A stretch of 34,269 nucleotides of DNA, from the IMG/VR virus record IMGVR_UViG_3300025892_000065, positions 1 to 34,269 of that record; one strand, written 5' to 3'. The position numbers and the translations under genes are program-made. Of this stretch, positions 1-34,269 are shown in pieces. How positions within the stretch are numbered: the stretch's first letter is position 1; every line of letters begins with the position of its first letter. The notes under the pieces are model-generated. The model searched no databases. It had not been told where the DNA came from and saw nothing but the letters and a program-made list of their open reading frames with translations. This DNA comes from a virus.

Positions 1-1
1 A

Positions 2-463
2 ACGGCGTACAAGTATCTATCTGATTATTCTGATAGTAGACTTATGTTGCAGTCAAACACCGCAAATATACACAACGTAAACGCCGCTAAAGGGTATAGA
101 ACCGAAGAGTATGTACAAAGACGACAAAGTGCATTAGAACTGTTTAATACACTAGAATTGCAGTTAACAGTGCCAGGCAATACACATTTAAATATAGGTC
201 ATATTATCAAAGTAAATATACCTAGATCAGGCCGAGATAAAAGAGGTATGACACTTACAGACAATGATAAACTACATAGTGGTCGTTGGATAATAACAGG
301 TATTAGACATAATTTCAATTTTGATAAACCATATCATACAAGTGTTATTACTTGCGTTAAAGAGACATATGGTAGATCATTACAAGACAAAACAACACCC
401 ACAACGTTTGATACAACAGACGAGGGTAAACCAATAAATTTGTATGATGACTCAGAATACTAG
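2..463 (+). CDS. Baseplate hub protein, gp27-like (3' part)
   Basis: The frame is open to the left edge, so this is the C-terminal part (about 153 residues) of a larger protein; T4 gp27 has about 390. The fragment has the usual end of contractile-tail hub proteins: a segment reading GNTHLNIGHIIKVNIPRSG, then LHSGRWIITGIRHNF, then YHTSVITCVKETYG, a beta-rich barrel in which the ligand loop and the ITGIRH strand are typical. In T4 the gp27 trimer carries the gp5 spike. Here a gp5-like gene follows after two tiny ORFs, which supports the call. The call rests on pattern recognition of the C-terminus and on gene order. The N-terminal domains are outside the window. Confidence 0.6.
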   Translation, partial: TAYKYLSDYSDSRLMLQSNTANIHNVNAAKGYRTEEYVQRRQSALELFNTLELQLTVPGNTHLNIGHIIKVNIPRSGRDKRGMTLTDNDKLHSGRWIITGIRHNFNFDKPYHTSVITCVKETYGRSLQDKTTPTTFDTTDEGKPINLYDDSEY

Positions 464-486
464 AAAACATAGAGAAGGTTTAGAGA

Positions 487-606
487 ATGCTCAAAGTTTA
501 TTGCGAGTTTAGAAAAAATTTTTTGATAAAGGTTATGGCCATAAGAAAGGTCACAATAGAGCAAATGTACAAAGAATGTAAGAATAGAACTAATAATTAC
601 ATAATC
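487..606 (+). CDS. Small hypothetical protein (39 aa)
   Basis: A short ORF starting ATG CTC AAA GTT, with a purine-rich AGAGAAGG about eight bases upstream that would serve as ribosome binding site. The product (MLKVYCEFRKNF..., ending NNYII) is basic with several aromatic residues, has no clear signal peptide or membrane segment, and is not a family I recognise. It lies between the gp27-like and gp5-like genes on the same strand. A hydrophobic reading frame on the opposite strand covers the same DNA but lacks a convincing start context. A competing 21-codon plus-strand ORF begins at 447, inside the end of the hub gene. Its size makes it uncertain. Confidence 0.35.
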
Positions 607-634
607 TAAAGGACCAAAGACAATTTGAACAAAT

Positions 635-796
635 ATGATAGATAAAATACTCAATAAGTCAATGAAACAAAGAGGTATTAACAGGTGGCCTAGATTAGTG
701 CTACGCACCGCGGTTGCCTACGCAGATTATTTAAATACGGATAAATATAGGGAGGTGACCGCTTTAAATACGGTCATTTATAGGAATTTTATATGA
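635..796 (+). CDS. Small basic protein coupled to the spike gene (53 aa)
   Basis: An ORF of 53 codons from ATG at 635 to a TGA that overlaps the start of the gp5-like gene (ATGA at 793-796), the arrangement typical of translationally coupled phage genes. The product begins MIDKILNKSMKQRGINRWP and continues with LVLRTAVAYADYL, NTDKYREV and VIYRNFI; it is basic, likely helical and soluble. I recognise no family. The Shine-Dalgarno at its own start is weak, with AAAGGA more than 20 bases upstream. The 3' part carries a strong GGAGGTGA and a hairpin, so the stretch may be regulatory as much as coding. Confidence 0.45.
   Translation: MIDKILNKSMKQRGINRWPRLVLRTAVAYADYLNTDKYREVTALNTVIYRNFI
730..773 (+). 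repeat. 11-bp direct repeat TTTAAATACGG
   Basis: TTTAAATACGG occurs at 730-740 and again at 763-773, 33 bases apart (start to start), just ahead of the spike gene. The second copy forms the loop and 3' arm of a hairpin. GATAAATA (740-747), one base from the T4 late consensus, lies between the copies. The function is unknown. Confidence 0.4.
751..785 (+). promoter_or_regulatory. Strong Shine-Dalgarno followed by hairpin, leader of the spike gene
   Basis: GGAGGTGA at 751-758 is a near-perfect anti-16S match but sits 34 bases before the ATG at 793. It runs into an inverted repeat: TGACCG (756-761) pairs with CGGTCA (771-776) around a nine-base loop, and A-U and G-U pairs could extend the stem to 753-779. 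A weaker AGGA (782-785) lies seven bases before the ATG. T4 gene 25 is known to use a hairpin to bring a distant Shine-Dalgarno to its start. A similar role, or masking of the strong site, is possible here. The bases are seen; the function is inferred. Confidence 0.4.
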
Positions 797-1863
797 GTTA
801 CAAAAACTTTATAGGACAAGACGGGTTTCAGTGGTTTGTTGGTGTGGTCGAAGACAGAGATGACCCTACTTACACAGGCCGTATACGAGTTAGATGCCTT
901 GGTTATCACACAGAGGACAAACAAGTTTTGCCTACTGCTGATCTACCATGGGCCAGTCCCGTACTACCTGTTACATCTTCTGGCATATCTGGCATAGGTC
1001 ATAGTCCCACAGGCCTTGTTGAAGGGTCTTGGGTGTTTGGTTTCTTTAGAGATCATTATCTACAGGAGCCAGTGATAATAGGGAGTTTGCCAGGTCGTCC
1101 TATTAACTTGGCCGCCGAAGGGGGATTTAATGATCCAAATAAAATATTTCCTAAGTTTGCTAATGAACCAGATACAAATAGATTAGCAGTAAATGACGCA
1201 GACAAAGAGGCTGCATCTCTTACGGCCAGAACTGCCTCTCGTATTACAGGTATTGCTACAGCAGATTTTGATATAGTTACGGCCGCAGATGGGGCCACAA
1301 TAAGTGCAAGTGATACAGATACATGGGATCAACCAGAAATTGCATACGCTTCGCAGTATCCCTACAATCACGTATACGAATCAGAAAGTGGCCATATACT
1401 AGAATTTGATGATACAACGGCCGCAGAAAGAATATACCTTGCTCATAAGACAGGCACATCAACTGAATACAATCCAAATGGCGACCGTATTGACATTGTA
1501 AAAGGTACACAATATATGTTAACCTCTACAGATAACAAAGTAAGTATCGATGGCCATTCAGACATTACAATAGGTGGCCGTCATAAGATATACATCAACA
1601 AAGACGGCCAAGCAAATAATTCCTACGATATACAGATAGGGCCTAATGCTAATATTAACATACAAGTAGACACAGGCGACATCAACCTTGTAACAAAACA
1701 AGGTAAAGTAAACGTCAATGCTGCTGGGGATTACAACGTCAAAGTGGGTGGTAACTATACCATGACAGTAGAGGGTAATCGTACAGTAAACGTAGACGGA
1801 TCAACCACAGATAACACAACAGGTGCAGTACAACATAGAGGGTCTACAATAGACCTTAACTAG
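793..1863 (+). CDS. gp5: Baseplate spike, gp5-like (OB fold plus beta-helix, no lysozyme)
   Basis: This is the cell-puncturing spike below the tail tube. Residues about 10-110 match the gp5/VgrG OB-fold domain: VGVVEDRDDPTYTGRIRVR, then DLPWASPVLPV, GLVEGSWVFGFF and PVIIGSLPG. From about residue 240 to the end (356) there are short alternating strands rich in I, V, N, D and G (DIQIGPNANINIQVDTGD; VNVNAAGDYNVKVGGNYTM), as in the triple-stranded beta-helix. T4 gp5 is 575 residues with a lysozyme domain between these parts. Here the linker holds only an Ala/Thr/Asp-rich stretch with no lysozyme, as is common in marine T4-like phages. ATGA overlap with the small ORF upstream suggests coupling. 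The gene is richer in GC and in GGCC sites than the rest of the window. Confidence 0.9.
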   Translation: MSYKNFIGQDGFQWFVGVVEDRDDPTYTGRIRVRCLGYHTEDKQVLPTADLPWASPVLPVTSSGISGIGHSPTGLVEGSWVFGFFRDHYLQEPVIIGSLPGRPINLAAEGGFNDPNKIFPKFANEPDTNRLAVNDADKEAASLTARTASRITGIATADFDIVTAADGATISASDTDTWDQPEIAYASQYPYNHVYESESGHILEFDDTTAAERIYLAHKTGTSTEYNPNGDRIDIVKGTQYMLTSTDNKVSIDGHSDITIGGRHKIYINKDGQANNSYDIQIGPNANINIQVDTGDINLVTKQGKVNVNAAGDYNVKVGGNYTMTVEGNRTVNVDGSTTDNTTGAVQHRGSTIDLN

Positions 1864-1911
1864 TATTAAAACTGGCTAGGCTTTGTAATCTATAAAAGTA
1901 GTAAGTAACAT

Positions 1912-2097
1912 ATGAATATATCACGGTCAACTAGGACGGCTTTTGTAGCTTCATATATGAAAATTTTTTGCGTGCTATTTTTTGTGCTATTAGTCGGTTG
2001 TGTTAAAGTGTCTATTAGATGTAATGTAAATGATATCGCATCCGCGGTCGAAGACTGTAAAGAACAACCTAACATGGCTATCTCTAAGGAGTTTTAG
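1912..2097 (+). CDS. Small lipoprotein with lipobox
   Basis: The product has a short basic N-terminus, a hydrophobic core (MKIFCVLFFVLLVGC) and a lipobox LVGC, followed by a short polar tail with two more cysteines. This is the form of a lipoprotein signal peptide cut before the Cys. An alternative ATG at 1957 would place the Cys at residue 15, a more typical length; neither start has a strong Shine-Dalgarno. The mature part is only about 32 residues. With two tiny membrane peptides encoded nearby, an outer-membrane spanin (Rz1-like) or a surface-exclusion lipoprotein is possible, but the sequence does not decide. TATAAAAG at 1891-1898 resembles a late -10 element. Confidence 0.55.
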   Translation: MNISRSTRTAFVASYMKIFCVLFFVLLVGCVKVSIRCNVNDIASAVEDCKEQPNMAISKEF

Positions 2098-2160
2098 AGA
2101 TTATTACTTTTCATAGGGATACGAAGTATTATACATAGTTATGTTGAAACCAAAAGAACC

Positions 2161-2469
2161 ATGCTAGAGCTAACAGAAAACGCAATCAAACGATTAACTT
2201 ACATAGCAGATAAGAATAATTCTCGTTATGTGAGATTGGGTGTTAAAGGTGGGGGATGTGCAGGCTTTGAGTACATCTGGTCATTTGGTAATGAAGAGCA
2301 ACGTACAGATATTATTGTTAAGGATATATTGTTAATTGATCGTATGTTTGAGTTGTACTTATTAGGTACTACTTTAGATTGGGTAGAAGATACTTTTAAG
2401 GCTGAGTTTGTCATTACGAATCCTAATAGTAAAAGCAGCTGTGGTTGTGGGGAGAGTTTTAGTATATGA
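2161..2469 (+). CDS. A-type Fe-S cluster carrier, IscA/HesB family
   Basis: The 102 residues cover the full A-type carrier fold: N-terminal LTENAIKRL helix, VRLGVKGGGCAGFEY, the strand region, and the C-terminal NPNSKSSCGCGESF. The three cluster-binding cysteines are all present (C33, C94 and C96), in the canonical C-x(n)-C-G-C arrangement. Such proteins carry [2Fe-2S] or [4Fe-4S] clusters to target apoproteins in the cytoplasm. Related genes are known in marine T4-like phages. The last bases overlap the ATG of the next small membrane gene. In this window at least three radical SAM proteins need [4Fe-4S] clusters, so it may serve them or maintain host Fe-S proteins during infection (inference). 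Confidence 0.92.
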   Translation: MLELTENAIKRLTYIADKNNSRYVRLGVKGGGCAGFEYIWSFGNEEQRTDIIVKDILLIDRMFELYLLGTTLDWVEDTFKAEFVITNPNSKSSCGCGESFSI

Positions 2470-2621
2470 AGATATTAATTTATATGGCAGTTATATTATC
2501 GTGTTTATCGTTAATATTAAATTTAATGATTATTACGGATATAAAAGAATTATACGAATATATTAGTATACTTAATAATCTATTTCAAAACACATTAAGT
2601 GGCTTAGGAACAAACGTTTAG
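2466..2621 (+). CDS. Small membrane protein (51 aa)
   Basis: Starts at an ATG overlapping the stop of the IscA-like gene (ATGA) and ends in TAG, whose G begins the next start codon. The product (MKILIYMAVILSCLSLILNL...) has one N-terminal transmembrane helix at about residues 3-24, then an amphipathic, partly acidic segment and a short polar tail. It is too short for most known holins but resembles a pinholin, spanin-like or signal-anchor peptide. I recognise no specific family. Overlapping starts on both sides argue that it is translated. Confidence 0.5.
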   Translation: MKILIYMAVILSCLSLILNLMIITDIKELYEYISILNNLFQNTLSGLGTNV

Positions 2622-2719
2622 TGTTTAGTTTTTGGGAGAAGATATTAGGTTATATGTTATTAGGTTATATAAGCTATGTTATAGTTTGTATGATACTTGG
2701 AACGTTAGATATACTTTAA
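2621..2719 (+). CDS. Tiny membrane peptide, GTG start (32 aa)
   Basis: GTG at 2621 overlaps the preceding stop as TAGTG, suggesting translational coupling. The product begins MFSFWEKILGYMLLGYISY and ends IVCMILGTLDIL, a single hydrophobic helix over most of its length. It would be membrane-inserted. With the gene upstream it forms a pair of overlapping one-helix membrane peptides. A lysis role (holin/antiholin type) is a guess from size and topology only. No downstream gene on this strand follows closely, so the plus-strand block ends here. Confidence 0.4.
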   Translation: MFSFWEKILGYMLLGYISYVIVCMILGTLDIL

Positions 2720-2747
2720 AAATTTTTTCGCTTAACTTCGAGGTATT

Positions 2748-3311
2748 TTAGTGTGAACTGTGCGGCGGAATAATTGAGTAATTAAAAAGTTTAAAATCGT
2801 TAGCGTATATATTTTGTATAAGAGCTATTTCTTTATTTGTAAATAGATGTGTATGATAGTTTTGTTTTCTTGCGTTAGTTAGTTTAGGTATATTTAAATC
2901 GTTTTGCAGTTCTATTAACTTTTCAAATTTATATACTTTATTAATTGCAATTTTATTATTTTCGCATACATAGTGTGCTTGATCATAGATCATATAAGGT
3001 GTAGTTGGCGATGGTTTATGGTCTACAATTGCATTTAAAAAATCAATCAAAGTTGGATAACAGTTATCTAGTTTATTTAAAAGTCTTTGATTAATGGCAT
3101 GATGCCAATAACTTATAATACGTGTATAAGGATTTCGTACTACAGCAAAAGAAAATGTGTTTGTTGTATCATTTAGGCTTTTAAGTTCACTAATAGATTC
3201 ATGGTGTAGATTACTGTTTCTTTTCCAGTTTTCCAAATTGTTATCTTTTAACCACTGCCATATACTTGTACCTGCTGTTTTAGGTATATGTACAAATAAT
3301 ATTCTTTTCAT
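2748..3311 (-). CDS. Sulfotransferase-like protein
   Basis: The N-terminus reads ILFVHIPKTAGTSIWQWL, the PAPS 5'-phosphosulfate loop (PKTAGTS, residues 10-16) of carbohydrate sulfotransferases. Near residue 56 comes AVVRNPYTRIISYW, the 3'-phosphate-binding motif with R59 and S67. At 187 residues it is short, but both cofactor motifs are intact. Members transfer sulfate from PAPS to sugars or other small acceptors. It is divergent from the beta-hydroxylase-like gene at 3334 with only 22 bases between starts. It may act with the glycan operon 20 kb away (inference). No TATAAATA is seen in front of it on the minus strand. Confidence 0.85.
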   Translation of the reverse strand: MKRILFVHIPKTAGTSIWQWLKDNNLENWKRNSNLHHESISELKSLNDTTNTFSFAVVRNPYTRIISYWHHAINQRLLNKLDNCYPTLIDFLNAIVDHKPSPTTPYMIYDQAHYVCENNKIAINKVYKFEKLIELQNDLNIPKLTNARKQNYHTHLFTNKEIALIQNIYANDFKLFNYSIIPPHSSH

Positions 3312-3320
3312 AGTAGTATA

Positions 3321-3328
3321 TATAAATA
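3321..3328 (+). promoter_or_regulatory. T4-type late promoter TATAAATA
   Basis: Exact TATAAATA, the -10-like element read by the T4-type late sigma factor (gp55 family). Only five bases separate it from the ATG at 3334, so a transcript starting at the usual place would have almost no leader. Confidence 0.65.
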
Positions 3329-3333
3329 TTGTT

Positions 3334-4008
3334 ATGAAAGATTTTAACTACAAACATTTAGGTACAATGGATGTATCCTCAATAAAAAAGGTCTGTGAAA
3401 GTTACACACTCCAAGACTGGACAAAATACGATAAACGTCAAAGAATACATCCTGTTCATAGAGAAACACATACAATACCATTAATATGGAATAAGGTCAT
3501 TGGTCTGGCTGTGTTATCAAAAAAGAATTTTACATATCATTCCGAATACGATAAGTTTAAAGTAGAAATAGATAATTTAGATAAAAATCTACAAGCCTAT
3601 TTTAAATATGGTAATATTGTAAGTGCTATACTTGTAAAAATGCCAGCAGGCTCAAATATCTATCCTCATAAAGATGCTCAATTAGGATTTCATTACGCTC
3701 ACCGTATACACATTCCAATTGTAACTCATAAAGAATGTGTGTTTGAAATTGACAATGAAGTTAAGCATTTAGAGCAAGGAAACATTTACGAATTAAATAA
3801 CACAGGTAAAATGCATGCTGTCTATAATCGTTCAAATGTGGATCGAATACATTTATTAATTGATTACAAAATGAAAGAATGTGATAATGTAGAAGATATT
3901 GATGTAAATGTAGAACAAAAAAAAATTATATGGAAGTTTAAAGATGGCTCAACATTTGTTGATCCAGGTGGTGAACCTGACTTGTTTACAAATAATGGTT
4001 TAGGTTAA
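3334..4008 (+). CDS. Asp/Asn beta-hydroxylase-like 2OG-Fe(II) oxygenase
   Basis: I start at ATG 3334 (MKDFNYKHLGTMDVSS) because the late promoter lies directly before it and the longer open frame to 3157 runs through the divergent sulfotransferase. The 224-residue product has the double-stranded beta-helix motifs of the aspartyl/asparaginyl beta-hydroxylase family: PHKD (H112, D114), AHRIHIPIVT, KMHAV (H161) and VDRIHLLID (R171). These fit the HxD...H iron ligands and the 2-oxoglutarate-binding arginine. The C-terminal 45 residues (acidic, then WKFKDGSTFVDPGG) are extra. A shorter relative is encoded at 33077. Substrate unknown; peptide, sugar or small-molecule hydroxylation are all possible. 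Confidence 0.75.
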   Translation: MKDFNYKHLGTMDVSSIKKVCESYTLQDWTKYDKRQRIHPVHRETHTIPLIWNKVIGLAVLSKKNFTYHSEYDKFKVEIDNLDKNLQAYFKYGNIVSAILVKMPAGSNIYPHKDAQLGFHYAHRIHIPIVTHKECVFEIDNEVKHLEQGNIYELNNTGKMHAVYNRSNVDRIHLLIDYKMKECDNVEDIDVNVEQKKIIWKFKDGSTFVDPGGEPDLFTNNGLG

Positions 4009-4280
4009 ATTCCGTATTCGTTTAATCTGAAATCTACAACAGGCATAAAGTCATAGGCATATTCGTTATCAGGCAATGCACCTGACATTTTAACCAATGT
4101 GTCATATGGTTTCTTTTTATCAAAAAATTTCTGTAATACTGTTTTAAGATTATCAGACATTGTATTAGCAATACTATTATTAAATTTACAAAACAAAGTA
4201 CCGCAAACTATATTTACATCAGTAGCACCTGTTTTTTTTGCAACTTCAATAATCTCTTTTCTTAATTGTTCATTTGTCAT
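4005..4280 (-). CDS. Hypothetical protein (91 aa), small-gene island
   Basis: Last gene of the minus-strand island; its stop overlaps by four bases the convergent hydroxylase gene. The product begins MTNEQLRKEIIEVAKKTGA with a predicted N-terminal helix, then a Cys pair (VCGTLFC) and a C-terminal strand region (YAYDFMPVVDFRLNEYGI). No family is recognised and there is no signal peptide or membrane helix. A clear GGAG lies eight bases before the ATG. Size, strand and strong ribosome site suggest an early host-takeover type gene. Confidence 0.7.
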   Translation of the reverse strand: MTNEQLRKEIIEVAKKTGATDVNIVCGTLFCKFNNSIANTMSDNLKTVLQKFFDKKKPYDTLVKMSGALPDNEYAYDFMPVVDFRLNEYGI

Positions 4281-4298
4281 AATATAACTCCTTTGTTG

Positions 4299-4661
4299 TT
4301 ATTTTAAATATAAAGGTCCTGTCCATTGAATTGGGTAGTTACCTGTTAATACGTTTCCTCTTGGTGAGTTTAAAGCAGGTGCATTAAAACCAGCAGCCTT
4401 TAATATGTCACCTTTTTTAAAATGTTTAAAGTCTTCTTTTACGATAAAACAAAATACGCCGTTTTCTCTTACAACTTTAATATATTTTTTACCAGGTCTT
4501 ATAGATATATTAATATTCCAATTATCAACTTGTTCTTTAGAATAGCCAGTTAATTCTTTGCCACCCATAGTTGACCATTTAATATAGTCTGATTTAGCAC
4601 CAGCCATTAGATTTGTAATTCCGTCATCAAGTGTTTTTGCAGTTTGTGTTACCATAGTCAT
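4299..4661 (-). CDS. Hypothetical protein (120 aa), small-gene island
   Basis: A 120-residue soluble protein starting MTMVTQTAKTLDDGITNLM, with a basic middle (RPGKKYIKVVRENGVFCFIV), KHFKKGDILKAAGF, and an aromatic C-terminus (NYPIQWTGPLYLK). The pattern suggests a small beta-rich fold, and the basic middle might touch nucleic acid, but I do not recognise a family. Its leader AAAAAGGATATATAACACTATG shares the AACACTATG end with other genes of this island. The stop is 18 bases before the start of the 91-residue gene downstream. Confidence 0.7.
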   Translation of the reverse strand: MTMVTQTAKTLDDGITNLMAGAKSDYIKWSTMGGKELTGYSKEQVDNWNINISIRPGKKYIKVVRENGVFCFIVKEDFKHFKKGDILKAAGFNAPALNSPRGNVLTGNYPIQWTGPLYLK

Positions 4662-4665
4662 AGTG

Positions 4666-4794
4666 TTATATATCCTTTTTAGTTTTCATTATTTGTATTA
4701 CTTGAAATAAAGATTTTGTTTTAAGTAATTTGTTTCCATAAGCAAGTCTTTTTTCAAGTTTTTTAATTGCAGTTTTTAATTGTTTATTATTCAT
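4666..4794 (-). CDS. Small basic protein (42 aa)
   Basis: Starts with TAATG overlap on the stop of the preceding gene and has GGAGG nine bases upstream, inside that gene's last codons. The product (MNNKQLKTAIKKLEKRLAYGNKL... ending QIMKTKKDI) is strongly basic and predicted to be almost entirely helical, possibly a short coiled coil. No family is recognised. Stop-start overlap and strong Shine-Dalgarno make translation likely despite the small size. Confidence 0.65.
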   Translation of the reverse strand: MNNKQLKTAIKKLEKRLAYGNKLLKTKSLFQVIQIMKTKKDI

Positions 4795-5045
4795 TATGCA
4801 GCCTCCAACATAGTCATTGGTACTCTATAAGTTGTAATATTACATTGTACTAAACATTTCGATTGCATAATCTTTTTAATTACACCAGGTGTTTTTTTAG
4901 TCTTTTGTACAATGTTAACTTTTTGACCAACAATCATAGAGTTTTTAACTTTGTCTTTTATAGTATTGTTAATCATATCTTTCATACTATTTAAATCTTT
5001 AATAGTCATGGTACTCATCATTTCATTAAATTTAGTTATATTCAT
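4794..5045 (-). CDS. Hypothetical protein with SH3-like C-terminal half (83 aa)
   Basis: The first 35 residues are helical (MNITKFNEMMSTMTIKDLNSM...). The second half reads VGQKVNIVQKTKKTPGVIKK and then CLVQCNITTYRVPMTMLEAA, a spacing of short strands like small SH3/KOW-type barrels (a GxxV...GxI...YRVP pattern). The Shine-Dalgarno is AAGGAGA, and the leader GGAGAAATACACTATG nearly repeats that of the 68-residue gene upstream. The function is unknown; a host-directed nucleic-acid or protein binder is possible. The SH3-like reading is tentative. Confidence 0.7.
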   Translation of the reverse strand: MNITKFNEMMSTMTIKDLNSMKDMINNTIKDKVKNSMIVGQKVNIVQKTKKTPGVIKKIMQSKCLVQCNITTYRVPMTMLEAA

Positions 5046-5058
5046 AGTGTATTTCTCC

Positions 5059-5265
5059 TTATTTAACTTTCATTATACCAGTTTGTTTATAAACTCTATA
5101 ATCATATATTATTTTATTAATAGCATTTTTCATGTTTATATCAATCATCTTTAAAAGCTCATCATCAACTTCAATAACATCTTTTATTGTTGATTGCATT
5201 TTTTTAATTTTATTGTAAGCAACATTTCTTACAATTGAAAGATTTAAGTTTGTTGTTTTGTTCAT
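5059..5265 (-). CDS. Hypothetical helical protein (68 aa)
   Basis: I start at ATG 5265 (MNKTTNLNLSIVRNV), which follows GAGGAGAAATAACACT; the open frame extends to 5310, but that stretch lies in the upstream gene and lacks a ribosome site. The product is charged and predicted helical: NVAYNKIKKMQSTIKDVIEV, then DDELLKMIDINMKNAINKII, then YDYRVYKQTGIMKVK. No family is recognised. The Shine-Dalgarno lies within the last codons of the upstream membrane gene, so the two are probably coupled. Confidence 0.7.
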   Translation of the reverse strand: MNKTTNLNLSIVRNVAYNKIKKMQSTIKDVIEVDDELLKMIDINMKNAINKIIYDYRVYKQTGIMKVK

Positions 5266-5269
5266 AGTG

Positions 5270-5452
5270 TTATTTCTCCTCTGAATATAAAATTTGTGAA
5301 TATAAGGCAAGGATAAAACTAACGATTCCTAACATTGCCATTGATCCTCCTTGTAAGTATTTGTCAACTTCTATAGAACCGACAGCACCGATCATACAAA
5401 ACGTACCGATAACTGACATTCCGATTGTCATATATTCTAAAACTTTTTTCAT
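5270..5452 (-). CDS. Small two-helix membrane protein (60 aa)
   Basis: First gene of the minus-strand island. I prefer ATG 5452 (MKKVLEYMTIGMSVIG) because AAAGGA stands nine bases before it; an upstream in-frame ATG at 5482 falls at the predicted transcription start. Two hydrophobic segments (about residues 6-26 and 36-53) flank a short loop (SIEVDKYLQGG), with a charged tail SEEK. It should sit in the inner membrane as a hairpin. Early expression would argue against a lysis holin; membrane takeover or exclusion are alternatives. No family is recognised. Confidence 0.65.
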   Translation of the reverse strand: MKKVLEYMTIGMSVIGTFCMIGAVGSIEVDKYLQGGSMAMLGIVSFILALYSQILYSEEK

Positions 5453-5488
5453 AATGTTGTCCTTTGTTTTTTTGTTGTTCATACTATT

Positions 5489-5517
5489 AATATACCGTAT
5501 TTTTACATAAAAATCAA
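5489..5517 (-). promoter_or_regulatory. Sigma70-like promoter of the small-gene island
   Basis: On the minus strand TTGATT (5517-5512) is followed after exactly 17 bases by TATATT (5494-5489), a good -35/-10 pair for host RNA polymerase. Transcription would begin near 5482 and run into the six small genes. Its form differs from the TATAAATA elements of the surrounding blocks, which suggests early expression. Confidence 0.55.
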
Positions 5518-5600
5518 CAAAAAAATGGAATATTTGTCCGATTCTTCCGTGGCTAGTCGGTATTCTGGTGTGTTTAGAACAAAAGAAGAACAAAAACCGT

Positions 5601-5608
5601 TATAAATA
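5601..5608 (+). promoter_or_regulatory. T4-type late promoter TATAAATA
   Basis: Exact TATAAATA 29 bases before the ATG at 5638, at the start of the plus-strand structural block. It lies in the divergent gap opposite the sigma70-like promoter of the small-gene island. Confidence 0.75.
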
Positions 5609-5637
5609 GTATAAATTAACTAAAAATTGAGGTAATT

Positions 5638-5844
5638 ATGGCAAAAATGCGTGAATTTCTGTTTTGGAACGAATCAGGACAAGAAGAAAAAAAAGAAAAT
5701 ACAAGTTTTAAGAAGGCTGTTAAGTCAATCCAAGAAAATTTTAAGAATCAACTGATTGGATATGAATATATTAGTAAAAAGGGTAAAAAAATTGTAAGTT
5801 CAATACAACTACCACTTGGTAGAAAAAAGAAAATAGGTAGATAA
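5638..5844 (+). CDS. Small basic protein (68 aa), late block
   Basis: The product begins MAKMREFLFWNESGQEEKK and ends in a basic tail (LPLGRKKKIGR); it is charged and soluble. TTGAGGTAATT before the ATG supplies a Shine-Dalgarno. Its stop overlaps the next ATG (TAATG). It is the first gene after a late promoter and sits directly before a basic peptide and the PAAR tip gene, so a virion or assembly role is likely, but no family is recognised. Confidence 0.7.
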   Translation: MAKMREFLFWNESGQEEKKENTSFKKAVKSIQENFKNQLIGYEYISKKGKKIVSSIQLPLGRKKKIGR

Positions 5845-5987
5845 TGGCAAAAATATCAAAATCGTATGTGGCACACGAAAGAATGCCTAAAAAAACATCA
5901 CAAGGTACAAGTAAACGTGTAAAAAAGAGTTCCATGAACAAACATAAAAAAAGATCCTTTAAAGTTTACAATAGTCAAGGTAAATAA
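5844..5987 (+). CDS. Small very basic protein (47 aa), late block
   Basis: The ATG overlaps the stop of the preceding gene as TAATG. The product starts MAKISKSYVAHERMPKKTSQ and ends RSFKVYNSQGK; about a third of its residues are Lys or Arg. Small basic proteins of this shape, with a RMPKK motif, occur near baseplate genes in marine T4-like phages as far as I recall. The stop is two bases before the PAAR gene. It could bind nucleic acid or act as an assembly peptide; function unknown. Confidence 0.6.
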   Translation: MAKISKSYVAHERMPKKTSQGTSKRVKKSSMNKHKKRSFKVYNSQGK

Positions 5988-5989
5988 AA

Positions 5990-6289
5990 ATGCCGAAAGT
6001 GTGTAGAAAGGGTGATTTTTTATCAACAGGCCACGGTTGTGCTGGATCAACTACTTTAGATACACCTGGTCAATCAACTGTACGAGTAAACAGTATTTTA
6101 GTTGCAAGAAAAACCGATTCTACAGTTTCACATCCGTTTCCACCATCTCCCCCATGTGCACCACATGTAGCAAATGTAAATGTTGGTTCTTCAACAGTAC
6201 GTGTTGTGGGTTTACCCATTGCGAGGGTGGGTGATAGTGTTGATGCTGGTGCAATGACTGGTAGTTCTCCCAATGTTTCTGCAGGATAG
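5990..6289 (+). CDS. PAAR-repeat spike tip protein
   Basis: A 99-residue PAAR protein that would cap the gp5-like spike with a sharp, metal-bound cone, equivalent to T4 gp5.4. Visible features are MPKVCRKGDFLSTGHGC near the start, STVRVNSILVARKTDSTVSH, the Pro/Cys/His turn PPSPPCAPH, and a second STVRVVGLPIARVGDSV. The repeated 'STVRV..I.VAR' unit is the PAAR beta-hairpin. H15, C17, H48, C56 and H59 are candidate metal ligands. It is encoded directly ahead of the gp25 and gp6 genes, with the gp5-like partner about 4 kb upstream. Confidence 0.88.
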   Translation: MPKVCRKGDFLSTGHGCAGSTTLDTPGQSTVRVNSILVARKTDSTVSHPFPPSPPCAPHVANVNVGSSTVRVVGLPIARVGDSVDAGAMTGSSPNVSAG

Positions 6290-6290
6290 A

Positions 6291-6298
6291 TATAAATA
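6291..6298 (+). promoter_or_regulatory. T4-type late promoter TATAAATA
   Basis: Exact TATAAATA overlapping the end of the PAAR gene region and only five bases before the gp25 ATG. As at 3321, the expected transcript would start at or next to the start codon. Confidence 0.6.
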
Positions 6299-6303
6299 GT
6301 TGT

Positions 6304-6729
6304 ATGTCTAGGTACGATGCTTCAAACACAAACAATTCAAGTAGGTCTAATAGAATCTATTCAGACTTAAATTTGAATTTTACTAAAAATCCTGCTACAA
6401 AAGATGTTGCGAGATTAACTGATATTGAAGCTGTAAAAAGAAGTGTTAGAAATTTGATTTTAACAAATCGTTTTGAGAGACCTTTTCATCCAGAAATAGG
6501 AAGTTCAATACGAGGTTTATTATTTGAAACAATCACTCCTTTAAATGCTGTTTTATTGCAGGATAGAATTGAAGAGGTAATTGAAAATTTTGAACCTAGA
6601 GCAGTTTTAAACCAAGTTATAGTTCAGGACGAAATTGATAAAAATCAATATAGAGTTACAATTTCATTTTACGTAGTTAATACTCCTGAACCAGTAACAA
6701 TAACAGAATTTTTACAAAGGCTAAGATAA
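6304..6729 (+). CDS. gp25: Baseplate wedge protein gp25 (sheath initiator, TssE-like)
   Basis: 141 residues, close to T4 gp25 (132). The core reads VARLTDIEAVKRSVRNLILT, NRFERPFHPEIGSSIRGLLFE, then TITPLNAVLLQDRIEEVIENFEPR and a final beta-hairpin. This is the gp25/TssE fold, including the conserved FEPR stretch. The protein forms part of the inner wedge core and starts sheath assembly. It is followed after one base by gp6, its direct partner in the wedge. The 25-residue Asn/Ser-rich N-terminus is extra and probably flexible. No Shine-Dalgarno is visible; the ATG lies just after the late promoter. Confidence 0.93.
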   Translation: MSRYDASNTNNSSRSNRIYSDLNLNFTKNPATKDVARLTDIEAVKRSVRNLILTNRFERPFHPEIGSSIRGLLFETITPLNAVLLQDRIEEVIENFEPRAVLNQVIVQDEIDKNQYRVTISFYVVNTPEPVTITEFLQRLR

Positions 6730-6730
6730 T

Positions 6731-8584
6731 ATGTCCTCACATAAACTAAACATATCACAATTAAACTTTGATGCTATCAAAGCAAACTTAAAAAGATTTC
6801 TTTCAAATCAAAATCAATTTAAAGATTATGACTTTGAAGGTTCTGGTATGGCTGTATTATTGGATTTATTAGCTTACAACACACATTACCTATCTTATAA
6901 CGCAAACATTTTAGCAAATGAAATGTTTATAGATACAGCTGATTTAAGAGATAGTATTGTGTCTTTAGCAAAGGCTTTAGGTTATACTCCTAATTCTGCT
7001 AGAGCACCTTACGCTGATCTTAATGTAACTGTAAATGGTGCTACTGGTAGCTCATTAACGATAAATGCAGGTGCACAGTTCACAACTAGTATAGATGGTA
7101 CATCATATAATTTTGTAACTACAGACTCAACTACAATAACACCAACTGATGGTGTTTATACTTTTCAAAACTTAAAAGTATATGAAGGTACATATGTAAC
7201 TTATCAATATACAGTAGATACTTCCGATGTAGATCAAAAATTTATTATTCAATCTGCTAATGCTGATACAAGCACACTATCGGTAACAGTTCAAAACAGT
7301 TCAGTGGACACTACATCTAAAACTTATACAAAGGCAACATCAATAACAGAATTAGATAATACATCAAAAGTTTATTTTTTACAAGAAGCTTCAGATGGTA
7401 AATTTGAAATATATTTTGGTGACGGCGTGATTGGTAAATCTTTAGATGATGGTAACATTATAATATTAAAATATATTGTAACAAATAAAACGGCTGCAAA
7501 TGGCGCCTCTTCATTTTCATTGTCTGGCAATATTGGTGGTTTTAGTGATGTAACAGTTACTACAAACACAAATGCAGCTAACGGTTCAGAACCACAATCA
7601 AATGAAAGTATTAAGTTTAATGCACCTAAGTCTTATGCGTCACAGGATAGAGCTGTAACAATAGAAGATTACAAAACCAAAATAAGAGAATTATATGCGA
7701 ATACACAATCTGTAAGTGCTTGGGGTGGTGAAGATGCTGAGATACCAATTTACGGTAGAGTTTATCTATCAATAAAAGCAAAATCAGGTTCTACGTTAAC
7801 TAATACAACAAAAGATAATTTAGTAAATAGTTTAAAAAAATATTCAGTGGCATCAGTCACACCTGTGATTGTTGATCCACAGACAATAGATATTTTACTA
7901 ACATCAACAGTAAGATACGATGCTAAAACTACATCTAAAACTGCTTCAACTTTAAAAACCGATATTACAAATTCTTTGACAAATTATACTACAAATAATT
8001 TAAGTCAGTTTGAAGATATTTTTAGATATTCAAAAGTGTTAGAGGTCATTGATAATTCTGATCAAAGTATTTTGTCTAACATTACAACATTAAAAATTAG
8101 AAAAACATTTACACCAACTATTGGTAGTTCTTCAAATTATAAAATATATTTTTCTAATCCTATTTACAATCCTCATTCAGGTCATAATGCATCAGCAGGT
8201 GGTGTTTTAAGTTCCACAGGCTTTAAAGTTGCAGGCAATTCTAACACAATGTTTTTTGATGAAGATGGTGCAGGAAATTTAAGAAGATATTATCTTGTTG
8301 GTTCAGTAAGAACATATGTAGATACTACTGCTGGTACAATCAATTATTCAACTGGTCAAATTGATATTAACTCTATTGACATAGTATCAATAGAAGATAT
8401 TAGAGGGTCAACTTCTACAGTTGTAGAGATTACGGTAACTCCTAATTCAAACGATATTGTGCCTGTTAGAAATCAAATTTTAAATATAGATGTGGCAAAT
8501 AGCACAATTGCGGTCACGGCTGATACGTTGGCTGGCGGTTCTAGTAATGCTGGTGTTGGTTACACAACCACATCAAGTTATTAG
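6731..8584 (+). CDS. gp6: Baseplate wedge protein gp6
   Basis: 617 residues against about 660 in T4 gp6. The N-terminus is typical: LNISQLNFDAIKANLKRFL, then FEGSGMAVLLDLLAYNTHYL, NANILANEMFIDTADLRDSI and SLAKALGYTPNSARAP. A repeated-strand region follows, then APKSYASQDRAVTIEDYKTKI with YANTQSVSAWGGEDAE, the core conserved in gp6/BaseplateJ proteins. gp6 dimerises around the hub and, with gp25 and gp53, forms the wedge core that changes shape on contraction. The C-terminal 110 residues are a variable beta-rich part. It is sandwiched between gp25 and the gp7-position gene with 1-2 base gaps. Confidence 0.93.
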   Translation: MSSHKLNISQLNFDAIKANLKRFLSNQNQFKDYDFEGSGMAVLLDLLAYNTHYLSYNANILANEMFIDTADLRDSIVSLAKALGYTPNSARAPYADLNVTVNGATGSSLTINAGAQFTTSIDGTSYNFVTTDSTTITPTDGVYTFQNLKVYEGTYVTYQYTVDTSDVDQKFIIQSANADTSTLSVTVQNSSVDTTSKTYTKATSITELDNTSKVYFLQEASDGKFEIYFGDGVIGKSLDDGNIIILKYIVTNKTAANGASSFSLSGNIGGFSDVTVTTNTNAANGSEPQSNESIKFNAPKSYASQDRAVTIEDYKTKIRELYANTQSVSAWGGEDAEIPIYGRVYLSIKAKSGSTLTNTTKDNLVNSLKKYSVASVTPVIVDPQTIDILLTSTVRYDAKTTSKTASTLKTDITNSLTNYTTNNLSQFEDIFRYSKVLEVIDNSDQSILSNITTLKIRKTFTPTIGSSSNYKIYFSNPIYNPHSGHNASAGGVLSSTGFKVAGNSNTMFFDEDGAGNLRRYYLVGSVRTYVDTTAGTINYSTGQIDINSIDIVSIEDIRGSTSTVVEITVTPNSNDIVPVRNQILNIDVANSTIAVTADTLAGGSSNAGVGYTTTSSY

Positions 8585-8586
8585 AA

Positions 8587-11190
8587 ATGTCAAACTTTAA
8601 AGATAAAATATCTAATCTAATAAAATTTCAAGCACCAGATTTTGTGCTTGAAGATCATCCATATTTTTTAGAGTTTATTAAACAATATTATACATTTTTA
8701 GAATGTGCAGAAATTACTTTAACAAATATTGGTGATCCAGATCATATTCAACTAGAAACTTTAACAGACACAAGAAGTTTTTTAAAACTAAATGGATCTA
8801 ATCAACAAAGTGATGATAGTGAAGATAGAATACTTTTAGAAGACACAAGTTATGGTGATTTTATAAATGGTGAAATTATAACTGGTCAAACATCAGGTGC
8901 CACTACAACCATATTAGTTGAAGATATTGATGACGGCTCAAGACTTTTTGTACAAGATCAAAATAAATTTATAGAGGGTGAAAAAATTATAGGTAGCACT
9001 TCTGGTGCTGAAGCTAATATAGTTTCATACACTGTAAATCCTGTTAACTCAATACAACAACTTTTAAATTATTCTGATCCTGATAAAGTAATACAAAATT
9101 TTTTAACAAAATTTAGAAATGCATTTTTACAATCTATTCCTGATAATTTAAGTTCAAGTGTAGACAAAAGAAAATTAATAAAAAATATAAAATCATTATA
9201 TAGAGCAAAAGGTACTAAACGTGCAAGTGAAATATTTTTTAAACTTTTATTTAATGAAAATTCACAAATAAGATATCCAAAAGAAAATATTTTAAAAGTA
9301 TCTGATGGTAAATGGAGCACTCAAAAAGTTTTAAGATGTAAAGAAGTTGGTAATAATAATCCCTCAACGTTAGTTGGCCAATTAATTACACAAAAAAATA
9401 TTATTTCGGATGTTAATGTTAATAAGGCAACAGCCATTGTTGAAAGTGTAACCAAATATAGTATTGCAGGAGAACAAATTGTAGAAATAGTATTAAATTC
9501 AGATACAACAAATGAAACTTTTGTTGTTGGTCAAAATATTACTGGTACAAATAATACCGATGAAGATGTTTTAATCACATTAACTATTACAGGTCTAATT
9601 AACGACATAATAGTTACTAACGATGGTTCACTTTACAGCTCAAACGATAAAGTTTCTTTATCGGGTGGTGGAACAGGAGCAATAATTCAAGTTGATACAA
9701 TTGGTTCAGGTTCTATAGATGAAATTATTGTTGATGATGGTGGAACTAATTATGAGGTTGGTGATGTTGTTAACTTTAGTTTAGGAAATGCTTCTGCTAA
9801 AGTTGCTGTTGTTAACGGTGGATTTACTCCAGAAGACAGTATCGAAGATCATATAATTTTAGAGGATGAGACTGTAAAAGGAGACATTTATACAGGTAAT
9901 AAAGTAGTGCAAGAAAGTGGGTTAGGGGATATAACTGACATTAGAATTATTGAAAATGGAAATGGTTATATATCTTTACCAAGTTTAACAATAACGTCTT
10001 CATCTGGAAACGGTGCATTTATATATGCATATGGATCAGAAATAGGAAGAGTTTTACAAATTAAAAATGTTGAGTACGGATTTGACCATAACTTATCTCC
10101 ATCACCAACATTAACACTACCATCAAATTTGTTACTAAAAAATAGAACAGGCACTTTTACTGAAGGAGAAACTATTACAGGAGAAGATGCTTCATCAACA
10201 TTAATAACAGCGACAGTTTTATCACTTGATTCGGATACAAATGTTTTAAAACTTATAAACGCATCTGGTACATTTGCTGAAGATACAATCATTACAGGTA
10301 GTTCTTCTTTACAAACAGCTACAATTGTTAAAGTTGATCAGGCAAACGCTACAGCAACTGTAAGTTCAGTTATTGATACTGATGGTAGTTTTATAAATGA
10401 AGATGGATTTACTTCAGAGTCTTCTATGAAAATACAAGACAGTTTACTTTACCAAGACTATTCATATATTGTTAGTGTTGGTAGATCAATATCAGAATGG
10501 AGAAATTCATATACTCAAACTTTACATCCATCAGGATTTTATTTTCAAGGAGAGTTTACTTTAGAATCAATTGCTAACGCAAGATTAAGAGATGTGACTG
10601 GAATTAATTCTAGTGTAACTGAAGAAATCTTTATGGTTTTAAAAACTATTTTTTCAACCATATTGAGAAGAAAACTTGGTACACTAACAGACAACACTAC
10701 ATTAAGAGTAAATCCTGCTTTAGGTACAGCTGCAGATTTAGATCCAGCAACATCAAATCACTTTGAAACAAATACTAGAGATGTCACATTAAGATCAACT
10801 CAAAACTTTAAACTTGTTTCTACGCCTAAGTATGATATAAGAAACGATAGATCAAATTATGGTACAGCGTATGCAGGTCCAAGAATGAATAATTTAAACA
10901 TGTTTTGGAGATTTTATTCAGGAGTAACTCATACAGGAACGGTAAAAGGTATTACACCTCTAACATTTGCTCATCTAAATAATCATAGATTAACAGGTAC
11001 ATTGTCTTTTAAATCTGGAAATAGATATAATGGGCAAGTAATAACATGGGGTGAGTTAGCACAAAAAAATTTAAGAACATATATTGCTATGCCTACTGAA
11101 ATATCAAACATTGGAGCTACAACATTTGATAATACATCAACAACCTTTGATGGTAATACAGACACATTTGACGAAGGATCATCTTTTTAA
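8587..11190 (+). CDS. Large baseplate wedge protein, gp7 position
   Basis: 867 residues directly after gp6, where T4 has gp7. The N-terminus (LIKFQAPDFVLEDHPYFLEF followed by IKQYYTFLE) matches large baseplate proteins of marine T4-like phages. Two modules of the form 'F..GE.I.G.TSGA.A.I' occur at about residues 92-112 and 128-148. Related but looser units (GTFTEGETITGEDASS; GTFAEDTIITGSSSL) lie near residues 520-575. A GGTNY-type strand repeat is found near 340-400. The C-terminal part (LYQDYSYIVSVGRSISEWRN) is a structural core. Assignment to gp7 rests on position; sequence likeness to T4 gp7 cannot be judged by eye. Confidence 0.75.
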   Translation: MSNFKDKISNLIKFQAPDFVLEDHPYFLEFIKQYYTFLECAEITLTNIGDPDHIQLETLTDTRSFLKLNGSNQQSDDSEDRILLEDTSYGDFINGEIITGQTSGATTTILVEDIDDGSRLFVQDQNKFIEGEKIIGSTSGAEANIVSYTVNPVNSIQQLLNYSDPDKVIQNFLTKFRNAFLQSIPDNLSSSVDKRKLIKNIKSLYRAKGTKRASEIFFKLLFNENSQIRYPKENILKVSDGKWSTQKVLRCKEVGNNNPSTLVGQLITQKNIISDVNVNKATAIVESVTKYSIAGEQIVEIVLNSDTTNETFVVGQNITGTNNTDEDVLITLTITGLINDIIVTNDGSLYSSNDKVSLSGGGTGAIIQVDTIGSGSIDEIIVDDGGTNYEVGDVVNFSLGNASAKVAVVNGGFTPEDSIEDHIILEDETVKGDIYTGNKVVQESGLGDITDIRIIENGNGYISLPSLTITSSSGNGAFIYAYGSEIGRVLQIKNVEYGFDHNLSPSPTLTLPSNLLLKNRTGTFTEGETITGEDASSTLITATVLSLDSDTNVLKLINASGTFAEDTIITGSSSLQTATIVKVDQANATATVSSVIDTDGSFINEDGFTSESSMKIQDSLLYQDYSYIVSVGRSISEWRNSYTQTLHPSGFYFQGEFTLESIANARLRDVTGINSSVTEEIFMVLKTIFSTILRRKLGTLTDNTTLRVNPALGTAADLDPATSNHFETNTRDVTLRSTQNFKLVSTPKYDIRNDRSNYGTAYAGPRMNNLNMFWRFYSGVTHTGTVKGITPLTFAHLNNHRLTGTLSFKSGNRYNGQVITWGELAQKNLRTYIAMPTEISNIGATTFDNTSTTFDGNTDTFDEGSSF

Positions 11191-11206
11191 GAGTATGAAA
11201 ATAGAT

Positions 11207-11214
11207 TATAAATA
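11207..11214 (+). promoter_or_regulatory. T4-type late promoter TATAAATA
   Basis: Exact TATAAATA in the 42-base gap after the gp7-position gene, 18 bases ahead of the fibre-like gene at 11233. Confidence 0.7.
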
Positions 11215-11232
11215 ATAGAAAGAACAGAAATT

Positions 11233-12150
11233 ATGGCAAAACAAACAATAAACATTGGTTCAAGTGGTAACGATGGTACAGGTACACCGTTACGTGATGG
11301 TGGAGATTTAATTAACGACAATTTTAATGAAATTTACACTGCCTTAGGGGATGGTACGAACTTAACATCAGGAACTTTTGTTACAGAAACTGGAACACAT
11401 ACGTTAACAAATAAAAGTGTTGATTTAACCGATAATACAATTACTGGTACATTGGCAGAATTTAATACTGCTGTTTCAGATGCAACGTTAGTTTCAACAA
11501 GTGATTCCCAAACTTTAACAAATAAAAGTATTGATTTAACCGATAATACAATTACTGGTACATTGGCAGAATTTAATACTGCTGTTTCAGATGCAACGTT
11601 AGTTTCAACAAGTGATTCCCAAACTTTAACAAATAAAAGTATTGATGTGGACAACAATACAGTATCTAACATTGAAGTTGATAATTTAAAATCTGGTGTA
11701 CTAGATACCGATTTAAGTAGTGTATCTGCTAGTGACGATACATTAGCTTCAGCTAAAGCTATTAAATCTTATATTGATACTAATGCTTCAAGTGTATCCG
11801 CATCAAGTACGACTACATTTACAAATAAATCAATAAATGCATCAGATAATACACTATCTAATATAACAAATAGTAATTTATCTGGCTCTGCAGGAATAAC
11901 TAATGCTAATTTGGCAAATTCTTCATTAACATTTAGAGACGACTCTTCTGCTGAAGATACAGTTTCGTTGGGGGAAGCGGTTATATTGACAGGAGGAACT
12001 GCCATAACATCTACTGTAGGAAGTAATCAAATAACATTTGCCGTAACTGATGGTAGTATTACTTCAACTCAACTTAACAGTGCTGTAAATTTACAAATAC
12101 TGGATTCATCAGGATCAGTTGTAAAAACACTTTATGGGTCGGGATCGTAA
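11233..12150 (+). CDS. Fibre-like structural protein with tandem 37-residue repeats
   Basis: 305 residues, beginning MAKQTINIGSSGNDGTGTPL and then GDLINDNFNEIYTALGDGTN, an N-terminus common in short tail-fibre or baseplate-decorating proteins of marine phages. The middle consists of LTNKS(I/V)D...NT units; two of 37 residues are identical at the DNA level. Ser/Thr/Asp/Asn richness fits a trimeric fibrous shaft. The last 20 residues (LQILDSSGSVVKTLYGSGS) closely match the end of the fibre-like protein at 20226. It has its own late promoter. A role in attachment or decoration is inferred from composition and position; the receptor is unknown. Confidence 0.75.
   Translation: MAKQTINIGSSGNDGTGTPLRDGGDLINDNFNEIYTALGDGTNLTSGTFVTETGTHTLTNKSVDLTDNTITGTLAEFNTAVSDATLVSTSDSQTLTNKSIDLTDNTITGTLAEFNTAVSDATLVSTSDSQTLTNKSIDVDNNTVSNIEVDNLKSGVLDTDLSSVSASDDTLASAKAIKSYIDTNASSVSASSTTTFTNKSINASDNTLSNITNSNLSGSAGITNANLANSSLTFRDDSSAEDTVSLGEAVILTGGTAITSTVGSNQITFAVTDGSITSTQLNSAVNLQILDSSGSVVKTLYGSGS
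11422..11643 (+). repeat. Perfect 111-bp tandem duplication
   Basis: Bases 11422-11532 and 11533-11643 are identical by direct reading, giving two exact 37-codon copies in the fibre-like gene. A partial, slightly diverged copy precedes them (ACAAATAAAAGTGTT against ...AGTATT). Perfect identity including third codon positions implies a recent duplication or ongoing unequal exchange. Confidence 0.9.
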
Positions 12151-12157
12151 AAATGAT

Positions 12158-12165
12158 TATAAATA
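12158..12165 (+). promoter_or_regulatory. T4-type late promoter TATAAATA
   Basis: Exact TATAAATA in the short gap before the gp8-like gene, 16 bases from its ATG, with AAGGAA between as ribosome site. Confidence 0.7.
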
Positions 12166-12181
12166 TAAGTAAGGAACAAAA

Positions 12182-13696
12182 ATGCCAGCAATTATAACAA
12201 ACAAATTTAGAATACACAACTCTGAACAATTCCATGAGTCATTTTCAGAAAGTTCAGCTAATAATTACTATCTAATTATAGGTAGACCTCAAGCATATGG
12301 AACTTCAACAAGACCAGATGGAAGAACAGAAAACGAAGGTACAGATAGTGCTCCTATCTTACCTGTAGATGACGTAACAGAGGAATTTTATCACTTTGAT
12401 GATGCAATTGCTGCTAAAAAAATTACATCATCTGATATATCGTTTGTTATGCCTAGAAGAAATTGGACAACAGGTACAGTGTATGACATGTACAGAAATG
12501 ATTACGGAAAAAGAATTACAGGAACAACAACTGTTAAAACTTCAACAAGTGGTGCATCAAATTTATATGATGCTACTTTTTATGTTAAAAACAGCAACAA
12601 TCACGTTTATAAGTGTTTAGATAATAATTCAGGTGCTACTTCAACTGTAGAACCTACGCTAACTTCAACTGCTATTTTAGAGACAGGTGATGGATATAAA
12701 TGGAAATATATGTATACTTTGACTGCTTCTCAAGGAACTAGTTTTTTATCTACAGACTTTATGGCAGTAACAACAAATTCAAATGCTGGTTCAGGTCAAT
12801 CTTCAGTTATATCTGCGGCTGTTAATGGTGCGTTAGATATTGTAACTGTTAAAACAGTTGGCACAGGATATACAGTATCGGGTGGTGCAAGTTCTGGTAC
12901 AATTACAGGTGTACCAATCAGAGGAGATGGTTCATCTGGCGTTGCTTCTGTTGTACTAGACTCAGGTGCTGTTTCTTCAGTATCAGTTACAACAGCGGGA
13001 AGTGGTTATACTTTGGCTTATATTACTAACGCAGATATTATTGCTGGTACAAATGCTGGTGGTACTGGTACAGGTGCTGAATTGGATGTAATTATTTCAC
13101 CAAAAGGTGGTCATGGATCAAATGCTGTTAAAGAGTTAGGTGGTTTTTATGTAATGTTAAACACTAACTTTGAAGGTGTTGAGGCAGGTTCTGGTTCAGA
13201 TGTAAGTGCTGAAAATGATTTTAGAAGAGTCGCATTAATTAGAGATCCAAATTCAAGTGGATCGTCTGCGTCTGCAACTACACTAAGAGGAACAAAGGCA
13301 ATAAGATTTGCTGCTTCTCCAACTCCTGGTACATTTACTAGTGATGAAGAAATAAATCAGGTATCAACAGGTGCCGTAGGTAAAGTAGTTGAGTGGGATG
13401 CTACAAACAGAATTTTATATTATATACAAACAAGATTTAATGACGAAGGTGCTGACAGTAATGGTGATATTACAGCCTTTTCAGGTACAAGTGTAATTAC
13501 TGGACAAGGTTCAAGTGCTACTGGTACTCCTGATACAGGATTTACAAATAATGTAAACGGTGCTTCATTTACATCAGGTTATTCAGCAAGTGAATTAGAT
13601 GCTGATACTGGTGATATATTATATGTTGAGAACAGAGCACCAATTTTGAGAGCTACTGATCAGACAGAAAATATTAAATTGATAATTGAATTTTAA
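12182..13696 (+). CDS. gp8: Baseplate wedge protein gp8-like
   Basis: 504 residues against 334 in T4 gp8, so clearly enlarged. The N-terminal third is the recognisable part: ITNKFRIHNSEQFHESFSES, NYYLIIGRPQAYG, SDISFVMPRRNWTTGTVYDM and then LYDATFYVKNSNNHVYKCLD followed by DGYKWKYMYTL. From about residue 205 there is a Gly/Ser/Val-rich insertion with two 'V.T.G.GY' units (TVGTGYTV, TAGSGYTL). It also has one GE/TSGA-type module (FTSDEEINQVSTGAVGKVVEW) near 383-405, shared with neighbouring structural proteins. The C-terminal strand (ENRAPILRATDQTENIKLII) closes the fold. gp8 joins the wedge arm in T4. AGGAG before the next gene keeps the block contiguous. Confidence 0.85.
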   Translation: MPAIITNKFRIHNSEQFHESFSESSANNYYLIIGRPQAYGTSTRPDGRTENEGTDSAPILPVDDVTEEFYHFDDAIAAKKITSSDISFVMPRRNWTTGTVYDMYRNDYGKRITGTTTVKTSTSGASNLYDATFYVKNSNNHVYKCLDNNSGATSTVEPTLTSTAILETGDGYKWKYMYTLTASQGTSFLSTDFMAVTTNSNAGSGQSSVISAAVNGALDIVTVKTVGTGYTVSGGASSGTITGVPIRGDGSSGVASVVLDSGAVSSVSVTTAGSGYTLAYITNADIIAGTNAGGTGTGAELDVIISPKGGHGSNAVKELGGFYVMLNTNFEGVEAGSGSDVSAENDFRRVALIRDPNSSGSSASATTLRGTKAIRFAASPTPGTFTSDEEINQVSTGAVGKVVEWDATNRILYYIQTRFNDEGADSNGDITAFSGTSVITGQGSSATGTPDTGFTNNVNGASFTSGYSASELDADTGDILYVENRAPILRATDQTENIKLIIEF

Positions 13697-13711
13697 TAGG
13701 AGTGAAAGACT

Positions 13712-16700
13712 ATGCCAGCAAAAACTGATTTTAATGTCAGTCCATATTTTGATGATTTTACTGAAAGTAAGAATTTTCATAGAATTCTTTTTAGACCTGC
13801 ATTTGCTGTTCAAGCGAGAGAATTAACACAATCACAAACAATCTTACAAAATCAAATTGAAAGAGTAAGTGATCATATTTTCAAACAGGGTGCAATGGTT
13901 ATTCCTGGTCAAGTTTCTATTGATACAAGTTATTATGCTATTAAATTAACTTCAAAATCAGCAAGTTCAATTGATGACTATAATAACACTACAATTACAG
14001 GAGACACTTCAGGTGTTGTCGCTGAAGTTGTTGGTGTTTCAGCAACAGATGGTACTGATCCTGATACTTTATTTGTAAAATATAATAAAACAGGTACAAA
14101 TAAAACAGACACAATTTTTGCTGATGGTGAAAATATTACATCAGATGGTACTGGCACTCCTACTGCTGTAGTTGATACGGCTGCAACAGGTTCAGCTGCA
14201 GGAATACAAGAAGGTGTGTATTACATAAATGGATTTTTTGTAAAAGTTGTATCATCAACACTTGTATTAGACAAATATACAAGTACACCATCATACAGAA
14301 TTGGATTAAGTGTTACTGAAGCATTTACATCACCTGGTGATGACAGTTCACTTAACGATAATGCTCAAGGTAGTTCAAATGCAAATGCACCTGGAGCTCA
14401 CAGATTAAAAATTACACTTACATTAGCAAAGAAAACTTTATCATCCACTGAAGACAGTAACTTTTTTGAAATTGCTAGAGTTGAAAATGGTGTCATAAAA
14501 TCAGCAGTAAGAAATACTGAATATGCTGTATTAGAAGAAACACTTGCTAGAAGAACGTTTGACGAATCTGGTGATTACACTTTAAGTAATCCAGATTTTG
14601 ATGTAAGAGAACATTTAGATGATGAAAATAATAATAGAGGAATTTATACTGAGTCTAACGGTGGTGATTCAACTAAACTTGCAATTGGTGTTTCACCTTT
14701 TAAAGCATATGTAAAAGGATTTGAGGCTGAAACTATCGCTACAAAATATGTTGATGTAGATAAAGCAAGAGATTTTGATACTGCGAACAATAATAAAACA
14801 AGATTTAATTTAGACAACTACTTTGTAGTTGATAATGTTTACGGTTCTCCAGATGTTGGATTTGTTTCTGGTACTGTAGAGGCCTTTAAAACAATTAATT
14901 TATATGATACAAAAACAGGATCACGTGGTACTGAACAATCAACTTTAGGTGTAACTGTACCTCAAATTGGCAGAGCAAAAAGTAGAGGGTTTGAATTTGT
15001 AACGGGTTCAGAAACAGACGATATTTTTTCTACATCATCAAATTGGAAACATTATATTTTTGATGTAGAATTATTTACACATCTTAATACGATTGAGGCA
15101 ACTTCATTTACAACAGGTGAAATTGTTTCAGGAACAACTTCAGGTGCAACTGGTATAGTTCAATCTATTTCTGCAATAAAAAGTTCTGCTGTAACTTCAA
15201 TATCTGTTGCAAGTCCAGGTATTGTAACTTTAAATTCTCACGGTTTTGTAGATGGTCAACAAATAAATGTATCTGGTGGTAATTTTGAAATAGATGCGTC
15301 AGCATATACTGAAGGAACTTATACAGTTAGAAATGCAACTACAAATACTTTTGAATTATATGGTTCAAATGGAACAACTGCACAAAACGTAACAACGTTC
15401 ACATCAGCACCAACAATAACACATGGTGTTGTTGTATTGTTAAATGTACAAGGAGAGTTTAGTGCTAGTGAAACTATAGTTGGTCAAACTTCAAGTAACA
15501 CTGCAACTATTCAAGCAGACACAATTGGTAGAAAAGGTGTTAAAATTGTTGACAATACAGCAATTAAACAAATTGGCATGGCAGGTTCACCTACTTACAC
15601 AGCTGACACAACTTTAAATAATACATATGGTACTAATGAAACAATTGTAGGTAACGTAACCATTGCAAATAGTTCATCACAATTATTAGGTAAAGGTACA
15701 AACTTTAATGTAGATTTAAAAATAGGAGATTCAATTTCATTTACAAATGATACAGGATCAACAGTTACAAAAATCATTAAAAATATTATTTCACAAACAG
15801 AAGCAACTTTAGATAGTGTTGTGGGTAGTTCAGACATATCAACTGCTGCTGTTTTAACAAAAAAAAGAGCAAAACTTACAAATCCTGATAACAATATTTT
15901 GGTGTTTCCTTTACCATATACAACAGTTAAAACATTAAAAACTACATCAAATTTAGGACAAACTGATACAAACTTTAACGTAAGAAGACAGTTTACTGCT
16001 ACATTATCACCAAACGGTGATGAAACAATAACAGCTGGATCAGATGAAACTTTCGTATCTTTGTCCGATAAAGATTTTTCAGTTTCTATTACGTTAGCGG
16101 GTGGTGGTTCTTCAACAGGTTCAGTTGGTGATGTATTAAACCTATCTGGCAGTAACCACGAAGGTGACGCAATATTCACTTTACAAGGTTCGCCTGTTGG
16201 TAAAACATTAAAACTGGATTTTGGTGCTGATTTTGCTGGGCACACAATCAAAATAATTGCCACAGTAAGTAGAACGATTGCAGGTTCAAAAAATAAATCT
16301 TTAAATGAAGCTTCCATTTTAGACACCCATAATGATGGCGTATCTGATACAGAAATTCAAAGTGGTATCATTAATTTAAAGAAGGCAGATATTTTTAAAT
16401 TAAATAATATTTACATGTCAAGTGGTTTTGGTTCAGTTGCTGATAGTTCAGATACAGATATTACAGATAGATTTGACTTAGATAATGGTCAAAGAGATAA
16501 CTTTTATGACATTGGAAGAATTAAATTGAAACCAGGTGCTATCGTTCCTACAGGAGAATTATATATTTCTTTTGATTATTTCTCACATGGTACCGGCGAT
16601 TATTTTGATGTGGATTCATATTCAGGAGTAATTAACTATGAAGATATACCAAGTTATACGTCTGATACAACTGGCCAAACATATCAATTAAGAGATACAT

Positions 16701-19700
16701 TAGACTTTAGACCAAGAGTTGATGATGCATCAACAATTGATAGTGGATCAAACGATAGATCCTATGATGGAGTAGGTGCATCACGTATTGATGTACCACA
16801 ATTTGGTTCAGATATAACTTCAGATTTAGAATTTTATTTAAATAGAATAGACAAAATTTTTATAACAAGAGAAGCTGATTTAAAAGTTGTAAAAGGCGCT
16901 TCTGCATTAAATCCTTTAGAACCTGGTAACCTAGATGGTCACCTATTACTTGCAACTTTAAATATTCCAAGTTATACTTTAAATACAGATGAAGTAACTA
17001 TAACTAAAGAAGATAATAAACGATTTACAATGAGAGATATAGGTGCTTTAGAAAACAGAATTAAAAACATAGAATACTATACTCAACTTTCTCTATTAGA
17101 GGCTGATGCCCAATCACTACAAATACAAGATGCTGATGGTTTTGATAGATTTAAAAATGGTTTTGTAGTTGATAACTTTACAGGTCACAATGTTGGCGAT
17201 GTAGGTAATAATGACTACAAGCTCTCAATTGATAGAGCTCGAGGTGAGGCAAGAACATTATTTAACGAGGATGTTGTTGAGTTAGAGGAAATAGATAACG
17301 ATTTAACTACACTAGTAGCAGCAGATAGAACAGCTGCAAACTATCAAAAAACTGGTGATGTTATAACTCTACCTTATACAGAAACAAGTTTTATTGAACA
17401 ACCATATGCAACAAAAACAGAAAATTTAAATCCTTTCTTTATATTTGATTGGATTGGAGATATTACATTAGATCCACCAGTTGATGAATGGAAAGAAACA
17501 AGAACAGCTCCTGAATTAGTTGTAAACGTTAATGGTACTTTTGATAATCTTGCTAGAGAAAGAGGATTAAGTAATACTAGTACAACAGAAATACCTGTAG
17601 GTACTGAATGGAATGAATGGCAAGATCAATGGTCAGGAAATGCTAGAACATCACAAAGATGGCAAGGTAATAGTTTAGTTTCTACAACAAGTAGAGATGT
17701 TGTTCAAACAAGAAGTGGTGTAAGAACAACTATAGTGCCACAAACAGTTAGACAAAGTTTAGGTAATAGAGTTATATCTGTTGCGTTTGTTCCCTTTATT
17801 AGAAGTAGAACAATCAACTTTACTGCTCAAGGTATGAGACCTAATGCAAGAATTTATCCTTTCTTTGATGAACAAAATGTAACAAGTTATGTTGCACCAA
17901 CAGGTGGTAATGCTGGTGATAATATTGAAACAGATGTAAATGGTTCTGCTACAGGTACATTTGAAATACCTAATCCTAATACAACAGGAAATCCAAGATG
18001 GAGAACAGGTAAAAGAGTATTCAGATTAACAAGTTCATCTACAAACAGTACAGATAGAACAGCAGTTGCTACATCAGCAGAAGCTGATTATGATGCAAAA
18101 GGTTTATTAGAAACAGTACAAGAAGCTATAGTTTCAACAAGAGAAGCTAGAACGGTAAGAACATCTACAACATCAACTAGAAGAACAACTAGAACGGCAA
18201 GTAGAGTTGTTGGTACAAGAGGTGGTAATGGTAATGGTGGTGGTGGTGGTGGTGATCCATTGGCACAATCATTTGTAGTTGATAGTGAAGATGGTATATT
18301 CGTAACTTCGGTTGATGCTTTCTTTGCAACTAAATCATCTACAATTCCAGTAAGAGCTGAAATTAGAAGAATGGAAAATGGTTATCCTAGTGAAACATTA
18401 TTACCATTTGCTAGAAAATATTTAAATCCAAATTCTATTAATACAAGTACAGATGGTTCAACTGCAACTACATTTACATTTGACTCTCCTGTTTACTTAC
18501 AAGAAGGTATTGAATATTGTTTAGTCTTATATTCAGACTCAAAAGATTATACAGTTTACGTTGCTAGATTGGGTGAAACAACACTAGATGGTAATAGAAC
18601 AGTATCTAATCAACCTGCAACTGGTGTGCTATTCAAGTCAGCAAACAATCGTACATGGTCTGCTGAACAAATGGAAGATTTAAAATTTACTTTAAATAAA
18701 GCAGTTTTCGATACTAGTTCTTCTGGTACTTTAACACTTTCAAATGAAACATTACCTAGTAAAACACTTGATAATAATCCTATTAGAACATTTAACGGTT
18801 CTTCTACAATTAGAATTTTTCACAAAAACCATGGATTACATAGTACAAGTGATAATGTAACAATAACAGGTTTAGCTTCAGGTACTTTTAATGGTATTGA
18901 TACATCTATAAATCCTATAAACGGAACATATACAAGTATTAAAAATATAACTTTAGATAGTTATGATATTACAACAACTGGTACTGCTACTGCTACAGGT
19001 GATATAGGCGGTTCTACTGTAACAGCTACACAAAATAGACAGTTTGATGTATTACAACTTCAAATAGGACATGTAATACATCCAGGTACTACTTTAACAT
19101 CTAATATTAGAACAACAACTGGTAAATCTGTTCATGGAACAGAAACACCATTTATATTGGCAGGTGAAAGTTCAACTCAATCTGTTGTATTAGGAGATAA
19201 CATTTACTTTACTGAACCAAAACTGGTTGCAAGTGAAATTAATGAAACAAATCAGTCAACATTAAATGGAAGTAAATCATTTGTAACAAATTTAATATTC
19301 AGTTCAACAAATGCTAATCTTTCTCCTGTTATTGATTTAAAACGTGTTAATGTATTTGCAATATCAAATAGATTAAATAATCCAACTGTAAGTTCTACAA
19401 ATACATTCACAGGTGATGGATCAACAACTGCGTTTACTTTATCAGGTACTCCTGATGATGTTCATATTTTATCAGTAACAAAATCAGGACAAAAATTATC
19501 TCCTGTTGTTGACTTTACAGTTTCTGGTCCTACATTAACTATGACAAGTGCGCCAGCAAGTGGTGCTAAAGTTGTTGCAAAAATTACAAATACAGTAAAT
19601 TATGTTGATGATACTGCAATACAAGGTGGTTCATCTGCTGGTTCTTATATAACAAAATCTATTAATCTTGCAAACGTTTCTAAGGCACTTGAAATAAGAG

Positions 19701-20002
19701 TGGCTGCGAGTGTACGATCTACATCATCTATCAAAGTATATTATAGAGTGAGTGGTGGTGATGAAACAAGAAGAATACAAGATATAGAATTTACTCCGTT
19801 CAATACAGATGGTTCATCAGATAGTTCAGTTGCACCGTCTCAAGGAGATCAAGTTTTAGATACCGATTTTAAAGATTATAAATTTAGTGCAAGTGATATA
19901 CATGATTTTACTACGTTTCAAATTAAAATTGTATTTAGAGGAACTAATTCCTCATATACTGCAAGACTAAAAGACTTTAGAGGAATTGCTTTGGCGGTAT
20001 AG
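13712..20002 (+). CDS. Giant virion structural protein, DUF4815-like (gp10 position)
   Basis: 2096 residues, the largest gene here. The N-terminus (FNVSPYFDDFTESKNFHRIL, then FRPAFAVQARELTQSQTIL and DHIFKQGAMVIPG) is the DUF4815 type found in large baseplate or tail proteins of marine T4-like phages, usually placed at gp10. GE/TSGA modules lie near residues 462-486 and 580-605. A Thr/Arg-rich segment (RTSTTSTRRTTRTASR) and a glycine run (about 1507-1516) lead into DPLAQSFVVDSEDGIFVTSVD, probably a hinge before a domain that recurs in such proteins. The C-terminal 600 residues are beta-rich with adhesin-like composition. AGGAG precedes the start. Receptor binding or wedge-pin function is inferred. 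Confidence 0.8.
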   Translation: MPAKTDFNVSPYFDDFTESKNFHRILFRPAFAVQARELTQSQTILQNQIERVSDHIFKQGAMVIPGQVSIDTSYYAIKLTSKSASSIDDYNNTTITGDTSGVVAEVVGVSATDGTDPDTLFVKYNKTGTNKTDTIFADGENITSDGTGTPTAVVDTAATGSAAGIQEGVYYINGFFVKVVSSTLVLDKYTSTPSYRIGLSVTEAFTSPGDDSSLNDNAQGSSNANAPGAHRLKITLTLAKKTLSSTEDSNFFEIARVENGVIKSAVRNTEYAVLEETLARRTFDESGDYTLSNPDFDVREHLDDENNNRGIYTESNGGDSTKLAIGVSPFKAYVKGFEAETIATKYVDVDKARDFDTANNNKTRFNLDNYFVVDNVYGSPDVGFVSGTVEAFKTINLYDTKTGSRGTEQSTLGVTVPQIGRAKSRGFEFVTGSETDDIFSTSSNWKHYIFDVELFTHLNTIEATSFTTGEIVSGTTSGATGIVQSISAIKSSAVTSISVASPGIVTLNSHGFVDGQQINVSGGNFEIDASAYTEGTYTVRNATTNTFELYGSNGTTAQNVTTFTSAPTITHGVVVLLNVQGEFSASETIVGQTSSNTATIQADTIGRKGVKIVDNTAIKQIGMAGSPTYTADTTLNNTYGTNETIVGNVTIANSSSQLLGKGTNFNVDLKIGDSISFTNDTGSTVTKIIKNIISQTEATLDSVVGSSDISTAAVLTKKRAKLTNPDNNILVFPLPYTTVKTLKTTSNLGQTDTNFNVRRQFTATLSPNGDETITAGSDETFVSLSDKDFSVSITLAGGGSSTGSVGDVLNLSGSNHEGDAIFTLQGSPVGKTLKLDFGADFAGHTIKIIATVSRTIAGSKNKSLNEASILDTHNDGVSDTEIQSGIINLKKADIFKLNNIYMSSGFGSVADSSDTDITDRFDLDNGQRDNFYDIGRIKLKPGAIVPTGELYISFDYFSHGTGDYFDVDSYSGVINYEDIPSYTSDTTGQTYQLRDTLDFRPRVDDASTIDSGSNDRSYDGVGASRIDVPQFGSDITSDLEFYLNRIDKIFITREADLKVVKGASALNPLEPGNLDGHLLLATLNIPSYTLNTDEVTITKEDNKRFTMRDIGALENRIKNIEYYTQLSLLEADAQSLQIQDADGFDRFKNGFVVDNFTGHNVGDVGNNDYKLSIDRARGEARTLFNEDVVELEEIDNDLTTLVAADRTAANYQKTGDVITLPYTETSFIEQPYATKTENLNPFFIFDWIGDITLDPPVDEWKETRTAPELVVNVNGTFDNLARERGLSNTSTTEIPVGTEWNEWQDQWSGNARTSQRWQGNSLVSTTSRDVVQTRSGVRTTIVPQTVRQSLGNRVISVAFVPFIRSRTINFTAQGMRPNARIYPFFDEQNVTSYVAPTGGNAGDNIETDVNGSATGTFEIPNPNTTGNPRWRTGKRVFRLTSSSTNSTDRTAVATSAEADYDAKGLLETVQEAIVSTREARTVRTSTTSTRRTTRTASRVVGTRGGNGNGGGGGGDPLAQSFVVDSEDGIFVTSVDAFFATKSSTIPVRAEIRRMENGYPSETLLPFARKYLNPNSINTSTDGSTATTFTFDSPVYLQEGIEYCLVLYSDSKDYTVYVARLGETTLDGNRTVSNQPATGVLFKSANNRTWSAEQMEDLKFTLNKAVFDTSSSGTLTLSNETLPSKTLDNNPIRTFNGSSTIRIFHKNHGLHSTSDNVTITGLASGTFNGIDTSINPINGTYTSIKNITLDSYDITTTGTATATGDIGGSTVTATQNRQFDVLQLQIGHVIHPGTTLTSNIRTTTGKSVHGTETPFILAGESSTQSVVLGDNIYFTEPKLVASEINETNQSTLNGSKSFVTNLIFSSTNANLSPVIDLKRVNVFAISNRLNNPTVSSTNTFTGDGSTTAFTLSGTPDDVHILSVTKSGQKLSPVVDFTVSGPTLTMTSAPASGAKVVAKITNTVNYVDDTAIQGGSSAGSYITKSINLANVSKALEIRVAASVRSTSSIKVYYRVSGGDETRRIQDIEFTPFNTDGSSDSSVAPSQGDQVLDTDFKDYKFSASDIHDFTTFQIKIVFRGTNSSYTARLKDFRGIALAV

Positions 20003-20003
20003 T

Positions 20004-20225
20004 ATGTCTTATATTAAAGTTGAAGGTTATACACATTTAGTTAGAGATAAAAGTTCTAACGCAATTGTAAACACTGATAAAACTGAATATCAACTTTATA
20101 TGACAAGAAAAAATGCGAGAGTTAAAAATATAGATCAATTTAGACACGCTGTAAAAGAGATAAATAGTTTAAAAATAGAATTGTATGAAATAAAAAAAAT
20201 GTTAGAAAAGGTTATAAAAAAATAA
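20004..20225 (+). CDS. Small conserved structural-block protein (73 aa)
   Basis: I start at ATG 20004, one base after the previous stop; an upstream in-frame ATG lies inside the giant gene. The product reads MSYIKVEGYTHLVRDKSSNA, then IVNTDKTEYQLYMTRKNAR and a C-terminal coiled coil (EINSLKIELYEIKKMLEKV). Small proteins with a 'V.GH.HLVRD..SNAI' start are common after the large baseplate gene in marine T4-like phages, as far as I recall. The coiled coil suggests oligomerisation or a chaperone/adaptor role for the fibre genes beside it. Confidence 0.75.
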   Translation: MSYIKVEGYTHLVRDKSSNAIVNTDKTEYQLYMTRKNARVKNIDQFRHAVKEINSLKIELYEIKKMLEKVIKK

Positions 20226-21041
20226 ATGGCTGCAAGAACAATAACAACCACAGACACTTTAGAAGATTTAAGATTACAGTTTAACGCATTATCAGAAAAT
20301 GATTTTGGTGATATTGGAACATTAGATTCTTCTCTTACAGCAACTTCAGTAATTGGTGCTGTTAATGAATTATCAGCCGCTGTGACTGCTGGAACAGGAT
20401 TTTTTTTAGAAGATTCAAGTTCAACAATACAACAAATAGCTGCGGGACAAACTCTACATGTTGATGGTTCAACAAATATAAATGCTGTTGTTTCGGTATC
20501 TGATACTTTAACAATTTCTTTAACTGACGACATATCAGTAAGTGGTACATCACACACTTTTGGTACACTTCAAATAAGTAGTAATACTATTAGTTCTTCA
20601 AATAGTGATACTATTACCTTAAACGATAATATTACTGTTAGTGGTTCAGTTGTAGCTGGCTCTACTACTTTAAATCCATCAGCAGCTAATACTAATATAA
20701 TTAACTCAACAGGTATAGTGAAATTTGGCTCAGATATAAATTTAAATGCAGGTTATAATATATCCTTTGAAGGTACAACAGATAATGACTTTGAAACAAC
20801 TTTAACTTTAACAGATCCAACTGCCGATAACACATTAACATTACCAGATGAAACAGGGACAATTGTAACAACAGGAAGTTCAGGTGTTGTCACTGGTACC
20901 ATGATAGATAGTGATACAGTAGGAGAGTCTAATATGGCAGATGATGCTATAGGCCAAGATCAATTAAAATCTGTTGCAACATTACAAATAATAAATTCTT
21001 CTGGTGTGGTTGTTAAAACAATCTATGGTGCAGGAGCATAA
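20226..21041 (+). CDS. Fibre-like structural protein
   Basis: 271 residues, starting immediately after the preceding stop. The first 60 residues (TTTDTLEDLRLQFNALSEND, SVIGAVNELSAAV) are helical and resemble N-termini of short marine phage fibres. The middle has strand repeats typical of trimeric shafts (HVDGSTNINAVVSVSDTL; NAGYNISFEGTTDNDFETTL), with LTLTDPTADNTLTLPDETGT, a unit seen in many phage tail fibres. The C-terminal 20 residues (LQIINSSGVVVKTIYGAGA) are nearly the same as the end of the protein at 11233. No catalytic or chaperone domain is seen. Confidence 0.75.
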   Translation: MAARTITTTDTLEDLRLQFNALSENDFGDIGTLDSSLTATSVIGAVNELSAAVTAGTGFFLEDSSSTIQQIAAGQTLHVDGSTNINAVVSVSDTLTISLTDDISVSGTSHTFGTLQISSNTISSSNSDTITLNDNITVSGSVVAGSTTLNPSAANTNIINSTGIVKFGSDINLNAGYNISFEGTTDNDFETTLTLTDPTADNTLTLPDETGTIVTTGSSGVVTGTMIDSDTVGESNMADDAIGQDQLKSVATLQIINSSGVVVKTIYGAGA

Positions 21042-21044
21042 ATA
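21037..21044 (+). promoter_or_regulatory. Possible late promoter, CATAAATA
   Basis: CATAAATA, one mismatch to TATAAATA, overlaps the stop of the fibre-like gene and lies 26 bases before the ATG at 21071; a GGAGA ribosome site follows. Weak evidence on its own. Confidence 0.35.
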
Positions 21045-21070
21045 TAAAAAATTTATAAAATGGAGATACT

Positions 21071-22006
21071 ATGGCAGTAAGAACACCTTTAAAAAATGAC
21101 AGTGGTAATTTAAAACAAATGTCATCCAGTGAGATAGATGGTATTGTAGATCAAATTGTATATCAATATTCTTTAAATCCAAGTGTCGCTTTATCAGTAG
21201 TATCATCAGGTGGTAGTTTAAGTTCAATCACAGATACAAGAAAAAAGGCTGGTGCATCTTCTAGTAGAGCAGATAGATTTCCAACTGAGTCTGAAACAGC
21301 AGAACCTGGTACTGTAACAGTTACTTATGACAAAGTTGATCAATCAACAACTACAGTAACACCTACAACAGATACAGGCAAAACATGGCCTGTGTATTAT
21401 ACATCAGGTGGTAACATGCAAGCTATGACACTACAAGATGTAAAAGATACTTTTTTACATCCTGCAATAGATTTATTGTCAGCTGGATCTACAACAACTC
21501 AACAGGCAGGTACTTATCATATTTCATCTTCAACATCTGTCTCTGGTTCAACTAGAGTTTCATCTACAGCTATTTTTTCTGATACAAGAGCAAATACAAG
21601 TGCTTATACTGCAGGTGGTATTTCTGAAACACTAGATCAACCAACAACCATTACAAGTTATTATTTGTATAGAGTAAATGGTTCAGATACTTCTTATGTT
21701 AATCCAATGTTTATTACATCAGGTAACCATTTACAAGAATTTTTACCTACAACATGGGAATCCTTAGTACAAGAATGGATTAGATATACGGCTGCATCGT
21801 CAAGTGATGGTTATTCAATCAGTTATAATATAGGAACTTCAGGTTCAGGTAATACAAGAGGTTCTGGTATGGGTGATACAAGATTAAATGGTTCTGGTAA
21901 TTACCAAACAAGATTTGTAAATACAGATGATTACAGAGCACAAGAATTTCCTAACGGATCAGCTGCAACTATAAATACATATTATTTAAGAATAAACAAA
22001 TCTTAA
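21071..22006 (+). CDS. Virion structural protein (311 aa)
   Basis: The N-terminus reads MAVRTPLKNDSGNLKQMSSS and then EIDGIVDQIVYQYSLNPSVAL. A Ser/Thr-rich middle (TETAEPGT-type spacer, TTTVTPTTDTG) precedes VYYTSGGNMQAMTLQDVKDTF and FLHPAIDLL. The C-terminal half has the pattern YYLYRVNGSDTSYVNPMFIT, then FLPTTWESLVQEWIRYTA and a Gly-rich stretch GSGNTRGSGMGDTRLNGSGN. Proteins of this build are conserved in the tail/baseplate block of marine T4-like phages but lack a T4 counterpart I can name. TGGAGA nine bases before the ATG is the ribosome site. Confidence 0.7.
   Translation: MAVRTPLKNDSGNLKQMSSSEIDGIVDQIVYQYSLNPSVALSVVSSGGSLSSITDTRKKAGASSSRADRFPTESETAEPGTVTVTYDKVDQSTTTVTPTTDTGKTWPVYYTSGGNMQAMTLQDVKDTFLHPAIDLLSAGSTTTQQAGTYHISSSTSVSGSTRVSSTAIFSDTRANTSAYTAGGISETLDQPTTITSYYLYRVNGSDTSYVNPMFITSGNHLQEFLPTTWESLVQEWIRYTAASSSDGYSISYNIGTSGSGNTRGSGMGDTRLNGSGNYQTRFVNTDDYRAQEFPNGSAATINTYYLRINKS
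21970..21977 (+). promoter_or_regulatory. Possible internal late promoter TATAAATA
   Basis: Exact TATAAATA inside the last codons of the preceding structural gene, 59 bases before the ATG at 22037. It could serve that last plus-strand gene, but it overlaps coding sequence and may be chance in AT-rich DNA. Confidence 0.4.
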
Positions 22007-22036
22007 TATGAATATATTACACAAGGGAAAACAAAA

Positions 22037-22528
22037 ATGTTAACTGAAGAATTTTTAAAAGGCAATTTAATTAATGCTTATTTCATAGATAATGAAAAAA
22101 AAAATATAGAAATGGTTCTTAGATCACAGGATCAAAAAAGTGTGTTTACTGAAATAACACCATTTGATGAAAATAACGAGCAGTATAGAATACTTATAAA
22201 AAATATATCATTAGATCAACTACATGAGAACACTTATCAGAAAAAGAAAGACGAAAGACGTGAATATGAAGAAGAGGTGATTAGAATTGCAAAAAGAGAT
22301 GGTCTAATTTCAGACAATATCAATAATGGAGAATATTTTACAAATATGTTAAAGGTAATTGTAGAGGATGAAAGTAATGAAGATCATTTGTTTGCTTTAA
22401 AAATTGCATTATTTGAAGTCGAAGATATAAGAGATTCGGAAAATATTGAATTGAAAAAAAATATAAGACAATCAAAAAGTAAAGCTGAAATATTATTAAA
22501 TGCTTTAAAGATTATTTGTAAGGAATAA
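22037..22528 (+). CDS. Hypothetical acidic protein at end of structural block (163 aa)
   Basis: A charged, mostly helical protein: MLTEEFLKGNLINAYFIDNE at the start, a strand pair (VLRSQDQKSVFTEITPFDEN), a long helical stretch (KKKDERREYEEEVIRIAKRD) and a C-terminal basic helix (NIRQSKSKAEILLNALKIIC). No signal or membrane segment is seen. Similar short acidic proteins follow fibre genes in marine T4-like phages, but I cannot name a function. Its 3' end overlaps the convergent glycosyltransferase gene by 17 bases, where the plus-strand block meets the minus-strand operon; no hairpin terminator is visible there. Confidence 0.7.
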   Translation: MLTEEFLKGNLINAYFIDNEKKNIEMVLRSQDQKSVFTEITPFDENNEQYRILIKNISLDQLHENTYQKKKDERREYEEEVIRIAKRDGLISDNINNGEYFTNMLKVIVEDESNEDHLFALKIALFEVEDIRDSENIELKKNIRQSKSKAEILLNALKIICKE

Positions 22529-23084
22529 AATAATCACTATACCAACCTGTCCAACCTTTTTCTTGGAGATGGTGCATTTGACCTAATGTACAAATACTTA
22601 CTCTTGGTGGTCTTCTATAAATGTAATTTTTTATTGAAGGACAAATTTTATCATATGTTTCATATTTAATATTTTTATAATACCATTCATCACTTCCTCT
22701 TGTATATGTTTTTATATAATATTCATCATATTTTTTAAATTTATCCCATATATAAGATACATCTCCTGTCCATGATACAATAGATGAGTTTAAAGGTGTA
22801 TGAGCAGGCTCTCTCCACCATGTATCATCTAGTAATGTAAAGTTTTTTCTAATTAAATTAGGTAACTTATCATGTATTACCATATCTAAATCAAAGTATA
22901 AGTTTTCACCATCTCTATATCTATTATACATTTGAAACTTGTTAAACCAGTTACCATATAGGTCGTCTTCTATAACTTCAAAACTATCATACTTTAGACC
23001 AGAATATACATCTATCATATGTTTTAAGTTATCAACGTGCCATTGAGTAAACTTATTACCAAATCTACAACAAATGATTCTCAT
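22512..23084 (-). CDS. GT-A type glycosyltransferase with DxD motif (last operon gene)
   Basis: I start at ATG 23084 (MRIICCRFGNKFTQWHVDNL), preceded by GAAAGAAAG; an in-frame ATG at 23108 lies deeper in the upstream gene. The 190-residue product has the Rossmann-like N-terminus of GT8-like enzymes and LYFDLDMVIHDKL with D65 and D67 as the metal-binding DxD. WWREPAHTPLNSSIVSW resembles the acceptor-side region. There is no signal peptide or membrane helix, so it is cytosolic. It is shorter than usual GT8 enzymes (about 250-300) and ends soon after GWTGWYSDYF. Sugar donor and acceptor are unknown. Confidence 0.72.
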   Translation of the reverse strand: MRIICCRFGNKFTQWHVDNLKHMIDVYSGLKYDSFEVIEDDLYGNWFNKFQMYNRYRDGENLYFDLDMVIHDKLPNLIRKNFTLLDDTWWREPAHTPLNSSIVSWTGDVSYIWDKFKKYDEYYIKTYTRGSDEWYYKNIKYETYDKICPSIKNYIYRRPPRVSICTLGQMHHLQEKGWTGWYSDYFIPYK

Positions 23085-24117
23085 ATAACTTTCTTTCGTT
23101 TTCAACATTTCGCTCTACATCAACATTACAATACTTTTTACATACTTTAGGAAGATTTTCATCTGAACTATTTTCTAATACATCTATAAATTTTTTCCAC
23201 TCATCTTTATCTAAAATTTCTTCAACAGAATTATTGTTTTCAATATGTAAATTATCTTTAAATAAAGGTTTAATATGTGTATCATTAAAACTAGTATTTA
23301 CCCAACAACAAGGTAATATGTGTCCTGTAACTGAATAAGATAAATCTCTATTAGTCAAAAGGCATTTTGGTTTTAATGTATTTGTTTTATTTTTTTTATC
23401 TTCAACTTTACTCATAGGTCTTGAAGTCCATTCTCCAATAGAATAATCTATTGAAGCATAAGAGTTATTAGAATTTTCTCCGTCAGTTTTTTTATCACTA
23501 TTTTTCCAACCTATTTTTCCGTCTTTAGCTTCTTCTAGTTCAACATTGTTAATATTTTTTGATACAGGTCTTTTAGATGTTATTAACATAAATTTTAACT
23601 TGTGTTGTTTGGCAATTTTTTTAGCCGTTTCAATATCATCTTTATTATAATCAAAAACAATATATTGCCATTCAGGTCTCATTCCTAAATATTTGTTTAA
23701 TAACATCATATCAAATAAAAATTCACCATCTTGATTCTTTCTATACTTATGACTATCTTTAGGTAAACCATCTATACCAAAAATCCAATTAGCGTCTGTG
23801 TTTGCTAAAAATGCTTTTTGCCACCAATTTTCTTTTTTATGTGTAGCAGCAGTATGTACTTCGGTTTTTATATTTTCTTCTTTACATATTTTTAATATAT
23901 CAATAAAATGTATATTAAAAATAGGATCAGAAAAGGTACCACAAAAAGAAACATGTTTGAAGTATTTAATTATTTTTTTAAATTGTTCTGGAGTTAAATC
24001 TTTACCAGGTATTTTTTTACCTTGTTCTCTAAATCTTTGTCTAGCACAAGCAGAGCATTCTAATGTACATTTAGGACCTGCGTCTATATTAAGGATTCTT
24101 TCATTAAAAGGAATCAT
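23065..24117 (-). CDS. Radical SAM protein with SPASM-like C-terminal cysteines
   Basis: 350 residues. The SAM-cluster motif is CTLECSAC (C17, C21, C24). The usual GGEP after the second strand is replaced by CGTFSDP (59-65), though its position is right. C252, C270, C271, C326 and C330 (KCLLTNR, ILPCCWVN, CKKYC) look like auxiliary-cluster ligands of SPASM/twitch enzymes. An Asn/Lys-rich insertion (about 195-250) is unusual. The ATG overlaps the stop of the upstream nitroreductase-like gene (ATGA). SPASM enzymes modify peptides, and some act on sugars or alcohols. The substrate here is unknown; operon context favours sugar chemistry. Confidence 0.8.
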   Translation of the reverse strand: MIPFNERILNIDAGPKCTLECSACARQRFREQGKKIPGKDLTPEQFKKIIKYFKHVSFCGTFSDPIFNIHFIDILKICKEENIKTEVHTAATHKKENWWQKAFLANTDANWIFGIDGLPKDSHKYRKNQDGEFLFDMMLLNKYLGMRPEWQYIVFDYNKDDIETAKKIAKQHKLKFMLITSKRPVSKNINNVELEEAKDGKIGWKNSDKKTDGENSNNSYASIDYSIGEWTSRPMSKVEDKKNKTNTLKPKCLLTNRDLSYSVTGHILPCCWVNTSFNDTHIKPLFKDNLHIENNNSVEEILDKDEWKKFIDVLENSSDENLPKVCKKYCNVDVERNVENERKLYENHLL

Positions 24118-25007
24118 TTAATTTCAGTTACCTTTATATTTCTTTTATATACTGAAGAATTTATTTTTGTATCAGCAGTTTCAGGAATAATATGTTTAAC
24201 ACCGTATGGATCAAGCATTGTCTTATTTTCATTACCCTTTATATTGACTTGTAATGCCTTTCTCATTTTCATTCCTGTTCGAGGATGTACTTCTTGACCA
24301 GTTAAAGTAATTCTACTTCCATTACCTGCGCCTAATAAAAGTTCAGTATCATCTTGTTCCCAACGTGGTCGGTTTTCATTTGGATAACCTACACCTAAAC
24401 CATAGGCTACTTTCTTAATACCTTTATCTATATCATCTAAAATTCCTAATTTTTTTCCCCAAAAGTCATTTCCGTTTATATCATTATGACTTTTATTTGG
24501 TCCAGTAACATATCCCATTTTAACTGCAGCTCTCATAGTTAATCCTAAAGATATGCCAATACTACAATAAGAATTTATCCATCTTTCATGGTGTGAATTT
24601 GGTTTTAAAGAACCATCAGCGTTACAGTTTAATTGTGTGTCAGGTTCTTTAGCTACCCATATAATGTAAATACTAGCATTTGCTTGTGTGTTTCTCCATG
24701 TTGATGGTGGATTTCTTCTATGGGTATTGCCCCAAGTATATCTGGATATTTCTTGTATTACTTTTCTATCCCATGTATAATATAAATCAAAATGTGATTC
24801 ATACTGTTTGCTAGGAGTATTTTGAGCAACATATAATAATTCTTCTACATGTCTTTCTTTATTTTCAATTTTATCATCTTCAAATTTTTTATAATCCCAG
24901 TTTCTCTGACATCTAGTAATTTTTTCTAAAATTTTATGTTCTTCATCCCAATCATAAGTTTCATTCATGTAGTTTCTCATGCCTTTTTCATATTTAGTGA
25001 TTGTCAT
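24114..25007 (-). CDS. Nitroreductase-like flavoprotein (large form, 297 aa)
   Basis: The pattern is that of the FMN-binding nitroreductase fold: KITRCQRNWDY (in place of the R-R-S-x-R start), EELLYVAQNTPSKQYESHF, RWINSYCSIGISLGLTMRAA with VKMGYVTG, and KKVAYGLGVGYPNENRP. These correspond to the FMN phosphate-binding arm, the A..aPS..N/Q turn, the central helix and the 'GiGyP' strand. The C-terminal 80 residues (TLTGQEVHPRTGMKMRKALQ, VNIKGNENKTMLDPYGVKHI) are not normal for the family. A second, smaller family member is encoded three genes upstream. It may reduce or oxidise an operon intermediate, or be a non-catalytic partner. ATGA overlaps join it to genes on both sides. Confidence 0.6.
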   Translation of the reverse strand: MTITKYEKGMRNYMNETYDWDEEHKILEKITRCQRNWDYKKFEDDKIENKERHVEELLYVAQNTPSKQYESHFDLYYTWDRKVIQEISRYTWGNTHRRNPPSTWRNTQANASIYIIWVAKEPDTQLNCNADGSLKPNSHHERWINSYCSIGISLGLTMRAAVKMGYVTGPNKSHNDINGNDFWGKKLGILDDIDKGIKKVAYGLGVGYPNENRPRWEQDDTELLLGAGNGSRITLTGQEVHPRTGMKMRKALQVNIKGNENKTMLDPYGVKHIIPETADTKINSSVYKRNIKVTEIK

Positions 25008-25747
25008 TTCCAGTTTTCCTTTATGAAATTGTTATTATATTGATGAATAGTTTTTCCAACACCTGTAAAATGAACAACTTTAATCTTTTCATTTACATCA
25101 TCAAGTATCATATAGTCTGTATTAAACTTCTTTGAATATATCTTATTTAATTCAACATTATCCATAGTATTATCTGTGTGTCTGCCTATCCACTCTCTAG
25201 GTGTTAGTGTTAATTTTATATTATGTTGTTGTACTTTCCAATTAACATAGTTTTGTTCTCCATAGTATTTGTGATGTACAATACCTTTATTGTAATAATT
25301 CAATTGCCAAAAGTGTGGATTTAACGAGAAGTCGTCCCATATACTTTTTAGACTACCTGATTTAAACTTATAGAAACCACCGTTTAGTTTTATACCTTTA
25401 TTATCCCACCACTGGCCATAAGAAACTAATTCATTTTCTTTAACAGAATGCCCTAATAGTTCATCTACGTTACCTACAATAACTTGATCAATGTCCATTA
25501 TGATAATATCATCACCAGGTTTTTGACCTCCAAATTGAGGACTAAAAAACTTTAACTTATGCCAGTGTTTCTTTATATCACTATGATGGTTGTAAGGTAA
25601 TATAACATCTGCCTCGATATCATTAGTATCACTCAAACATATAAACTCAAAAGGTACTGTACTGTTTCTCTTTAGACTTCTATATAATTTACTTACATAG
25701 TCGGGTGTGTAGAAACCTTTGAAATATACAGTACATATCTTAAGCAT
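25004..25747 (-). CDS. Glycosyltransferase, GT8-like with DxD motif
   Basis: 247 residues: N-terminal ICTVYFKGFYTPDYVSKLYR, acceptor-side HSDIKKHWHKLKFFSP, the metal site DDIIIMDIDQVIVGNVDEL (D85-x-D87), GGFYKFKSG, and a C-terminal VVHFTGVGKTIHQ that should bring the third metal-binding His. This is the full GT-A arrangement of glycogenin/LgtC-like enzymes, which move a hexose from UDP-sugar with retention. No membrane anchor is present. It is encoded next to another DxD transferase in the same operon, so the two probably add successive sugars. Confidence 0.82.
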   Translation of the reverse strand: MLKICTVYFKGFYTPDYVSKLYRSLKRNSTVPFEFICLSDTNDIEADVILPYNHHSDIKKHWHKLKFFSPQFGGQKPGDDIIIMDIDQVIVGNVDELLGHSVKENELVSYGQWWDNKGIKLNGGFYKFKSGSLKSIWDDFSLNPHFWQLNYYNKGIVHHKYYGEQNYVNWKVQQHNIKLTLTPREWIGRHTDNTMDNVELNKIYSKKFNTDYMILDDVNEKIKVVHFTGVGKTIHQYNNNFIKENWK

Positions 25748-26588
25748 ATTTTCTCCAAACTAAATCAAAGTCTTTACAAATACAATGTACTAACTTAACT
25801 TCTTTAGGTATAAATTTTTGTCTATCTAGGAAGTAATGCCACTCATCATCTAACCATTGAATAGATACATTGTTTATTTGTTTCTTATATGAGAAGATAG
25901 TTTCATTATCGTATCTAAACATATCAATAATGTTTTGTGGATATAACCCACTGGTGTCTTTTCTTAATTTTGTCATTAGATCAATCGTGTCTTTAAATCC
26001 ACCAAAGAAATCTAATTTTATAATATCTTCTTTACATGCTCCAATGATACCTGTATTGACAACATCATTTATAGGTTTTAAACCTTGATCATATAACATA
26101 GCGTGACAATTAAAATATTTCGCTGATGGACTTCTAATACTTTGGGCAACAGTTACATCTTTAATTACATGACTGTTATTATTATATACACAAATGCCTT
26201 TAGACAAGTCCCATACATCAAAGAAAGACTCATCTGTTAAAGGTATTACATCAAAGTCTAGGTATAATATTTCATCATAAGTCTTTGATAGTTCATTAAG
26301 TAAGTGTATTTTATAGAAGTTAATAACTTCATAACCAGTAAACATAGGAAAGTCTTTTAAGAAGTTTTGTTCAAATGTTTTGTATTGTTCGTCATACTCA
26401 AACATTAGAAAATCTACATCACATCTTTTAGCATACCATTGTTTAACTTCAACCAATCTATCGTAATGTTTTTTAAAAGCATTAACAGTTATAGAAGCCT
26501 TTTCTTTTGTATCGTGTTTGTTTTTAGAGTTACCATAATGTTCTTTTGCTGGCACATCAACATACAAGCTGTATATTACTCTTTTCAT
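25740..26588 (-). CDS. Glycosyltransferase with DxD motif
   Basis: 282 residues. The N-terminus (MKRVIYSLYVDVPAKEHYGN) starts a Rossmann-like fold; FTGYEVINFYKIHLLNELSK leads to DEILYLDFDVIPLTDESFFD, with D111 and D113 as the DxD. NTGIIGACKED and a late VKLVHCICKDFDLVWRKY complete a GT-A layout in which the final His may bind metal. Size and motifs fit GT8-like or related galactosyl/glucosyltransferases. The start overlaps the methyltransferase-like gene stop (ATGA), and the stop overlaps the start of the next transferase by eight bases. Donor and acceptor cannot be told. Confidence 0.82.
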   Translation of the reverse strand: MKRVIYSLYVDVPAKEHYGNSKNKHDTKEKASITVNAFKKHYDRLVEVKQWYAKRCDVDFLMFEYDEQYKTFEQNFLKDFPMFTGYEVINFYKIHLLNELSKTYDEILYLDFDVIPLTDESFFDVWDLSKGICVYNNNSHVIKDVTVAQSIRSPSAKYFNCHAMLYDQGLKPINDVVNTGIIGACKEDIIKLDFFGGFKDTIDLMTKLRKDTSGLYPQNIIDMFRYDNETIFSYKKQINNVSIQWLDDEWHYFLDRQKFIPKEVKLVHCICKDFDLVWRKYA

Positions 26589-27199
26589 ATCTTACCTACT
26601 AATAAAAATCTTGTTCCTCTTTCGTCTGTGACTTCATCTTCAACTAAAACTTTTGCGTTATCTGGTAATTGTTTTTTAAATTGTTCTATATTATTAACAC
26701 AATTAATATGTCCTGGTATCTCTAACATGTTGTTTGAAGTAAAGGCAAAATGTGTTGGTGATACTCTATCCCACCAAGGATTTTTATAGGTAGGAGCTGG
26801 ACCCCATTCTTTCATTGAAGGCATATGTTCACAAGAAGTGTTGATAAACAAATCACAATCTATAAAACAATCTCTAAAATCTTCAAATACATCACCACTA
26901 ATAAATTTTACATTTTTATAATGTGGAAACAATCTATTTTTAGCTATACTTACAACTTCATTATCTTTGTCAATAAGAGTAATCTCCTTACACTCTTTAA
27001 ATGCTGGAATTAATATACTACCATACCAACCACCCATAATAACAATTTTACTATTCTTATCAACAATGTTTAGTTTTTTTATATGATTGATTAATCTTTC
27101 TTTAGTTCTAAACTGATTAGGACTATATGAATCCAAAAGATCATCACTATGTCTGGCCTCTGCCATTATGTTTTTAAATAATTGTAAATCTATATCCAT
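26585..27199 (-). CDS. SAM-dependent methyltransferase-like protein
   Basis: 204 residues with a class I methyltransferase core: IVIMGGWYGSILIPAF (55-67, glycine-rich SAM loop, in a variant with GGWYGS), ITLIDKDNEVVSIAKNRL with acidic D77 at the end of strand 2, NVKFISGDVFEDF, and DLFINTSCEHM as motif IV. A C-terminal strand pair (VLVEDEVTDERGTRFLLVG) is present. It could methylate a sugar hydroxyl or amine, which would fit this operon. The atypical loop leaves open a different SAM- or nucleotide-binding role. Confidence 0.68.
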   Translation of the reverse strand: MDIDLQLFKNIMAEARHSDDLLDSYSPNQFRTKERLINHIKKLNIVDKNSKIVIMGGWYGSILIPAFKECKEITLIDKDNEVVSIAKNRLFPHYKNVKFISGDVFEDFRDCFIDCDLFINTSCEHMPSMKEWGPAPTYKNPWWDRVSPTHFAFTSNNMLEIPGHINCVNNIEQFKKQLPDNAKVLVEDEVTDERGTRFLLVGKI

Positions 27200-27876
27200 T
27201 TTACTATTTCATTCATTTCAGGTTTTACATCCTCACCTTCTTTAAGATTATCTTTTATATCTTCTTCTCTATATCTTTTAGCATAACCACAACTTATCAT
27301 TGTTATAGGTCTTTGGTCAATCATAGTTAAACCAACTTTATGCCAATCTTTTACTTCTCTTTTAAAACAAGAATTGTAAGATATGTCTAATCCTTCTTCT
27401 AGTAAATAATATCCTAAATTACCTACAAACAATCCTGCTTCAACAGCCACAGAATCTATTATCTTTTCAATATCATATGCTTGGTCGTAATAATGTCCTT
27501 TTTCAACTTGTCTTTGATAAAACTTATTAGGAGTTGCAATTCTACTATGTATAGTAATTAAATATGGATTAAATTGTATATGTTCATAATAAGGATTAGG
27601 AACACCTTCTTGTGTTTTCCACATTCTTTTTAGTTTTACTGCTTCAAGTTCAGCGTCTATATGATTTATTATACATAATCGGTGTATGGCATATTTCTCA
27701 AATTTTTTATCAGGTCCCCAAACAAGTGCTTGATATGCCATTGCATTGTTTTTACCTGGTGTAGTTTTCCATGCTTTATATAACGCTTTTTCTATTTTTT
27801 CTTTTTCTGGTATTTTATCTAAATGATATTTTCTAACATGTTTTCTTTTATTTTCTAATGTATCAAAGTAATTCAT
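27190..27876 (-). CDS. Nitroreductase-like flavoprotein (228 aa)
   Basis: I start at ATG 27876 (MNYFDTLENKRKHVRKYHLD) because it overlaps the carbamoyltransferase stop as ATGA; a TTG start at 27891 is possible. The signs of the family are KRKHVRKY at the N-terminus (R-x-S-x-R-x-F pattern), AWKTTPGKNNAMAYQ (A..aPS..N.Q), DSVAVEAGLFVGNLGYYLLEEGLDISYN (central helices), and PITMISCGYAKR (the iGy strand). It should bind FMN and form a dimer. The 'TTPGKNNAM' turn and the 55-residue insertion between helix and core are unusual. With the second homologue in the operon it may form a heterodimer. The substrate is unknown. Confidence 0.65.
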   Translation of the reverse strand: MNYFDTLENKRKHVRKYHLDKIPEKEKIEKALYKAWKTTPGKNNAMAYQALVWGPDKKFEKYAIHRLCIINHIDAELEAVKLKRMWKTQEGVPNPYYEHIQFNPYLITIHSRIATPNKFYQRQVEKGHYYDQAYDIEKIIDSVAVEAGLFVGNLGYYLLEEGLDISYNSCFKREVKDWHKVGLTMIDQRPITMISCGYAKRYREEDIKDNLKEGEDVKPEMNEIVKWI

Positions 27877-29354
27877 TTTCGTATTATCCAATCATTAATT
27901 ATTAACAGGTCTAACGCTGTTCTTTTAAATGTTCTTAATGCATGTTCAGGTGTTTCTACAATAGGTTCTTGACAATTAAAACTTGTATTCAGTAACATTG
28001 GTACACCCGTAATTACATAAAACTCTCTTATCAATTCATATAGTTTATTGTTTTGTTCTTTGTTTACCGTTTGTATTCTAGCTGTATTATCAACATGTGT
28101 AACGCCAGGAACTTTATCAGTTTTAACTTTACATATTCTACTCATATATGGACTAGGCAATCTTGTATCAAAATATTCTTTGTAATGTTCTTCTAATACA
28201 GCAGGTGCAAAAGGTCTAAAGTCTTCTCTCATCTTTATAGTATGATTAATAATATCTTTTATATTAGGGTTACGAGGATCGGCCAATATACTTCTATTAC
28301 CTAATGCACGATTACCACTTTCAGATTTGCCTTGAAACCATCCTACTATTTTACCATCAGCAATCGCTTGTGCAACTTCTTTATAATTCACTTGTTCACC
28401 TTCATTATATTCATATTCTTTACCAGCAAATGTTTCTGATTTATGTATATTATTATTTAATATGTAGTCAGCATGTTGATATGTGCCTATTGCCTGTCCT
28501 TCATCACCCACAGCAGGTGGCACAAATACATTATTATAATGTTTTGTAAATTCTTCGTTCATATATCCATTATAAGCAACACCGCCTGCAATACAAAGAT
28601 TATCACAACTCTTTAACGGGTATACATACTTTTTTATTTTATCTATTGTAAATTTTTGTAATGTAAATGCTAGATCATCTATATTTGATAGGTCTATCTC
28701 TTTAAAATGTTTTTGTTTCTTTTCTGTAATAGGACCATCAAGTATAATCTCAAACACATTATAATAATATTGACTAAACTGACCATATCCAACTTTACCC
28801 ATCAATTTACTTGCACCTAAAGTTCCAAAACCAGTCAAGTTAGACATATGATTCCATAACCAGCCAATAGGTAACTTATCAGATAAATCAATTAAGTTTT
28901 TATCTTTATCAAAAAACACACATCTAAATTTTGATCCTATACCATCAATTGCTAGTATATCTGATTGTTCAAAACCTGAATTAAGAAAGGCGTAAGTGGC
29001 GTGAGATTGATGATGATCTATAAAATATAAACCATCTTTGTAATAATAATCCCATAGTTTTTTAGGTTCATAATCAAATATATCTTGTGGTAATATATTT
29101 TTACACATTCTGATACCACCATAAGTATAAGTGAATGCTAGAACGCCATCTCTCTTTTTAAAATATTCTTTTACAAACTTATTATTTAAACGATAGTCTG
29201 CTGGATTAAGTATATCTGATTGATGAGCATACGCTTCAGTATGATAGGGTAGATTATGTTTAAATCTAGTTTCTCGTTCTCTTTGATTATGCCATACACC
29301 ATCATATGTGTTATGATCATGTAAGTTTAATGCTACTGAATATATTTTACTCAT
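27873..29354 (-). CDS. O-carbamoyltransferase, NodU/CmcH/TobZ family
   Basis: 493 residues with both domains of the family. The N-terminal Kae1-like domain carries FIDHHQSHATYAF (H114, H115, H118, metal site), LAIDGIGSKFRC, IAGGVAYNGYMN and VPPAVGDEGQAIGTY. The C-terminal YrdC-like domain carries VGWFQGKSESGNRALGNRS, MREDFRPFAPAV, TARIQTV and LLNTSFNCQEPIVETPEHAL. These enzymes use carbamoyl phosphate and ATP to make carbamoyl-AMP and then carbamoylate a hydroxyl of a sugar or natural product. All key histidines and glycine loops are intact, so activity is likely. It is the strongest single indicator that the operon modifies a small molecule or glycan. Carbamoyltransferases of this family also occur in other marine phages. 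Confidence 0.93.
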   Translation of the reverse strand: MSKIYSVALNLHDHNTYDGVWHNQRERETRFKHNLPYHTEAYAHQSDILNPADYRLNNKFVKEYFKKRDGVLAFTYTYGGIRMCKNILPQDIFDYEPKKLWDYYYKDGLYFIDHHQSHATYAFLNSGFEQSDILAIDGIGSKFRCVFFDKDKNLIDLSDKLPIGWLWNHMSNLTGFGTLGASKLMGKVGYGQFSQYYYNVFEIILDGPITEKKQKHFKEIDLSNIDDLAFTLQKFTIDKIKKYVYPLKSCDNLCIAGGVAYNGYMNEEFTKHYNNVFVPPAVGDEGQAIGTYQHADYILNNNIHKSETFAGKEYEYNEGEQVNYKEVAQAIADGKIVGWFQGKSESGNRALGNRSILADPRNPNIKDIINHTIKMREDFRPFAPAVLEEHYKEYFDTRLPSPYMSRICKVKTDKVPGVTHVDNTARIQTVNKEQNNKLYELIREFYVITGVPMLLNTSFNCQEPIVETPEHALRTFKRTALDLLIINDWIIRK

Positions 29355-30171
29355 TTAATAATCCTGCATATTTTCTCATTGGAAAATGCCCTTTTGGTTG
29401 TACCCATTCTGTACAAGTTACACAATAACTTTCGTATTTGAATAGTTGAAAGTTCATCATCTTATCCACATTCTCTTGTGTTAAATCAAATGTCTTAGAT
29501 AGTTCAGTATTGTTAGCAAACTTTTTACTACAATGAACAATATGTTTTTTCTCAAAATCTATAACTGGTACCATAGGAAAAGAAGCACACATCTTACGAT
29601 CAATCTCGGCCGCCTGTACTAAGTCTGTAAAATGTTTTGATCTACCATTAAATGCTTTCCACATAGTATTCTTATGATCTAGTTTTTTTACTATTTCAGG
29701 ATACAGGTGATTGAAGGCATAATAGTTTGGTGTTCTAACTACTACGTTATAATTATTCATATCATTTTCAGGAACAAAATCAAAGTTACCTAATTTCTTA
29801 ACCTCATCTTCATACCAATCCAATATATTGTGTTCAACATATAGTATATCCTTGTCTTCTAGTATATGAGGATATCTCTTTCTTACAAATGAATTAGATA
29901 ATACTGAACAAACAAAATTAGGATACTTCTTAATCTCATTAATTACTTCATCTAAATTTTTAATTAAACCGGGCTCACCACCTAATAGATTAACTCTAAC
30001 CTTATAATCTTTTAGGAACTCTAACGTCTTCTTTAAGAAATCCATATCGACAGTAAGGTTTCTCATCTCTAAAGTATAACTTGTACAGTAATGACAGTCC
30101 TTGTTACAGGACATAGACATAAAAAAGTCTATCGCCAAATAGTTATTTTGTATTTCTTCTAAGCTTTTCAT
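29347..30171 (-). CDS. Radical SAM protein with auxiliary cysteines
   Basis: 274 residues. CNKDCHYC (C22, C26, C29) is the SAM [4Fe-4S] site, and LLGGEPGL (62-69) supplies the GGEP that binds the SAM amino group. C195, C214, C250 and C253 (MCASF, IVHCSKK, YCVTC) could hold one auxiliary cluster, as in SPASM/twitch proteins. It overlaps the aminotransferase gene by 29 bases and the carbamoyltransferase gene by eight. The canonical motifs suggest an active enzyme acting on a peptide, sugar or alcohol; the context favours a sugar-like substrate made by the neighbours. Confidence 0.85.
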   Translation of the reverse strand: MKSLEEIQNNYLAIDFFMSMSCNKDCHYCTSYTLEMRNLTVDMDFLKKTLEFLKDYKVRVNLLGGEPGLIKNLDEVINEIKKYPNFVCSVLSNSFVRKRYPHILEDKDILYVEHNILDWYEDEVKKLGNFDFVPENDMNNYNVVVRTPNYYAFNHLYPEIVKKLDHKNTMWKAFNGRSKHFTDLVQAAEIDRKMCASFPMVPVIDFEKKHIVHCSKKFANNTELSKTFDLTQENVDKMMNFQLFKYESYCVTCTEWVQPKGHFPMRKYAGLLNE

Positions 30172-31417
30172 AAAATTTATTAAATGCGATCTTTATTTTT
30201 TTAGGATCGTTAAAGGTTACTTCTTCAACATAACTTGGTGTTTGAAAACACTTCTCTATTATATAGTCATAGATTGGTTCAGTGGTTTCACTGATTAGAC
30301 TTTCATCTATATAATCATCGCCTATCAGTTTCTTCATGTTGTTTAAGAATTTAGTTTCTTCATGGTCTAATACAATAAGAATTATATTAACAACCTTACT
30401 GATCTCGGCGTCTGTCATAAAAGGATCAATAGGTAAAGTCAATATAGTATCACTTGTTGTTTTAGAGTTATACATACTATCTGTTCGGTGATAGATAGAG
30501 TTATACATTATATTCTCTGATAGAGGTTTATCGTAATGAACCTTTGCGTTAAGTTTATCTTTTAACTCATTTCTAATTTCTCTGTTTGGTAATCTGATAA
30601 CATACTTGTGATAGTTATGATTAAGACCATTTGTTGTTGGTTGAATAATCACATAATCTTTTAATTGTTCATCATACTTTTTAGCAATTGCTTGTCTTTT
30701 TGTTTGATATTCATTTATCTTTTTTAATCTATGATCTATAAACGTGGCATTCATCAATGACATTTTAGAGTTATAACCTAACATTTCATTGTTACCATGT
30801 TTTCTTAATTTTCTAATTGTTTCAGCGTGTAGTTTATTGTCTGTTAATACAGCGCCACCACCAGAGATACCAGCGATAACTTTATTAGCATTGAAACTTA
30901 ATGTACTGATATCGCCAATTGATCCTGCCTTTACATCATTCAAACTGGCACCTATTGATTGAGCAGCGTCTTCTACAAATGCGATATTCTTTTCTTTACA
31001 AAAATCTATTATATTTTTTGTTTCTGACATGTTACCGAATAGATGTGGATATACAACTGCTTTTGTTTTATTCGAATACATATTCTTTATACTGTCAAGT
31101 GACAAGTGATAAGACGATATATCAATATCACAAAACACAGGAGTGGCACCAACCATTGATATACATGACGCTGTAGATATCCAAGAGAAGTTTGTCGTAA
31201 TAACTTCATCACCTGGTTTGATACCTAGACTGATTAATGAGAAATGTAAGGCGTCTGTTCCGTTACTACAAACAACAGCATAGTTTCTTCCTGTTAGTTT
31301 AGTAAGACTTCTCTCTAGGAATTCGACATTTGTTTCCTGTTCTTTTTGCATAGTAGTATCAAAAAGTTTTAGGTATTCTTCTTTGTTTAGTAAGTAATCT
31401 TTATGCCAACTGTCCAT
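30143..31417 (-). CDS. DegT/DnrJ/EryC1/StrS-type PLP aminotransferase with C-terminal extension
   Basis: 424 residues. The sugar-aminotransferase fold is clear: GRNYAVVCSNGTDALHFSL (PLP phosphate site), GDEVITTNFSWISTAS, VEDAAQSIGA (the Asp and Gln that hold PLP), STLSFNANKVIAGISGGGAV with K179 as Schiff-base lysine, and YHKYVIRLPN. Such enzymes make amino sugars from keto-sugar nucleotides. About 70 residues after DHEETKFLNNMK are beyond the usual end, with a possible helical domain (IYDYIIEKCFQTP). GGAG precedes the ATG. The gene is third in the operon and overlaps the SGNH-like gene. No oxidase or dehydratase that would make its keto-sugar is seen, so the host must supply it. Confidence 0.9.
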   Translation of the reverse strand: MDSWHKDYLLNKEEYLKLFDTTMQKEQETNVEFLERSLTKLTGRNYAVVCSNGTDALHFSLISLGIKPGDEVITTNFSWISTASCISMVGATPVFCDIDISSYHLSLDSIKNMYSNKTKAVVYPHLFGNMSETKNIIDFCKEKNIAFVEDAAQSIGASLNDVKAGSIGDISTLSFNANKVIAGISGGGAVLTDNKLHAETIRKLRKHGNNEMLGYNSKMSLMNATFIDHRLKKINEYQTKRQAIAKKYDEQLKDYVIIQPTTNGLNHNYHKYVIRLPNREIRNELKDKLNAKVHYDKPLSENIMYNSIYHRTDSMYNSKTTSDTILTLPIDPFMTDAEISKVVNIILIVLDHEETKFLNNMKKLIGDDYIDESLISETTEPIYDYIIEKCFQTPSYVEEVTFNDPKKIKIAFNKFYEKLRRNTK

Positions 31418-32135
31418 AAATAAACTCCATAATCTTTTCCTGACCTAATTTATTTGGATGACTGTCTAATTCAGAAATCATTGTTTTTTCTTTATGAATA
31501 ATGAATTTTTTTTGAAGACTAAAACCCCCCAATTCATTTGATAATGGCCACCCTATAAATCTTTTAGTATTAATTAGGTTTTCATATTGACTTATAATCT
31601 TTAAAATTTTTCTATTATCCTTTTCTACATCACCAGGATATGTGTATCTAAAAGTTGGTGAATAATTTTTATCATCATACCTAGGTTTTAAACCATTAAA
31701 CCAGTCTTGATATAGGTCTAACATCTGTACTTGTAAATAATTTAAATTATATCTTTCACATAATATTTGAAAACTTACATAGTAGTCTAAACTTTTTCTT
31801 GTCCACCAAAACACATCACCTTTGCTTTCAATTCTATCGTTTGTCCAACGACCATGCCAACCAGATTGATAATCCTTTCTTTGGCATTGTGACCAAGCAG
31901 GTATAACAAGACCTATACTAGAGGTGTCATTTCTTGCAATGTAATTTAAAAGTGAGGTATAGATATATTCATTACCAGCTCCCGATTTACCAAGATTAAC
32001 ATAATTCATATCTAGTTTTTTTGCTAGTAATTCTGGCCATTTTGGCCAAGATGTGTCTAGTTGTGGATGAAATTCACTATAAAAATTTTCATCTGTATTA
32101 CTACAACCACTTGCCAATAATATTTTTCTCATCAT
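31401..32135 (-). CDS. SGNH/GDSL hydrolase-like protein
   Basis: 244 residues. The N-terminus ILLASGCSNTDENF has the block I serine position (GCS for GDS, S12), and NLGKSGAGN (G49, N55) stands for blocks II/III. The C-terminal DSHPNKLGQEKIMEF holds the candidate catalytic D224 and H226. Asp-x-His spacing differs from the common DxxH. These proteins deacylate or transfer acyl groups on glycans and lipids; phage members with GCS at block I are common but not well studied. It starts within the preceding stop (ATGA) and has its own late promoter 25 bases upstream. Esterase activity is plausible, not certain. Confidence 0.65.
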   Translation of the reverse strand: MMRKILLASGCSNTDENFYSEFHPQLDTSWPKWPELLAKKLDMNYVNLGKSGAGNEYIYTSLLNYIARNDTSSIGLVIPAWSQCQRKDYQSGWHGRWTNDRIESKGDVFWWTRKSLDYYVSFQILCERYNLNYLQVQMLDLYQDWFNGLKPRYDDKNYSPTFRYTYPGDVEKDNRKILKIISQYENLINTKRFIGWPLSNELGGFSLQKKFIIHKEKTMISELDSHPNKLGQEKIMEFIYGQLA

Positions 32136-33001
32136 ATACTCTTTATTAAACTTACAAGTATATTTATATTGTTTTTATATGTCTTATTTGAAGGCAAAGG
32201 TCTGTTCCAATATACCATACCACCATCTTTAATATTTTTATCTCTTACATATTCTACATTTTTACCTAACCATTTAAACTCTACAAATAATCTAGGCGCT
32301 GGATCAAAATTGGGTTTTGTATAAACATATGTTTCAAATTTACCTAGTATGTTTTCAATAGGCGCAAATATATTGTTTAACTTAGGATTAATCCACTTCT
32401 CATTGTAAGTTACAATACCATGATCTGGATATTTGTGTATATGTTTCTCTATCTCTTTGTAGTATGTTTCGTTTGTTCCTAAAAATAGATGTTTGTATTG
32501 TATATCAGTTGTTATAGGTTTGTACTCATCAAAGTTAATTATCTTTTCATATTGTGTTCCTACACCATTAGGATATACATCAAAATCACATAGGTCATAA
32601 ACTCTTTTAGATGTAAAGTATTCTAACGCCATAGGATATTGTTCCACATGGTTTTCTGAATACACAGATATAAGTTTTTCTCTAAAGAGTAAGTGTAAAG
32701 TGAATAGTTGATTTTCAGTATAGTTTCTTCTATCCAAATACGCTAGAGTGACCATACTTCTTCCTAACACCAAAGTAATTTCATTTTTAGAAGGAGTGTA
32801 ATCATCAAAGATTACTTTTTGATAAGTCTTATACTGATCTGTTATTGATTTTATATAGTCTTCTTTAGTATGTTTTGGATTAGGAATAATGATTAATTGT
32901 GCTTTAATACCTAGAGAGTTTAAGGCACAACAATGTTCATAACTATATCTTAAAAGGCCGTCACCGGGTTTACTAGTACATACTATATTTACTCTATTCA
33001 T
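32132..33001 (-). CDS. GT-B-like glycosyltransferase (first operon gene)
   Basis: I start at ATG 33001 (MNRVNIVCTSKPGDGLLRYS); the frame is open to 33091 but that stretch holds the divergent promoters. The 289-residue product begins like GT4/GT-B enzymes (strand, then KPGDGLLRYSYEHCCALNSL) and has a second half with KHLFLGTNETYYKEIEKHIH and VYTKPNFDPAPRLFVEFKWL, in the position where GT-B enzymes hold the nucleotide-sugar (conserved P.R and E). The C-terminal GKNVEYVRDKNIKDGG resembles phage LPS-type transferases. No membrane segment. As first gene it should be the most strongly expressed. Donor and acceptor are unknown. Confidence 0.65.
   Translation of the reverse strand: MNRVNIVCTSKPGDGLLRYSYEHCCALNSLGIKAQLIIIPNPKHTKEDYIKSITDQYKTYQKVIFDDYTPSKNEITLVLGRSMVTLAYLDRRNYTENQLFTLHLLFREKLISVYSENHVEQYPMALEYFTSKRVYDLCDFDVYPNGVGTQYEKIINFDEYKPITTDIQYKHLFLGTNETYYKEIEKHIHKYPDHGIVTYNEKWINPKLNNIFAPIENILGKFETYVYTKPNFDPAPRLFVEFKWLGKNVEYVRDKNIKDGGMVYWNRPLPSNKTYKNNINILVSLIKSI
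32161..32168 (-). promoter_or_regulatory. Internal late promoter TATAAATA (minus strand)
   Basis: TATTTATA on the plus strand gives exact TATAAATA on the minus strand, inside the last codons of the GT-B-like gene and 25 bases before the ATG of the SGNH-like gene. It could transcribe the remaining eleven genes. Confidence 0.5.
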
Positions 33002-33048
33002 ACTGTTTATTATGTCATATTTTAAACAAAAAGTCAATGTTATACCAC

Positions 33049-33056
33049 TATTTATA
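33049..33056 (-). promoter_or_regulatory. Late promoter TATAAATA of the twelve-gene operon
   Basis: Exact TATAAATA on the minus strand, 47 bases upstream of the first operon gene (ATG 33001), in a 75-base divergent gap. It is the only clear promoter-like element ahead of the operon. Confidence 0.7.
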
Positions 33057-33061
33057 AGTGT

Positions 33062-33069
33062 CATAAATA
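33062..33069 (+). promoter_or_regulatory. Possible divergent late promoter CATAAATA
   Basis: CATAAATA, one base off the late consensus, lies seven bases before the ATG at 33077, back to back with the exact minus-strand element at 33049-33056. AAAGG between it and the ATG could bind the ribosome. Confidence 0.45.
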
Positions 33070-33076
33070 AAAGGTA

Positions 33077-33532
33077 ATGATTAAATTTCAATACAATTTA
33101 GAAAAAATTAAAAAAGAGTTAGAAACTTTACCAGATTATAATAAACAATTATATCTACAAGGTTATTCTAAAGATATGAATCCTGAAGAAGGAACTGGTA
33201 AAGGGTACGATATAGATAGTAACGAACACACATACACTGTTCCTTTATTTGATATACCTTACATTAATAGTATAATGGAAGAACATAAACTTACTAGAAC
33301 AAGATTAATGAGAATGAAACCTAAAGCATGTTACCTTTGGCATAATGACTTAACACAAAGATTACATATACCAATAGTAACAAATGAACATTGTTTCTTA
33401 TTATTAGATAACGATAGAATACACATACCAGCCACAGGAGAGGCGTATGTAATAGACACTAGAAAAATGCACACAGCATTAAATTGTTCAATATATAATC
33501 GTACTCATATTGTAGGAGGACTACCCTACTAA
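33077..33532 (+). CDS. Asp/Asn beta-hydroxylase-like 2OG-Fe(II) oxygenase (151 aa)
   Basis: The C-terminal half has the family motifs: YLWHNDLTQRLHIPIVTNEH (H89, D91 as iron ligands), IPATGEAYVIDTRKMHTALN (H132) and YNRTHIVGGL (R142, 2-oxoglutarate). The same RxHIPIVT...KMH... pattern is found in the protein at 3334, so the two are paralogues, with this one shorter at both ends. The first 70 residues (IKFQYNLEKIKKELETLPDY; DIDSNEHTYTVPLFD) are a variable acceptor-side region. The stop overlaps the next ATG (TAATG), linking it to a radical SAM gene. It is divergent from the glycan operon; the substrate may be a peptide or small molecule. Confidence 0.75.
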   Translation: MIKFQYNLEKIKKELETLPDYNKQLYLQGYSKDMNPEEGTGKGYDIDSNEHTYTVPLFDIPYINSIMEEHKLTRTRLMRMKPKACYLWHNDLTQRLHIPIVTNEHCFLLLDNDRIHIPATGEAYVIDTRKMHTALNCSIYNRTHIVGGLPY

Positions 33533-34269
33533 TGGATAATACACTATATGATTGTGTCATAACATCATTACCAGGAATGGACAAAGGTAAACCTGCACCT
33601 GGTCCTTCTTTTTTAAAAGGGTATTTAGAACCATTAGGATTTAAAATTAAAGTTATAGATGGTAATCAATTAGATACTTTAGAAAATATACACAAAGAAA
33701 TTGCAAAATATAAATTTAGATGGTTAGGTATATCTGTATTTTCTTTTATGCAAAAAGAAGATGGTTTAAAATTAGGAGAAAAATATGATAATGCTTTTTA
33801 CGGAGGATCAGGTGTTGATATAAAATGGCCTTCTAAAAATTTTATAGTAGGAGAAGGAGAATATGCTGTACAAGAATTTCTAAAAGGGAATTTTGATTAT
33901 CCTGGTATTAACGGAAGACCACCGAAACAGATAGAAAACATAGAAGATTTGCCACCACCAGATTATTCAGATGTAATAAAGGAACACAAATATGGCAGAT
34001 TTATAATATCTGGTTCTAGAGGTTGTGTTAGAAATTGTACTTTCTGTGATGTTGCAAGTATCTGGCCAAAATTTAGATGGAAATCAGGTAAGAAAATTGC
34101 TGATGAAATACATAGTGTTGCTGAACATACTAAATCTGAAAAGATAGCATTTTCTGATTCATTGGTTAATGGTTCAATGAAACATTTTAGAGATATGGTT
34201 TACGAATTATCTATAAAAAAGAAAAAAGTAAAATGGGAAGGACAGTTTATTGTTAGAGCTGAAAAGACT
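33532..34269 (+). CDS. Radical SAM protein, B12-binding-type architecture (5' part)
   Basis: The frame is open to the window's right edge, giving the first 246 residues. The start overlaps the upstream stop (TAATG). The N-terminal 110 residues resemble the Rossmann domain of B12-binding radical SAM proteins (CVITSLPGMD; PGPSFLKGYLEPLGFKIKVI; WLGISVFSFMQ; NFIVGEGEYAVQEFL), but no DxHxxG cobalamin motif is seen. ENIEDLPPPDYSDV is the linker found in that group. GSRGCVRNCTFCDV (C165, C169, C172) is the SAM [4Fe-4S] site. Such enzymes do methylations or ring rearrangements. Coupling to a beta-hydroxylase-like gene suggests a shared substrate. The C-terminal part is missing from view. Confidence 0.8.
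   Translation, partial: MDNTLYDCVITSLPGMDKGKPAPGPSFLKGYLEPLGFKIKVIDGNQLDTLENIHKEIAKYKFRWLGISVFSFMQKEDGLKLGEKYDNAFYGGSGVDIKWPSKNFIVGEGEYAVQEFLKGNFDYPGINGRPPKQIENIEDLPPPDYSDVIKEHKYGRFIISGSRGCVRNCTFCDVASIWPKFRWKSGKKIADEIHSVAEHTKSEKIAFSDSLVNGSMKHFRDMVYELSIKKKKVKWEGQFIVRAEKT

Follow-up and report, generated by a model that had tools for sequence, protein, structure and literature searches.

The window, by which is meant the whole 34,269-base stretch of DNA analysed here, is a record of a marine bacterial virus and represents a fragment. Its gene order is syntenic with that of Pelagibacter phage Mosig EXVC030M, and it contains T4-like baseplate genes (gp5-like with Gp5_OB, PAAR, gp25, gp6, gp9/10-like and gp8) together with a 2096-residue DUF4815 protein that sits where Mosig has VrlC. 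The features of concern are collected in Table 1; the Mosig counterparts of these genes are annotated as hypothetical proteins. Protein B is laid out as an N-terminal anchor, followed by a variable middle and then the tag, while protein A includes two near-identical tandem copies, of about 37 residues each, of the form TNKS(V/I)DLTDNTITGTLAEFNTAVSDATLVSTSDSQTL. Elsewhere in the window, a small ORF at 2161-2469 has the motif SCGCGE close to its end and is presumed to resemble an A-type iron-sulfur carrier, and the minus strand at 22512-32135 carries an apparent block of carbohydrate-related and radical-SAM-like genes, the order of which looks like that of a Mosig block annotated as nitroreductase, carbamoyltransferase, MoaA-like and aminotransferase.

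Table 1. Positions in the window of the tagged fibre-like proteins, their tags and the genes downstream of B.
Feature	Position	Strand	Length	Description and basis
Protein A	11233..12150	+	305 aa	Fibre-like, tag at end; N-terminus T4 gp9/10-like (PF07880, 31.1 bits, cut-off 25; phrog_677, 1.4e-11)
C-terminal tag of A, including stop codon	12088..12150	+		A/B BLASTP, DNA comparison, pattern
Protein B	20226..21041	+	271 aa	Fibre-like; homologue of Mosig_00098 (41.8% identity, tblastn, whole query)
C-terminal tag of B, including stop codon	20979..21041	+		Pattern; predicted beta-hairpin (AF2)
Protein C	21071..22006	+	311 aa	Putative partner gene of the tag (Mosig_00097 in Mosig), directly downstream of B; three tandem repeats of ~104 residues
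Protein D	22037..22528	+	163 aa	Frequent third gene, not obligatory; putative chaperone

A sequence-only reading of this DNA had proposed that A and B share a C-terminal tag of about 20 residues. This was borne out, in that both ORFs are present and BLASTP of A against B returned the C-terminal 78 residues as the sole significant segment (37% identity, E 7e-9), the remaining segments having E values of 2.4 or worse. Protein A terminates in NLQILDSSGSVVKTLYGSGS and protein B in TLQIINSSGVVVKTIYGAGA, each followed directly by the stop codon. The residues of the tag had been described correctly, but the start given for it, 12061, falls within gene A upstream of the tag; less the stop codon, the tag proper occupies 12088-12147 in A and 20979-21038 in B. 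Since the last 63 nt of the two genes are identical at just 44 of 63 positions, recent duplication or DNA conversion was rejected as the origin of the tag, the likeness being either old or selectively kept as opposed to a recent copy at the DNA level. Taken as a whole, B was modelled poorly by AF2 from 37 sequences, with a mean pLDDT of 69 and a pTM of 0.36. Within this model, the tag is predicted to fold into a clear beta-hairpin, the two strands of which span residues 250-256 and 262-269, with a short helix ahead of it, and the hairpin contains the most confident block of the model (residues 251-260, pLDDT 92; residues 261-270, pLDDT 85). This hairpin may resemble the C-terminal hairpins of FlgD or of type IX secretion. 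Pfam searches at E<=0.1 matched neither A nor B to Peptidase_S74 (PF13884), for which phage HTVC008M served as a positive control (51 bits against a cut-off of 22), nor to the T4 fibritin foldon.

The distribution of the tag was examined with patterns. A stop-ending pattern was found in 47 viral stretches, the proteins being fibre-like by eye save for one (L021) that is too short to judge. A core pattern lacking the stop codon matched 77 stretches of viral contigs, and in all 77 the core starts 15 (74 stretches) or 17 (three stretches) residues ahead of a stop; as the pattern itself contains no stop, this strictly C-terminal placement indicates that the tag is beyond chance. The usual endings are YGAGA, YGAGS and YGTTS, and the residues preceding the core, which lie outside the pattern, are mostly similar too (LQIL). 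Across 84,980 bacterial and archaeal genomes the core pattern matched twice, once in a chance-like archaeal protein (L099) and once in a protein (L100) that shares its anchor and tag with a viral match (L087), so the tag was rejected as a common bacterial protein motif. Random occurrence in unrelated, non-structural proteins had been named beforehand as evidence against a functional tag, and was not observed: by eye, just one of the 79 matches (L099) looks unrelated. When 50,697 phage records were searched by tblastn with six forms of the tag, Mosig gave the only convincing copy, being matched with four of the six forms (with one of them merely at E 5) while two forms returned nothing, although near-identical records may be missing among these matches. 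A match in a Klebsiella phage at E 7 was taken as chance. Six weak matches in ORFs of 122-135 aa (G001, G002, G009, G011, G013 and G015) span just model positions 3-12 or 4-12, that of G001 lying within another small ORF (L194), and none was counted as a tag.

Several records carry two or three tagged proteins, for example B, A and an Mtd_N-type fibre, the last of which precedes what look like neck genes. This third tagged fibre is 683-883 aa long and lies 29-41 kb from B (L188:3317-5368, L190:5910-8561 and L191:7559-10057); right behind it in the same three records is a gene starting MANP..RE.LKQYALRTLGKP, presumably a neck gene. By eye, the tag is found behind at least eight unlike N-terminal types, tagged anchors including gp9/10-like (PF07880) and Mtd_N (PF18454, tested on L188). 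The tagged proteins encoded ahead of C vary in length from 61 to 1416 residues. Those of 61 and 83 residues consist of hardly more than anchor and tag, which leaves scant space for a shaft, and yet they have C behind them. The four records with such mini-proteins each have one tag together with C, the C frame being split in two in one of them (L079). These records are fragments of 10.5-29.6 kb, and a longer tagged fibre could therefore be encoded elsewhere in the same genomes.

When residues 1-53 of B were used as the query, 80 loci were returned, comprising 63 closed tagged genes, 11 genes with a different ending that contains a KGDM motif and six that are open. At a threshold of 10 bits or more, a profile of the tag recognised 63 of the 63 closed tagged B genes as opposed to none of the 11 KGDM-type genes; clustering at 95% identity reduced the two sets to 38 and five, respectively. 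Conservation in the B family is lower over the tag columns (0.73) than over the anchor (0.84). The KGDM-type ending gave no Pfam match above cut-off, and may resemble a G2-type chaperone domain. In HTVC008M, the B homologue and an Mtd_N fibre both terminate in Peptidase_S74, and a search of that genome found neither the tag nor C. Occurrence of the B anchor with a tag, KGDM or S74 ending indicates that the C-terminal module is swapped as a unit, and the compared genomes put one type of C-terminal module on more than one fibre. The KGDM-type records (L169:7314-9591, with a similar order in L156, L165 and L179) have, directly after B, a cupin-domain gene (tested in L169), a radical-SAM-like gene (E 9e-5, under the Pfam cut-off) and a gene for a protein of 187-257 aa with the end CH(S/A)SCHSSCHGSRGRR. 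In these records C may be replaced by a tip protein that is modified.

Gene C adjoins each of the 63 closed tagged B genes but none of the 11 KGDM-type B genes, ten of which are followed by at least 4.7 kb of sequence. Relative to the B stop codon, the open frame of C begins at -9 to 96 nt, and in 80 loci chosen by C the gap, taken from the match start, is 6 to 119 nt. In 42 whole records, picked by the tag, by B or by the B anchor and not deduplicated, the tag (E<=0.1) and C (E<=0.01) were both present in the same 35 and both missing from the same seven. The latter are four KGDM-type records, HTVC008M, a record with a chance pattern match (G033) and G036, of which the last two say little; the tag-negative set is thus small, consisting of five KGDM-type clusters and HTVC008M. 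Since the 42 records had been selected by tag or by B, the converse scan was begun from C. One scan of public viromes contained at least 486 confirmed relatives of C, and the best 80 loci of each of two scans were taken, the second of which used a divergent query and provided 63 new loci. Among these best loci there are 113 distinct C genes, 111 with an upstream ORF, and 105 of the 111 lie behind a tag scoring 10 bits or more. The six exceptions have another C upstream (L305, L331 and L344), diverged ends (L310 and L335) or, as a counterexample, an untagged fibre (L293). In all six the tag is present elsewhere in the record: it was read out for L293, L305, L310 and L337 (the C of which is identical to that of L335), whereas it was matched on the contigs that carry L331 and L344, which are those of L187 and L183. 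Whole-record searches of 12 C-chosen records found the tag in 12 and C in 12. To gauge the background, 877 further ORF ends from these loci were scored as well. Of these, 36 passed as tags, and by eye 35 of the 36 are ends of other tagged fibres and one is the archaeal chance match. A narrow regular expression had accepted 61 of the 80 ends upstream of C, while the 19 that it missed look by eye like variants of the tag (with KS, KQ or D-S-N-G), and its count is superseded by those of the profile; similarly, an upstream-tag count of 144/150 mixes tag-chosen with C-chosen loci, whereas 105/111 is from C-chosen loci only. Among the 50,697 phage records, C was found at E<=0.01 only in Mosig, with the same proviso that near-identical records may be missing. 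Tandem duplicates of C occur in L183, L187/L193 and L305, in L183 and L187 behind a 61-residue tagged protein.

The extent to which common descent accounts for this linkage was assessed with 102 tag-C pairs, among which one anchor that is cut at an internal Met (L081) was retained, although no pair quoted individually here involves it. Similarity between C proteins correlates with that between anchors (0.57) more strongly than with that between tags (0.38), indicating that common descent accounts for part of the linkage. With the anchor removed, the partial rank correlation between tag and C is 0.26, a value that none of 500 permutations reached; that between anchor and C with the tag removed is 0.52. 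The covariation in sequence therefore supports a coupling of tag and C, if without fully separating it from common descent. In one pair of tagged loci (L044 and L245), the anchors are 27% identical and the C proteins 72% identical.

Pfam returned nothing for protein C at E<=0.1, and the best PHROG match is at E 0.064. Comparison of its three repeats, each of approximately 104 residues, by hhalign gave probabilities of 78, 91 and 93%, versus less than 1% for reversed controls. The AF2 model (50 sequences) has a pLDDT of 95.6 and a pTM of 0.88, and places helices at residues 19-35, 121-136 and 226-243. Foldseek gave no match to this fold at E<=0.001 in the PDB or BFVD, and the best Z-score with VIA was 3.2, although the absence of a match does not establish that the fold is new. 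The gp38 fold (PGII sandwich) likewise gave no PDB match to C at this threshold. By sequence, a search of the PDB gave one match for C, at E 2.1, and none for B. Protein C is about as conserved as the baseplate protein gp8 (66-71% against 68-69% identity in two comparisons), which is unlike a hypervariable adhesin, and neither column entropies nor the alignment of C revealed hypervariable loops between glycine-rich motifs. Such conservation would suit a tip that is itself conserved and meets a surface structure that is conserved too, or else a base of the tip on which further parts are mounted. Longer homologues of C, of 388-395 residues at six loci and 638 residues at one, as opposed to about 311 in the window, were observed at L102, L127, L138, L164, L168, L052 and L184; these longer frames have about 80 or more additional residues. 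Protein D is encoded in 31 of the 35 records with tag and C versus none of the other seven. The only Pfam match to D is to PHP (E 0.053, below the cut-off of that family), and in the search for homology of C or D to chaperone families, Pfam gave nothing above cut-off and PHROG only weak matches (E 0.01 or worse).

The explanation preferred here, to which a probability of approximately 0.6 is attached, is that of a transferable tip module, whereby the hairpin of the tag would cap a trimeric fibre at its distal end and provide the docking site for C, a tip protein with pseudo-threefold symmetry. The predicted hairpins of three fibre chains would together form a distal plug, on which C, threefold by virtue of its internal repeats, would sit as a socket; with three homologous repeats in a single chain, C could match the threefold symmetry of the fibre end by a pseudo-threefold surface. 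The tag is carried by A and B and, in relatives, by the Mtd_N fibre, and one tip protein could thereby be held on all of them, although the A and Mtd_N fibres do not adjoin C and its docking there is proposed from the shared tag alone. On this explanation the fibres would be trimers in direct contact with C through their tags, and C would be part of the virion and may have a role in host binding. The tagged proteins of 61 and 83 residues, which keep C despite having little shaft, fit the notion of an adaptor that merely holds C, and the extra residues in some C frames fit that of an exposed, displayed protein. Docking to a common partner had already been among the functions suggested for the tag; the close co-occurrence with C supports this and names a candidate partner, the physical contact itself being presumed.

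The principal alternative is that C is a trans-acting assembly chaperone, which would recognise the hairpins on three newly made chains, bring the chains into register and then depart, in place of the intramolecular chaperone of the S74 type that other phages have. A chain of three repeats could template a trimer and C is conserved; moreover, the B anchor and Mtd_N fibre of HTVC008M, where the tag and C were not found, have Peptidase_S74, and fibre chaperones that bind the distal end are known (PMC9608196, PMC10579305). Against this, the 61- and 83-residue tagged proteins have hardly any shaft to fold and nonetheless keep C, albeit in records that are fragments, the longer forms of C are better suited to a displayed protein, and protein D, of about 160 aa and further downstream, is an alternative candidate for a chaperone. 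The size of D resembles that of the two-domain Pam3 chaperone (PMC9608196), which is a lead only. Chaperone recognition, another function suggested previously for the tag, could accordingly involve C itself or D, but a chaperone role for C is considered unlikely.

Slightly less likely again is that the tag is a self-sufficient, foldon-like trimerisation cap, with C an independent tail protein that is co-inherited by chance. The confident prediction of the hairpin, the S74 ending that HTVC008M has on anchors of these kinds, the presence of tagged A and Mtd_N fibres without an adjoining C, and the correlation between anchor and C are all consistent with this, but C is missing behind 11 of 11 KGDM-type B genes despite their shared anchor, and is present behind tagged anchors that are unlike one another. 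A role for the tag in trimerisation, as was also suggested from the sequence initially, is nevertheless plausible, given that the B anchor and Mtd_N fibre bear the S74 chaperone domain at this end in HTVC008M. Finally, the presumed tip position of the tag and its conservation over contigs from many samples might suggest a conserved tip that binds a receptor by contacting some surface feature common to the hosts, with C a separate structural part, but this is highly improbable since it leaves the link to C and the presence of the tag on very short proteins unexplained.

The tip module favoured here has precedents in principle, since fibre-end tip proteins and exchangeable C-terminal modules are already known (gp37/gp38, S74 and Tfa-type chaperones). 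In T-even phages, gene 38 follows gene 37. In T2/S16/PP01-type phages, gp38 is described as the receptor-binding protein at the tip of the trimeric gp37 fibre, which it contacts via its N-terminus (PMC12892980). The C gene is likewise directly downstream of a fibre gene, B, and a second protein at the fibre tip is likewise proposed; in contrast to gp38, however, C has no Pfam family above cut-off, lacks the glycine-flanked hypervariable pattern and consists of three homologous repeats, and one tag is common to several fibres per genome. The tag takes the same C-terminal position as Peptidase_S74 (PF13884) on like anchors, namely those of the HTVC008M B homologue and Mtd_N fibre, but differs in having about 20 residues, no S74 match and a separate partner gene. 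In Pam3 and in Alteromonas phages A5/V22, a separate phage protein is described as binding the distal fibre end (PMC9608196, PMC10579305). The Pam3 protein, gp25, is a trimer of a chain of about 160 residues according to the same account (PMC9608196), whereas C is a 311-residue chain of three repeats, and neither C nor D has a Pfam match above cut-off. The host recognition cluster of pelagimyophages occupies the same place in the genome, downstream of VrlC and with tail fibres, and the relevant part of that report (PMC7029224) describes the island but not the tag or protein C. Similarly, the tail-protein text of the Mosig announcement (PMC7892664) mentions neither, nor do the titles and abstract openings found, subscription literature aside. 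With a minimal tag common to several fibres, plus a linked three-repeat partner, absent from this portion of the literature, and with the Mosig copies annotated as hypothetical, the arrangement appears to be a new variant.

A more general form of the proposal, to which we lean less than evenly, is that marine phages possess a plug-and-socket system in which a hairpin tag of about 20 residues, added freely to unrelated anchors and to several fibres per genome, recruits one pseudo-threefold tip protein with a fold so far unseen, where other phages have built-in maturation domains, the smallest form being a 61-residue adaptor of anchor and tag by which the tip protein would be attached directly to the baseplate. 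If true, this would make the tag a compact docking unit that can be transferred between trimeric fibres. Fibre tips help to decide which cells a phage infects, and a sequence tag that both flags these fibres and points to the protein with which they probably associate opens the tip to direct tests in a group common in public viromes.
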